64,000 nucleotides of DNA from Nannochloris sp. 'desiccata' (taxonomy: Eukaryota > Chlorophyta > Trebouxiophyceae > Chlorellales > Chlorellaceae), in NCBI GenBank assembly GCA_019044685.2, contig JAGTXX020000010.1:372001-436000 (forward strand). Reading direction: 5' to 3'. Under the pieces are notes generated by a model. The model saw only the letters and a list, made by a program, of their open reading frames with translations. It did no database searches and was not told where the DNA came from. This document shows, piece after piece, positions 1-64,000 of the stretch. How positions within the stretch are numbered: the stretch's first letter is position 1; the number at the start of each line of letters is the position of its first letter. Position numbers and translations under genes: made by a program.

Positions 1-312
1 TATTTTAGATTCCTTACATTAGGTGAGATATAGAGTAGAGGCCAATTAAGTGTTTTTTAATATTTAAGAATGCAATAGGTTTGTATTTGAGTAGTAAGGC
101 GTTGCAGATGATAGAATCAAAGATTGCAATGTTGGTGGGATTTTGTTATTGAAGTGGTACTGTTGGAATCATGGAAGAGTGGTAAGATTTGAAAATAAAA
201 GATGGAAGTAGTACAGAATCGATTTGTTTTTCATGGACTTCAGAAGCAGGCCGCAGCTGCTGTTGCGTCGAAGGTGGTGGTGGTTGGCAGCAGAAGGAAT
301 CAGCGGAGAACT
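1..312. other. AT-rich flank, no gene seen
   Basis: This stretch lies downstream of the first minus-strand gene. It has no open frame of useful length and no recognisable repeat or terminus. It may hold the 3' untranslated region of the primase-like gene. Confidence 0.4.
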
Positions 313-2191
313 TTATGCCTCCAAACTGTTTGGTCGTGAGCGTTTAAATGATGAAGAAGGCTGGCTGTGATCGTGTGATCCCCTGGACCTTGTATCTGCC
401 TTAGAAGGTGGAGTACAAGTGCTTCCAGTGCCGGAGTTGCAGAAGACACGCTCACGCGAATTCCAACAGAAACCTTCAGCGAAGTCAAACACGTGTACAG
501 GTTGTTTATTAAACTTGTAATTAACGTCCAAACGATGTTTAGAACCATAGGTTTCAGGCGGAAAAGCCTTCAAAAAGAAATCCCAGTCTTTGGATAAGTT
601 TCTGTCGACGGCGAGGTCCTTGGTGGATAAGTTAAAGGCGACGCAATACTGCGCACCAGGAGTTTTAGGATGAGTGCAGGCAGTGTATACTGTGCCTGAA
701 GTCAGGCAAACTTCAAACATAAAACCCTGATCATGCTTGGCCAAGGGATTAGCGTGATCACAAACAGGGCAGGTCCCAGCATTCGTTTTGACAACGAGAA
801 CGGGGCCAGCATGGTGCCACTCTTCCATTTTCGCTTCCCAAGAGGTGAGAACCCCGCTGGGATCGACAAGCTTGAGGATACGGTTCAAGTCGGTAAATAA
901 TTGTGGCCATACTCCCCTGCATATTGTAAATAAAAAGGGATATTTTAGTGAGGTTCTAGCCGATACTGGTTTTTGGGGGGAGGGACATCAGAGCGAAACT
1001 TACGTTTTAAAGATTAAGCGTTCTCTACGAGCCAAATCACCTTTCAGCAAGAGATCCATAGCGTCAATACTTGTGCCCTTGGCCTCAATGCACCGTTTAT
1101 TCAGTGCAGCCAAGCTGGATTCGTTGGAAAGACACCAAGAAATCATGTAACGCTTGAAGTTTTCAGGCTTTAGCACGATTTTGTCGTCAGCCTGTATAGA
1201 AATTGTAGTAATATATTAGTTATATCTGGATAGAATGTATTAAACAGTCATCAAATATGAGATGCGCTAGGGATCTTACAGGGAAAGGTCTGGTGAGAGC
1301 ATCAGCGCTGGGTTTATCACCGGAGTGTCTTAGGCCAGTGATGTTACCCAGAAACCCGGGGAGTGGCTGTTTTGCACTGCGACGGTATGCGGTATTGTTC
1401 TTAAATGAGTGGTAGACACCAAATTTGGTCCATTCATGAGTTGGCGCGTTGCGCAGACACTCCTCAGCAAGGATCTGAGCGTCGTGTGGCGAGCGGAAAA
1501 GGCAGTCCACGCCAGTGTCATCTTTCAGGTTAAGGATTATGACCCTAAATGAAGGAATTAATATTGGAAATTATATGATATGTTTTTGTTCTGCAGCGCA
1601 GGTGTAAACTATGTAACGAATACTAAACTCACAGAACAGCTAATGCATTATCGTTCTCGTGGCGGCCAAGGAGGGCTGCTACTCGGGTCGGCTTTATACC
1701 CGCCTGCACGACGGCGCTGTTGATAGCAGGTTCAAGGGTGTTCATCACATTGTCGTAGATGACAGCAGCGGCCTGTTTGTAAGTGCAGTCACCTGCAGAC
1801 GCAGGCATGATTAGAGGGATGTCCAAGGAGATGTAGGCTCTGGAAAAGGCTTTCTCCGATACCACTTGCCACATCTCTTGAACCTGCGAGTAGTCTTCAA
1901 CACCATGAAGGGGAAGAGCCCACGCGGCGAGGTCTGCACGAAAGGAAACAGCGCAGTTTTTTATTTGAGCAGAGGACAAGGCGATCTACAAATGTCAAGA
2001 TATTGACAGGAGAATTTCTTACCTTCGGTCCTGGGGCCCTTATGAGAACGCGAGGGATCCTTCATGGGACGTGGCACAACGCTGTGGACGAGAAAACGCA
2101 TTTCTGCCTTAGCAGATCCGACTCCATTGTTGTGGTGAAAAATCCTGTCTGCAACGGGAGCCATCTTAATCTCGTGAGGAATTTGCTGCAT
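313..2191 (-). CDS. Primase-like (archaeo-eukaryotic primase superfamily, tentative) protein, five exons
   Basis: The exons join as complement(313..916, 1004..1191, 1280..1544, 1633..1933, 2023..2191), giving 508 residues with every phase matching. The start is the first ATG of the first exon that can be seen. The middle contains a Val-Tyr-x-x-x-Asn-x-x-x-Arg-like stretch (FGVYHSFKNNTAYRRSAKQP). It sits after a CLFRSPHDA segment and resembles motif III of the PrimPol encoded at 11.2 kb. A C-terminal Cys cluster (CPVCDH, then VYTACTH) recalls the zinc finger of viral primases. The expected acidic pair of motif I appears only as YISLDIPL, and no clear SxH motif is seen, so catalytic activity is doubtful. 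It lies directly downstream of the helicase on the same strand, which supports a replication role. The family call is inference from these weak matches. Confidence 0.45.
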
Positions 2192-2652
2192 GTTGCCAAG
2201 CCGTGTAGTCAAGTATTATAGAAGAAAAAAAACTTAGACAGAATTGCTGAGGGCAACAAAGAAGATTTGCGGGCAGAAGGTCAACGGTGGCCTGCTGTGT
2301 TATCGAGCAAAGCATTAGTGCTAGCACCAAATTTGGGTCTGCAGGTTCCGCTCTATTTTAAGGTTTTAGAACCCATCTTTAAGATCTATGATGTTTGATA
2401 AATTTTGTTTACAACTTTACATAACGTTTATACCTTCCAAGAAGCTAGATACACAAAGATTTTCTTTCTTAAATTGCATTTGATCTCCTTATTGACCCCT
2501 GCTGGCCAACGCCAATGCCTCACTCAAGATGTCAGCCAAAATCTCTACTTAAAAAAACCATAAATATAAAACAGGCGCCTATTCCTTCCAATTGCTACAA
2601 TCAAAAAAGTTTTTTTATATCCTTGCAACTCTTTTTACTGTCGTCGTCTATC
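2192..2652. other. Spacer between primase-like and helicase genes
   Basis: About 460 bases separate the two minus-strand genes. The sequence is AT-rich with no convincing exon. It should contain the helicase 3' untranslated region and the promoter of the primase-like gene; no specific motif stands out. Confidence 0.4.
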
Positions 2653-5269
2653 TTACTCTCCTTCGGTAACGGTAGTCTCGAGAGTAGCCGGAGCAGACGC
2701 TGGCAAAACACGGCCTGCCGCCTCCTCAGAAGAGGTGAAAGAGTCGGAATCTTGGGAAGTACCAAGACGAGATCTTTTGTTGAAATTCCAAATTTTTTCA
2801 ATGGCCGCAGCCAGTTCTTCGTGTTGGGATTTCAATGAAGAAAAATTAATGACGTACGAAAACACACGTTCGCCATTAAAATACACGGTTTTAAGTGAAA
2901 ACCCTAACCTTTTTGAAGCATCAAAGGTCTCCTTCATTTTGTGTTTCACCAGGAAAGGCATCCGAATAGCCAGTTCTGTTTCCTTCGAGCGTGTTGCGAC
3001 AAATTTCATATTTGCTTTTAGGTCTTCCATGGAACCGACACCTCCCGCTGCAGCTTGTTTGCATAAATCAAGCATCCAAGCGAAAGTCTGTAAGAGAAAT
3101 GAAAACATTTAGAATGGAACAAGTTACCAAACCAGTATATACATTTATCCATGGCCTTACCGTAGAAATCTGTACGACTGGGAATAGTTCTTGTGAGGAA
3201 TTAGGAGAAGAATCAGAGATGGCGGAGTTCAGATCGACAAGTCTACGTACAAAAGCGTCGTACTCTCCGTCGTTGCTAAGCACCCCTTCTGAGCCAACTG
3301 TCTTGAGGAGTGCAGTACGCCCAGCATGATATGCAGCAAGGGTCACGCAAATTCTGGGATGCAGGGAGGGGAACTGGGCGCCGACTGTTTCGATGTTTTC
3401 CTCCATCCATGCATGGCCTTCTTGGCTGAGATAATTTGCTGCACGGATAAGTGCGGAGGTACATTCAGAAGCAGTGTTTTCTTTGGCCTGCAAAAAGAAG
3501 ACGGCAAATTAAGGTTATTTGTATAGCTGAAAGCAGCGCAAGTCTACCCTGTGTAGGAAATTTAAAAACTCACTACCAGATCAGCCATCATCTTCGTTGT
3601 AACCTTGGAGGAAAAGGGCACCAATAAAATACGTTCTCTATCGGGCTCCTCGGTAATTATGAGGTTGAAGTACTTATTGTTGCTAGCGCAAACGAGGTTA
3701 ATGCCGTGCCCTCTAGATCCGTGAGCCAAAGTATGATCCCTCCCCCCGTCGTAAAGGATTCTCAACTGGTCTTGCCGGTCCTTGCCGCCAGGCTTAGGAT
3801 CATTAAGAATAATAGGAATATCTTTAAAATTTTTTGCTATATCCCAAAGACCAGCCTCTGTAGTGCTGTTCGTCATATTAGAGAAGTGTCCCTGAAAGGA
3901 AGAACATAAAGTAGGACAGCGGAAAGTTTAGTACAAAGTCATTATTAGTAATTTTGGTAGCCTTTGGGACGGTCAACATTTATAGAATATTTGCTTACGT
4001 TGTTGTTTCTTATACCAAGCATTCTGGAAGAGAGGATGCAGCTTCGAGTTTTACCGCTGCCGGCGAGCCCGACCAAATTTAAGAACGCCAGTTTGTAACG
4101 AGATTCACCTTCTTCGCGACTGTACCAATGGGCCAGACATAAAATGGTGTTAATTACCATATAGATGGCTGAATACGCGTCTTTCCCATAGGTTTTGAAG
4201 ACCTGGTCAACTGCAAAAAGAAGAAAAAGTGAAAGCCAACGATGCATCAAGATAGTAAAATATAATAATGAGATGGCACTACGCGGAAAAACAGACAGGA
4301 TTTTGACTTACTAATATCCCTTGTCCGTTCCTTGCTATCTTCCTCTGAGACCTGGAAGTTTGCAGGGTCAACAGTTAGTCTGGCTTCTGATGAGTTTTCT
4401 TTTACTTGTTGCTTATCGGAGGAGAAGGAATCAAAAATATTGAAATCCTTTGCGTGGATTGGTGAAGTAGTTTCAAAATCGAAGATACGATCAATTCCAA
4501 GGTAAAGAATTATTTTTGGGAAGCCTGCAAACAAGGTTCAGTGGTGGATAAATAGGTGAGATTGAAAAAAGTATGATCTAAAAAAAACGTTGAAAAAATA
4601 CAGCAGTGGACGTGGCAATTGTGATTAAATAACCCTACTTGGTATCTTCCGGCACACGTATTCACACACTTGAATACGCCCAAAATGCTTAAAACAGAAA
4701 ACTGCATTAGCGACGTCGTAATGGTTCAAACAGCCCAGGTCCGCTTGCCGAAATCCAGTAAAGGTGTTTGGGTTAATGGTGCCACATAAATCGTTTGAAA
4801 TGCGTTTCTGAAAGTATTCAATGACATCCTTGCCAGATGTATGCGAAAATTTCTACATCGCAGAGTATTTGGGCGTTAAGAACAAAAAGTTAGTATCGGA
4901 AACAACCATGAAGCAGGCTGATACCAACATTTGGGAAGGCCTGGGCGTGAAGACTCGTTTCAAAGGCAAATGTTAAAAGGCAATTACCTTATGTTTATCC
5001 ACTGGAACCAGAACTGGATCTGTTTCACCTTGAATGTAAACCTCCCAAATGGTGCCGTGTGTGATGCTCTTCAGATCAACTCCCTCCTCCGACACATTAT
5101 ACATCCACCCAGCAGCACGTGGTACCCAATTGGTAACAGGGGTAATGATGCTGTGACTGTCACCACCAGGTTCTTTGGCCTCTGTCGAAGACTCAATGAC
5201 ACAGCAGTGCTGATAACGAGCATACTTGGGTGCTAGAACGTCTATAATGCGTGTGAACTTTTTGTTCAT
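2653..5269 (-). CDS. DUF927-like P-loop ATPase, probable replicative helicase, seven exons
   Basis: The exons join as complement(2653..3087, 3161..3487, 3574..3891, 3999..4210, 4312..4524, 4639..4852, 4988..5269), giving 666 residues in frame. Introns are 73-135 nt with good donors (GTAAGT, GTGAGT, GTAAGC). A Walker A loop (GLAGSGKT) lies about two thirds into the protein's first 400 residues. It is followed by GHFSNMTNSTTEAG and then IPIILND, the order seen in DUF927 ATPases, which resemble superfamily 3 helicases and often accompany primases in phages and plasmids. The acidic Walker B residue is preceded by Asn rather than a second acid. The open frame extends upstream of the chosen ATG to about 5372, so a further 5' exon is likely; an ATG at 5471 followed by a GTGAAG donor is a candidate. 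The helicase role is inferred from the family. Confidence 0.6.
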
Positions 5270-5824
5270 CTTTGAGGTTGGTAGGAGCACGTCGCAGGGT
5301 TGGTTACCTAATTTTAGATATGCAACGTAAGAAGTGCAGCTTATAATGGCGAGCCCTTACAATGGAGTGCGCTGGACAGTCTTGGGGCGTGAAGATGGTG
5401 GGCTTGCTTCACCTTGGCCAGTCAGCTGCTGCGCCCTGGGTAATTGGCTGCAATGGTTGATGGGCGGTCATCCTATTCCCAGTAGTCTACTTGCATCTAC
5501 AAAATACAGTCTGCAAAATAGTTGCTCCTGATGGGTGTTTAATTGCTCAGAATTTAGGGTTGAACAAAAATCGAAGGCATGAATCCCAAGTTAGATCGTT
5601 AGCGATTCATTCACAGCTCGATCTGGAGTGCGCATGCTGCCGCCGAAAGTTGAATAATGCAAATTATGTTACATAAAAGCATTTTTATAATTATTATTAA
5701 GGTGTGATGAGTAAGGTGAAAGCATAAATATGCTGCTGTGGCGGCAAGCCCAGAGTGTTGTGTTGCCTGTAGACGTCTTATCAAGCTGTCGACGTCTCGG
5801 GCTAGAAACCAAGTGCCACAAACA
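5270..5824. other. Spacer between helicase and RNR genes, possible helicase 5' exon
   Basis: The minus strand contains an ATG at 5471 followed by 19 codons and a GTGAAG donor, which could be the first helicase exon. Joining it in frame would need a microexon near 5365-5395 and a 32-nt intron, so I leave it unannotated. The remainder looks like 3' and 5' untranslated sequence. Confidence 0.35.
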
Positions 5825-7109
5825 TTAGAAATCTGCAGTTAGGGTGAACACGTGCCTGTCAGCTACCTTCCTGGAAGTATCCATGACTCCAGCACGCTGG
5901 TACTCCCCAACCCGTCGCTCAAAGAAATTAGTTTTACCCTGCAGCGATATTTGCTCCATCCAAGGGAAAGGATTGGAGGTACGGTATATTCGTGACACAC
6001 CCAAAGCAATTAACAGCCTGTCAGCAACGAAACGAATGTACTCAGCCATGCTTGCAGCATTAATTCCCAACAAAGCAGTTGGCAACGCTTCTTTGCAGAA
6101 CTTGCATTCCAGGTCAACTGCAGAGGAAACAATGCCGTGAATACTGTGTTCTGACAGTTTACACTCTAGCTTTCTGTACAAAAAGCAAGCAAAGTCGGTA
6201 TGGAGACCCTCATCCCTGCTGATCAGCTCGTTGCTGAAGCAGAGGCCAGGCATAACGCCTCGAGTCCGGAGCCAGAAAACCGCGCAAAACGATCCAGAGA
6301 AGAATATTCCCTCAACACACGCAAATGCCACCAGCCTCTGCGCAAAGCATGCATCTGATTTGATCCACTTCATCGCCCACTGCGATTTTTCGCTGATAAT
6401 GGGGAAATTTTGGGTTGCATGGAACAGCTTAGATCGCTCTTGACTGTCGGTAATGAATGTCTCAATGAGGCGGCCGTACATTTCATTGTGGACAGTTTCG
6501 ATAGCTGATTGGAAGGAATAAAACGCTCTTGCCTCGGGAAGGGTCACATCTGTTGAAAAAAGACAGAAAAGCTTGGTGAGGTAGCTTGGAAATAGAAGCG
6601 GCGGCGGTGTAAAATTGAAAAATATGAATTAACCTCACCCTGCATAAACCTGAATGCCAGATTTTCTAGTACAATGCCATCAGAAACGACAAAAAATGCG
6701 AGCACTGTAGAAATGAAATGCTGTGCCTCAGGTGAAAGGGTTCCCCAATCTCTGATATCTTCACTGAGGTTGACTTCCTCCACCGTCCAGTAGCTAGCCT
6801 GCGCCTTTTTGTAAAATTCAAAAGCTTCTTGGTCGCTGCGGAAGGGGTAGGAAAGGAGAGAAAGATATGTATCATGAATTGAAATCTTGAAAACTAGCAT
6901 AGACAGGACAGGGACGCACCAAACGGGCAGCAGAGTGAAACGATTGTCGGTCTGTTGCAACAAGGGCTTGTCAAGCCCAGCAGCAGCTGTCTGCACCTGC
7001 ACAAAAAAAGTTATACGTTGAGCATCACGTAATATAGATGCAGTGGGGTGTAGAGAGAGGTTGTTTCAGGTATCACCTCTTCATCTCTTGATTCAATGAC
7101 TTGCTCCAT
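5825..7109 (-). CDS. RNR2: Ribonucleoside-diphosphate reductase small subunit (class Ia R2), four exons
   Basis: The exons join as complement(5825..6549, 6639..6835, 6920..6996, 7077..7109), giving 343 residues. The ATG opens an 11-codon first exon. The protein supplies dNTPs with the large subunit by holding the di-iron/tyrosyl radical cofactor. The iron ligands of the family are visible: Asp about 89 (VVSDGIV), Glu120 and His123 with radical Tyr127 (IETVHNEMY), Glu182 (CVEGIFF), and Glu216 and His219 (RDEGLH). The C-terminus ends FTLTADF, the type of tail that docks to the large subunit. It appears fully functional. No large subunit is present in the window. Its place between helicase and MYND genes on the same strand suggests it is cargo of the candidate element, though a displaced host gene is possible. 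Confidence 0.93.
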
Positions 7110-7400
7110 TGTGGATTATTAAATCAATGGGATCCGTGCAGCGTGGCCTTTAGTTGTACTGATCGTTCAGGTTTGGTTGAAAATGACAATGATTAGTAAT
7201 ACGTTGTAGTTACTTACCACGTCTGACTCTATAGTGCTCAGCAAGTCAACTCTCTTTTGGGCCGTTCATTGACCGCTGCAGCGGCTGGCTATGTTGAATC
7301 TTATAGTTACAAGTGCTGTAGATAAAATAGCAATAGTATTATGCGCTTTCAGGTATGTTGTTGCAGCGGATGTAATCTTATATTAAATATAAAAGGCAGA
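7110..7400. other. Spacer upstream of RNR small subunit
   Basis: About 290 bases between RNR and the MYND gene. It should carry the RNR promoter and the 3' end of the MYND transcript. I see no conserved element or open frame. Confidence 0.4.
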
Positions 7401-8903
7401 TTAGTTTCCCTGCAACGCAGATGGAATTTTGGTGCAGTCTGCTTTGTGCCCGAGCCGCCAGCTAGTTTTTTGGCAGGATACACAGCAGTACGCCATTTGC
7501 TTGCACCCTGAGCAAATACCCATATCACGCCCTTCGTCTCCGCAATTTGCACAAATTCGTAACTGAAAGGCAACACGAGTTTTAGCAGAAGTAGCAGCCA
7601 AAGCGGCCCCTGCGTAATCGCAAGCAATGTCTGAGCCAAGAGTTACGGTCAGGTAACTAGCAGGGTACTTGAGTCGGGCAGCTTTCAGATATACCTTTGC
7701 AGCAGTTTCCAGATCAGCTTTGATGGCCTTCCTGTAGAGTGGTGGAATCCAAGGTTTGCAGCTTCTCAAAAACTCCTTCCCGCTGAGCAACATTGCTTCT
7801 ACATCGTCATATATCCATGGAGACAGGCCGATTGCGATTTGTTCTGCATAATTGAACGCAGCATAGGCCATCAAAGCACTATCATTTACTCTTATAGCTT
7901 CGTCCATAATCAGCGGAGCTAGGTCATACTTCACTTGACGGTAAATGGAGTCAGCCAACCTTGTAGCTCGGAGTGAAAGCTCGCTTCCACTGGATTCAGG
8001 GGACAGGGTCGTAGCAGCCAGTTTTGCGGTTACAAGATCCAAAATCTGCGACGTGAATATCCACCAGAAGTAACAAAAAGGCGAAAGGATGGGCCCGTTA
8101 AATACATGCTCAGCAAATTCCTTCAAGTCCTCCCATATTGGAAAAACAGTCTCCTCCTCATTTAAAGCCTGTTGGAAACGAGCTAAGTAGCAAATGCTAA
8201 TCCCGCGTGTCACAGCGTGAAGCTGTCGGAGGGTAAGTCTGCTGTCAAATTCAGCAAGCATCGCAGTTGCACCAGCATCATGAAGCACTTCCCAAATTCT
8301 TCCGCAGACATTCCAGAACACACCGATCCTTCCACAGAACTCAGGGGTAAAATTGTCTTTAAGAAAGCAACTATTATAGTGCGAATATAGAAGTCTACTC
8401 GCCGAGAGAAGAAGTTCTTCCAAAGCAATTGCTGCGTCGTACGCAGAATTTGAATTTGAATACCTCTGAAGTACGCGTGAATCATAGTCCCGATGTTGCA
8501 TTGCCCAGTCCGTTACTCGAGGCCAACGTTTCTTCAAGCCAAGTTGCATCGTAGTGGTTTTGTGAAAGGGAAGGAATTCGATTTCAAGCGCTGCTAAGAC
8601 CGTTTTTAAGGCATCCCTTTGCTCCATGTTTTCAGGAGGGCTGTTTGAACCATTGAAGAGGGAGAGCATCGAAACTTTAAGCTCTAGGGAGCGCACAAGA
8701 TCTTTTTGAGTGTGGGATCGCTGCTCCTCTGGGATTGAAAACAGCGTTCTGCGCCATTTGGGAACGTCAGCGGTGGCCATCTCAGTTAAAAAAAGTTGCT
8801 GTCTTGCAGCAGCAAAATATATTTTAATTAGGCTCCTACGTTGCAGGGATGCTGCGGGTTTGTAAAGACGCGGAGGACATCGTGCCAGAGCTGCCTCTCC
8901 CAT
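7401..8903 (-). CDS. MYND-type zinc finger protein
   Basis: A single open frame of 500 codons from the ATG at 8903; a second ATG at 8780 (459 residues) is also plausible because an AT-rich TATA-like stretch lies just upstream of it. The C-terminus carries a MYND zinc finger: CANCG, then CSGCKQMAYCCVSCQ, then a His-x-x-x-Cys end. The rest is helical with many Leu and Ala residues and no catalytic motif I recognise. MYND fingers bind short proline-rich peptides and act as protein interaction modules. Such proteins are numerous in algae, so this one could be host or cargo. No introns are evident, unlike most neighbours. Confidence 0.75.
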   Translation of the reverse strand: MGEAALARCPPRLYKPAASLQRRSLIKIYFAAARQQLFLTEMATADVPKWRRTLFSIPEEQRSHTQKDLVRSLELKVSMLSLFNGSNSPPENMEQRDALKTVLAALEIEFLPFHKTTTMQLGLKKRWPRVTDWAMQHRDYDSRVLQRYSNSNSAYDAAIALEELLLSASRLLYSHYNSCFLKDNFTPEFCGRIGVFWNVCGRIWEVLHDAGATAMLAEFDSRLTLRQLHAVTRGISICYLARFQQALNEEETVFPIWEDLKEFAEHVFNGPILSPFCYFWWIFTSQILDLVTAKLAATTLSPESSGSELSLRATRLADSIYRQVKYDLAPLIMDEAIRVNDSALMAYAAFNYAEQIAIGLSPWIYDDVEAMLLSGKEFLRSCKPWIPPLYRKAIKADLETAAKVYLKAARLKYPASYLTVTLGSDIACDYAGAALAATSAKTRVAFQLRICANCGDEGRDMGICSGCKQMAYCCVSCQKTSWRLGHKADCTKIPSALQGN

Positions 8904-9586
8904 GTTTGGCCAGTCGGCTCCTTTTTATCCTGCGCCTAATTTAGATGATGGGGGGAGAGCATGTTTCCCAACCAAGTCGCTAATTCGAAGCAGAGATCTC
9001 TCTTGGTACAACTGCGTTGCATGATGTCACAACCAACTGGGTTGCAGGACTTAAAATTGGAGTAACCTTTTTAAGATTAGCCTTCAATTCAACCACAGCA
9101 GCACTGGCAACAGTAGATCTGAATCTGGTCGGGATACCGTAGACAAATTTCTGGTATTTGAATGTAAAATATGTTTAGAACTGCAGCTGAAACTAACTCA
9201 CAAGCATGAAAAAGAAGCAGGGTACCCACCGGTGGAGAGCGCCACCGCTATTGTCGGCATGAAGTTGAAAGCTAGGATAGACAACTAGGTGGCTCGGTGT
9301 TGGCAAATTTTAGAAGATAGTAATCGTGTACAAGGGACCATCGTGTCTGCTTGAGTCCAGCTGGAAAAGAACCGTCGATAACAATCCAAGAGCCCCGGCG
9401 CAGCTGCCCCCGCTGCTGCGTTATTTGTGTTGCCATTATATATTTTACAGTACGTGGCAATGAAGTAATAAAGAATGTAGCGTATAATGTCAAGTAGTAG
9501 CGTATAATGTCAAGTATGCAGATTTCAATCAACACCTTTTAAAGCCACATCGAAAATCCTACAAAGGCCTCTTGGCTCCATCGGCT
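8904..9586. other. Intergenic region with a 20-bp tandem duplication
   Basis: The minus strand holds a small ATG frame of 54 codons (9272-9436) that I cannot confirm as a gene. A 20-bp unit beginning TAGCGTATAATG is repeated in tandem at 9478-9497 and 9498-9516. Otherwise nothing recognisable. Confidence 0.4.
9478..9516. repeat. Tandem duplication of a 20-bp unit
   Basis: Two nearly identical adjacent copies of TAGCGTATAATGTCAAGTAG are visible; the second copy ends one base differently. This is a simple local duplication with no evident function. Confidence 0.8.
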
Positions 9587-10316
9587 TTACAAGCGACGAA
9601 GAATGTAGGCCCAGAAGCTCTGGCTGCTGCCCGTCATCTTGACGCGGATAGGATCGGTGAAAAGTTCCGTACGTGGAAAACAATAGTTTCTCAAGAAGAA
9701 GGCCGGAACGTCAGGTTCACGGCAAGCCCTTTGCACGATTGCAATGCCCACGACGTAAGGACTTCGCCGTAAAAGCTTCCCAACATCACGTTTGTTTTCC
9801 TCATTAAAACCTTCCCAGAAAGAGTACACGTGAGTACAGAAAGGGAGTTTTAAGATATTTTGAACGTCGGCACAAACAGTAGGCCTAATTTTTTCCCTCC
9901 GGTAATTGATCAAGTTCCTTGCAGTAAGCTCTTTGTAGCAGCGGGGAATGAATGCTTTTGCTTTCAGGCATTTTGCGGGATCAATCTCAATACCAAAGGC
10001 TTCGTCAAAGTCAATAGCGAGTAACAACGGACGACCCAACCCTGAGCCAATGTCAGTAAGGCAAGAGGGAATGTCGACGTGGCCAGTGGGAATGCCTCTC
10101 AAAGCCACAAGGGTGGCAGCGACACCGGTAGTGGTGATTGTGCCATAGATCCCTACGGTGCCTTCACCTCCACCCAGCTGATTCTGCAATGAGTACATTA
10201 ATAGTAATATACTACGTAGGAGACAGGTAGAGGTGAAGAGAATGTTAAAAAGTTACCTGGAATCTGTTGAAGATGCAATTAATCCTCCGCAATTCTTTTT
10301 TTGGCACCTGCAACAT
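9587..10316 (-). CDS. DOT1-like class I SAM-dependent methyltransferase, two exons
   Basis: The exons join as complement(9587..10183, 10257..10316), with a 73-nt intron, giving 218 residues. The start is the ATG at 10316. Glycine motif I of class I methyltransferases is clear at about residues 63-70 (TDIGSGLG). It is followed by FGIEID, whose acidic residues should bind the SAM ribose, and by VCADVQN. The spacing resembles the DOT1 histone-lysine methyltransferase core, but the protein is shorter than most and lacks a flanking chromatin domain. The substrate could be histone, another protein or a small molecule. It faces away from the acidic protein gene at 10.5 kb, so the two probably share a divergent promoter. 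Confidence 0.65.
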
Positions 10317-10543
10317 TGCTGGTAATTTTAGTCCACCCACAGGTTTAATAAGGTAGAGTTTAGAGAACAGCTACACTAAAAGAGGGCTGGCAAGCTTGTG
10401 CAGTCAATAATTAGCGGGAGAAGAGGGGCCCAAAAGGGTAGTCAACCTTTGACTAAAAGAAGCAGGGTTTGCATAAAGGAGCGCAGAGCACCACCACGTA
10501 GGGTCGTATTTTTGTTGTTTCAAGCCGCCGAATCTACTGCAAC
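10317..10543. promoter_or_regulatory. Divergent promoter region, methyltransferase / acidic protein
   Basis: About 230 bases separate two divergently transcribed starts (ATG at 10316 on minus, ATG at 10544 on plus). The role is inferred from the arrangement; no specific box is claimed. Confidence 0.4.
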
Positions 10544-11005
10544 ATGAGTATTCTTCACATGAGGAGGAAGCCGGTCATAACTTCGTTGGTACCCGTCGAG
10601 TCAGAAGAAGACATCCATGGCTTGATCGACAACTCTGAAGAACATTCAGACGAAGCTGGTGCTGGGTTGGCAGCTGTAAGGGAGGAGAGCAAAAAATTCT
10701 ACAGAAGAAGCTTGAAAAACGTGGAGAAGGAAAAGGGAACGCTTAAGCGCAAGTGGGGTGCACCTAAAACTGGTGTAAAAAAATTCCTCGATTTGGAGGC
10801 AGGGGAGGAGACCGAGGAGGATGAGGACTCGGACGATGAAAGAAGCGAAATAGAGGATGATGCCATTGTGTCGGCGACCGAAAAACTGGTGGCCGTGGCT
10901 GAAGGTCTTGAAACCGTTGCACAGCTCCTGAAGGATCTTGTGGACGGCGAACCTCCATTTAAGAAGGCCAAGGTTGTTATTGATGATTCCGACGATTCCC
11001 AGTAG
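10544..11005 (+). CDS. Small acidic, nuclear-type protein of unknown function
   Basis: An intronless frame of 153 residues from ATG 10544. The N-terminal half is basic and mixed (a KRKWGAPKTGVKK stretch). The centre is a run of Glu and Asp (EETEEDEDSDDE). A short helical segment follows with Leu/Val heptad character (VAVAEGLETVAQLLKDLV). The end carries PPFKKAKV, a plausible nuclear localisation signal, and an acidic tail. I do not recognise the family. The composition suits a chromatin, DNA-mimic or histone-chaperone-like role, but that is speculation. It sits between the methyltransferase and PrimPol and is co-directional with PrimPol. Confidence 0.6.
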   Translation: MSILHMRRKPVITSLVPVESEEDIHGLIDNSEEHSDEAGAGLAAVREESKKFYRRSLKNVEKEKGTLKRKWGAPKTGVKKFLDLEAGEETEEDEDSDDERSEIEDDAIVSATEKLVAVAEGLETVAQLLKDLVDGEPPFKKAKVVIDDSDDSQ

Positions 11006-11218
11006 AGCTTGGGCGATAACTTAGAAATCCTTTAAATTTGTCCTTTGCACAAAATATTTTCAGATGTAACTAATTAACAAAGCAGCTTTCCACATATCCA
11101 GCTCCCGCCGCCACAACAGGGGAGACGAAAAGATGTTTCAGTATTTTTGATAGGGGGAGCGTTCGGGCTCCGCAGAAAATTTGAAAATATTTCAAATTAT
11201 CTCGTGGAGGTATATAAT

Positions 11219-12191
11219 ATGCAGCCGATGCTGGGTCCCTTTTTCAAATTCGATGAGGCATGCCTAGCTCGGAAGGACACGCACGCAAAAGAAGATTTGT
11301 TGATTTACGGTGTCCAAAAGAATAGAGACCGTCGATGTTTTTATATTGGGGGCGTTGACGACCTTTTCAACAACATTTGCAACGCTCGAACGCTGCAGCG
11401 TTCATTTTATGAACTGGTCGAGTCTGGCCGCCCTTGCCATTTGTATTTTGATATTGAGTTTCCCCTAACTGAAAACTGTTCTTTAGCACCAGAGAAAGTA
11501 GTAGAGAATATAGTATCAGCATCGGGGACGCTCTTAAAAGAAATTCTTCATGCGGACATTGACTTTGAGGCAGTTTTTCAAAAAGATGCTTCAAATTCAA
11601 AGAAGTTTTCAAGGCATGTTTTAGTAAGTGATACAGTCAGGGTCTGACCATAGCGCTCGTACATGTATTTTGATGCTAATCGCCCATTTCTTATTTTTAG
11701 GTCCCAATGCACGGTGCGGTTTTTGCATCCAACGCAGACGTTGGCAGCTTTGTAGATCTTCTAGTAGCCAAACATTCTCCTCAATTCAATATCCTGTGGA
11801 ACGGGGATGTGAGACCTTGTATAGATCAAAGCGTGTATTCGAAAAACAGGCAAATGCGTACGTTGTGGAGCATCAAGGCAGGGGAAACAGACACTTGCAG
11901 AAAATTTGACGTCACACCTGATACATTTCACTGTCCCTTGAAATCAGCTCGCAGGAAGGAAATCTACATTTCATGTGCGGGAGGAAATGAGGAAAAAATT
12001 TTATTTCTTTCATCGCTGATTTGCCCGCCATCTGAGGTCAGAGAGCAGTGGTATTCGAAATCATTGTCGATGCCCGAGCCCCACCGTTTCTTTGAAAAGC
12101 CTTCCCAATATACGTGTATAGCTCCAGATCTTGGCATTAGGTACAACCGTAACAGTTCAGAGATGGTAACTACTACTACTATTACTACTAT

Positions 12192-12222
<31 letters not shown>

Positions 12223-12528
12223 GGAGACAGATTCATCGATGAAGAACTAGCGAGTGGTCTGAACTCCTTTGCTGGGAAGAAGGTGAAAATCTACAATATC
12301 GTTCGTTTAGCCTCAGCTCCACACGAGGTTTTTATTAGTACAAATTGCAGAAAGTGTTTGATGAAAGGCATGGACCACAAAAATAACCACGCCTGGTTCA
12401 AAGCTAATTTACAAACTGGGACTGTTGTGCAAGGGTGCCACGATGCTGCCTGTAAAGGCAAAACTAATTTTGCTTTTTCGCTCAACCAACGGCAGAAGAA
12501 AAATTTTAGGAACCAAGAGGAAAGCTGA
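11219..12528 (+). CDS. PRIMPOL: PrimPol, DNA-directed primase-polymerase, two exons
   Basis: The exons are 11219..11623 and 11701..12528 (410 residues). The 77-nt intron has a GTAAGT donor, a TGCTAAT branch-like sequence and a TTTTTAG acceptor. PrimPol lays primers and extends DNA, restarting forks past lesions. Motif I is HLYFDIEF with catalytic Asp and Glu near residues 78 and 80. Motif II is KFSRH (about 129-133). Motif III is DQSVYSKNRQMR (about 177). The UL52-type zinc finger is present near 354-388, with CLMKGMDHKNNH then GCHDAACK, close to eukaryotic PrimPol. An ACT trinucleotide repeat encodes a Thr-rich tract at about residues 290-308 between core and finger. An in-frame TTG lies upstream at 11147; the first ATG is 11219. 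This is either the host gene or element-borne. Confidence 0.88.
12166..12222 (+). repeat. ACT/ATT trinucleotide microsatellite in PrimPol coding sequence
   Basis: A run of ACT triplets with a few ATT interruptions lies in frame in PrimPol exon 2. It encodes mostly threonine between the catalytic core and the zinc finger, so length changes would keep the frame. It reads as poly-valine on the opposite strand. Confidence 0.9.
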
Positions 12529-12747
12529 TTGGCAGCAAATTTTGTGTGTAACTGAATTTTATGTTTGTTTTACAACGGTGTTATGTAAAGAAAAATGCAT
12601 ATTGTGCCCGGAAAAAAAGAATTTGTTGCAGCTCTTTGGCAAGGGCTAGGGCGCAAAGTAAGAGCGGCAAGCAGATCAGCGTTCCGCTCGTCTGCAGCTG
12701 TGCGTTTCAGCAACTTATTATAAAACACTAATACTAGGAAGAATAAA
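12529..12747. other. Convergent 3' region between PrimPol and KDZ transposase
   Basis: Two genes converge here with about 220 bases between stops. The sequence should hold both polyadenylation regions. No structure is obvious. Confidence 0.4.
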
Positions 12748-15671
12748 TCAAATACTCGGAGCCCTCTGTGAAAGACCAGGCTGCGAAGTAGAAGCAACAA
12801 GCCCAGCGTTCTGCTCCGCTGTAGCCGTGCTCTTCTGCAACTGGATCTGAAGCCATTCATTGTACGTGTTGGCAATGTCCCAAAGCAAGAACTCTGCTTT
12901 AATAGGAGTCATGCTACGTGTTAAGACGTTGAACCTGTTCATCCATTTGGATGCGAGCTCTTGACTCTCGGTATTGCTCTTGCGCAAGACGTCGAATTTG
13001 GGGAGCCCAAGGTGATTGTGGCAGTGCTCGCTAATAGTTCTAGTTCCTTTAGTATACAGGGTACAAGAAGGATGGTTGTGACCTGGATCAGCATGAAACG
13101 TGTCGACGGCTATTTTATTAGCGAGTATCTCATGAACAACGTAAGCTGCAGGGTACTTGGAGCTATTATCTTTAACGTGCTTCTCCAGCTTGCATCCCAA
13201 ATCATAGACTAGAAACTGTACGTGCTTTTTCATATCTTCAAGAGAAGATTGAGGACGCAGCATGCTCCAAATACATTCTACAGCCTGCAAGCGGCGACAA
13301 AACAGATTAATAACGGAAAAAACAGTGACGGCGGAAGAGGCAGTTCCCTCCTCACCTGAAGTATGCCTTCGTGCTTTAAATACATTGGAAGCAAGTTCAA
13401 AATAATACCACATGGGCGTACAGCAATCATCCAACCCTTAGTAGTGTCCAAATATTGAGTCTTGAACCCAGATGGGACGGAATCCACAGCAGCATTGGAT
13501 CCACTGGCTCCAGGATCTTCAACTATGTCCTGCGGGGTATTGGGATCACGCTTTCTTTTATTGTCCATCTTTTTCACTGTTTTATCTACAAAAGCTTTCA
13601 ACTCCTTCTCAATATGGTCGATGTGATCTGCATCGAAGTCGACTCCATCTTTCTCTGCGTCAGCGGCACTGTAGCTTCTTTTGAACTGAAATTTATCGTC
13701 AATAACAGTCTCCTGGGGTTGCGAACCCTGTGAGGCAGCCTCATTAGCAGTGGAAGATCTTCTCAATTGAGATGCGCCGGACTGAGATGTCTGTAGTACG
13801 TTTTCTAACATTCCATTACTTTTTAAGCGGTTTAGGATATTTCTGCAGTGGGAAAATATAGGTTGAGGTGACAATTAAATGGCGCTCATGGTTGAAAATG
13901 AAAGGGCAGTGCAGTAAAGTGCAGTTACCGTGGATTTGAGATGCCGTTTTCGGTGCCCCATTTAGTAAGGGCCGGGAGTGTCATTGCTTCCTCCCTCTCC
14001 TGCAGCAGCAGGAGTCTACGTTAAAGCTGTCAACATGTTTGGTAAAAAAGCTGTATGTCACTTACGTCAAGCATTTCTAGATATTTACGTTCGTCTTCCG
14101 ACCTATCTTGATAAGCCTGCGTTAAAAGAAAACGAAAATTACAAAAAAAGTAGAAAACTCAAAAAAGAGCGGTGGCCTTGACACTCACCTTGAGGGAGGC
14201 CTGTTGACGAGGAAGTAATCCATGATGCTTGGTGACAGCCTCTTCCTGCACAAACGACTCAAGAATATTTAATTACCCACATTACAAAGGGGTGTAAGGA
14301 AATAGGTACTTACCAATAATCCACCGCCCCTGTGCTGTTCGCAATATCTAGAGGTAAACTCATACTGGTTGCCAGCGTGAGGGCGATGAATACATCCAGG
14401 ATATGCACACTTGCCCATCACGTTTTTTGCATTGCCATCCATCATTACTGCGCGAGCAGCGCACCCTGATTCTTTAGCCGCAGAGCAACAATGGGGAAGC
14501 CATTTTTTTGGAAATTCAACGCGCCACAATGCACACGCTTCAGTTAGCTTTGCAGCAACGTTGTTGTTCCCAAGATCTTGTAAATAAAAATTTGGGCGTG
14601 TTGAATAGAACTCCGTCAGCCGCCATAGCACTAAAGCTTCTTTGAAACGGTCATCGTTCAAAGCCCACAACGGGGGAGCGTCTCCCGCGACACCGGGAAT
14701 TGCACGTTTCTTGTTGGAAGCCATGGCAGCGAACCCTTTCCACCTGCAAACTACAACAAATAGTATCATATTAATCCACCTCCTAAGAAGCTACTAAACA
14801 ACACCGAATCAAAATAATACTTGCCTCTTTTCAGCATCCGCGGCATGGAGGTGGTTATAGGTATCGCAGTAACCTTGAAACGTAGGCTTTAAGCTATGAG
14901 CAACGGAGCACCATGCATGGCGGAGAAGTTTTACCTGAAATGCAGTTTCTGGTGTCGCCATAAAGTAGGCAGCATCTTTGTGTCTGATTGTAGCAGTAAA
15001 TTTACTAGCTCCGTCGTCGACAGTGCAGGTTGCGCGATCTACAAAACGGTTGTAGCCACATCTTGAACAAGTGCCCGAGATGGAAGTTGCAGGCATTGGT
15101 CCGTGTATGGTGTAAGCAACGACCTTGGCCCCTCTACTATTCGCTTTCGTGTCAGTACTGCCACAATTGTATGGGCACACTTTTTCAGGGACGAGGTAGA
15201 GCGGAGTAACTATTTCCTCCCTCTTTTCTTTGACTTCTATCGGCGCAGGGCAGCCTTCAGGGAGCATCAGCACATCGCCAGGGGGGGATAACCTGCATGG
15301 CAACAGACATCTTTGTAAGTAGAAGCACTTGCAGAACATTGCCGGTGTGCAGATTATTCGTTTGCAAAAGCGGGGGAATACTATTATTTTTAACAGCACC
15401 TTTGTATCATCTGAAATGCAGCAGCATCCGCTTCGAGGGTTTTTATTAAGCAATTTAAGATCGGAATATCTTCTGCTTCTAATGAGGGTGAAATGTGTCC
15501 GTGGTGCTGCTTCTGTCCTACTTTGACCGAGACAAGGCCTCTGCAGAGAACAGAGGTTGTGCTTGGTTGAGTAGCCGTATACCAAACTTTTAGAATTTCT
15601 CCAATTTTTTTACTTCTAGCTGGACAATTTGTAGGAATTGAAGACATGGCGCGCAAAAGCAAAGAGGCCAT
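12748..15671 (-). CDS. KDZ-superfamily transposase with CxC zinc cluster, eight exons, apparently intact
   Basis: The exons join as complement(12748..13284, 13356..13842, 13929..13999, 14066..14116, 14189..14245, 14314..14743, 14825..15292, 15400..15671), giving 790 residues in frame. It would catalyse DNA cut-and-paste with an RNase H-fold. The N-terminal third carries the cysteine cluster of KDZ-associated domains: KVCPYNCGS, YTIHGPMPA, then SGTCSRCGYN. A second block has VMMDGNAKNVMGKCAYPGC and a later CEQH. The C-terminal part has VYDLGCKLEKHV, DTFHADPGHNH, and then NTESQELASKWMNRFN. That order (Asp, Asp-x-Phe-His, and a late Glu) is the KDZ catalytic layout as I know it. Intron 2 uses a GC-AG donor (GCAAGT). 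No stop or frameshift breaks the gene, so the element may be recently active. Confidence 0.8.
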
Positions 15672-16150
15672 TAGCAAATCAAGCGTAATGATGCCGGGGG
15701 TAGGGGGTCGCTGGTCTACAGCGCTAGAGGTCTCATATCCTGCTAGGAGAGAATATACACAGTTTTTGGGAACAATTATTTATTGAATAAATGAAGGCTT
15801 ATGGCTGCAAGAGGGAATAAGATTAATATAAAGCGATATACGTTTTTTTTTTATGTGAAGCGATACCTGTGGAACTCATTCTGAATAGGACTAGGGTGGG
15901 AGGGAAAATAACCGTGCAGGTCAATCTAGCTTTGAAAATTATGTATTTTTGTGTTACACAGTGGCTATGTTTATTGGTAATCTAAACGCGGCGCGGAAAA
16001 TACTCAACCAGTAGACTCCCTTTTCAAGGCAACCAGTAGTCTCCCTTTTCAAGGCAACGCTGCAAATACTTTCAGGTGCGACTTGCTGTAGAGGTAAGAG
16101 ACACAGTTGCTGTTGATTCGTGCAGGAAAACGTCTACCTTCTTTCCTACA
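15672..16150. other. Flank upstream of KDZ transposase with a 25-bp tandem repeat
   Basis: This should hold the transposase promoter. It contains T- and A-rich sequence and a 25-bp tandem duplication at 16005-16054. No terminal inverted repeat could be recognised. Confidence 0.4.
16005..16054. repeat. 25-bp tandem duplication
   Basis: Two adjacent copies of a 25-bp unit beginning CAACCAGTAG and ending TTTTCAAGG differ at one base. They lie near the presumed right side of the candidate element. Short subterminal repeats are common transposase binding sites, but only two copies are seen. Confidence 0.8.
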
Positions 16151-16998
16151 TCATTGTCCCAACCACTGCGCCAACCATGCAGAAACTGCTTGTTCGCTAC
16201 CGACAGCTTCACTCGGCAGCCTCCCCGTCTCGTAGATAAATTCTACAAGCAGAGGAATGTGCGCCCTGTTTTCCTCATCTGCTCTCCTGAGACTTCCATA
16301 CAAATCGTTACTCAGGATGGCCTCTACAAAACTGCATGGTCTTATATGGTTTCTAAAATATTGCGTAAGCTGCATCTGAAGGTGATCAGGGATGAGTCTT
16401 GCCCGCCCATTAAAATCAACGGTTTCAAAAGGCATCAGGGCTGGGCAAAGATGGGTACCACAAAAGAGAGTAAATATAAAAAAGGATTGAGGTCGTAAAC
16501 CGGTGGGCTGTCAAGAAAAAGGAGGAGCAGAGGCTCTTCGACCAGTGGGTGCGACTATGAAACGGTGGGCCAGCAATTTTTTGCCTTTGCAAATACACTG
16601 CACCTCCCAAAAACACAATAGCGGAAGGGGACCTGTACTAGAATGCCCGAAGACGGTATTTTTAGATCCAGAGGTTTTGAAGAATGGAAGACCGGTGCAG
16701 CTGCAGTTCAAATTTATTTGAGAGGAGAAACCTGCTGCTCAGCGTCACGGCAACTGCAAATAAATATATATCCTTTACCTACTAAGTCGTGGATGCTACG
16801 GGGGATAGTGCTAACGAATGCTTCTACAAAAGCAATATGGAAGTTGCTGCATGTCTGTGTGAAGTAATCTCCAGGCAGGCTATGACGTAACCGGAGGCAG
16901 GTAGGCAACCCGAGCTTGCGGGCCACTCTCCATCCCAAGTTAGGCAGGCCTATCTGCTGTAAAACGTTGGTATAGAAGCTGCAACTCAACCCTAACAC
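16151..16998 (-). CDS. Fragmentary multi-exon gene with a phage-like C-terminal domain
   Basis: The last exon (16151..16440) encodes about 95 residues after TTTGCCCAG. It includes LIPDHLQMQLTQYF, SFVEAILSNDL, RADEENRAHIPLLVEF and GSEQAVSAWL. This pattern (IPxHxxxxLxxY, GSFxxAxLxNDL, ADxxN, GS..W) is one I associate with small uncharacterised phage proteins; that is recollection, not a search. Candidate upstream exons are 16501..16603 and 16633..16700, which join in frame, though the donors GTTTAC and GTCCCC are weak. A further block at about 16790-16998 looks coding but does not join in phase. The gene may be decayed or its structure misread. Position suggests it is another part of the foreign region. 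Confidence 0.3.
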
Positions 16999-17645
16999 GA
17001 AACAGAAAATCTTTGGGCCGTTGCTGCTCGAGTGAGGGCATGGCTTACTGCTTCTTCAGGTGCTATTGAAGGACACCTAAGCCGGCGGAATCCATGGCTT
17101 CAAACATCTAGTTTTTTGGGGGGGGAAGACGAAGATTATCCCGTCGTTCTTGAGTTCTAATACTTAATTAAAGGTATTCTAGCGGGGGGAATGGGTGAAA
17201 CGATGTTCCGAAAGCTGGCTCTGTTTAAATAATGCGAGAATTGGCAGCAGGAGTTTCGAAAGGTGCCCGTTTGCTCCGCGCCTTCGGGCGGAATTCGTTA
17301 CATATATTATTTACATTAATATAATGTCGAGTGGGAACGATTATTACCTTTGTAGAGGTGTCGAGGTTGATTTTAATTTTTATAATGGGGCGTCCCGGGT
17401 CGAACATTCAAATACCCTGTGACATGGCGCCCTCACCCGCCAGAGGGGCCAAAATAAAGCGCCAAAAATGGGGAGGATCAAATCCTTATTCGAAGCCCTA
17501 TTCTCTCTCTTTTAACCGCATACCTAGTCATTCTATAAATATCAAACAGCATGTGGGCGGCGCGTGGGGCGGACCACTTCAATGATCACTTCACAACTTA
17601 ATTCTCTTTGTCAGTTGTAATTTTTAAATTTTTTTATAAGTTTAA
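16999..17645. other. Intergenic region upstream of RAD18
   Basis: No supported gene. It contains a run of G at about 17116 and a small CGCC-TTCG-GGCG hairpin near 17278. The last 200 bases before 17646 probably include the RAD18 promoter and 5' untranslated region. Confidence 0.4.
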
Positions 17646-19717
17646 ATGGCAGATCTAGGAGAATTCCCTTCGCGAGGAGAAAGCACACATGTTCTTAGAC
17701 TACTAGATGCTGCCGCACGATGCACTATTTGCTATTCCATTTTTGACGCTCCTCTGTCTCTCCGAGGCTGCGGCCACAGCTGTAAGCAAACACTATTTTC
17801 CTCTATTTTCCTAGATTAATTAATCCATTCAAGTACTGTAATTCACTTGAAAACACATCAACAGTCTGCATAACGTATTGTAATTTTAATTTTGCAGTCT
17901 GTGCGGCCTGTATTAGACAAAATTTAGGATTTCAAGAAAAAATGGGAGACCCTCGATGTCCTTCTTGCAGAGCTCCTTGTGATGCTCGCGATTTACAGCC
18001 TAATGTCTCCCTTAGGGAGCTTGCCGACAAATATAATGCAGCCCGTAGCGAGGTTATACGGCTCGTAGTACAAGAACGAGAGCATGACAAAATTGGCACA
18101 AGAAGTGCTGCCGTTGAGGCTGAAGCAGCCCTTGTTGGGAAGAAAGCAAGAAAAGAAGACCCAGTTGTAGGTAAAAATTCAATGAATGCTCCGCGTAGAT
18201 CTTCAAGACGGTCAGCTGCAAAAGAAGTTGAAGCAGCACAACAAACGGAAACCGGTTTTGCTGCTGCTAGAGACGACACCCAGCCTGGACCTAGTACACG
18301 CAGCACGCGCAACAGGGCAAAGCCGAAGGGAAAGTCACCACGCCAAACAAATAAACTTAAGAAAGAGGAGGTAGATATAGACAATGATAACTGTATTGCG
18401 ATTCTATCAGACGATGAGGCAGAGGAAGAAAAAATAAAGGAGGAAGAAAGAAGCGTTGACCATGATGAGGACTTTGACTTTACAATGGAAGGTGAAGAAG
18501 AAGGAAATGAAGAGGACGAAGATGATGAAGAATTTAGTCCATCCCCACCTTTGAAAAAGCAACGTAATTTACAGCAAAAACAACCTTCAGCTGGGGCAGC
18601 AGCTGGCCGCGGTATTACGCCTGCAGGTGCTGCCAGCACCGCTCAAGGCTTTGTCCCCTGTCCAATTTGTGCAAAATCCGTCCCTTCTTTCTATATAAAT
18701 TCCCACGTAGATGCCTGCCTCAATTCTGGTGGGGGGCTTGCTAGTGGGAGCGGTGGCTTTGGGTCTGAGGAGCTTGACCCTGGTGTTGCAACGGATAAGC
18801 ACAACGCTACATTGCCTTTAGTCCCTCCCCCCGCTCCTGCTCAATTAGCAGCGGCAAGAATAACAGAAAATAAATCGAATCTACGGGCAAGCAAACCTCC
18901 TTCTCCTCGTCAATGTCCTCATATCCCTTTAGCTGTACCCCCGTGCCTGGTCCCGGCGTTAGCTTCAGATAAAATTATTCGAGCGGCATTAAAAAAGTAT
19001 AATTTACCCTCGGATGGTAAAAAATCAGAAATGTTTGATAGATATAGCCAATTTAGAACTGCCGTATTGACTGCAAATGATAGACAAGAACGAACGAGTT
19101 ATAATAAGATTGCTCAGAAAATGGCTGCACAGGAACGGCAACGTGCTGCTGCTGCGTTGCTTGGTGGCGGTGGTGCGAAGAGCGCAGTTGGAGGGGGTTT
19201 AAGACAAGGAAATGGAACCCATAAACAATCGTCTGCTCTAAATAATAATAGTAAAAATAAGAACAACGAAAAGCGTGTTTGTGGTGATCCTACGGTGCTT
19301 CAAGGGGATAGCTTTGAGGAGTTGATTGCTGTGACAAAGGCCAGAGACGCAGCACGAAGGGCAGCACGCGCAGCTACTGCTGCTTCGGAAGAAGAGGAGA
19401 GAGAAGCTGTTGCTGCTGCTGTTAGGAAAGATGAGGAGCAAGCAGTGGGTGTGCTTGTTACAGCAGCAGAAGCTGTAGAAGAAAAGGAAGACCGTTTCTA
19501 TACGTTACAGGAACAAGGCTCTCCTGAGGTGTCTCTGTCTGTTCCCGCGTATACTAGTTCTCCTATTTATCATCCATTTTCACCTAAAGAAGAAGAAGAA
19601 GAAAAAGAACCTTCTGTTGCTGCTGCTGTGCCCAACACTCGAGAAGAGATGATTGCTGCAGAGGTATGTCAAGCACACAAAGTAGGTCTACTAGATTCTG
19701 ATGATGATAACTGGTAG
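17646..19717 (+). CDS. RAD18: RAD18-like E3 ubiquitin ligase, two exons
   Basis: The exons are 17646..17781 and 17898..19717 (651 residues; 116-nt intron with GTAAGC donor). RAD18 with RAD6 monoubiquitinates PCNA at stalled replication forks. An N-terminal RING finger is split by the intron (CTIC, CGHS, then CAACI, CPSCR). A long acidic and Ser-rich linker follows. The UBZ4-type finger is at about residue 280 (PCPICAKSVPSFYINSHVDAC). A SAP domain follows at about residues 385-415 (IRAALKKYNLPSDGKKSEMFDRY). The order RING, UBZ, SAP is that of RAD18. The rest is low complexity, Ala- and Glu-rich. It is the last normal gene before the rearranged block, and a repeated spacer copy begins 16 bases after its stop. 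Confidence 0.85.
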
Positions 19718-19901
19718 CTCGCTCGCTCTCTAGCTTGCTGGAATTTTAATTTTATCAATTTTAAAGCGCAAAGTTGCTGTGTGTTTACAAAAGGTCTTCG
19801 TTTACTTTTCTTAAAATGTAATATCTGTATGAACACACTTAAGAAAACACATTTCTGAATGCATCTTATATCTATCATAGTATAATCCTCAAGGAATTTC
19901 C

Positions 19902-22073
19902 GTGGATCAGTCCAAGACTGCTGCGATACGAGATTGGCCCGTACCTGCAACGGTACTTCAGTTGCAATCATTCTTGGGGTATTGTGGCTATTATCGCAGA
20001 TTTATCGACAGATATTCGCACATATCTGCTCCGATGACTGATTTATTAAAGAAGAACACTGCTTTTGCATGGGGGGACTCCCATCAAGCAGCATTTGATA
20101 CATTGAAGAGAGCATTATCCGAGGCCCCGGTACTTATCCTTCCAAGTCCAGATTACTCTTTCCAGCTGTACACAGACTCCTCAGACTATGCAATAGGAGG
20201 TGTACTGATGCAAGATCAAGGTGAAGGACCCAGACCCGTGGGGTATTTTTCGAGAAAGCTCAACGATGCTGAGCGTAAATATCCTGTTCATGAAAAAGAA
20301 GCTCTAGCCCAGATCTACGGGCTCAAGACTTGGCGACATTTACTCTTGGGAGCTCCACGCTCTACAGCATATACAGACAACATTCCCTTGAAATATCTGC
20401 AGACTCTTCCTAAATTGAGTCCTAGGCAAGCCAGATGGATGTTGGTACTGCAAGAATTTGATTTGCAAGTCGATTATGTGGCTGGAAAAGCAAATGTCGT
20501 AGCAGATGCTCTCTCTAGGCGCCCAGATTTCCTCTGCTCCATTATTACTACTTGTCAAAGTACAGAATGGTTGGAACAGATTGTGAACGCGTACGATTCA
20601 GACCCTGAAGCACAGGGGATTATCAAGGCTATCGAGGCTGGCGAGGCTAGGAAGTACACCTACAAGAACCAGTACATTATTCGAGAACATGGGGGCTACA
20701 CACAGCTCTATATTCCAAATTCGAGAACTCTACGACAAGATCTGATTCGAGAACATCATGATTCATTGCTAGCTGGTCACTTTGGCGTTAATAAGACTGT
20801 TAAGCTTCTATTGCGTCATTTTTATTGGCCATCTTTGGAGCGTGATGTCAGACACTACATTAAGACCTGCCCTGGCTGTGCAGTTAGTAAAAGTAATACC
20901 TTGCCACCTGCTGGGTTACTGCAACCACTGCCAATTCCAACGAGAAGATTTGAGGTGATCACCATGGATTTTGTGACCCATCTCCCTTTGACACCTTCTG
21001 GACATGATGCTATCATGATTATGGTTGACAAGCTCACTAAAAGATTATTCCTAGCTCCCACAACTAGCAATGTGAATGCTAAGGAAGCTGCTGAGCTATT
21101 CTTCAATCACGTGATCAGACATCAAGGTGTTCCAAGCACTATTATTTCTGATCGAGGTACTCAATTCACTAGCGCTTTTTTCCGTTCAGTTTGTGCTCAG
21201 TTGAATATCAAGCAGAATCTGTCTACAGCTTTTCATCCCCAGACAGATGGACAGTCAGAAAAGGCTGTTAGAACCATTACAGATGCATTACGCTGCTTAA
21301 CATTGGATTATTCAGACTGGACCAAGATATTGGCTGCTGTAGAATTCGCTTACAACAACAGTGTTAATCCTTCAACCAAGTTCAGTCCTTTCCTCTTGTG
21401 TTACGGTGAAGACCCACCTACTCCTGTTTCCCTGAACCTTCATCGATTGGAGCGCACCAATCCCAATCAAGCTTCAGTAGATTTCGCCAAAATCACACAG
21501 GAAGCTGTGAAAATGGCTCAATTACGCATGGCTGAAGCAGCAAGGAGGCAGAAGAAATATGCTGATGAACACAGGCGTGATCTCAGTTTTGCTGAAGGAG
21601 ATAAGGTTTACCTTTCCACTGAAAATCTCCCTATGGTTGGACCAAGAAAACTCTTGCCCAAGTGGTATGGACCCTGTAAGGTAGAAAAGAAGATAGGAAA
21701 TTTAGCTTATCAACTGAAACTTCCTCCGAAATGGCGACAACACCGAGTTTTTCATGTTTCTCGCCTTAAACCTTATGAAGAGAGCACTCAATTCCCTGGT
21801 CGCTCTAAGATTCGACCTCCACCAGACCTTGAACAAGGCCCTGATGTTTTTCAGGTTGAAGAAATTCTGGACCGACGTGAACGCAAAATTGGCCGCTCTA
21901 ATATTGTAGAATACTTAATTAAATGGGAAGGCTACCCTTTACATGAAGCAACTTGGGAATCCAAGAAACAACTCGCTGATGCAGGCCCCATCGTCCAAGA
22001 AAAACTCAAGGAAGCAGACCAGAAGTGGAATGAATCAGTACAATGCATGCAAGGCTGCGGTTCCAACTATTAA
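19902..22073 (+). pseudogene. 5'-truncated Ty3/gypsy pol: RT thumb, RNase H, integrase, chromodomain
   Basis: An open frame of about 723 codons without an internal stop but lacking gag, protease and most of the reverse transcriptase. It begins in the RT thumb (FLGYCGYYRRFID). RNase H follows (QLYTDSSDYAIGGVL, HEKEALAQIYGLKTWRHLL). Integrase has the HHCC finger (HFGVNKTVKLLLRHFYWP, CPGC) and the DDE residues (TMDFVTHLP, ISDRGTQFTS, FHPQTDGQSEKAVR). A GPY/F module (LLPKWYGPCKV, HRVFHVSRLKPY) and a chromodomain (EYLIKWEGYPLHEATWE) close the protein, identifying a chromovirus. The truncated 5' end coincides with the insertion junction, so it is dead on arrival as an autonomous element. Confidence 0.93.
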
Positions 22074-22142
22074 ACCCTCAACAAAGCCACAACCAATTAC
22101 CTTTTATAAATATAATTTAGGCAGCAACCGTAACCGTACAAA

Positions 22143-22610
22143 ATGCCAAAAACGCGCAGGACTCAAAATAGGGCTAACCAAAATGGATCTCCCCACACCC
22201 CGGCGACAAACTCTGCCTCACCTACAGAGCTTCACGGTGTAGTGAACAACCATCAGTCTACCCGACTCTATCCAAGACAAGAGAGGTTACTCCCTTCCTA
22301 TACAAGTGGCGAACCTTTCCTTCCACCCCATACCTTCACTACCATCCAAGAAATCCATAGATTCCCCTATTTTGCAAATCGCTATGTCCCTCCTCGATTA
22401 GCTACAGAACAAGAGGACATAGTGTTCCATGGACCTTACTGGGCAGATTCTCCTGCACACATAGTGGCAAAGCTCTACCAAGCCACGCAACTATTGGAGA
22501 ATTTTATCAACGGTCATGGAAACCTGCATGATGTATTACGTGCTTTAACTCTTGTTCGGCGTCAGCGCCGCAACATCGCACATGTTTTAAATGACTACTA
22601 TTTGCATTAA
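22143..22610 (+). pseudogene. Gag-like or accessory frame downstream of the chromodomain
   Basis: A 155-codon frame starts 70 bases after the pol stop. It opens with a basic, Asn/Pro-rich segment (MPKTRRTQNRANQNG) and continues with FHGPYWADSPAHIVAKLYQATQLLENF. It could be the start of gag from a tandem or circular template, since piece B then resumes in reverse transcriptase. It could instead be an extra 3' frame. I cannot assign a domain. An inverted near-identical copy lies at 22950-23391. Confidence 0.5.
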
Positions 22611-22611
22611 C

Positions 22612-22940
22612 CTGTGAAGTACATCATGATTTATTCAAAGAACGCTGAAGAACACGAGGAGCACATAAGAACAGTGCTTACAAGGCTGCGTGCACATAAA
22701 CTGTACTTGAATGGACCCAAGTGCAAGCTTTTCAGGTCACAAGTTGATTGGCTAGGACACGTAGTATCTGCTCAAGGAATTTCCGTGGATCAGTCCAAGA
22801 CTGCTGCGATACGAGATTGGCCCGTACCTGCAACGGTACCTCAGTTGCAATCATTCTTGGGGTATTGTGGCTATTATCGCAGATTTATCGACAGATATTC
22901 GCACATATCTGCTCCGATGACTGATTTATTAAAGAAGAAC
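22612..22940 (+). pseudogene. Second Ty3/gypsy reverse transcriptase fragment
   Basis: It begins right after the YxDD box (YIMIYSKNAEEHEEHIRTVL) and continues through WLGHVVSAQGISVDQSK into FLGYCGYYRRFID, stopping at LLKKN. The last 165 bases repeat 19888-20060 almost exactly. It ends where the inverted piece begins. Confidence 0.85.
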
Positions 22941-23651
22941 ATGCCCAAACATGTGCGATGATGCGGCGCTGACGCCGAACAAGAGTTAAAGCACGTAATA
23001 CATCATGCAGGTTTCCATGACCGTTGATAAAATTCTCCAATAGTTGCGTGGCTTGGTAGAGCTTTGCCACTATGTGTGCAGGAGAATCTGCCCAGTAAGG
23101 TCCATGGAACACTATGTCCTCTTGTTCTGTAGCTAATCGAGGAGGGACATAGCGATTTGCAAAATAGGGGAATCTATGGATTTCTTGGATGGTAGTGAAG
23201 GTATGGGGTGGAAGGAAAGGTTCGCCACTTGTATAGGAAGGGAGTAACCTCTCTTGTCTTGGATAGAGTCGGGTAGACTGATGGTTGTTCACTACACCGT
23301 GAAGCTCTGTAGGTGAGGCAGAGTTTGTCGCCGGGGTGTGGGGAGATCCATTTTGGTTAGCCCTATTTTGAGTCCTGCGCGTTTTTGGCATTTTGTACGG
23401 TTACGGTTGCTGCCTAAATTATATTTATAAAAGGTAATTGGTTGTGGCTTTGTTGAGGGTTTAATAGTTGGAACCGCAGCCTTGCATGCATTGTACTGAT
23501 TCATTCCACTTCTGGTCTGCTTCCTTGAGTTTTTCTTGGACGATGGGGCCTGCATCAGCGAGTTGTTTCTTGGATTCCCAAGTTGCTTCATGTAAAGGGT
23601 AGCCTTCCCATTTAATTAAGTATTCTACAATATTAGAGCGGCCAATTTTGC
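22941..23651 (-). repeat. Inverted copy of the chromodomain end and gag-like frame
   Basis: Read on the minus strand it matches about 21885-22590, covering IVEYLIKWEGYP-type chromodomain sequence, the 70-base spacer and most of the gag-like frame. With piece A it can form a long hairpin of roughly 700-base arms around a 360-base loop. Confidence 0.88.
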
Positions 23652-23745
23652 AGAAATATCAAAATGGAATATCAGTGGCACTAAAAAAGGGAGAAGTGAA
23701 AGTAAAATAAAAGTAAGAGCAAAATTACTATCAGAGCTTCTGACG

Positions 23746-24140
23746 TGCTTTCAGACTGGCATCCTTTTCACGTTTTCAGCATTCCATATCATTACTCTAT
23801 ATTTTGGTTAGTTATTTAGGCCCAAACATGACGCTTTGGGGAAGCTTATTAGATATAAGAAGCCAGCGATCATGGAGAAGAAAAGGCAGCAAAAGATCCG
23901 CCCTAGGCCCGCATCGGCGAAAATGGGTCTCAATCAAACTCCGTATGGTAAAAGACGAGGTGCGTGGAAACTGAAGTAGTGTTCAGTCACAGATTTCATT
24001 TTAAACTCATCCAGTGATTGCAAATTGTGTTTGCAGAACTGATGAGCCGACTCCAGCACTTCCCGAAGCTCAGTGGATGCCCCACAAGTAATGCCTAAAC
24101 GCGGGCCAGGCCGTCCTAGGAAGGTGCTGCAAGATGTCAC
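23746..24140 (-). pseudogene. Coding-like remnant of unknown origin
   Basis: A minus-strand frame at 23934-24140 includes STELREVLESAHQFCKHNL and looks protein-like but has no clear start or domain. It may be the 3' continuation of the fragment at 24177-24506. Confidence 0.25.
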
Positions 24141-24176
24141 TAATCAGCCTGCTGCTGGTGCAATACCCTCGACTGC

Positions 24177-24506
24177 TCACGTCCAGGTGCAACCAGGAGC
24201 CCATCCTTTAGGTTCTAGGCTTGCCACCGCTCTCGTAGTACCTCCATAACCTTTCACAGAATTGGGTAGAGCGACGGTGAGCTTTTTCAGAAAATCTGGA
24301 TATTTTCCAGCTAAATTGCGCGTTTCAGGCCAACCAAAGTCCTTTCCTAGCTCAGACATATCAACTAGATGCCGCTCATTAGCAGGAAAAATGCCGCTAA
24401 AGTAATATGTTAATGCTACCTCCTTGCCGTCATAATTGACGACCAAGGGGCGGGTGTAATCAGGAACATGTCCTCCATTGTCCTCATCCACTTGGAGGCC
24501 AAACAT
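24177..24506 (-). CDS. Hypothetical 109-residue fragment
   Basis: An ATG-started frame beginning MFGLQVDEDNGGHVP, with YTRPLVVNYDGKEVALTYYF and a segment KKLTVALPNSVKG. A related KLTVSFREVRG segment occurs in a short minus-strand frame near 26000-26045, so this may be a broken gene separated from its other half by the inverted repeat. No domain recognised. Confidence 0.3.
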   Translation of the reverse strand: MFGLQVDEDNGGHVPDYTRPLVVNYDGKEVALTYYFSGIFPANERHLVDMSELGKDFGWPETRNLAGKYPDFLKKLTVALPNSVKGYGGTTRAVASLEPKGWAPGCTWT

Positions 24507-24658
24507 ACGGTACAGTACGCCACCTGTTATTTTTTTTTCTCTACGGCTGCTTCCTCAAAACCATCACCGACATCTAGTCTTCTTTTGTTGATTTAATTAT
24601 ATAGAGGCAGATAGCGATTGCAAATCAAAGCCAGCAAGAGTTTGGGCCGTTTTGGATT

Positions 24659-25162
24659 TTGAATCAGCGTTTTAACTCACCTAAATCTACTATTGATTGC
24701 GCAACAGTTGGCGCGTCCAAAGGCATTGCAATCATGAATGATAATTTTAATATACTAATCAAAGTAGACAACGGAGCCGGAGAAGGCCGCGAAAATTTTG
24801 AATCTCTGCCAGTGGGATTTTCAGACCCTGATGGCGCGCTGGAGGACAAGACTTTGCAGGAAGTGCAGAGTGCCCTGCCTGAAAAGGTGGATGTAGAAAT
24901 CTCTTTTCCCCACATGCCATACGAGTCTCCCACCAAGAAGAAGGTGCACAAAAGCATGCTGATGGAGAAATCTATGCAGCCGCAGGAGCTGGAAATGAAA
25001 GCCGCCGCCCAGCGTGCAGCGAAGAGACAGATAGTCACGTTAGAGGAAGTGCTGGTCTATACCACCCAACAGAGGGAGGAGATGAAGAGAAAGAACGATG
25101 TACCCAGTGAGGTGTTGCCAAAGTGTTGCCAGCAGAAAGAAGAAGAAACAAAGGCTCTATGA
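24659..25162 (+). pseudogene. Hypothetical protein fragment in the left arm
   Basis: The frame has no ATG at its 5' end (it opens at TTG) and contains GVGASKGIAIMND-like sequence, VGFSDPDGALEDKTLQEVQ, and a Lys/Glu-rich tail. First ATG is about 24734. The reverse-complement arm carries the same protein with Asp to Gly and a changed end. No family recognised; it looks like part of a gene that was duplicated with the arms. Confidence 0.4.
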
Positions 25163-25383
25163 GAAAACTGTGAAGATATTTTGTCTGCAACTACCCCTGG
25201 GGCCCTCAGGTCCTTTCCCGCTGACCCCTGCTGGGCTACTAGTTGTATACTCTGCTATACAAAGCTCACTGGCCCTGGGCTGTACTACAGCTCTGTATCT
25301 AAGCCTCTACGACTCTCTTTTCTGGCACACTGGCTCAGCACTATCTTTGCTCATCTCACTGGGTATATCGTTCTTTCTCTTCA

Positions 25384-25806
25384 TCATTCCCTCTGTTGTG
25401 TGGTGTAGACCAGCAATTTTTCGAACGTGACTATCTGTCTCTTCGCTGCACGCTGGGCGGCGGCTTTCATTTCCAGCTCCTGCGGCTGCATAGATTTCTT
25501 CATCAGCATGCTTTTGTGCACCTTCTTCTTGGTGGGAGACTCGTATGGCATGTGGGGAAAAGAGATTTCTACATCCACCTTTTCAGGCAGGGCACTCTGC
25601 ACTTCCTGCAAAGTCTTGTCCTCCAGTGCGCCATCAGGGTCTGAAAATCCCACTGGCAGAGATTCAAAATTTTCGCGGCCTTCTCCGGCTCCGTTGTCTA
25701 CTTTAATTAGTATATTAAAATTATCATTCATGATTGCAATGCCTTTGGACGCGCCAACTGTTGCGCAACCAATAGTAGATTTAGGTGAGTTAAAACGCTG
25801 ATTCAA
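25384..25806 (-). pseudogene. Hypothetical protein fragment in the right arm (second copy)
   Basis: This is the inverted duplicate of the left-arm frame. The first 130 codons agree except for a few substitutions, then the reading ends earlier, at the altered QQRE region. It has no independent start signal that I can defend. Confidence 0.4.
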
Positions 25807-25887
25807 AATCCAAAACGGCCCAAACTCTTGCTGGCTTTGATTTGCAATCGCTATCTGCCTCTATATAATTAAATCAACAAAAGAAGA

Positions 25888-26399
25888 GTGTTAGAACAGT
25901 ATTCGGCTATGCTTTTGGGCAAAATGTCATTTTCTCTGATCCAGGGCAGCAGATTTCAATCTCAGCGGCGGTGCACATGCTTGGGTCAACGCTGCCTAAT
26001 TTATACTCGCCCCTTACCTCACGGAAGGAGACAGTAAGCTTCTCAGCTTAAATTTTCGCTACTTCATATGCTTTCGCACTCTGCTGCTTCTGTGTTTCAG
26101 TAACCTTGGTGCGCCAAGGGACAGTGGCGACGAGATCAACACCTGCTGCCGCCCCGGCTGTCGTCCCTTGTGCCGCTGCACTGGTTTCTTGCTCATCGTC
26201 TGACACTACGACAGTAACCGCCTCAAACCGTGCTTCTAAAGAACTCTGGGTTCTGTCTGGAGATAAAGAATCACTCTTCTCACACTGACTATCGCTGCTG
26301 CTCAACGGAGAAGGATCAGCTAGAAAAAAAAAGTGCTACGCAAACATCATAATTTATTTATTTGAACAGAATAAAGGAAACCCCTCGACTACCTGGGTT
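25888..26399 (-). pseudogene. Short coding-like frames, possibly exons of a decayed gene
   Basis: Minus-strand frame 26048-26305 begins MSSSDSQCEKSDS and is Ser/Glu/Ala-rich. A second short frame near 25905-26045 contains KLTVSFREVRGEYKLG and ends at TAG. They could be exons of one gene continuing toward 24177, now interrupted by the inverted repeat. No domain recognised. Confidence 0.25.
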
Positions 26400-27581
26400 T
26401 TAGAAAGAGGCCCTGCAGCTAGAGACCCTGTTGGCCAGGCGAGGGCGGACCAGCATGGCTGATCCTCGCATTGAGGCCAGGAGACGCCCAACTCTACGAG
26501 GCACGGCAGCCGGAGCGGTGGGGCCATTGCCGGGGCTATCGGTGGGAGCAGGAGCATCGCAAGAAAGCCCAGAAGCCTGGAAGACGCTGCAAGGGTCGTC
26601 GCCGTACTGCGCCTGCTCATACCATTTCAAATAATCCCCCCCCGTCAAGATCGAGTCCATGTCTCTTTTATTACTTGCGTTGTTTGTTTCACATGGGCCC
26701 GCCAAGACACCGATGATGCGCTTCCTACTAAATTCGGACACGGACCCCTTGCCCTTGTCTTTCCAAGAACTAAAGGGATAGTAAAAATGAGCATAAGACG
26801 AAACAAAGAAAATCGCAAATAAAAAGTTTGATGATAAGAACCAACAGAAGGAATAGAGGATTTTTGTTTTCAGAGACGGCAACTTACTCGATGAAAGCAA
26901 CCAAGTCCGCAAGTTGAGCAGCGCCATCTTCATCCATCACATTTTTGTGCTCTATTACCACAGCACAATCATCCGCGATGGCTGCTGCGTCAATTTCCTT
27001 CTTTAGGCTGCCAGGGCCAGTCACCTTTTTCAGGCAGAAGGGTCGAACGTTGGCACGTCCACTATCCTCCAGAAATTTCACGGCTTTTTCCACCAGCTTC
27101 TGTTCAAAGCCGTTCGTCTGATTCTTCTGCCAAACCTCGATCCTTTCAAACTGCAAAATCAAAAGAAACAAATCAACGCAGGGGTGAAATTTTGCTGCAA
27201 AGATCAGCGGGAATCAAAAAACGACTACCAAAGATAACAATATGCGGCATGTAAAGCAAAGGGGCTTACTCTTTTTTCGTAGCTCTTTCCTCTACGCGGA
27301 ATAACAATGTAAGTCGCCTTATCCTTAAGCTCGACTTCCTCTGCTGTTGCCTCCTCGATCCCTTCAGGACTAAATTCCTCAAGAGGCACCACGCCAACGC
27401 CCTCTTCACTCTTCACTTTGTTAATAAAGCTCTCGCGTGATACCTTTTTTAACTTCTTTGTCTCCAAAGGGTCCTCAGGATTAAAATCTTGAGGAAACCG
27501 CTTATCTGGATCAGCTAAGAGCAACTTAATGCCCTCGTAGAGCGGCGGCGTGGAATTGGTAAATTCCCCATAGTTGCCCAT
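26400..27581 (-). CDS. PD-(D/E)XK nuclease-like protein, three exons
   Basis: The exons join as complement(26400..26769, 26888..27150, 27270..27581), giving 314 residues from ATG 27581, with introns of 118-119 nt. The middle contains KKEIDAAAIADDCAVVIEHK: an Asp, then Glu-x-Lys at the end of a hydrophobic strand. That is the core of the PD-(D/E)XK nuclease fold. It is followed by AAQLADLVAFI and KRIIGVLAGP, consistent with the next helix and strand. The fold occurs in restriction-type enzymes and in Crinkler-like proteins of eukaryotes, but I see no N-terminal Crinkler domain here. The C-terminal 60 residues are Pro/Ala-rich and may be misread past an unseen splice. Nuclease function is inferred from the motif alone. 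Confidence 0.45.
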
Positions 27582-28487
27582 AATAAATAATATTGACCAA
27601 GCAGAATAGCAGAATGAGAGCGAAATAAGCTTTTTTGCTTGGCTTGTTTTTTTGACTCAGCGCCGGCGGCTGAGGAAACTTTCCCGATGAAAGCGACTCG
27701 GAGGCTAGGGAACTGGCATTTAAACGCCATTTTGAGCAATTCTACAAAAGTAAGATAAGACCAAGTTTTCTGTGAGAGGCTGCAGCAGCCTGCTCTCCAC
27801 CAATGCTGCGCTGATCACAGTGTTGATGATCGCTCAGGCGATTCCTGATCGCCTGCTGCGTCTACACCCCTGATGACAGCAGTAACAATCTGAAAAGCAT
27901 CGGCATTAGACCATTGAATATCCAGCTGCGCTACTTTTCCTTTTGGCTCAGTCGCTGCTGCCTTGAGGAAAACCTCGCCAGATCCAGGCCGCCGCTGCCA
28001 CCGCCCTCCAGCCACCAGTGGCAGCAAAGCTGTCTAACAGCGCCGCCTTGGTGGAGAAGCCTCCGTCAATCAGCACCACGCCTTCATTTACTGCTGCACC
28101 GCCCGTATGCAGCGAGTTGCCTTGCTGAGATGTAGTTGCATCTCAGTTGCAACTACAATGGCTTTCTATCTCCGTTTACGAGATGTGCACTTTCACCGCC
28201 AAGATTCAGGGCAGATGCCCTATATCTATCGGCCCTTTAGCTTCATATGATATCGTCTTTATGTAACAAAATCACTTGAAATAATTAGCTGTACTGTGTC
28301 TATATGCTAGTTTCTGCAAGGCAAGTATCCTTGCCCCTTTCTTGGCCAGTACTGCACCAGCTTCCAACCTTGAGGGAGCTGCCACACGCCCCATGCATGG
28401 AGTGTATTGTACAGTCTAGGTTCCATTTCACAGCTTAAATCAAATCATCTTTTATTCTGACTTGCAACAGCTTTCTCTCTGAGCAAC
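27582..28487. pseudogene. Gene remnant with a frame break, then non-coding flank
   Basis: On the minus strand, 28140-27815 reads as coding-like sequence in two frames. One contains NEGVVLIDGGFSTKAALLD and FAATGGW. The other continues EVFLKAAATEPKGKVAQLD to a stop at 27815. The switch falls near 28005-28015 in a G-rich stretch, so this is probably a broken gene. From 28141 to 28487 I see no coding sequence. Confidence 0.3.
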
Positions 28488-29379
28488 ATGGAGCCCGCAG
28501 CAGCAACCGCTGATTTTGAATCCCAGCCCGGGGTCTTGCCCACATCAACAGAATCCCAGCCAGACCCCTTTGTTTCGGTTGAAGAACCTTTTCAATTCCA
28601 GCCTGCTTCTAATGGACCCATGGGTAGGTTTAGATTATCCTTTATCGATGTTTTATACCACTCTCTAGCTGACCTTGTTGGTGTTGCTACAGGGACGGCA
28701 AGACCTCGCAGGGGGGATCAAACCCCTGCTTCCTTCGTTTTGTAGATAGGTTATGTGCTGAGTGGTTTGCCAAGCTCCGTTTTTCAACAAAAACCAATTT
28801 TTTGAATGCAATCCACAGATTCACCGGGGCTTACCAGCCTGCACCAACCACAGCAGTGGTGTTGCCGTACGATGGTATTGCCACCGCCATTGACTTGGTA
28901 ATTCAATCTGCAGTCGATTCTGGGAAGATACAGCATCCTTATGGTACCTTGGGTGTCTTCCAGTCCGCCATAACCCGGCTGATTGCCATCCAGCTTGGTC
29001 TCCAGGCAGAGCAATGCCCTGTTGCAGATCCACATGCCAAAATCAACATCAAAAATGAAACTCTCCCTGATGTGAAGCTAGATGCAATGGAGGAAATGCT
29101 TGGAAGCTGTTGGCAGAGAAATAGAGACGCTTTGCGCATCCAAAAAAGCGCGTAGCTGCGGTGCAGAAGAATGCCCAGGCAAAACTCATCACCGTCGCTG
29201 AAATTAAACAAGTCCAAGCCGTCGCCTTGATGAGCCCCTTGAGAGACCTGGATGCCATATTGCTTTCTGTAGCTGGTCTGAGCTTCCTGATGTCGAGGGT
29301 TAACCGCAGCGAAATCTTGACTCACCTCGAGTTTTTTGGAATGAAGCTCACTGTCCACCAAAAAGCACGACGGCACTAG
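28488..29379 (+). pseudogene. Frameshifted hypothetical gene
   Basis: It opens MEPAAATADFESQPG at ATG 28488. A GTAGGT donor at 28624 and a CTACAG acceptor ending 28692 suggest a 69-nt intron, but the joined phases miss by one base. The following frame (from 28694) contains RLCAEWFAKLRFSTKTNFLN and ends at TAG 29153-29155. Just before that, a run of six A (about 29143) lies at the switch to a third frame, which continues AVQKNAQAKLITVAEIKQ to TAG 29377-29379. One extra A would rejoin those two frames. So there are two breaks, either true decay or sequence errors. No domain recognised. Confidence 0.5.
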
Positions 29380-29383
29380 AGAT

Positions 29384-29629
29384 GCTTGCTGGAATTTTAA
29401 TTTTATCAATTCTAAAGCGTAAAGTTGCTGTGTGGTTACAAAAGGTCTTCGTTTACTTTTCTTCAAATGTAGTATCTGTATGAATATACTTAAAAAACAC
29501 ATTTCTGAATGCATCTTATACCTATCATAGTATAATGAAATATCAAAATGAAATATCAGTGGCACTAAAAGAGGGAGAAGTGAAAATAAAATAAAAGTAA
29601 GAGTAAAATTACTATCAGAGCTTCTGACG
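29384..29629. repeat. Copy 2 of the 246-bp spacer repeat (uninterrupted)
   Basis: This matches the split copy at 19733-19886 plus 23653-23745. It serves as an empty-site reference for the retroelement insertion. It begins four bases after a plus-strand stop and ends just before the minus-strand membrane-protein stop. Confidence 0.88.
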
Positions 29630-29641
29630 AGCTCGTAGCTT

Positions 29642-32600
29642 TCAAACTGTCACAGTGCGTTTTCGACGTTGTTTGCCTTCGCCAACTTGGTGATCCTCCT
29701 CTCCATACGGCTGTGGATATTTCTTCAGCCGCACTACAGGAAGTTCAGAACGCAAGCTTCTTCTCATCCCTTTATTTGATTTCTTTCCAGAAGAGGAAGA
29801 AGAAGAAGAAGATTTTGAGGAGGTGGACGATTTCTTTAGAGTATCAATAGATGAAGTCGCTTGCTTTTTGGTAGAAGAAGAGAAGGGGGGTTTCTCGCTA
29901 CTAGATTTGCTGCCAGAGGAAGCAGAAGTGGAAGACGACTTGCTAGAAGAGGCTGGTGGAGATTTAGTGCTAGATTTGACTAGGTCAACCTTTTCCATTT
30001 CCTCTTCTTCCTCATCGTCAACTATCCCAGCTGCAGGAAGACTCTTCTCCCTCGCAGAGCCTCCATCTTCAATGTTACTATCTTCCTCTTCTTCACCATC
30101 AACTAGCTTTTGAGAGTGAATCATCGCTTCTGCAGTGTTTTTTGGGCCAATAGGCAGCACGGAGGCAATTTGACCACCAGCTGCTGCACCCTCCAAAGAA
30201 GAGCTTGCAGTTTTGCTACTAGGCTTACTGGAACCACTGGTTGCCGTAGTTCCGCTTCCACTAGAGCTTGTGCTCGCAGTATTTGTAGAGGAGAAATCTC
30301 CCTCTGTCTCTATTGCGTCAGCGACCGAAGGCTTTTCTCCAGGTTTATTTGAGCCAACTTTTATTGGTTCTATTCTATTTTCTGGAGGTTCTTCTCCGCC
30401 ATGGCCTGGAAGCACACCGCCTGCTGAACCAGCTCTGCGATTCCTAGCCTCTCCAGCTACAGTAGAAGTGGTGGTAGAAGTGGAGGTGGCATTTGCTTTC
30501 TTGAGAGCTCCACTAATGACAGTACTTTTGGTGCTAGATGCCATCACAGTGGTGTTGCTAGCGCTTCCTTGTTGCTTGGTAACAGTCGAGGTGATAGAAG
30601 CGGAAGTGGACGCAGCAGCAGTTCCGGCCTTGTTGGCAGCGGTAGTAGTAGAGATAATGTTACCTCTCTTCTGCTGTACTCGCTGTTGCTGTGCACCGCT
30701 GCCACTGGCAACCCGTTTTCCAGGTGCCTGCTGTCGTTTTTGCACTCCACTTGCTGCAGTAGAAGTAGGAAAATTATTCGTACTTTTGGTTGCTCCAGGA
30801 CGAGAAGAAGCCACTGTGTCCTGTGTAGTAGCACCAGCACCAGCCTTGGCATCAGCATTGGCAGTTTTCACTGGATGAAGAGAAACATCACCAACTCCTC
30901 CTGCCTTCCTAGGAACACTTGCAGCATCGTCTCCAGCGCTATAGTCAAAATCTTGCGATTGTTCGTGCTCTTCCTTCTCAATGTGTTGTTCTTCTCCAGC
31001 ATAATCCTCGTTCCAAAGATCAGCTCCACCAACAGCACCAGCAGCCACTGCGGCTGGCTTAACATTACCAGCATGAGCACTTGGTGTGGTCCTACTCCCT
31101 TTATTCGTACCTTGACCAGGCTGTACACGAATTCCATGTCCCCCTGCAACACCAGCAGCAGCTCCAGTGGTAGTACTACTTCTTTTTCCTGGAACGGCTC
31201 CTGCTCCCACTGATCCTGCTGTAGTAGTTGAAGGATCTCTGGAAGCGAGCTCATTAAATCCAATTTCATTTGAATATTCGTTACCAGCATCAAAAGCATC
31301 TAAAAAGTCGGTATTATCATTGCCACCGCTACGAGCAGAAGAGAACGCACCAGCACCATCCTCGTCTTCTAGCTGTTTGATTTCTTGCTGTTCAATCAAC
31401 TTTTCAGCTGTAAAGGGATCTACATCTTCTAGGTCTAGAGTATTGAAGTCTGAACCTACTTCAGAATCTTCTAGAGAGGATGAGGATTTAACAAGAGCAC
31501 TAGCACCGCCAGAAGCAGTTTTTTGAAACTGGGTGCCTGCTCTTGCTGCGCGAGTTGTTGTAGGGGCAGCGCGCTCTTCACCACCAGCCCTCTGACCTGC
31601 ACCTGTTGTTCTAAAGGCGGTGCTATCGTGAGGATGTAGCTGTCTTGTATCAGAGGATGAAGATCCACTGAGACTATCCACAGGATTGCCTTCATAATCT
31701 GCATGAGAAGAAATAAAGAAAAGAAATACATGATCATTTTCCTTGCGTTGAACGAGGTGGTCGGTATATCAATCAATCAAACAAACGAACAAGCTTTCAT
31801 TCACACATTTTATTCAATTAATTAACTTAAACTCACCATATTCACCGTCTTTCTCCTCTTCTTCTTCACCATGATTCTCTCCGTCATAATCACCACCACC
31901 ACCACCATTACTGCTGCCTTCTCTCTCTTCTCCTTCGCCTTCATTTACTAAAGCAGCGGCATTATCCCCTTCCCAATCTTGTCCACCAGTTAACGGTCTC
32001 TCATCAGGCTTTCTACCTAAAAAATGACTTTCTTCTCCATCCTCTAGTCCATCATCATTCTCACCATTATCAACTCGGCCATTGCCGAACCCGTCACCAT
32101 CACCTGCGCTCTCTCTTAAAGGCCCGTAATCTTCTTCATCTTCTAGTTCCTGTTCACCGCGCATCTCAGCGACATCATCACCATCTGAAAATGAACCATC
32201 ACCTTCGAACCCTTCTTCAGCAGCAGCACCGACGTCTTCGCCAGACCAGCCTCGAGAATCCACTAGCTCGGAATTGTCTTCTTCTTCACCTCCCCCATCT
32301 CGTGTTCTGTTTGCTTTTGGTGGGGTATCATAATCAGCGTCGTAATCCGTGTCATATTGCTGAACACCTTGTTTTTGTTGTTGTTGTTGTTGTTGGGTAT
32401 TCGATGTGCCGTTAGGTCGACTTTGGTGTTGCTGTTCTTGTTCTATTGGTGCTGCAGAAGCAGTAATTGATCCAGGGTAATCATCATCATTATCATGATC
32501 ATCCACACGTTCATCTACGCCACCAACTTGATTAGTATTTGCAGTTCTGCTAATAGTAGTAGACGTACTTGACTTCTGAGCAGTACCCCAAACGCCATTT

Positions 32601-33685
32601 GTTGTATTGAAATCGATGGTGCTATGAGCGGCATCATTTTCATCTGCATAATCTAAGTCGTCCCCTATTCCACCATCATGACCGATACCGCCATCTCTGT
32701 TATCATCATTGTCAAGACCGTTTTCATCTGCATAATCTAAGTCGTCCTCTATTCCACCATCATGACCAATTCCGCCATCTCTGTTATCATCAGTGTCAAG
32801 ACCGTGTTCATCCCAATCGTGTAAATGACTACCCCCACCCGCACTCTTCCTTTCTTCTTCTAAATCAGGAATTGCTTGGAAGTCATCTTCGAGATCATCA
32901 ACAACAGCAGCAGCAGCAGATTTCTCGTTTTCTTTACTGCTCTTATTGTTACTATTATTAGAATTTTCACGTTGCATGGTAGAGGATGTGATCATAGTCT
33001 TTTGGGTTTCACTTGATCTGCCTCTATACCTGTTCCCTGAAATAGTAAACGAAACCCCAATGACCAACATCACCACAACCATGGCGGTGACGCAAGTTCG
33101 ACCCCGGTTGCTTAGAGAACCCAGTCTGCTGCCGCCACCGCCTGTTCGCGGGCGGGAAGAAGAAGAGTAGGGGAGGGTATGATTTCCACTAAATGATTGG
33201 GGCTGCAAGAGAAAATGAGTGTGTTTGTAAAAAAAATAAGGGAAGGGGCAAATATATCATCAAAATTGTCGGTGAAAAAAATATAAATAAAATGCAAGGA
33301 AAAGGATAGGTCTTGATCTCATAAATAGATCTTACTACGCACCTGATGGTAGGGTTTCCCAGGTCTTCCTCCATTGTCGCCCCAATTAGAGTCTCCCCAG
33401 TCCTGAAAGAAAAAGAGAAATAATGAACGTCAGCGTAAAAAAACTGCTGAATTTGCAAATAAATTCCACAAGACATTCTTTATCGCATATTAATAGCCTC
33501 AAGCTTACATCTTCATCCCAATCGTTATCGTATGCTGGTGTTTGTTTGCTTAGAAGGGGCTCTCTCGTGCCGTTTCTCGGAGTTGCAGTTGTGGCATTTC
33601 CTTCGGCCCCCTTTCGGACAGCACCAAGCGATCTACTGCCGCGAGGAGGCCGTTTACTTTTTCTAGCAGCTGAATCATCTGCCAT
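29642..33685 (-). CDS. Large Ser/Thr/Ala-rich acidic single-pass membrane protein, four exons
   Basis: The exons join as complement(29642..31698, 31837..33202, 33343..33402, 33509..33685), giving 1219 residues in frame from ATG 33685. The first 110 residues are basic and Gly/Ser-rich, with DNDWDEDDWGDSNWG. One hydrophobic helix follows (CVTAMVVVMLVIGVSFTISG, about residue 120). The rest is disordered: acidic stretches, then long Ser, Thr and Ala tracts, ending in a basic tail (KQRRKRTVTV). A 84-bp tandem duplication encodes two copies of a unit containing DDNRDGGIGHDGGI. No enzyme domain is seen. It resembles a type II membrane protein with a mucin-like lumenal or extracellular part, possibly a cell-surface or Golgi protein. 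That reading is inference. Confidence 0.6.
32641..32808. repeat. Two 84-bp tandem units inside the membrane-protein gene
   Basis: Units starting CATCTGCATAATCTAAG at 32641 and 32725 are nearly identical and in frame, each encoding 28 residues. They indicate recent expansion of the acidic part. Confidence 0.85.
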
Positions 33686-34056
33686 TCTGAAGGTCTCCTA
33701 CTTAGAGGGTTAATTATACAGGCCGCGTGAACTCTATAAAATTTGGAATGTAAATTTTGTCGTTAAACTTTGAAAGCGCACTGCACTGCATGTAGATCAT
33801 ACGTTAAAAAGAAAAAAGGGAAATGGTAGTAATTATCAACGCTGCTCTAGCGTAAATATTTTGAAAATGTACCCCCTGAAAAGGTGCTCGAGCTTGGATT
33901 GATAATCTTGAAGGAAAACTTGGCTACAATTGCGGGCTTGTCTGTGATATAACCACGCATACCTAAATTGACAAGTCACTATAATTGCAGAGGAACATGC
34001 CCAGGTCTCTTTTGCGCTAGATCTATGACTTAGATTCAAGGTTGATCACTTCGGAC
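33686..34056. promoter_or_regulatory. Divergent promoter region, membrane protein / RDD-like gene
   Basis: About 370 bases lie between two divergent start codons. It should hold both promoters. No specific motif is claimed. Confidence 0.4.
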
Positions 34057-35004
34057 ATGTTGGACGAATTGGACGCCTCTGACGTCATTGACGCTCCCTC
34101 GCTCCCTTTCGAAGGCAACACAATTACATTCTTTATAGCTATCGCCATTGTACCTGCGTTTTTAAGCCTATTAGCTTCGAAATTCATCTTGGCTTCACAG
34201 GGCCGCCACCGCAGAAGTGGCTCTCCACCAGACGTATCAACGCCTGCTAGCAACGTTAATGGGCGGGCGCACTCCGGTATGATACCATCTACGCCTCGAT
34301 ATGGTCTCGCTTTAGGCGAAACTGTGAGCGCTGATGATGATAGCGACGCTGAAATCGAGGATGACCTTACCGCTCGAGAGCTCCGTCGACTGCAACAATC
34401 TCCCGCTTTTCATGCTTTCCTTCGAATCCGTAAGCTCACCGGACGTGATTTAGAAAGCATTCACAGTAGGCTACGGCTCTATAAAAGACTTAAACATTTG
34501 CACCCTGCAAGTTTCTGGATGTTGTGCTCGCCACATTCGTTAGTCTTTTTTGAAAGTAGCAATCCTGGTCTTCTCACTCTTATCACCGAATATATTTCAT
34601 CTTGTATAATTAATTGTGCTGCATTTGCAGCTGCAGCGTGGTGCGTATGGATACAAGCAAATGCATTGTATTGGGTAGCCTGTATAGTAGCTGTATGGCT
34701 TTGCTGTATCCGCAATTGGCTTCAAGGGAGACCATCGGCGGGGGCCCTGCTATCTTCCTGGTATGAAGACTTAATTTGGGGTCATGCTGCGCCTGCTTCG
34801 CATGCTGCGCTTGCACAGGTACTTGAGACTGTGTATCTAATAGGTACTGTAGGAACTGGGGCGGTAGTAAGTTTACTCATGAGGTGGAAAACTGGTCAAA
34901 GTGTCTGTGAGAAAATTGTTGGCGTCAAGTTGGTCGTTGAGAAGAAAATCAAATTAGATGAGATAAACACTGATGAGAGGGATGAGGGGGATCATCTAGA
35001 TTAA
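34057..35004 (+). CDS. RDD-like polytopic membrane protein
   Basis: An intronless gene of 315 residues from ATG 34057 (an in-frame TTG lies 15 bases upstream). One transmembrane segment is near residue 30 (ITFFIAIAIVPAFLSLLA). A soluble acidic/Arg-rich region follows, then several hydrophobic segments (CIINCAAFAAAAWCVWI, LYWVACIVAVWLCCI, LIGTVGTGAVVSLLM). The C-terminus has RWKTGQSVCEKIVGVKLVVE, which resembles the last part of the RDD domain, a family of small membrane proteins proposed to act in transport. The match is partial. No neighbour suggests a pathway. Confidence 0.5.
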   Translation: MLDELDASDVIDAPSLPFEGNTITFFIAIAIVPAFLSLLASKFILASQGRHRRSGSPPDVSTPASNVNGRAHSGMIPSTPRYGLALGETVSADDDSDAEIEDDLTARELRRLQQSPAFHAFLRIRKLTGRDLESIHSRLRLYKRLKHLHPASFWMLCSPHSLVFFESSNPGLLTLITEYISSCIINCAAFAAAAWCVWIQANALYWVACIVAVWLCCIRNWLQGRPSAGALLSSWYEDLIWGHAAPASHAALAQVLETVYLIGTVGTGAVVSLLMRWKTGQSVCEKIVGVKLVVEKKIKLDEINTDERDEGDHLD

Positions 35005-35504
35005 TTATAAATAATTAAATGAATAAATTTAGTAGATTTAGCATGTGATGGTACCTCTATTTAAAAGAAAGACTGGAATATGAATGAAGTAAGAAGCAAG
35101 GCGGTAGCCGCCACTGCCAGTAAGAAGTATTTTACGTAATTTGTTTTAGATATTCTTTCATTTGAAATAAAGATAATAATCGATTGGTAAACGCCAGCAT
35201 TATATCTTGTAAAGTATATTCAAAAAGTAGAAATAGAAATAGAGGTCCACTGGCGGTACTACTTAGTAAGCCACTGAAGAAAGAAAAACCCAACTTTGCT
35301 TCTTCTGCAGAATCTCGGCAACACAAACCCGTAATGGAAATAATAACCATCTTCCTTTTCGATAGTTTGGAGGCTTCAATCGTTCAAAGAGCTATAGCGC
35401 TGCGTTATTGATTTAAGACATCATTTTGAAACATGCTGTTCTTCCTTATATTTCATTTCGACACTTCAACTTCACCCTTTGATATCAGTATAAGTACATG
35501 AATC
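35005..35504. other. Intergenic region upstream of the Na+/H+ exchanger
   Basis: About 500 AT-rich bases with no supported gene. The distal part probably holds the exchanger promoter and leader. Confidence 0.4.
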
Positions 35505-38237
35505 ATGAGCGAGCCAGTCGAATCAGAAGAAGAGTCACCCACGCTCGCTTTAGTGATCGCTTTATTAATCGGCCTTGTCGTCAGATCAATTAACTCCTTC
35601 ATTCCCCAGCGATGGCGTGTTTTCCCTCTACCATACACTGCCCTCATCCTCATCATAGGCGTCGTTGTCGGAATCATTACTCAGGAGACTGCAGGTGTAG
35701 CCTATGCCTCTGATAGCTTGCGTTCTTTCGAAGGCATCTCACCGTCAACACTATTCACCATCTTCTTGCCAGCTTTAATAATCCCCTCAGGCCTTAGTCT
35801 CCACTGGCACGTTGTTAAACGGGTGATAGATAAAGCTCTGCTACTAGCAGTATTTGGAACGCTGTTCAACGCAGGTATAACTGCTTTGGTTTTTAGGTTT
35901 GTCTTCCCGTATAACTGGCCGTGGTCTGGCTGCCTTCTTTTGGCTGCAGTGCTAGCCGCCATCGATCCCGTTGCAGTTGTCTCCATCATGCAATCTGTAG
36001 GCGCCTCTAGGAAATTGTCGACAATTATAGAAGGGGAATCTTTGTTAAATGATGGTGTGGCCTTTGTTCTTTTTGAAATTTTTCGAAGATGGGCCAGCGG
36101 TGAAAATGTCTCTGCAGGTAGTATTGTCAGTTTTGTTTTTAAAGCATCCCTTGGTGGACCTTTACTCGGCCTTGCCTGGGCAGGCGTATTCACTCTATGG
36201 GTCGCTATTACCTTCAACGACGCTATTTTGGAAGTTACAATGTCTGTGGTGGCAGGCTACGCCCTTTGGGTTGTCTCCGATGAAATGCTGGGGCTTTCAG
36301 GAATGCTTAGTTTAGTATTCTTCGCTACTGCTTTAAGTGCATATGGCAAATCACGTATTTCTCGATCGGTTGCTACTTCATTTGATTTTTTCTGGGAGTG
36401 GGTAGACTGGCTGGCGAACACTTTAATCTTTTTTCTAAGCGGGTTGATCACAGCGTTGGAGCTATTTCGAGTTTCGACTATTACTAAAACTGATTGGGGC
36501 TGGGCAGTCGTTCTTTGGCTGTTTTTGGTCGCTATACGTACAGCTATGGTAGTACTTTTCTATCCGCTACTACGGCTAGGCCAGTACGGGATAAATTGGA
36601 AAGACGGTATCGTACTAAGTTGGAGTGGACTACGAGGTGCTGTAGGATTAACTTTAGCGTTAATAATTTATTATTCTGACAACGTATTAGATATACAATA
36701 CCGTGAACATTTCTTCTTCTTTGTTTCCTTTGTCGCCTTTATCAGTTTGGTGATTCAAGGCTCAACTACTGCCTTGCTCTTGAAAGCGCTGGGTTATGTG
36801 GAACTAACGCCTGCTATGAGGAGTGCCATGATCCACGCTGCTGGGGCAGTTGATAGGCTTGGTGCAGCAAAGATTGCTGCGGCGAAAAAGGCACCTAGTC
36901 TTTTAGGGGACGCTGCGTGGAATAAAGTGAAAGCCTATACGAAACTTGATGTGGCTGACAGAATCGCAAAACGCTCGAAAGCCGGAGGGAGAGGTAATGA
37001 TGGGGGGGCATTTTCAACGCAAAAAAGAAGAAAAGGAGCAGTTTTGAAACATAGTGATGCAGTTTTAGCTACTGAAGAGCGTGAAATGAAGAGCAGCTAT
37101 GTATACGATATGAGAGAACGGCTTCTCCAAATGGTGCTGGCATGTTACAAGGACGCATTTTCTGCAAATTATTTGTCCCCGGACGAATGTTTGGCGCTTT
37201 GTGAAAGCGTGGAGTCGTCTTTGGATTCCATAGAAGACGAACCATTGTCAGACTGGGGTTATTTGAAAGAAAAATTAACGAAACTCGAAACTTTTGAAAA
37301 ACTAAAAGAAAATCAGTTGGAAAAAATTTCTCCTTCAAAAATAAAGAAAACGTGGCGAAAACTAAAACATTTCTTTGTTTCTGCAACGAGAGAAGCTCGT
37401 TTCAATGCTGAAATGGTCCATGCATTTGTGTGTGCCCATGCACAGGCGAGAAGAGAGCTTAAAATGTATGTTGACATTGAGTTTGGGGTAAGTGCACAAA
37501 GTAGCAACAGAGCTGATGGTGGTAATAGCGCACTTGATGGATACGCACCAAATGTTGATTTAGAAGCAGGCAGCTCTCCTGCTATTAGTACTAATGACGT
37601 TGGTGATGGTACTACTCCATCTGGCAACAACGGAAAGACTGGTAGCAATACTCCCTCCTCCAGTATCCCGTCTCCTGCTCCCGGGTCAACAGAAACTGCA
37701 AACCAGCCTGGTGGTGATAATATTCAGATGTATTGGCGTGAAGACCACCATAATATACACGCAACAGGTATTAGTAATGGTAGAAAAACGAGCAGTAGTA
37801 CTATGGCCCCTGTCGATGCAGCCACCTTGGATGCGGACGGCATAAATAGTGTCCTTGACCAACACGCTTGTGAATTGATCCGTAGCTTTAGTACAATTCA
37901 AAGAATGACAACTCAAGATAATAATCAAGCTGCAAATGTCGAAGAAGCGCTTACTCAAGTATTAGAAGAAAGTCGAGCTGAACAGGCACATGCTGAAGTA
38001 CATTTACAGAAACTACGAGAGCTGTGTCCCAAGGCAGTACAAAATCTTCGTACTGATCATGTATCGATGCAAGTGCTAAAGAAAGAAAGTGAGTTTTTAG
38101 AACGGCTGCATGCTATGGGGTTGTTAGAAGAAAGGGAGGTTGAGCCGGTATTAAAACAGGTAGAAAGAAGAATCCAAAGATTAAATTTAGCAGATTATGA
38201 AAGCTTGCCGTTTTTGAAACCCGAGCCAGAGGAGTGA
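35505..38237 (+). CDS. CPA1-family Na+/H+ exchanger (SOS1/NHE-like)
   Basis: An intronless gene of 910 residues. The first 440 form the exchanger domain with about 12 hydrophobic segments. Key motifs are LLAAVLAAIDPVAVVSIM (about residue 145-162) and IEGESLLNDGVAFVLFEI (about 175), including the Asn-Asp pair used for ion exchange. A later SWSGLRGAVGLTLAL is also characteristic. The protein exchanges Na+ for H+ across the plasma or an internal membrane and supports salt and pH balance. The cytosolic tail of about 470 residues contains helical, charged stretches and Ser/Gly-rich linkers. I did not recognise a cyclic-nucleotide-binding domain of plant SOS1, so an animal-like or algal NHE is possible. 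Confidence 0.9.
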   Translation: MSEPVESEEESPTLALVIALLIGLVVRSINSFIPQRWRVFPLPYTALILIIGVVVGIITQETAGVAYASDSLRSFEGISPSTLFTIFLPALIIPSGLSLHWHVVKRVIDKALLLAVFGTLFNAGITALVFRFVFPYNWPWSGCLLLAAVLAAIDPVAVVSIMQSVGASRKLSTIIEGESLLNDGVAFVLFEIFRRWASGENVSAGSIVSFVFKASLGGPLLGLAWAGVFTLWVAITFNDAILEVTMSVVAGYALWVVSDEMLGLSGMLSLVFFATALSAYGKSRISRSVATSFDFFWEWVDWLANTLIFFLSGLITALELFRVSTITKTDWGWAVVLWLFLVAIRTAMVVLFYPLLRLGQYGINWKDGIVLSWSGLRGAVGLTLALIIYYSDNVLDIQYREHFFFFVSFVAFISLVIQGSTTALLLKALGYVELTPAMRSAMIHAAGAVDRLGAAKIAAAKKAPSLLGDAAWNKVKAYTKLDVADRIAKRSKAGGRGNDGGAFSTQKRRKGAVLKHSDAVLATEEREMKSSYVYDMRERLLQMVLACYKDAFSANYLSPDECLALCESVESSLDSIEDEPLSDWGYLKEKLTKLETFEKLKENQLEKISPSKIKKTWRKLKHFFVSATREARFNAEMVHAFVCAHAQARRELKMYVDIEFGVSAQSSNRADGGNSALDGYAPNVDLEAGSSPAISTNDVGDGTTPSGNNGKTGSNTPSSSIPSPAPGSTETANQPGGDNIQMYWREDHHNIHATGISNGRKTSSSTMAPVDAATLDADGINSVLDQHACELIRSFSTIQRMTTQDNNQAANVEEALTQVLEESRAEQAHAEVHLQKLRELCPKAVQNLRTDHVSMQVLKKESEFLERLHAMGLLEEREVEPVLKQVERRIQRLNLADYESLPFLKPEPEE

Positions 38238-38316
38238 GCTTGAGGGCAGTCAAATTTGTTAATACCATTGCTTAAAAACATATCAGATATATGAAAAAAA
38301 TTATAATTTAAAGATC

Positions 38317-39561
38317 TTATCGTGCTGCCATCCTTGCCGTTGCTGTGAGCAACTGTGTCAGCTGTTGACTCGTATCAGTCACCGCACTGAGAATCTTGTC
38401 CCTATCTCCAGGGTCTAATAATGCACCAAATTTACCTATAAATTTATCAGGGTGCCAACGAATGAGCTCTCTTCGGAGAATTTGTCGTTTAATATCGGGA
38501 CTAGAGTTTGCGGTGCCGGTGCTGTGGAGCAGCACGTGCTCCAGTTCTGATAACACACTTGCAGCATTTGTAAAAGTAGTTTTCTTCGGAGGAAGTATCC
38601 AAGGAATATCGGCAAATTTAGCAATCTTTCCATTGTTTTTCGAGCAGAAAAAATCCCATCTCGCTTCATACGATGCTCGTTTAAGACTGGCACTGCCGCC
38701 AGCTTTCGCTGCCCTCCACTCGGCCTCCTCTTCTTTTCCTTCTTTTTCCTGTCTGCCCCTTGCTCCTTCTTGCTGGGCCCATTTTTGGTCCCTACTGCTG
38801 GCTTTCTTAGCAGCATCAAAGGGATCGGGTTTGCTTTCTTTCTCCTTTCTTAAAAATTCTCTTTTTGATTTTTCCTTGTCCCGGCCTTCCATTTCCATCC
38901 AAATTCTCTTTGCATACTCCTCTGCAGTTTCAAATTGATCAGCATTCCAGGTAGAGTGATCGTAATAATAGTAGGCTTCTTCCTCACCAGGGCTTAACTC
39001 ACGTCGTAATTTTTCTTCCCAATCTACTTGAATTTCTTTCTCAAAATTGTCGCCATTCCGACGTTTGCTTTGCTGCTTCTCTTCTTGTGCTAGCTTCGCT
39101 TGTATTTCCTGCTGTTTCATCGCTTTGGCTGCAAGCTCTTCTACAGTTTCGCCTTTATCATTAGGTTCTTGTAGTGAACCTCCTATTGTTTTAGAACGTA
39201 GCAAAACTGAAACTGTATCAAGATGAAGATTCCGAGCGGCAAGGTGAGCGGCGGTGTCACCTTTAAGGTCTTGTAAAGAAGCGTTGGCTCCGTAACGTAG
39301 AAGCACCTGGACAGTTTTTAAATGGCCTATTCTACTGGATGCGTGTAATGAGGTGGTGAGATCGCCATCGCTCCAATCAACGTCTGCACGTTGCCTGAGT
39401 AACTCTCTGCAGCGGTGGTGATCACCGAGAGATGCAGCAATTAGCAACTCACGACCGTTTGGGGCAGGTGGAGAGGTTGCGTCTTTTCTTCTTCGCTTTT
39501 TATATTTTTTAGAATCCTCGCGATCTCTTAAACTGCTCTTGGAGCGCTTTTTTGATCCCAT
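38317..39561 (-). CDS. NFKBIL1-like ankyrin-repeat protein with J-domain-like C-terminus
   Basis: An intronless gene of 414 residues from ATG 39561. The N-terminus is strongly basic (KKRSKSSLRDR, KKYKKRRRK). Ankyrin repeats follow at about residues 35-130 (GRELLIAASLGDHHRCRELL, TSLHASSRIGHLKTVQVLL, DTAAHLAARNLHLDTVSVLL). The middle is Lys/Glu-rich coiled-coil sequence. The C-terminus has RRELIRWHPDKF, the J-like motif found in NFKBIL1 proteins. These are nuclear proteins linked to splicing in animals and plants. The 3' end is only 79 bases from the exchanger stop, a tight convergent pair. Confidence 0.8.
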   Translation of the reverse strand: MGSKKRSKSSLRDREDSKKYKKRRRKDATSPPAPNGRELLIAASLGDHHRCRELLRQRADVDWSDGDLTTSLHASSRIGHLKTVQVLLRYGANASLQDLKGDTAAHLAARNLHLDTVSVLLRSKTIGGSLQEPNDKGETVEELAAKAMKQQEIQAKLAQEEKQQSKRRNGDNFEKEIQVDWEEKLRRELSPGEEEAYYYYDHSTWNADQFETAEEYAKRIWMEMEGRDKEKSKREFLRKEKESKPDPFDAAKKASSRDQKWAQQEGARGRQEKEGKEEEAEWRAAKAGGSASLKRASYEARWDFFCSKNNGKIAKFADIPWILPPKKTTFTNAASVLSELEHVLLHSTGTANSSPDIKRQILRRELIRWHPDKFIGKFGALLDPGDRDKILSAVTDTSQQLTQLLTATARMAAR

Positions 39562-39926
39562 TTAAAGATTGAATAGATCGGAAATCATAAGCGATCTGGT
39601 ACATGTAGCATGCTTAGTCGTTAATATCTAGCTGCCTCAGGGTGTATATTAACTTTTCACAGTTTTTGGAAAAAATGGAATTGCGGAGAGATGGCGTTAG
39701 TGAGGACTAGATTGATTTCCCCCTCTGCTACCAAACACACTTTCTTTAACACCGCCGTCTCCTTTGACTCTGACAAATTTGAATGTTAAATAAAAAAATT
39801 AATACATCTCAAAAACAAATCAAGGTTACTAGCAAGGGGAAATAAAAGTAATAAACTTGTAATTAATATTCTTGTATTAGAAAAACTTTCTTTATGTCTT
39901 GAATCTTGATCATTAAAACTTGATGA
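39562..39926. other. Spacer between NFKBIL1-like gene and prolyl-tRNA synthetase
   Basis: About 365 AT-rich bases. It should contain the NFKBIL1-like promoter and the synthetase polyadenylation region. Nothing else is visible. Confidence 0.4.
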
Positions 39927-41759
39927 CTAGTAGCTACGTCCCCACAAGGCCCAATTCTTAGCGGGCTTGCCACTCACAAAACACAAAGTGCCTTCAGGCA
40001 AATCAGGTTGTTCCAAAGGTATACACAATGTCTTTGCACTACCCGCAATTCCAGTTCCACTGCGTTTCTTCACATCTTCTTCGATTTCCACCTCGTCAGC
40101 CCAAGGAGTCAGCACCATGTGTTTCCTGTCCAGAGCAGCCATAAAATCATCCCAATTTGTCGCACGTTCAATACAGGCATCAAAACGGGCCCTTGCAGAA
40201 ACGAGCATATCTTTTTGGATTTCTTCAAGTAAAGCTGGAACGCGGGTGGGTATGTCAGCCCACCCAATAGATTCTTTAGCACCAGTATCTCTACGAGCAA
40301 CAAACACAGTTTGTTTTTCCATATCTTTTGGGCCGAGCTCGATTCGAAGAGGCACACCTCTGAGTTCCCAGAAGTTATATTTCCATCCAGGTGTGTAGTT
40401 ATCCCTATCATCCATTTTGATTTTCACTCCAGCAGTTTTCAAACTGACTTCAATTTCGTTGGCTTTATTTTGGAGAGCGGTGGTCTCCTCGGGGGTGAGC
40501 TTGGAGTTGGGAATCGGAATAATAACAGCCTGTACTTGCGCAACGCGTGGAGGCAAGACAATACCTTTATCATCACCATGAGTCATAACCATAACGCCAA
40601 TGGTACGTGTGGTCATACCCCAAGAATTTTGCCAAGGATTTGCGCGGGTCTTTTCTGGAGTGTCGGTCTCGTATTCAATCTTGAACATTTTAGAGAAATT
40701 TTGGCCGAGGCAATGAGATGTCGCTCCTTGAATACCACGTCCATTTTGAGGAATAAATGCTTCCACAGTGGTGGTATATAAAGCACCAGCGAACTTTTCT
40801 TTCGCGGATTTGACACCCTTGATGACAGGCACTGCCAACAAATCTTCGTACACTTGTCTATATAAATCAAGAATACAGTAGACTTCATCATCAGCTTCTT
40901 GCTTGGTAGCAAAGGCAGTATGCCCTTCTTGCCATAAAAATTCTCTAGATCTAATAAAAGGGGTAGGATGCTTAAATTCCCAACGAACTACATTGGTCCA
41001 CTGGTTCAAGCGCAAAGGAAGGTCACGATGAGACTTGATCCAATTTGCATAGTAAGGGTACATGACAGTTTCAGAGGTAGGACGGATCGCAATAGGTCGC
41101 TCCATGTCAGTCGAGCCACTTTTAGTGACCCAAGCGACCTCAGGGGCAAAGCCATCCACGTGTTCTTTTTCAGTCATCAAGACGTCTTCTGTAATGAAGA
41201 GAGGGAAGTAGGCATTTTGAACACCCATAGATTTGATTTGAGCATCAAGCCAGTTTTTGATTTCATCCCAAATGGCGAAAGACCAGGGGCGGAGAATATA
41301 GCAACCTGTGAAGAAGTACAGAGGGGGGAACGTAAGATAAAAATATAGGTAGGGCAAAATTGGGGACGCCAGTGGGACTCATAACTTTTCAGAATTAGGA
41401 GTTTTGCATACCTGAGACATCGTAATAGCTGATCATTTCAGACTCAACGACCACTTGAGAGTACCATTCACCGAAGTCTTCATCTTTCTTGGCGGAAAGA
41501 CCGAGCTTGGTGATACCCTTGCCAGTGCCTGCGGAACATCAATTCACAAGTGGACAAAAATGTTAAAATCTAGCTAATGCAAAGAACAAATGCGCTAATC
41601 TGTGCTCAATTGTTTTTATAATGCACTAAACCTACCTGCTTGGGGCTTCTCTTTCTTGGGCTTGTCAGCCTTGGGCTTCTTCTCCTTCTTTGGCTTGTCT
41701 TGTTTGGGCACTGCATCGTCTACATCAAGCTGCTGCATTTCCTCGACGGGGGCAGCCAT
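39927..41759 (-). CDS. Prolyl-tRNA synthetase, eukaryote/archaeal type, three exons
   Basis: The exons join as complement(39927..41305, 41412..41528, 41636..41759), giving 539 residues. The first exon encodes a Lys/Pro-rich leader ([18 protein letters not shown]). Class II synthetase motifs are clear: FWLQ-type entry [35 protein letters not shown] and [16 protein letters not shown]. The anticodon-binding domain and a C-terminal extension ending GRSY place it in the ProS type 3 group, which is cytosolic in eukaryotes. There is no EPRS fusion and no clear organelle presequence; the basic leader resembles cytosolic synthetases. Length matches the family. Confidence 0.93.
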
Positions 41760-42521
41760 GATGTCGACAAGGTTTTAAAGAATAAAATGTGCGTTATTAG
41801 ACGAAGATCAAGCTTGATAGATGACGCTCTTCACGCTGTGAAAGCGCCGCATGCAAAAAAAAATATAAAGAAAGAAAGCTTTCACGAGGTATATAGGAGG
41901 CTGGCGATCTCCCATATGCAACATTCTGAATTTCTGCGAAAATGGGTCCTTGGATGTCCGCTCTAGGGCAGCCGCCCGCAATATAGGTGAGAAACATCAA
42001 GACAAAATTGGGTTTCATCAAGGGCCGTCGGCTGTGACGACAAACCTAGGCTCCCTCTACTGATTTTCTGTGAGGATAAGCCTGCCGTGGAATCGAAACA
42101 AGGCACCACTGAGCCGGCTTGCTTAATTCGAAGCTCTGCATGCTTACATTTGCTTTCATCTTTTTTGCTAATATATGCATGCTGCTGATGGGCACCTCAA
42201 GCTCACCTCCCCTTTTCCTGGGTTACCTTCTTACAGTATTTAACCAACTCGTAATTGCAGAATTGCACTTTCTCTGCAATTTGTTTCTCCATCTTGGTAA
42301 GTCGATTTTGATCATCTTTTTCCGCCCGCAAGAAGGGGTTTTGCTACTTTTTGTAGTTTTTTCCTGCCCTTCTATAGAGGTTTGTGCCTGTAGCAACTTT
42401 TTGGTGTGCTCCAGGTGTCGTTTAGGGGGCTATACGACTGTCAAACCAGACCATAAACCAGTGCCAGCCTTTCTATTTAAGCAGGCTGGTGCTGACCTGT
42501 CTCGCTGGCACATCTTCCTCT

Positions 42522-42643
42522 TAATCTCTATATCTCAAATATTCTTTCTTTCTTTTTCTATTTTTGGGGTTTGACTAGTAGTTCTAATCTCTATATCTCA
42601 GATATTCTTTCTTTTTCTATTTTTGGGGTTTGAGTAGTAGTTC
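42522..42643. repeat. Tandem duplication of about 63 bp
   Basis: Two adjacent units begin TAATCTCTATATCTCA and end near GGGGTTTGA-TAGTAGTT. They differ by a few bases and a CTTT length change. Confidence 0.85.
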
Positions 42644-43980
42644 CTCTAATAAAATATATCTATTATAGCGTAATTTTACACACCTTTACTTACCTTTTCT
42701 CTTCTTTAATTTTCATTCTTTCTAGGTGGAAGAACCTGAGTTTGGTGGGATGATCTCCATCCTCGATCTGCTCGAAAGCTTTTTCCTGGCTCTCCTGGGC
42801 AGCCCTGTTTATCTACCACCCCCAGAAGAAACAGAAACCATAAGAGTTGCACTGTTTCTTCCCCATTCACTCTATTGGCTAAGTACTTTATCCCGTAAAT
42901 TAGGTGAAGCATGTGTATGGCCTCTTTGTATTTCAAAATGGTAAGTTTTACTATTTTTCCTTGAAAAAGTCGTCCTCCTCTGATTGATCGATTATACGAA
43001 TCAGTTTTGGCATACACCATACCCCGGACAGCTGGGACTTTATTATCATGCCTTGCATGTCCCAGTGATGTGTGCTATAGTACTCACCTTTGTGGGGGGC
43101 GCAGTGTTGCGGCGTGTTGCTAATTTTTCTTGGCCGTGCCGTGTCTAAAGACGCTCCTACATTACATTAATTCCAACTACAATTTTCTTGTGTTTTCCTT
43201 TCTTTTTTATATTTTAAAAGTCGTTTATTAACGCCATATTGCTTCCGTGTTGCTTATTTATAGGTACATACTTGGAGGTATGTGGAGGCAAGGGAAAAAA
43301 AGGATGATGAAGAGCTTCAGAGCTTGTCTCTATGTTGGGTGCAGCAAACGTCAGAAGAGGTGAGAATTTTTTTATTTGCTTTCTTAATTATTACATATAC
43401 TTCTGTATTCGCTGCTGTTTTGAGCAGCCATCTTGCCACGGCTCTGGGAGACTATTGACGATGACCTGACCTGTCCAAAGATGGCTGAGACTATGCATTA
43501 TTCTGGCACTTAGGAAGCCGTGGTTTGAGCCTACTTGAGCTCTAAACGGTGCCGTATGCTGATGCCAACATTTTCACCACATGCAATAATTTCTCTCGTA
43601 TAGTACTTATTGTATTTGGATTCGTATATGTGTTTCTATTATTTGGTGGGCTGGTTATTCAAGCGTGCTTTATTCTTCTTATTATTTTTTCAGGTTTTAC
43701 CCGCCATGTTGACGGCGACAGCCAGCAGAATAAGACGGTCCTCACAATACGAGTAGAATTAACTAAGTAGGTGAGTATTGTACTAGTCCTGGGTATAGGG
43801 TGGTAGTCTATTTTGTCTTTCTCTTCTCTTCTTCTTTTTTTCCTTTTGTGGAGTTCTATGAAGACAACCCCCATTAAAACGCATTAGGAAGTGCCGTCTG
43901 ACCTGAGTGATTGTGACACGGTTTTCTGAGAGCTCGTTTTTTTTAATTATTTTAGTTATTTAATATACTCATATATATTA

Positions 43981-43999
43981 TGTGTGTGTGTGTGTGTGT
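43981..43999 (+). repeat. TG dinucleotide microsatellite
   Basis: Nine and a half TG units in a row, in a non-coding stretch. Confidence 0.9.
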
Positions 44000-46522
44000 A
44001 TGAGGATAGTGATGATATCTCAATATCTGTCAATCCACCTAGCAGGCCTTAAGAACACCTGCTCTGAGGAACGACAAACCCCTCTAAGAAGTACTGAGTC
44101 CTCTTTTGATTTTACTTTTACTTGGTTGTTTTAGTCAATTTTTGCGGTATTTAGTTTGCGCCTCAAAGTTTTGTGTTTTGTATAGTAGTTAGTAGTAGTT
44201 GGAATTTGAGTTGAACAGTTAATTGGCCGAGGATGAAAATACTTTTACAGACTGGAATTACCGTCTGAATTACTTTCATGTGGACATACGCAAACCTGAG
44301 GCCATTAGTATTCAATATTCAAGTGATTTGAACCAAGAATAGTTGACTAGTAGTAGTTTTTTGTTACTTTGTTGTTGTTGTTGGGGGTATTTTAATTTGA
44401 TAGAAATTTGATTGGATTGCTAATCTGTGACTCGCTTGATTTTTTTCTCAATATGCAGGTGATCTATGGCCGGCATATAAAGAAGAATACATTTATTTTA
44501 ATTCTCCTCCTTCCAGGTAAGCAGAATATGTCAGCTATATGTGAGATGGTAGTGTAATAACAGCATTAGAAGCAGCAATGATGAACCAAAACCGCTGCAC
44601 ACCCGCCTTAATTTTTAAATCTTATTCCCAACAGTCGTATGCAATTGAGCGTGGCTGGATGGGTCCTAATACCAGGGCGCAGAGCCAACTAACAGCTGTT
44701 GAGTCGCAGTCGTAGTCTTCTTTGTTTAAGGAATACGAGAATCGCCTGCGAATTTTATGCTGAAACATTCTTCTCTTTTAATTTTTTTATATTTTTGCAG
44801 AACGCTCTGTTTCTGAAAGATGGACGCAGCCTTGAACTACTTGTGGCATAGCGAGGTCTCTCTTTCTCTCTTTCTAGGTAAGCCATAAGACGTGTTGTCC
44901 GTACTTTCCAAGGGTTGGGTATGGGTTCGGGGCTGTCATCATCGCAGTTACTAGGTAGCAGAGCTTTATTTTCTTTGTGTCAATCGACGGCAAAATATGT
45001 GGACTACTTTTTTTATTTTGTTTTTTTCTTTGTCAAATGGGGCGTGAGGACACTTTCCCCGAATGATCGACTCTGATTCAAACCATAGCTGTACATTCTT
45101 ACTCAACTAATGCCAGGATATCTGATCCCTTTGACAAAAATATTGTTATTAGTAGTCCACAACACCAACTTTTAGTACAACTTACCTTTTGTTTTTCTAG
45201 TACAGTCAGTAGTTTTTCTTTCTTTCTTTCTTTTTTCGACAGAAAATTGTCTTTATTTTATACGCATAAGTCAGTTGATGACAAAAATTTTAGATGACGA
45301 GACCGATTGTGGTCTGTTGTACAGCGTTCTGCTGTGCCGGTTGACCACTCCCATAATGAGCGATAACCGAGGCATTTGTCTGATGACTTGTTTTTTATTT
45401 TTGAAATTCAGTTGCTGTATTATTTTCCTGTTCTAATTTAAATTGGTCAGGTGATGAAACACTTTGATGAAGGTTTAGTTGTCTATGAGTCTTTTTGTTT
45501 TAATTTCTGATGACCTTCAGTACAATATATATACATTGCACTTTTTTGCATTACCACCACCGTTCTATTGTTCTTCCATCGTGTTTATGTGTGTATAGGT
45601 AGAGGTAGAGGTGTTACTAGAACATGAGACCGCTGATGCTACACTTGATAGGGCGCAGACCTAACATGCTGCCCGCCTGAGCGCAATCTGATGGCGTATC
45701 TAAGGGTCTGAGGTCTTTATAAAGAAAGAAAGAAATAACAAAAGAGGTTTTGAAATGAAATGCTTTAAAGCATTTTTCAAACTTCTCAATGTATTTCACT
45801 TTTACCCCCCTCTAGTGCCAAGTAAAAAAAAACCTACCTTCCACCGCACCTACTTATTTTTTTCTTTTATTCTATTTTATTCTCTACAATTTCCACGTTT
45901 CTTTTCTTCTGCTTTGATGGCACCCTGCCCACACATGCCACCCTAATTCCTATACTACAATAACACTTACAAGAGCCGTGCGCCGATTTGCCCCTCTGCT
46001 CTGCTTCTTGACCGTGCAGAATAGAGGCTTCCTATTGATTGAGCGTAAAGAACATACCAGGGGCATCTGGGCAAAGCAGGGCCACATGCATTCTCGCAGG
46101 ATACCAGCTTAATCAGTTTCCCTACACCTTCTTTTGCAGGAAACAAGCTTAGCATTTGGTGAAGAGGAACGAACAGTTCGTCCACATCATGAGGATGGTG
46201 CGGTGCTGGGTTTTGGACGAACAAAAATTGAGCCACTTACGCAGCATGAGTTTATGTTTTGTACAATATAGCTAAATTCTATCTAATTGTAATATTCAAT
46301 GATACTATAGTGGACACAGCAAAAGAGGCAGCAACTGCAAGGCTCAGCTGCCGGGAATTTGACGAGGGTTGAATGAGAGAGAGGTAAGTTAAGCTTGTGG
46401 CTCAGCTACATAAATTTAATTATGATATTCTGAAAGACCAGTTTCATATTTTGCTTAAATCTTATCACCACAGCTTTGGGTATTCGTTTCACTTGGATAA
46501 AGAATTAAGAATTAAAAACGAA

Positions 46523-47160
46523 ATGAGGAATTTAAGAGAACTGACCAGGGTGTTGGGCCGTAGGAACGCAGTCTTTGGTGAAAACACGAGGTTTGTATCA
46601 ACAACACAAACTGACATCCACGCAGCTGATGGATCCCTCGGTATTGCCAAGGGCAGACGTGCCATTATTTATAGTCCATCTAAGACGCCCATGCAGTCTG
46701 GAGTAGCACAGACTCTTGCAGGTGAGACGCGTATAGATAACTTTACGACCCTTACTAACCATCAGCATGCAAATACCATGCTAGTTCTGTACTTTTACTC
46801 CAACAACATTACTAGTTTACTCCGCCATCGTCGTGACAATCAACTCTCTCTACAGGAAACGCCCCTGCGTGGAAAATTTCTCTTGACACCGAGGGAAAAT
46901 GGATCAACCCTTTAATGGGCTGGACAAGTACTGCAGATACCAGTGAAACTGTCACTCGCCAGATGTATTTCAAAACCAAAGATGAGGCCATTGCATTTGC
47001 AGAGAAGGCTGGATTGGAATATAAAGTTGAAGAACCCGCAGAGGTGCCTAGATATAGACCTAAGAGATACCCTGGGTATGGATCAAACTTTGATGTGAAC
47101 AGATTGCCAGGAGGCACGCCTAGGGGGGGATTACGGAGCGAACAGGGTGGCAAGAAGTAG
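46523..47160 (+). CDS. NDUFS4: NADH dehydrogenase (complex I) 18-kDa subunit NDUFS4, two exons
   Basis: The exons are 46523..46721 and 46856..47160 (167 residues, 134-nt intron). The subunit is a peripheral-arm accessory subunit of mitochondrial complex I. The core is recognisable: IYSPSKTPMQSG, then WINPLMGWTSTADT, EAIAFAEKAGLEYKVEEP and the end YPGYGSNFDVNR. The N-terminus (MRNLRELTRVLGRRNAVFG) is Arg-rich without acids, suiting a mitochondrial presequence. An alternative first exon exists: ATG at about 46373 followed by GTAAGT, which would splice to an AG near 46535 and give a similar leader. Confidence 0.9.
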
Positions 47161-47400
47161 AGAACACAACGTTTCATTTATTTTGCTGTCGCACCGTCAC
47201 CAGCACATTTTTTTTGTGATTGGTTGTACCCCTCTTCCCATGTTTCCCGATTGTATATTCTGACAATACCTTTGCTAAAGAGTAATATACCGTTAGTATC
47301 CAGAAAACACGTCCTAAGTAACCAAGCGACTAGGATGAAGGATGGCAACTGCTATTAAACTATTAATTAATCAAATCTTTTTCAATAAATTTTTCAATTT
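47161..47400. other. Convergent 3' region, NDUFS4 / ATP sulfurylase
   Basis: About 240 bases between two convergent stops, AT-rich toward 47,370. No gene or structure seen. Confidence 0.4.
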
Positions 47401-49345
47401 TTACTCAGAATCAGTAGATTGCAAATTAAGCTCTTCACGCAACACCTGCACGACGCTCTTAAACGCAAACCACTCGGGAATATCATCTCCTCCACGCAAC
47501 ATTTGCCTAAACTTCGTTCCAGAAAGGGTCTTGATCGAGAGACCCTCGGCCTTTGCCACTTCGGCAGCCACGTACCCCTTCTCTTCGGTATAAGCCAAGT
47601 TCAGGGAAGGCACGGTCTGCATACCCAGTTCAGGGGCATTGGCCGTAGCAAACTCCTGAGCGTCGTAGGCGCCATAAAAGTCTTCTCCATCTAAAGAAGA
47701 TTTGCATCCCGCCATGTCACGACCAATAATGAAGTGAGTGCAGCCATAATTTTTACGAATAATCATGTGTTGAATAGCTTCACGTGGGCCTGCCATATGC
47801 ATGGAGTAGGGTAAATATGCCCAGCGTAAACGGGGGTTATTTGCCTCCTTTTCCAGTACCACATAGGTGTGGTACCGTACAATGCCAGGGATATCGTCAT
47901 CCTGTGTAGGACCACACGTGGGGTGTACTAGGCACACAGCACCTTCACCGACGTTGGGAGCCTCCAATGCACGGATAAATAACTCATAATGAGCGCGATG
48001 GATGGGATTTCTGCACTGAAACGCGACAACGTCTTTGCCTTCGGGGAGTTTGGCTCTGACATCAGCAGGGGTAGCACAAGCGAAAACGCGAGTTGGTAAG
48101 GTAAGGCCCTCTACTTTCCCACCCATGTAATATTTACCACGTTCCATACTGATCATTTGCACAGCCGGATGTTCAATAGACGTGGTACGGTAGCAGTTTT
48201 TAGCTTCTAAAGCCTTGTTGGGGCGCCATTTTGACTCGACGGTGAAGACGGCCAAATTTTCTCCCTGGTACGTTAAGAGGATTTTATCGCCAACGGTGAG
48301 ATCTTCATCGTTGGTGTCCATGACCACGGGTAAGCCGAAGAGAAGGCCGTTGGGTAAACGCATGTCCTTGACCACTGAGTTGTAAGCATCTTCGTTCATG
48401 AAGCCCTCGAGGGGAGAGAAACCGCTGGAGGAACGAGAGAAGGGGAAAATATTAAAAGATTTAATATTGAAGATTTTGGATACGAAATGAAGAGGGAGTA
48501 GTTTAGAATCTAAGAGGATGGTACATTACTAGATATAGTATCAAGAAACGTCTAAAACGCTTGAGATAATAGGTCGAGAATAGATAATTATTAACGGAAA
48601 AAATCAAAGAACTGTTGCCTCTGGTGAGAATCTCTCAATAAATAAAACTATGAGCGAAAAAAGACCGAAGCTACTAATTTTAATTAATGTTAATCTAGCA
48701 CTGCCTATGACCCGGTGAAGTGATTTAAACACGCACTTCCAATGCAGGTAAGAAGGCCAGGAAGGAAAGCTGTGCTTAGACTTATCAAAAAGAAATAAAA
48801 GGTTCTCGAGAGAAAAACTTACCCAATAGTGAGGAGCTCGACGTCGCACGCATTACGGTCGCTGAGCTCAACAGTCTTGGTGCAAGAAGCCATGGCCGCA
48901 GCTTTCTTGTCCTCGGGAAGCATCAGGTTGACGAGCTTGTCACCGTGAGGGGCAATCAAGCCAGCGCGTTCAGTGGAGGCGACGGCACTGCAAATAGCGG
49001 GGCGTAAAATATATTATTAGGAAATGTAGGGAAATATGAGCATCTATCGTTGATCACGCACACTTGGTCTATCACTGGGGACTATAAAGTGTGCATACAC
49101 AGGAGGGTAGAAGAAGATAATCAGAAAAAATGGTAGATTAGTTTTGCATCTAACCTGATAGTATTTGCCATGCGAGCCTGACGAGGGGCAGCAGAGGCAG
49201 CCATGACGCGTGATCCGGTGGCGAAAGACTTGGTGAAAGCAAAGTGCGTCAAAGGAGCGACAGCCTTGGTGGTTTTAGGGCCAGTGGACAGCTTAGCCTG
49301 AGTGGCTGCTGCAATGACGCTCTTGGATGCTAAGATAGAAGCCAT
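47401..49345 (-). CDS. ATP sulfurylase (sulfate adenylyltransferase), plastid type, three exons
   Basis: The exons join as complement(47401..48424, 48823..48987, 49155..49345), giving 459 residues. It converts sulfate and ATP to APS, the first step of sulfate assimilation. The active-site motif VAFQCRNPIHRAHYELF and the later HFIIGRDMAGC and LSGTKFRQMLR are intact. The first 60 residues (MASILASKSVIAAATQAK) are rich in Ala, Ser, Thr and basic residues with almost no acids, a typical chloroplast transit peptide. No APS-kinase domain follows, as in plant enzymes. The second intron (398 nt) is the longest firmly placed in the window. The gene is divergent from the DUF4211 gene with about 300 bases between starts. 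Confidence 0.95.
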
Positions 49346-49643
49346 TTGAGCTGAAGGAGGAGACTGCTAGAGCGTCTGACAAGTGCCCTAAACAATGATG
49401 CATGAAAGAGGAGGATGTCAGTAACGATAGCAATGTAAATTGGGGGTATCTTAGCAACCAAGACGATCGCGATGGCTGGAGCTTTGCAAAGCACGACGGC
49501 ACCCACGATATATTTTCTAGCCGAGAACTGCCCAAATCATTTTTGATGATACGTCAATGAAAAATCGTAGCCATACTTGGCCGTGCGACATGGCGTAATC
49601 AGGGAAACGTCGGCAATTGTTACGATCTTTTTTGACGATCGCA
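49346..49643. promoter_or_regulatory. Divergent promoter region, ATP sulfurylase / DUF4211 gene
   Basis: 298 bases separate the two ATGs. The arrangement implies a shared or bidirectional promoter. No motif is claimed. Confidence 0.45.
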
Positions 49644-52600
49644 ATGCCCAAGCGAAAACAGGCTTGGCCTGCCGATTCAGACGACGACTTCATCGTCACG
49701 ACCGAAGAATCAGCTAGTGATGATGAATACGCGTCTCCAAGTGAAGATGCCAACGAGGAAAGCGACTCCCCGCCACTGAAATCTTCTGAAGCTCCTCGCT
49801 CCTCTCGCCGCCAAAGCTCAAGAGCTCTTGCCTCTCCTGTCCGACAACGAAAAGAAGCTCAGCTCGGAGCTCTAGAGAAGCTTAAAAGCGCACGTAAAGC
49901 TCTAGAAACACGTAAAAAAACTGCTCCTGCACGTGCAAACAAGCCTCCTCCAAACGTTCCTGAGCTTTCGGAAGACAGCTGGTCAAAAAAAGAGAAATCT
50001 CCATCGGCTACCCCCCCTCCTTCTGCTAGGAAACGAGCTCGTGGCCGCGCAGCTACCGTTGCAGCTCGTCTTGGTAGTAGAAGTAATGTTAAAAAACCTA
50101 ACCAGCTACTCATGGGCCATAGAGACTACACAGAACGGGATGGCGGTGGTGGTGGCAGTTATACTGATGACGAAGACTTGGCTGCGTTTATTGCCTCTGA
50201 TAGTGGAGAAGAGGAAGAACACGATTCTGAAGACGCTGTTTCTTCTTCTGAGGACGATGTTTCCGAAGAAGAAAAACAAAAGCCAGTAGTGAAAAAAATG
50301 GCAGCGGCAACAACGGGAGCAAGAAGAAAAGCTTCGAAAACGGCAAAGGCTGGTTTAGAAACACGAAGGACTGCACCACGGCGAAAGAAAGTAAATCTAG
50401 AAAAGAGCGTGAAGAGAAAGCAGCAGGATAATAGCTCTGTGGAAGAAGAGGAAAAGGACAATGAAGAGAAAAACGCAGACGAAGAGCGGTTGTTAGCGTC
50501 TGCAGAAAGAAGAAGGTTAAGACTTAAACCCGAGGTAGTGATTGTGTCTTCATCTTCGGAAAGCGAAGAAGATAGTGATGCAGTGCTTGCTGCTACCACC
50601 AACGCTGCAGCTGATACTGGTGGCGCTGTGTATTTTTCTTCTCAGAGTCCTAGTAAGCGCAGGAGACTACGTAAGCTGGCTGAAGAAGAAGAAGAGAACG
50701 AACGTTCACCACCACCATCGCCAAGAACGCTATTAGAAATACGAGAAAAGAATCTGCGTGCTGCGTTGGATGCTGCGACGTCTCTTAGTGATGTTGATAG
50801 AAGAAGGTTAGAGCTCGCCCTTACTCTTACCAAGGACACCAGCAAAGGTGCATCCCTGATAGAAAAGGCAAAAGAGGAAACAAATGCTACTACTACTGTT
50901 ACTGCTACTGCTACTGCTGCGATGGAAGAAGATGCAGCAGAGAAAATCAAAAAAGCACTTCGGGAACGCCCAGAGCGTCCTCGTCTGACAGCAGCCCAAC
51001 GGATCGCTCAGGCCCAAGCTGCATTCAAAGCTAAAAACCAAGACCCGACTCGATTTGACAACGGTACGGACGGTGATAGTGCCAACGGCAGTGATGGTAA
51101 TGGAGAGGATGACTCCTCTTCAGAGGCAACTCCAGGTCTCAGCGATGATGTTGGGCCTAGCGAAGATAGCGAAGGCAGTTTACGTGATCTCATAGTCCAC
51201 GATGGCGAAGAAGAACTCCAAGCAGTTGGTGATGAAGAAGGGCAGCAAACTACACGGACACCATTCTGGCAGGAAGCGGTGGAAAGTTTAAGAATTGGTC
51301 AACGGGATGATGAAGATTGTTTCTATGATTATGTGGAGTACTTGCTCATGTGCTACGTAGATCCTACATATAAAACTCGAATTAATGAATCTCCGGAACA
51401 TAAAGCGCATTTCCAGTACAGTGTACGGAGGATAGAAACGAAAATGACGACCGCCAGAGACGCGGTTCATAGCGAGGCTTGGCGGAGTTGTTCTAGAGGG
51501 TTACTTGAAGCTGTGGAGTGGTTGCCTGGAGCGCAATCTGAATGGGATCCTGAATCTGTACGAGACCAAAGTTATTCTGACGAGATTCATGATTTTGATT
51601 GGGAAGATGAGGATGGAAGATTCCATGTTAAATGTGCCGCCTGCAATCGACGGAACAGCCACGCCACAAGAAAAATAATTTTCAAGGGAAGACCTAGAGC
51701 TCCTCCGGAGGATGAAACCTGGGAAGATGTACCAGCAAATCAGAGATTGAGTGATAAATACCTCGCTGCGTCACCTGTGTATAAGAAAAAGAGGAAGAGC
51801 GTTTTGAGAGGACGTGCGTTGGGAGCGCCAACAGCAATTGCAACTGCGGGGGGATTACGACAAGGTGGTGGGCGGAGAGGATTTCAGTTGGGTTTTCGAG
51901 GACAAGAAGATAGTGATGATGATAAATACAATTCTGATGATTCTTTAGCTCGATTCATTCGATCTCAACGTTCTTCACACCTGGTTGAAGAAGAAGAAGA
52001 AAGCTCAGAAGAAGAGGAAGAAATAAAATCTGGTCGGCGTCGGCGTCGGCGTGGTGGTGCTTCAAAAGCTGAGCTTAAATCTGATTTGCCAAATGACCCC
52101 AAACAAGACCCTGCCGGTCATTACATTAAACGCGAGTTCCCAGTAGGCCGTCAATGCTCCGTTCGACTCATGCTCTACCATGGAATGTTCCACTGGAAAC
52201 ATCGCTTACTCGCTCGACTAAAATTTGAATTGAAGGAAGAAAGGCGTCGTCGGATACGATCCAATAGACCAATTGACCCAGAATCTGTATCTGATGGTGT
52301 TTTATCTAGAGAACCATTAAAGGACGCGCTGTGGCGTAATTTTCAAGAGCTGACTGCAATGGGAGAGGCTCATCAGTTGGCAGGCGGGGAGATTGGAAAT
52401 AACGCCTGGCGAGGTGGGCCGGCGGCTGATCCGCATAGGCAAGTCGTGGCTGTACTGGCTGCTTTACATGATGATAGTGATGGAGAAGAGTCTGATGTCT
52501 ACTGGGGAGTACCTGGGGAAGGTGGAGAGGGCCCTGGTGCTGGTGCTGAAGAAGAAGAAGAGGAATATGTCGACGGGGGTGTTGCAAGTATAGGAGATAG

Positions 52601-52829
52601 AAAAAGAAGGAGGATAGCACAGATGTATAAAAAGAAACAGCAAAGGCTACCAATAAGTGCAGTAGAAAGTACCCCTCCATCAAACAATGCTGCTACTAAG
52701 AACAGAAGCGGAGGAGGTGCTGGGCGTCCGGACGGCAGAGCACAGCAAGTCGATATTCGAAACTTTTTTGGTGGGAGTCCAGTGAAAAAGGAAGAAGAAG
52801 AACAGCAAGAGACGGGCAGAATAATATAG
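49644..52829 (+). CDS. DUF4211-domain protein with long acidic, basic and Ser-rich regions
   Basis: An intronless gene of 1061 residues from ATG 49644 (MPKRKQAWPADSDDDF); an in-frame TTG lies 27 bases upstream. The N-terminal half is low complexity, alternating acidic/Ser and Lys/Arg segments. A folded part at about residues 540-700 includes DEDCFYDYVEYLLMCYVDP, a helical stretch, and CAACNRRNSHATRKIIFKG, the zinc-knuckle-like part of the DUF4211 domain. This domain occurs in fungal and plant nuclear proteins of unknown activity. A later segment has MLYHGMFHWKHRLLARLKFE and more acidic repeats, and the end (VDIRNFFGGSPVKKEEEE) resembles a PIP-like QxxI/L-FF peptide, which could bind PCNA. That last point is inference. 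Confidence 0.7.
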   Translation: MPKRKQAWPADSDDDFIVTTEESASDDEYASPSEDANEESDSPPLKSSEAPRSSRRQSSRALASPVRQRKEAQLGALEKLKSARKALETRKKTAPARANKPPPNVPELSEDSWSKKEKSPSATPPPSARKRARGRAATVAARLGSRSNVKKPNQLLMGHRDYTERDGGGGGSYTDDEDLAAFIASDSGEEEEHDSEDAVSSSEDDVSEEEKQKPVVKKMAAATTGARRKASKTAKAGLETRRTAPRRKKVNLEKSVKRKQQDNSSVEEEEKDNEEKNADEERLLASAERRRLRLKPEVVIVSSSSESEEDSDAVLAATTNAAADTGGAVYFSSQSPSKRRRLRKLAEEEEENERSPPPSPRTLLEIREKNLRAALDAATSLSDVDRRRLELALTLTKDTSKGASLIEKAKEETNATTTVTATATAAMEEDAAEKIKKALRERPERPRLTAAQRIAQAQAAFKAKNQDPTRFDNGTDGDSANGSDGNGEDDSSSEATPGLSDDVGPSEDSEGSLRDLIVHDGEEELQAVGDEEGQQTTRTPFWQEAVESLRIGQRDDEDCFYDYVEYLLMCYVDPTYKTRINESPEHKAHFQYSVRRIETKMTTARDAVHSEAWRSCSRGLLEAVEWLPGAQSEWDPESVRDQSYSDEIHDFDWEDEDGRFHVKCAACNRRNSHATRKIIFKGRPRAPPEDETWEDVPANQRLSDKYLAASPVYKKKRKSVLRGRALGAPTAIATAGGLRQGGGRRGFQLGFRGQEDSDDDKYNSDDSLARFIRSQRSSHLVEEEEESSEEEEEIKSGRRRRRRGGASKAELKSDLPNDPKQDPAGHYIKREFPVGRQCSVRLMLYHGMFHWKHRLLARLKFELKEERRRRIRSNRPIDPESVSDGVLSREPLKDALWRNFQELTAMGEAHQLAGGEIGNNAWRGGPAADPHRQVVAVLAALHDDSDGEESDVYWGVPGEGGEGPGAGAEEEEEEYVDGGVASIGDRKRRRIAQMYKKKQQRLPISAVESTPPSNNAATKNRSGGGAGRPDGRAQQVDIRNFFGGSPVKKEEEEQQETGRII

Positions 52830-53109
52830 TTATTTGACCCTGGTGCTGCCAGTGGTGATGATGGTGCTGGGCCAAGTAATCAACAAAGAAGAAAGAATAT
52901 CGATTTTGAAATCGAAAACTAAAGAATGTCGTTTATCGATATTTATGTTGTTGATAAGAGTTTATACCAAATCTTTTTTTTACGCTGTGTTATTCAAATT
53001 ACAGTAAGGTCTATTGACAGAAAAAAGAACTGCAGCGACGTCTATATATAACGTTGAGGGTGAGCTTAATCTACGTGAAAAACAATAAAAAAAAATGCAG
53101 CGCCATGTT

Positions 53110-53740
53110 TTATTTTCCTGTTTGGCCTTGCACAACCTGCTGCATTTGAGATTCTGCAGCAGCAGAAAGCTCTCCAAATCGCATGCCTACTCGTGCTGAA
53201 TGCTTCATAAACTTTTCGCAGCAATTTGAAACGCACTGGAAAATAAACGGAAAAGAAAGAAGGAAGGGTGTGTGAGAAAGATGAAGGCTTTCTGGCAAGA
53301 AAGCTGTGGCTTTCTGAAACGGCCAGCTTATAGGTAGCTGTACAGCTTCCAGCTGGTTATCTTGTGTTTGCTCTGATTGCCCTTCCTCATATAGATGGAA
53401 AATAAAGAAAGCCAAACGGCCACCAGTGGCGGCGATAATGAAAAAAGTTTAGTTCTGAAAATATGCGACCTACCTTCTCTTCTGTGTTATCGAGATCTTT
53501 CTTCCTAAAAGAATCTACACACTCCTTGAAGCAACGCTCTACAAGGCTATTATACATGCGCAGACTGCAGAATAAAATAAAAGCATGTGAGATGTCACAT
53601 CAAAACACACCAGGTGATGGCACAATCTTTGCAAACACTCGTTTTACGTACCTATCCCTAACTTGCATAGATTCTATTGCTTGCATAAGCTGCTGCTGTT
53701 GCTGCTGGGGCATAGAGCCCAATGCCTGCTCCATGTTCAT
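53110..53740 (-). CDS. TIM9: Mitochondrial intermembrane chaperone TIM9, three exons
   Basis: The exons join as complement(53110..53235, 53474..53564, 53652..53740), giving 101 residues. It acts with TIM10 to guide hydrophobic proteins across the intermembrane space. The twin CX3C signature is present: CFKEC and CVSNC. The flanking pattern MYNSLVERCF and EKFMKHSARVGMRFGE is characteristic of TIM9 over the other small TIMs. The N-terminus has a Gln run encoded by CAG/CAA codons. Introns are 87 and 238 nt. Confidence 0.92.
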
Positions 53741-54139
53741 TTTGCTAAATGTGATTTAAAATATAATATACACGGTGAAAGAACTGAGCAGACTTATTAT
53801 GAGTTAGACCAAAAACTATCTATCAGATTGAAACTCAGACAATAAAAGAGCTTGTAATTATTATTATGCTGGCATTTCCCTCTCTTCTTGTTTCCCTCTC
53901 TTCTCTCAATCTCAGCCTCGTTCCATCCGGATCCTTTACTCTGACTGCCGCCTCATACACTGGTTGGTTGCTTTCGATTTTTCTTACAGATGGTCTTCTA
54001 TCTTACAGCAAAACTTCTTCGTATACAACATCGACAGTCTAAATTGCTCCATCTTCATCTTTGAGTGCTCCTGGCACCAAAATTTTTACACGGTCCACCA
54101 GCTAAAAAACGCCGCAGGTGGTCTTGAGGGTTTTTTTTC
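53741..54139. other. Spacer upstream of TIM9
   Basis: About 400 bases, with C/T-rich tracts at 53,870-53,925. It should contain the TIM9 promoter and the 3' end of the arabinosyltransferase transcript. No gene seen. Confidence 0.4.
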
Positions 54140-55402
54140 CTACTCAGATCCATCTGGGAATGCATTCAATGCAGTCTTCTTCCCTTCCACATAATGCTCC
54201 CACACAGCCTTCATCCTCTCAAACTTGTCAGGATGGTAATTCACATGCACCATCGACGGTTGCACCTCTTTAAAATGCACTTCATTGTGCCGTAAAAATT
54301 TAAATAAATATTTCGAGTTCATGAATTTCTCTATATCCATTGCTCTTCGAGTCACGCCCGGGTCTTTATTTTTAGGTGAATTAGGGAAGAAAATGCATTC
54401 ATTCCATACAGCTTGATCCCAAGCTTCTTCACTTTCCACCCTATAAATGGCCTTGTCGAGCAGATCCAGCGAGGCGTTGGTGTTGCGGAGATAAAACAAG
54501 CCAGAATTAAATACAAATATTCTCATTGAATGCGCGTACCGAGCCCATCCCATACTTGGATCATCTGCTACGTCGTTGTATCCATAGGCTGTTTCTTCAG
54601 TCCACCCATCCGAGAGTGACTCTACATCTGAATCTCTGATGAGATATTTGAATGGGTCATCCAATGTGACGATATCCACGTCAGATAATAGTACGGAATA
54701 GCCTAATTCTAAGAAGGGTTTTAAGATACGAAATTTAAGTGCAGAAACAGCGTGATTGCTGCCGGAATTTTTTTGTGAATCAGGGATTGCCAAGTCGAGG
54801 CGAAAGGCGGGCAAGCCAAAATTTTCAACATTGATTTTTGTATCTTCGTCAAGTGCAACAACCATTGCGTTTTTAACTCCTGCTCGTTTGACTGATTTCA
54901 TCCAAAGCTCCAACATCCCGCCTGGCCGGGCGTAGTTGGCGTTACTCACAGCGACCAAAACTTCGTTGTTTATGGCGACTTTTTTAAGAAAGGCGGCAAG
55001 GGTGGGATTGATCTTGTCTCTCGTTGCTGATGGTAGCCAAAGAGTGTGTCTGTCTAAACAGTCTCCTGCACTTTCTTTAATACTTCTTATACTAGTTTGT
55101 TCAGCTGCGAGTCGAGCTTCAGTATCCTTTTGTTGTTGCACCTGGTCGGCTAATTGGCGCCGAGCTGAATCTCTTTCAGATTTTGCTTCTTTAAACTGTT
55201 TTTCTAAATCATACTTCTGCTGTTGTAATACCTCTACTTTATCTTGAAGGGATGCGTCTGCGGCTTGAAGCTTCTGACCAGCAGGTGAGCGAGATATATT
55301 GAACATGGGGACGACAAGGCCAAAGACCATTCCAGCTGCAAGTGCAACCAAGACAGGATACCGCCTTGAACATTGTTGATCATGGCGCCGTATTGGCGTC
55401 AT
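54140..55402 (-). CDS. RRA-like arabinosyltransferase (GT77 nucleotide-sugar transferase)
   Basis: An intronless gene of 420 residues from ATG 55402. A single N-terminal transmembrane helix (YPVLVALAAGMVFGLVVPMF) follows a short basic cytosolic tail, the type II topology of Golgi transferases. A coiled-coil stem spans about residues 45-100. The catalytic domain has the metal-binding SDVD (GYSVLLSDVDIVTLDDPF), DVESLSDGWTEETAYGYNDV, MGWARYAHSMRIFVFNSG, and the end VHVNYHPDKFERMKAV. These match RRA proteins, which add arabinofuranose to hydroxyproline-linked chains on extensin-type glycoproteins. A GH127-type arabinofuranosidase lies about 7 kb away. Confidence 0.88.
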   Translation of the reverse strand: MTPIRRHDQQCSRRYPVLVALAAGMVFGLVVPMFNISRSPAGQKLQAADASLQDKVEVLQQQKYDLEKQFKEAKSERDSARRQLADQVQQQKDTEARLAAEQTSIRSIKESAGDCLDRHTLWLPSATRDKINPTLAAFLKKVAINNEVLVAVSNANYARPGGMLELWMKSVKRAGVKNAMVVALDEDTKINVENFGLPAFRLDLAIPDSQKNSGSNHAVSALKFRILKPFLELGYSVLLSDVDIVTLDDPFKYLIRDSDVESLSDGWTEETAYGYNDVADDPSMGWARYAHSMRIFVFNSGLFYLRNTNASLDLLDKAIYRVESEEAWDQAVWNECIFFPNSPKNKDPGVTRRAMDIEKFMNSKYLFKFLRHNEVHFKEVQPSMVHVNYHPDKFERMKAVWEHYVEGKKTALNAFPDGSE

Positions 55403-56074
55403 TAGTGTTCGACTGCTTGGGTGAATTTGAGAGGGAGGGAAGAAATAGCAAGAAGCTTGTTTTGCTTGATCAAAAACTATAAATTTGCACGTTTGCGAGG
55501 CAAGGACTTGAGCTTTTCATGTGACGCTCCTTGGATCCAAAGGCAAATCTGGATTAGTAGGTTTCGAAAGCAAGAAATTACTTTCGAGGGGTTTTGAAGT
55601 GCAAATATTCAATTGTAGATGCCCATGGGAGTAGTGCAATGCATTTGTAAGTAGCGCATGCATGCACTACCATGGCCATCAATACCACATTTAAGTCCAT
55701 GCCTTGGATGAAGCCAACAGAAGCTGCCAGGCAGCGAAAAATCTTTTAACTAGAAAGTTTTTTGTATGCTGCTTTTCGACGTGTATGGCTATATAAGCTA
55801 GCTTCTAACTCTGAAATTCTCTTGTCAAACCCACTCAAAGCTTCAACACCATTGAAGGGCATTAAGCTCCTTCTCTTCGCGTTGGTCCTTTAATAGGGTT
55901 AAAACATGCCAGCAGCAACCAGAACTTTTCATTTATTGTGCAACTTCATTCGCTCTTGATTTTTTTATTGTCTGAGAGCATTATTACACATGCAGAGAGA
56001 GAGGACATATTTGTTTGCCTATTCTAAAACATTCATGAAATCATATTTATAACAACTAGTATCTCGTTAGCTAT
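55403..56074. other. Spacer between arabinosyltransferase and ChlI
   Basis: About 670 bases with no open frame of interest. The proximal part should contain the transferase promoter. A T-rich region near 55,930-56,060 probably includes the ChlI polyadenylation site. Confidence 0.4.
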
Positions 56075-57433
56075 TTATCTCCCAGGCAAACCACCCCAAG
56101 CACCAGCCTTTTTATTCGCCTGTGCCTTTGCCTCTGCTGCCGCTGCATCTGCTTCCTTCTTCTTCTTCTCCTCCTCTTCAGCAGCCCGGGGATTAAATAC
56201 CCTCCTCATAGCCAAAAACACCTTTGTTCCTGAATCAATAGGATCTAAAGGGTCTTTTCTAAGCCTATGGTTGAGGCACAATGGAGCAATACGCTGTACA
56301 TCCTCAACAGTCACTTCAGTACGACCTTCAAATGCTACGTAGGCAGTTACGGTACGGTTAATAACAATATCACCACGTAATCCATCAACATCAATCAAAG
56401 AGCACAGCTCGCTGATTTTCAGTTTGATGTCTCTTGTCATTCTCACTCTTGGAAGTAAATCACGAGCAGCTTGAAGTTTTTTACGCATAGCTTCCTGATC
56501 TTCTTTTTTTGTAGCTACAAACGCATCAGGGTTGGCTTCGTATGCCATACGGTCAAGAACCATTTGAGTACGCTGCTCTGTATCGTTTAATGTAATCACA
56601 TTCACAGAAAGACCAAAGCGATCGAGTAACTGAGGGCGAAGTTCACCTTCTGCAGGATTTCCTGAGCCGATCATAATGAATTTCGCAGGATGGACGATGG
56701 AGATACCTTCTCGCTCGACAGTGTTTTGTCCACCGGCAGCAGAATCGAGAACTACATCAACCAAACCATCTTCCAAAAGATTTACTTCGTCAACGTACAA
56801 GATGCCGCGGTTAGCTTTAGCGAGGAGACCAGGTTCGTAAGCTTTGATACCCTCAGTGAGAGCCTTTTCAATGTCAATGGTACCGCAAATACGATCTTCA
56901 GTAGCGCCGAGGGGCAGCTCAACAAGAGGAGTACGGATAGTTATAGCAGGGAGTTTTTCACCGGCACGGAATTTGGCCAAAGCTTCAGGGCCCATAGATT
57001 TGGCGTCAGTAGGGCTGGAATTGAACGCATCATCGGGTACTACGTCAATGTCTGGCAATAAATCTACAAGAGAGCGAACAGCGACGGACTTTCCACAGCC
57101 ACGGTCACCCATGATCAAGACTCCACCAATGCCGCTATCAACTACGTTGAGAAGGAGGGCAAGCTTCATGTCATCTTGACCGGCAAGGCTGACAAAAGGA
57201 AATGCAGGCCTTTTTGTAGCCTTCATTGACCGGGGAATGTCGGCAACTGCTGCCATGGCAACGATGCGGCCCCTGGCAAGTGGGGCAGGTGCTGCTGGGG
57301 TATTGCGAGCAGCAAATCTAGGGCCAGAGGGTGCAGCAATGGGTTTGAAACTGCCCATTTGGCGAGAATTCTTGGCGCATTTCGCAGATGTCTGCTGCTG
57401 AACTTTGCCCATTGAGGGCGCTTGGGCCTGCAT
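56075..57433 (-). CDS. CHLI: Magnesium-chelatase subunit ChlI
   Basis: An intronless gene of 452 residues. ChlI is the AAA+ ATPase that powers insertion of Mg2+ into protoporphyrin IX, the first committed step of chlorophyll synthesis. The Walker A is GDRGCGKSVAVRSL (about residue 105), Walker B GILYVDEVNLL, and the sensor segment MIGSGNPAEGELRPQLLDRF is intact. The first 60 residues (SAKCAKNSRQMGSFKPIAAPSG) are basic and Ser/Ala/Pro-rich, fitting a chloroplast transit peptide. An unusual C-terminal extension of about 35 residues (EEEEKKKKEADAAAAEAKAQ) follows the normal end of the family. Nuclear location points to the green lineage, since red-lineage algae keep this gene in the plastid. Confidence 0.95.
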   Translation of the reverse strand: MQAQAPSMGKVQQQTSAKCAKNSRQMGSFKPIAAPSGPRFAARNTPAAPAPLARGRIVAMAAVADIPRSMKATKRPAFPFVSLAGQDDMKLALLLNVVDSGIGGVLIMGDRGCGKSVAVRSLVDLLPDIDVVPDDAFNSSPTDAKSMGPEALAKFRAGEKLPAITIRTPLVELPLGATEDRICGTIDIEKALTEGIKAYEPGLLAKANRGILYVDEVNLLEDGLVDVVLDSAAGGQNTVEREGISIVHPAKFIMIGSGNPAEGELRPQLLDRFGLSVNVITLNDTEQRTQMVLDRMAYEANPDAFVATKKEDQEAMRKKLQAARDLLPRVRMTRDIKLKISELCSLIDVDGLRGDIVINRTVTAYVAFEGRTEVTVEDVQRIAPLCLNHRLRKDPLDPIDSGTKVFLAMRRVFNPRAAEEEEKKKKEADAAAAEAKAQANKKAGAWGGLPGR

Positions 57434-57627
57434 TCTGCGTGTCTGAACAGTAATTAATACTTCACTAATAAGGTTGCTTTAAGAGATCATCAAAGAACTA
57501 GCATTAACTAAACTTTTTAAACGATTTTATCTTGCATTTCTTCAGGATGAGGCCGGAGGAAGAAAATTATTTTGGCGCAAGCTTCTTCTTCTTTCAACTT
57601 CAACTGCAGCTGCCTTCTCCTCCCAAT

Positions 57628-58728
57628 CTATTTCCTGTAAACTTGCCTATAACTAATCCCAGGTCCCCGAGCAGGTACCTCTAAGAAAGTGTCTACCCTC
57701 AATTCATTGGCATGCGGACAATAGAACCTCTCAGTCATTGTGCCGCGCAAAGCGCCATCAGGAAAAGAGTGCCGAACCTCGACACCGCCTTCTGTAGCCT
57801 CTCCTGCACGCCCAAACGAGTCACCTGTAAAGCAATATATATGGAATCGTAAAATTCAGGAGTATCAGTAACTAGGATATATGTATGTACTCGCATACCA
57901 AAAAACTAACTCAATGTAGAGGCAGTAAATCTTAAAAGAAAAACGGTGGCGGTCTCTTTATTTTCTGTCTCTCTGCTTACCTCTCCTGAAATCTCTTCTA
58001 CGATGCCGGCATTCTTGCCCATTCAAACTGTACTTCTCCTTAATTTTGAACCACATGATACCACTCAGTACATTAAGCTGGAAAGAGTCGTTTGGATCTG
58101 TTATTATTTCAACACCTTTGATCATCCCGACTGCCATTCTCATCAACCTCGGTAATTGCATGAGGTCACACACTGGATCCATGCTATCGCTTGCTTCTTT
58201 ATCTTTCGTCCAAACGCCATTTAAATCGAGTATACTTTCCGGTCGGCTCACTACAGTTGATGCAACAGAGGTAGGTGGAGCTGTGTGTCTTTGGCCAGTA
58301 AACGAAAGAAAAGTCGGTGAATACAAGGCGATGAAGATGTGGAGGGTTAGGGATGCTAGAAGGGCTATTGCGATTGATTGGTGGTAAGAGGCTTGCATGG
58401 ATATACTGAAGGATTGCCATAAAGGTAGCGTGTAGAGAAGAACGAGGGAACAGAGGCCGTGTAGAAGAAGAGGCACGCCGCCAATCCCAAGATTATGACC
58501 GCTGCTTGAGTTTTGTCTTCCTTGTAGCGATCCATTTTGGTTTCTATCCATAGCACCCTGTCGGGATGTTTCAGATATAATTATTTGGGCGGCTTCCTGG
58601 GCTTCTCGGCATCGTTCTCGGCGTTCGGCAGCAGCTTTGCGTTTCGATCGTCGATTGCAAAAGGCAAACAGCAGACTTCCCGCCGCGCCGACTGCTATGA
58701 TCAGAGGCTTGCTTGGCGATTCCGACAT
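57628..58728 (-). CDS. Unknown membrane protein with conserved C-terminal domain, two exons
   Basis: The exons join as complement(57628..57824, 57981..58728), giving 314 residues from ATG 58728. The N-terminus has a hydrophobic segment (LIIAVGAAGSLLFAFC), followed by a basic Arg-rich helix. Two more hydrophobic stretches lie near residues 85-105 (GVPLLLHGLCSLVLLYTLPL) and 115-135 (SIAIALLASLTLHIFIAL). The C-terminal 130 residues look like a small beta-rich domain with LNGVWTKDKEASDSMDP, VLSGIMWFKIKEKY and CRHRRRDFRRGDS. The shape recalls a lipocalin or fatty-acid-binding-like barrel in algal proteins, but I cannot name a family. It may be plastid or ER membrane bound. Confidence 0.6.
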
Positions 58729-59039
58729 TTTAAGAAGCGCAATGGATATGAAATCCGAGACCTTGCATGGATTTTGAAGTTAAAAATACAACTTTGGATT
58801 TTGGGGGCGCGATTTTATAATGGATTTCAAATGCTCTTACCGAGTACATTTTTATAGAAATGAGCAGTATTTTATATGTCTGATGAAATGGTGATACGTT
58901 CATAGTGTTATTACTTGCTATAGCGTCTTCTAAAATTATGATTTGTGATTGATCACTTTGTTGCCATGCATGGCTTTCAATAAATTTATGATGACTGGGC
59001 CCTCTAGTAGATAGAAATAGATTTATCAAAACCCAAGAG
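58729..59039. promoter_or_regulatory. Divergent promoter region, membrane protein / GUF1
   Basis: 311 bases separate the two divergent ATGs. Likely bidirectional promoter; no motif claimed. Confidence 0.45.
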
Positions 59040-61391
59040 ATGCAAAGAGCACGCGGCATCTTGCCTTCCTTGCAGCGTGTAGTTACTTGCGCCTCCACCG
59101 CCTTGATTGACACCACGCCCACCGCTGCTGCCGGATACTGCAAAGGCATGCCAACATTGTTTCCCTCTTACAGTGTATTAAAACTATGGGTACTGCCAAG
59201 CACAATAAGCTCTTCTACACCTTTTGCAGCATCCTTCTCAACCGGGACTAGCCCCGCTGCTGCTACTAAGGACACCTCTCCTTCTGAACAACGTCGAGCA
59301 CCAGCGAGTAATCTATTAAAACAGCAAGGCTTTGCATCAGGAGGCTTTTCCCCCTCAGATTTCCCTCCTGAACGTGTGCGTAACTTCTCAATAATCGCCC
59401 ACATCGACCATGGCAAATCAACTCTTGCTGATCGACTCATGGAGCTCACTGGGGCCATCAGCCCTGGGGCTCGACAATATCTCGATAAACTGCAAGTAGA
59501 AAAAGAAAGAGGAATCACAGTTAAAGCTCAAACAGCGTCTTTAGTCTACCGTAGCCTTTCAGATGGACACGCCTATCTACTCAATCTTATTGATACTCCA
59601 GGCCACGTGGACTTTTCTTATGAAGTCTCCCGTTCTTTAGCCGCCTGTCAAGGGTGCTTGTTATTAGTCGATGCCTCCCAGGGCGTACAAGCACAGACTG
59701 TAGCGAATTTTTTCTTGGCGTTTGAACAAGATTTAGCCATCGTTCCCGTGTTGAATAAAATTGATATGCCTGCTTCAGAGCCTGAGCGGGTAGTCGAACA
59801 ACTGCGAGAAGCTTTTGGAATTGACCCTGGCGAAGTAGATCTTCAGGTATCTGCAAAGACTGGGAAAGGATTAGATACAGTATTAGAAGCTATTGTACAT
59901 AGAATACCACCCCCAAAAGGGGATGCTCGTTCTTCTACATCTGCTGCTCCGAGAATGCTTTTATTTGACGCGTGCGTACTTTCTTTTATTCTTAATTTCT
60001 TTATCCGGCTTCTTGGTCCTTATTTTTACGGAATTAATATTCAAATAAAATAGATGTTCTTGTCTTATTATTCCTTATTCTTTCTTTCTTTCTTTCTTAT
60101 ATGCAGATACCATGATGAGTTCCGAGGAGTCGTCTGCCTCGTTGCTGTTGTAGATGGTTCCATACGTAAAAATGACCGAATAGTGTCTCTATTCACTGGT
60201 ACAGAGTACGAAGTCAACGAAGTAGGCGTTCTAGCCCCTGAACCGCATTCTACAGGCGAACTACTTACTGGTCAAGTAGGCTACGTGCTGACTGGCATGA
60301 AGGACACCCGTGCAGCACGGGTGGGTGACACGTGGCATCTACATAAAAGACCTGTTGCACCGATTTCTGGCTTTAAAGAACCGAAATCGATGGTCTTTGC
60401 CGGAATATTCCCAGTGTCTGCTTCTGGCTTTGACCAACTGCAAGCTGCGATGCAACGATTAACGCTCAATGATGCTTCAGTTTCGGTCAAAAGAGAAAAT
60501 TCAAACGCACTTGGAGCTGGCTTTCGATGTGGCTTTTCTGGATTACTGCATATGGATGTGTTTCGACAGAGATTAGAGCAAGAACATGGTGCCAGTGTGA
60601 TTGTTACTGCTCCCACAGTCCCTGTCAGAATCCAACTTCAAGAAACTCATGGCCATAATAAAAATAACAACGAGGATGGTGGTATACCCAATCATATATC
60701 TAGTCGTTCTTTAACTACTGATGACGCGTCATCTTCATTGATAGAGCTTCAAAATCCATCAGAATTCCCCCAAAATCAACGTCTTTCCGCTGTCTACGAA
60801 CCCACAGTCCGTGCGACTATCATCACTCCAACCGAGATGGTGGGCTCCTTGATGACTTTGTGTCAAGACCGTCGTGGCGAGCTTCTGGAACATTCCGTCC
60901 TCGGTACCACCCGGGCTATGCTGCGATATTGCCTTCCATTGGCTGAACTTGGTGGAGATTTTTATGATGAGTTGAAATCAAGCTCTTCTGGGTATGCCAG
61001 CTTTGACTACGAAGAAGGAGAGTACCGGCAAGCTGATTTAGTACGGCTGGACGTCTTGGTCAACGGGGAGGCTGTGGATGCACTAGCCCGAGTCGTACAC
61101 CGATCTCGGGCTGCTCCCGTAGGTCGTGCTTTGGTTGCAAAATTACGTGAATTAATGGATCGACAGCAGTTCGATGTCGCCCTGCAGGCGTCTGCTGGGG
61201 GCAGAGTTGTAGCGAGAGAAACACTCAAAGCGTTTCGGAAAAATGTGATTGCAAAGTGTTACGGTGGGGATATTAGTAGAAAAAGAAAGTTATTGGAGAA
61301 ACAAAAGGAGGGGAAAAAGAAGATGAAGCAATTGGGCAGTGTGAATGTTCCTGCTGAAGCCTTGCATGAGATCATGCGAGCAGGGAGTTGA
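59040..61391 (+). CDS. GUF1: Translation factor GUF1/LepA (elongation factor 4), two exons
   Basis: The exons are 59040..59971 and 60107..61391 (738 residues, 135-nt intron). It is a ribosome-dependent GTPase that back-translocates stalled organelle ribosomes. GTP-binding motifs are [41 protein letters not shown] and NKIDMP. The LepA-specific C-terminus is present ([20 protein letters not shown]). The N-terminal 115 residues are Ser/Ala/Thr/Arg-rich and precede the G domain, acting as an organelle presequence. The segment [17 protein letters not shown] is closer to mitochondrial GUF1 than to plastid LepA as I recall them. An insertion of about 45 residues with Asn and Ser runs ([10 protein letters not shown]) lies in domain IV. 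Confidence 0.92.
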
Positions 61392-61598
61392 GAATCTTTC
61401 CAAAAATTAAGGAAGACAGCGGTGCTCTCTTCTCGTTCCTCGTTTTATTTCTCAATTTGTATCTTATCCAAGTATTATTTAATTAGAATCAATGTAAAAC
61501 ACGCCTCTTTCATGTTCATAGAGAAAGAACAAGCTAAATAACATAGATTATATAAGATGGTTGCAAGAAGGAGCAATGGCAGGAAAACATTTTTAATT

Positions 61599-62156
61599 CT
61601 AATACATGCGGTCAACTTGAGCGTTTGCCTCTGGTCTCTGTTCTGCTCTTTCTTTACGTGCCCTATTCAATGCAGGTCTCAACGCGAAAGTCTTTTTAAT
61701 CCAGGTAGCTGCTTGCACCTCTAAGGTACGAATTTGCGGGACCAAGGTGCGGACGTTGCGGACAGGGAGCCAATCAGCAAGACCCTGACCCCATACAAGA
61801 GTGTTTTCATCAATTGTGCCGTTGACCCAAGCTTCTCGAAGGACTGGGAGGGAGCATGGGCCGCGAGGGGTGCTCATTCGGTCTCTGTTGGAAGGAGAAA
61901 TCGAAGTAATGGGTCAGTGGGAGGAGAAATGATGAGATGATAAAAGGGTTGAAAAGAGAACAATGCAGGGATTAAGTCGTCGTTGGATTGCGTACCTATA
62001 ATACCAGATATTCTTTGCAGTGGCAGTTTTGACGTAATCTGCGACCTGCTTTTCATAAAGACCATACTTTGCTGGCTTGAATGCAGGCTTTGGGGGCTCT
62101 TCTACGGCTTTAGCCTTAATAACCTTCCCTGATGTCGAAGGAGCTGCTTCAGGCAT
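61599..62156 (-). CDS. Small GYF_2-domain protein, two exons
   Basis: The exons join as complement(61599..61884, 61996..62156), giving 148 residues from ATG 62156. The N-terminal 50 residues are Pro/Lys/Ala-rich. The centre holds a GYF_2 (DUF4339)-type fold: NIWYYR, then RGPCSLPVLREAWVNGTIDE, NTLVWGQGLADWLPV. A conserved helix follows (LVPQIRTLEVQAATWIKKTF). GYF_2 domains bind peptides, and plant proteins with this arrangement, including a plastid import component (TIC56), share a similar block. Whether this one is plastid-targeted is unclear because the N-terminus is not a typical transit peptide. Confidence 0.7.
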
Positions 62157-62573
62157 TCTCAGAATATGCGATACGATACTATTTGAAGCACTTAACAAAG
62201 TTTTGCTAAATGTTTAATGCGATGCTGCGATGAATATCCAAAGCTAGGCGGCGCCGATGTCTAGAACCAAATTGCTAGAGTTTATTCAGTGAGTTAATTA
62301 TTTAAAAAACCGCAAATGCGGGATAACGCGACTAAGAGATAGAAATTTGCTTTTCCTATCTTCCTCCTCAATTCCTCAAGCCGTCATGTGTCTTGACAGC
62401 AGTCTGAAGCAAACGGCCTGAATATTATCGTGTTCAGATTTGCGTCTTTACAGGTAGTGTACAAGCATATGGTAAATGCAAGATATATTCACTCGAAATT
62501 CCGAGAATCAAAGGTGCAAAATAAAAAATATATTCAAAAACCACCAACCGCCGCCGCCGCCAATTCTCTACAT
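62157..62573. other. Spacer between GYF_2 gene and GH127 gene
   Basis: About 420 bases. It should hold the GYF_2 promoter and the GH127 3' untranslated region. No gene or repeat seen. Confidence 0.4.
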
Positions 62574-64000
62574 TCATTGGCTGGCGACAGCTCCTGGTGG
62601 TCCTACAGGTACAAAATCAAAATATGCAGTGTATTTTTCATCTATCAGTTGCCCAATCGGTGCTATCACATACTTCTTAGTCTTCCCAGAAAGCAACCGA
62701 GCGCCTTTAGGATATGAATTTTCTACCCCATCGCCTCCCTTATCTCCACCATGACCACTACTATAGCTGTTGTTGTTTTCTAGCATTGTAACTGCTTTTT
62801 CTATATATTCAGGGTCAATATCTATCTCTCTATCCCCATTGTCAGTCAACCCAGCCATTTGAAAGGGCCCCATCATTATTGCTTTTAAATTTTGTTTCTC
62901 AGGGTGGCTGTCGTTTAAATTTTCAACAGTTATTCTCATTGGCATGTCGACCTCTAAAACATCACCGTCGTTCCATTCTGGACCGAGAATGATGTAGTCA
63001 GAAGAGTCTTTGCCGAATTTGGGGGGTTTGAAGGAGCTGCTGCTGAGAGGAAGTTGCAGAGGTGGGCGTGTTGCTGATGACGGGACCAAGGAAGAAAATG
63101 CCAAAGACCGAGAGAAAGAAGAAGGGGCTTCTTGTTGTTGTTTTTCTTGTTCTTTCTCTATTGAGATAGTTTGTGCATGGGTGCCGTGTACTCGGGGTGA
63201 TGCACTAAGATCAAGAGTTTCACCATTAATTCGTACTGCCAGCTTCATTTTCGTACTACTACTAGTACTAGTAGGACTAGTACGATGAACAACGTCATCT
63301 TCTTCATTTTTGAGCCACGAGGGCAGACGCCAGTACAGGTAAAAGTTAACAGAAGCACCAGACCCCCTTGTAGTATTGTCAGCCGTACGAGTACGAGCAG
63401 CAATAGTAGCAGAGGCAGGGATAGTAATAACAACTCTGGATGTAGCTACGTTATTGCTATATAAATCAGCAGACTGCTTAATAACCACGTCTTCTTCATT
63501 CACCTTCCACCTCAAGGTACTACTCACAAACTGATTCACAAACAATATTGGGGGGTATGGTGCACCCCAATGTCGGATATTACTACTCTCATTCATACTC
63601 TCACCACCACCGCCACCGCCATCTCCACCACCACCACCACCGCTACCAGCGTTGAAGCTTGAACTACTAGAACTAAAAGATGTATTAGTAGAATTGAAGG
63701 AAGAACTAGGAGAGGGGTGTTGATACCAAAAATATATTGAATCAGCTAGTTTCGAAAACGACTCGACAGCACTACCATAGCAACACCAAAAGGTATTAAA
63801 TCGATCACCCCAACCATGTGTCCAGGCACGTGGATTTTCTCCCTTTCCACCTTCGTGACCCAAAGGCATGTAGTAGATATACTGACCAGGCTGCCCTGGT
63901 TCATCATCAGTAACGGTGACGTTACTGTTGATAAATAGATTGGAAGTGATGTTGGTTGCGGGGTCATCTGGCCAAGAGACAACGCTGTGATGTGCTGGGC
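62574..64000 (-). CDS. GH127-family (DUF1680) beta-L-arabinofuranosidase-like protein, 5' end outside window
   Basis: The frame stays open from the stop at 62574 to the window edge, so only the C-terminal 475 or so residues are seen. The family cleaves beta-L-arabinofuranose from hydroxyproline-linked oligosaccharides. The signature YYMPLGHEGGKG, then FWCCYGSAVESFSKLADSIYF, carries the paired cysteines and glutamate used for zinc binding and catalysis. Later motifs are VKLAVRINGE-like KLAVRINGETLDLS and DVLEVDMPMRITVENL. The Ser-, Gly- and Thr-rich insertions (an Asn/Ser run and a Gly run around 63600-63700) are unusual and low complexity. Arabinoside degradation complements the RRA-like transferase at 54 kb. 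Confidence 0.85.
   Translation of the reverse strand, partial: PAHHSVVSWPDDPATNITSNLFINSNVTVTDDEPGQPGQYIYYMPLGHEGGKGENPRAWTHGWGDRFNTFWCCYGSAVESFSKLADSIYFWYQHPSPSSSFNSTNTSFSSSSSSFNAGSGGGGGGDGGGGGGESMNESSNIRHWGAPYPPILFVNQFVSSTLRWKVNEEDVVIKQSADLYSNNVATSRVVITIPASATIAARTRTADNTTRGSGASVNFYLYWRLPSWLKNEEDDVVHRTSPTSTSSSTKMKLAVRINGETLDLSASPRVHGTHAQTISIEKEQEKQQQEAPSSFSRSLAFSSLVPSSATRPPLQLPLSSSSFKPPKFGKDSSDYIILGPEWNDGDVLEVDMPMRITVENLNDSHPEKQNLKAIMMGPFQMAGLTDNGDREIDIDPEYIEKAVTMLENNNSYSSGHGGDKGGDGVENSYPKGARLLSGKTKKYVIAPIGQLIDEKYTAYFDFVPVGPPGAVASQ

Follow-up and report, generated by a model that had tools for sequence, protein, structure and literature searches.

The genes described below form one mobile unit that moved as a whole, which spans approximately 18.7 kb on a contig (C10) of the genome of Nannochloris sp. 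'desiccata' and encloses every one of them. With a probability of roughly two-thirds, we regard this element as a giant cut-and-paste, KDZ-like DNA transposon that carries accessory genes and is copied via its host. To our knowledge, cut-and-paste DNA transposons are thought to leave all DNA synthesis to their host. An element that lies between target-site duplications and encodes both a primase-polymerase and the small subunit of ribonucleotide reductase (R2) makes the part that a transposon might play in its own copying testable, and it could be an intermediate stage linking transposons to replicons.

Borders and copies of the unit

The left end of the unit, GGCTGCACCACG (5'), lies at G000:C10:370722, 1279 bases to the left of base 1 of the window, i.e. 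the whole stretch of 64,000 nucleotides that was analysed, and the right end, CGCCCTCACC (3'), lies at window position 17437. The part of the element inside the window is 1..17437 (no strand assigned), and both ends of the element are common to the C10 unit and a copy on contig C12. The initial annotation had placed the element at 313..15671, which misses both ends, and had raised the possibility, borne out here, that the genes are one unit. Read from the letters, the right 8-bp target-site duplication GCCAGAGG occupies 17439..17446 (no strand), with one extra C at 17438 between it and the element end, and the left GCCAGAGG corresponds to C10:370714-370721. The C12 copy (1516499-1527476) is flanked on both sides by AAAATTTT, so that an 8-bp duplication is present at both copies, with different letters. 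In the portions of the papers available, Zisupton and a KDZ element of fungi are described with duplications of this length (PMC12730594, PMC12810828), and hAT elements also make them (PMC12730594).

The left end was found at only two places in the genome, on C10 and C12. The search for termini that had been proposed from the sequence thus yielded shared ends with target-site duplications but no inverted repeat: none was found at the ends when the left 400 and the right 600 bases were compared, starting 3 bases inside the end. The best local match between these stretches is 10 bases long and falls within the left array. The array motif occurs at four other places in the genome, which we rejected as further element ends, as it sits in other repeats there.

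The second copy that the initial annotation had suggested looking for thus exists, though without the left gene block. It shares 99.5% with the C10 unit (29 mismatches in 6299 aligned bp), a small divergence suggesting fairly recent activity of the family. It has no counterpart of window positions 1-9684, and genes A, B, R2 and MYND are missing, so that the full set was found in one copy only, the one described here. Because the C12 copy stops partway through the methyltransferase gene, with 172 of the 203 residues matched, it derives from a longer copy; judged from this alignment, it is a recent deletion derivative of the element. An open reading frame (ORF) of 369 codons stands in place of the left block. 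We do not retain it as a reverse transcriptase, a candidate assignment made by eye from a YIDD motif, as it has no Pfam match.

A fold-back element on contig C2 unites gene B and transposase fragments with a piece of the right end, which suggests that their association is older than the C10 insertion. The right-end stretch (16241..16450, minus strand) is 94% conserved in this derivative and might represent an upstream exon on the minus strand. The dN/dS values of the C2 gene B fragments are 0.56 and 0.67 over 48 and 63 codons, a sample too small to argue from. Searches of the same genome returned only these C2 fragments for gene B and found no second gene A.

Proteins encoded by the unit

The KDZ-like transposase, with a CxC5-like cluster, is encoded at 12748..15671 on the minus strand (780 aa). 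Its description as an apparently intact KDZ transposase holds insofar as the 8-exon model is open, with no internal stop; nevertheless, all its KDZ and CxC5 matches, which fall in this one open gene, remain under the curated Pfam cut-offs. The KDZ matches (PF18758) have E-values of 0.002-0.025 and scores of 14.7-18.3 bits (cut-off 26.6), and those to CxC5 have E-values of 6.3e-4 to 2.3e-3, with a best score of 20.3 bits (cut-off 26.9). Candidates for a D-D-E triad were picked by eye (MMDGNAKN, VYDLGC and ISEHC), the third being in another column in a relative on contig C8, of which 921 bases were examined and whose conserved exon has no Pfam match. When the genome was searched at E 0.001 using the KDZ model, the element transposase was not among the matches, and hhalign gave no alignment between it and a profile built from three canonical KDZ proteins that the same genome encodes. 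A protein search returned five proteins at E up to 1, all from Nannochloris; such searches need shared 5-residue words and can miss distant relatives. The encoded protein is the best candidate for the mover of the unit.

Its neighbour on the plus strand (11219..12528; exons 11219-11623 and 11701-12528) is confirmed, on the basis of archaeo-eukaryotic primase motifs and homology, as a PrimPol-type primase-polymerase. It matches PDB entry 7jk1, 'DNA-directed primase/polymerase protein', at E 5.6e-12, and Pfam primase models below their cut-offs only (DNA_primase_S, E 0.0028). Its motifs YFDIEF (DxE), KFSRH (SRH) and IDQSVYSKNR (VYSKNR) can be lined up with two other PrimPol-like genes that this genome contains, and its C terminus resembles a zinc knuckle by eye.

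Two primase-type genes had been claimed. The second, gene A (313..2191, minus strand; 508 aa, five exons, introns of 87-89 nt), matches nothing in Pfam at E up to 1, nor in the PDB at E up to 10. It is identical over 98% of the model to the annotated hypothetical protein Ndes2526B_g05097 (P0001; 100% identity). Its one PHROG match is of unknown function (E 0.0058), and one protein, from Nannochloris, was found at E up to 1 among the best 8000 candidates scored. Against a profile of the three PrimPol genes it scores 2.2 bits, with 3 of 500 shuffles as high or higher. Single queries gave weaker results, with 22 shuffles higher for the element PrimPol, 13 higher for the gene on contig C3 and no match for the PrimPol-like gene on contig C11. 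Together with a likeness noted by eye (ISLDIP, GRH, GVYHSFKNN), the profile score gives a faint hint, short of evidence, that gene A might encode a primase. An AlphaFold model from the single sequence was set aside (pLDDT 34.5).

Gene B (~2653..5339, minus strand) encodes a P-loop protein with the motif GLAGSGKT, the 5' part of the model being uncertain; its 3' exons are annotated in another assembly (Ndes2437B_g00632, P0002). It had been called a DUF927-like helicase, of which the P-loop alone is borne out: neither DUF927 nor a helicase family of Pfam matches the 403-aa core at E up to 1, the 5' part having been scanned as an ORF only, and the core has no PHROG or PDB match. A match of the core to AraC_binding (E 0.17) was taken as chance. 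One protein, again from Nannochloris, was found at E up to 1 among the best 8000 candidates scored. That gene B might be a helicase is by inference only.

The R2 and MYND assignments were both upheld. R2 (5825..7109, minus strand; ~343 aa) matches PF00268 over two stretches (E 8.8e-70 and 2.5e-19) and shows 64.7% and 59.6% identity to the two further R2 genes detected in the genome. The MYND-finger protein (7401..8903, minus strand; 500 aa, single exon) matches zf-MYND (PF01753) at E 2.1e-8 and has a relative on C11, at 38%, plus weaker ones. As for the methyltransferase-like protein (9587..10198, minus strand; 203 aa), a SAM-binding motif (DIGSGLG...GIEID) is discernible by eye in favour of the name it had been given, but there is no Pfam match and the best PDB match has an E-value of 0.5. 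Two equally scoring relatives, at 36%, are found on contig C15. A small acidic ORF (10544..11005, plus strand) has no Pfam match. Genes A, B, R2, PrimPol and the transposase were all modelled with short introns.

Relation to known elements

Polintons, or Mavericks, are DNA transposons of protists that carry replication genes, including a protein-primed polymerase B, a retroviral-type integrase and capsid genes. They resemble the present element as DNA transposons with replication genes, but their polymerase B, integrase and capsid are not seen here: no Pfam match to any of the three was found in the gene models or in 18 of the element's 24 ORFs that reach 120 aa, a scan in which short exons could be missed. 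The virus part of Teratorn is reportedly a herpesvirus. Teratorn carries this part, whereas no virus genome is seen in the element. As far as the available text of its description goes, Teratorn fuses a transposase to replication-type genes, which is comparable, but it is a 180 kb piggyBac element rather than an 18.7 kb KDZ-like one (PMC10175614).

Giant KDZ transposons of algae, of 30.3 kb in Ectocarpus and 31.7 kb in Chlamydomonas, are likewise large KDZ-type DNA transposons, and the Ectocarpus families carry additional genes; these accessory genes are mostly of unknown function, and the portions of the report available note no PrimPol or R2 (PMC12477816). In contrast with them, the present element has no inverted repeats and its transposase is divergent. 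In the available parts of the fungal reports (PMC12810828, PMC12730594), Cryptococcus KDZ1-3 and Dileera have 8-bp target duplications as here (4-8 bp for KDZ2 and KDZ3). KDZ1-3 combine a KDZ core with a CxC domain, as our transposase may, and some fungal elements (Dileera) also carry an accessory gene, TET/JBP. Unlike the present element, KDZ1-3 carry inverted repeats 139-241 bp long, and the same texts mention no primase for KDZ1-3 or Dileera. Gene-carrying giant KDZ elements are thus already published, and neither a giant KDZ element nor a Zisupton with a primase was found in the literature searched.

How the element might be copied

In the cut-and-paste reading that we favour, the KDZ-like transposase would move the element, and PrimPol, the P-loop protein and R2 would be accessory functions that help to complete transposition, by priming across gaps or lesions and by supplying nucleotides when the cell is not in S phase. 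A possible role of the methyltransferase and MYND proteins is to counteract silencing. Copy number would increase by host replication and repair, with no independent replication cycle.

The element had initially been proposed to be self-replicating, a possible but unsupported idea. On an excised circle, the element's PrimPol would lay primers, its P-loop helicase would unwind the DNA and its R2 would feed the synthesis, and the KDZ-like transposase would re-insert copies. The identification by sequence of PrimPol and R2, the presence of a P-loop protein and the faint PrimPol-like signal in gene A are in keeping with it, and since no capsid was matched in the ORFs scanned, any replicon would be intracellular. 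Nevertheless, only one PrimPol was verified and no polymerase from a replicative family was seen among these ORFs, the Pfam and PDB searches confirm neither the P-loop protein as a helicase nor gene A as a primase, and the copy count in 21.5 Mb amounts to two copies plus fragments, as lower bounds. We consider this scenario quite unlikely. It would be just as surprising if the element represented a novel type of mobile DNA in eukaryotes, KDZ-like and capsid-less, that leaves the chromosome, with a self-primed and self-unwound extrachromosomal copy, its own dNTPs via R2 and re-insertion with 8-bp duplications.

A primase, an ATPase and R2 often occur together in large DNA viruses, and the element might by that token be the remnant of an integrated virus that lost its capsid genes; an integrated virus had also been envisaged in the initial annotation. 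We hold this to be highly improbable: the short introns modelled in five genes and the two bounded insertions with 8-bp duplications argue against it, and the 18 ORFs scanned gave no match to capsid, packaging or viral polymerase genes. Four proteins have no relatives in viral_contigs, where the scans detect close relatives only; in one of these four scans, ten stretches fitted the pattern and none encoded a relative. It is also unlikely that the unit is a composite, in which a smaller KDZ-like transposon with the transposase, PrimPol and methyltransferase genes later captured the left block (A, B, R2 and MYND) or received it by insertion. Such a history would account for the absence of this block from C12 and agrees with the two cellular-type relatives of R2 in the genome. 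However, the cut within the methyltransferase gene makes the C12 state a derived one, and the C2 derivative ties gene B to the transposase and right-end pieces.

Ends of the element and its two insertions

A DNA search of the alga's own genome (21.55 Mb in 18 contigs, the window being C10 372001-436000) with window 1-17500 as the query revealed a collinear second copy of the element on contig C12, and comparison of the flanks gave sharp ends for both copies. The C10 copy spans 370722-389437 (18,716 bases), of which 1279 bases lie left of the window and the remainder is window 1-17437; the C12 copy spans 1516499-1527476. The latter has AAAATTTT on both sides and the former GCCAGAGG, with one extra C between its right end and the duplication. 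By arithmetic, eight bases at a given position agree by chance about 2 times in 100,000, so the two flanking pairs are not fortuitous. The copies are two insertions of one unit, each with 8-bp duplications. The second copy and the termini that the initial annotation had called for thus exist, although the C12 copy lacks window 1-9684, with about 2 kb of other DNA in its place, and no terminal inverted repeat was found between left and right ends in a comparison that began 3 bases inside the left end. Fungal KDZ elements are described in parts of PMC12730594 and PMC12810828 as having 8-bp or 4-8 bp duplications, like the 8 bp found here, together with inverted repeats, in which they differ from our element.

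In the own-genome search, the left end was present only in the C10 and C12 copies. It is followed by a subterminal minisatellite, whose motif GCTGCACCGCAGGNACGGTGGACTGG occurs 11 times with 0 mismatches in the C10 array. Single copies of this motif with 1-2 mismatches, preceded by CTAGTCCAATGC, stand in four other repeats (C6:2530158, C10:172165, C13:237806 and C10:465351); it may be a regulatory or terminal sequence that several repeats have in common.

Gene content

Genes were modelled by our own splice search, introns in the kept models being about 60-130 bases long; the genes for the MYND protein (7401-8903, minus strand), the methyltransferase-like protein (9587-10198, minus) and an acidic ORF (10544-11005, plus) were each treated as a single exon. 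The ribonucleotide reductase small subunit (R2; 5825-7109, minus) is borne out by PF00268 (E 8.8e-70). Its identity with the two further R2 genes detected in the genome is 64.7% and 59.6%, against 69.2% between those two, and therefore a recent copy of either is ruled out. A 38% relative of the MYND protein lies on C11, with weaker ones in other parts of the genome. For the methyltransferase, two C15 relatives of equal score (36%; C15:55374 and C15:1209135) perhaps represent another mobile family.

Of the two primases proposed initially, one, the primase-polymerase PrimPol (11219-12528, plus), is secure by sequence, with Pfam primase models matching below cut-off only; two more PrimPol-like genes, located on C11 and C3, share 31-32% identity with it. 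The other, gene A (313-2191, minus), is matched by an annotated protein of the same species, identical over 98% of the model, but searches of Pfam (E up to 1) and of PDB (E up to 10) found nothing. Gene A hits one PHROG of unknown function (E 0.0058) and scores 2.2 bits against a PrimPol profile, a score reached or exceeded in 3/500 shuffles; single PrimPol queries did more poorly. As for the presumed DUF927-like helicase, gene B (about 2653-5339, minus, splice model), its P-loop lies in a plausible context, but its one domain match is at chance level. Neither gene has relatives outside the species in the searches made.

The transposase and a possible mechanism

The transposase (12748-15671, minus, splice model) likely belongs to KDZ, as initially proposed, because two weak, independent matches (KDZ and CxC5) fall within one open gene and are joined by the 8-bp duplication. 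However, it is not among the genome matches of the KDZ model at E 0.001, it gave no alignment with a profile built from three canonical KDZ proteins, and its relative at C8:66960-67880 (48% and 32-35% identity in two stretches) has no Pfam match in the conserved exon. This relative perhaps marks another family of similar type. A canonical KDZ family is present above the Pfam cut-off at C6:1587661, C10:305362, C15:1706550 and C15:1709926, which score equally, with two more diverged matches at C2:366363 and C15:2037866.

According to passages of PMC12477816, giant KDZ elements reach 30.3 kb in Ectocarpus, where many giant families bear additional genes, and a 31.7-kb element of Chlamydomonas is reported active. 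In the literature searched, none of the KDZ or Zisupton elements was found to carry a primase. We infer that the KDZ-like transposase made both insertions: it would insert the unit, giving the 8-bp duplications, and PrimPol, the P-loop protein and R2 might assist synthesis linked to transposition. No replicative DNA polymerase was seen among the ORFs scanned (18 of the element's 24 ORFs that reach 120 aa), so that the unit would depend on a polymerase of the host to go through a full cycle of replication.

Copy history and neighbouring repeats

The shared parts of the two copies differ by 29 mismatches in 6299 aligned bases. Judging from its sequence, the C12 copy descends from a longer one and is no longer intact, because its left part is missing, its methyltransferase gene is truncated (172/203 residues), window 10523-11734 (acidic ORF and PrimPol start) and 13697-13935 are also absent, and a 1.35-kb insertion with the 6-base repeat ACGTAA interrupts its transposase. 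A protein search retrieved transposases of both copy kinds from other assemblies of Nannochloris sp. 'desiccata', which by this evidence carry copies of the element. A C2 fold-back element, about 1.7 kb in length, joins a piece like window 16241-16450 (94%), gene B pieces (76-83% of bases) and a transposase piece (59% over 42 residues), which suggests that a diverged relative, too, once combined gene B and the transposase.

Near-perfect inverted repeats, their arms about 0.7 to 5 kb long and 99.5-100% identical, lie at C10:299260-310941, C2:558740-564763 and window 21883-23651; they may be assembly artefacts or fold-back elements. In the C10:299260-310941 repeat, a canonical KDZ gene spans the inner side, with KDZ matches in both orientations. 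Downstream of the element, window 19881-22073 holds a Ty3-type retrotransposon with a chromodomain, and window ~17646-19717 encodes a RING/SAP protein that resembles RAD18 on visual inspection (SAP short of the cut-off, at E 9.7e-4), the element lying about 200 bases upstream of the likely start of its gene.
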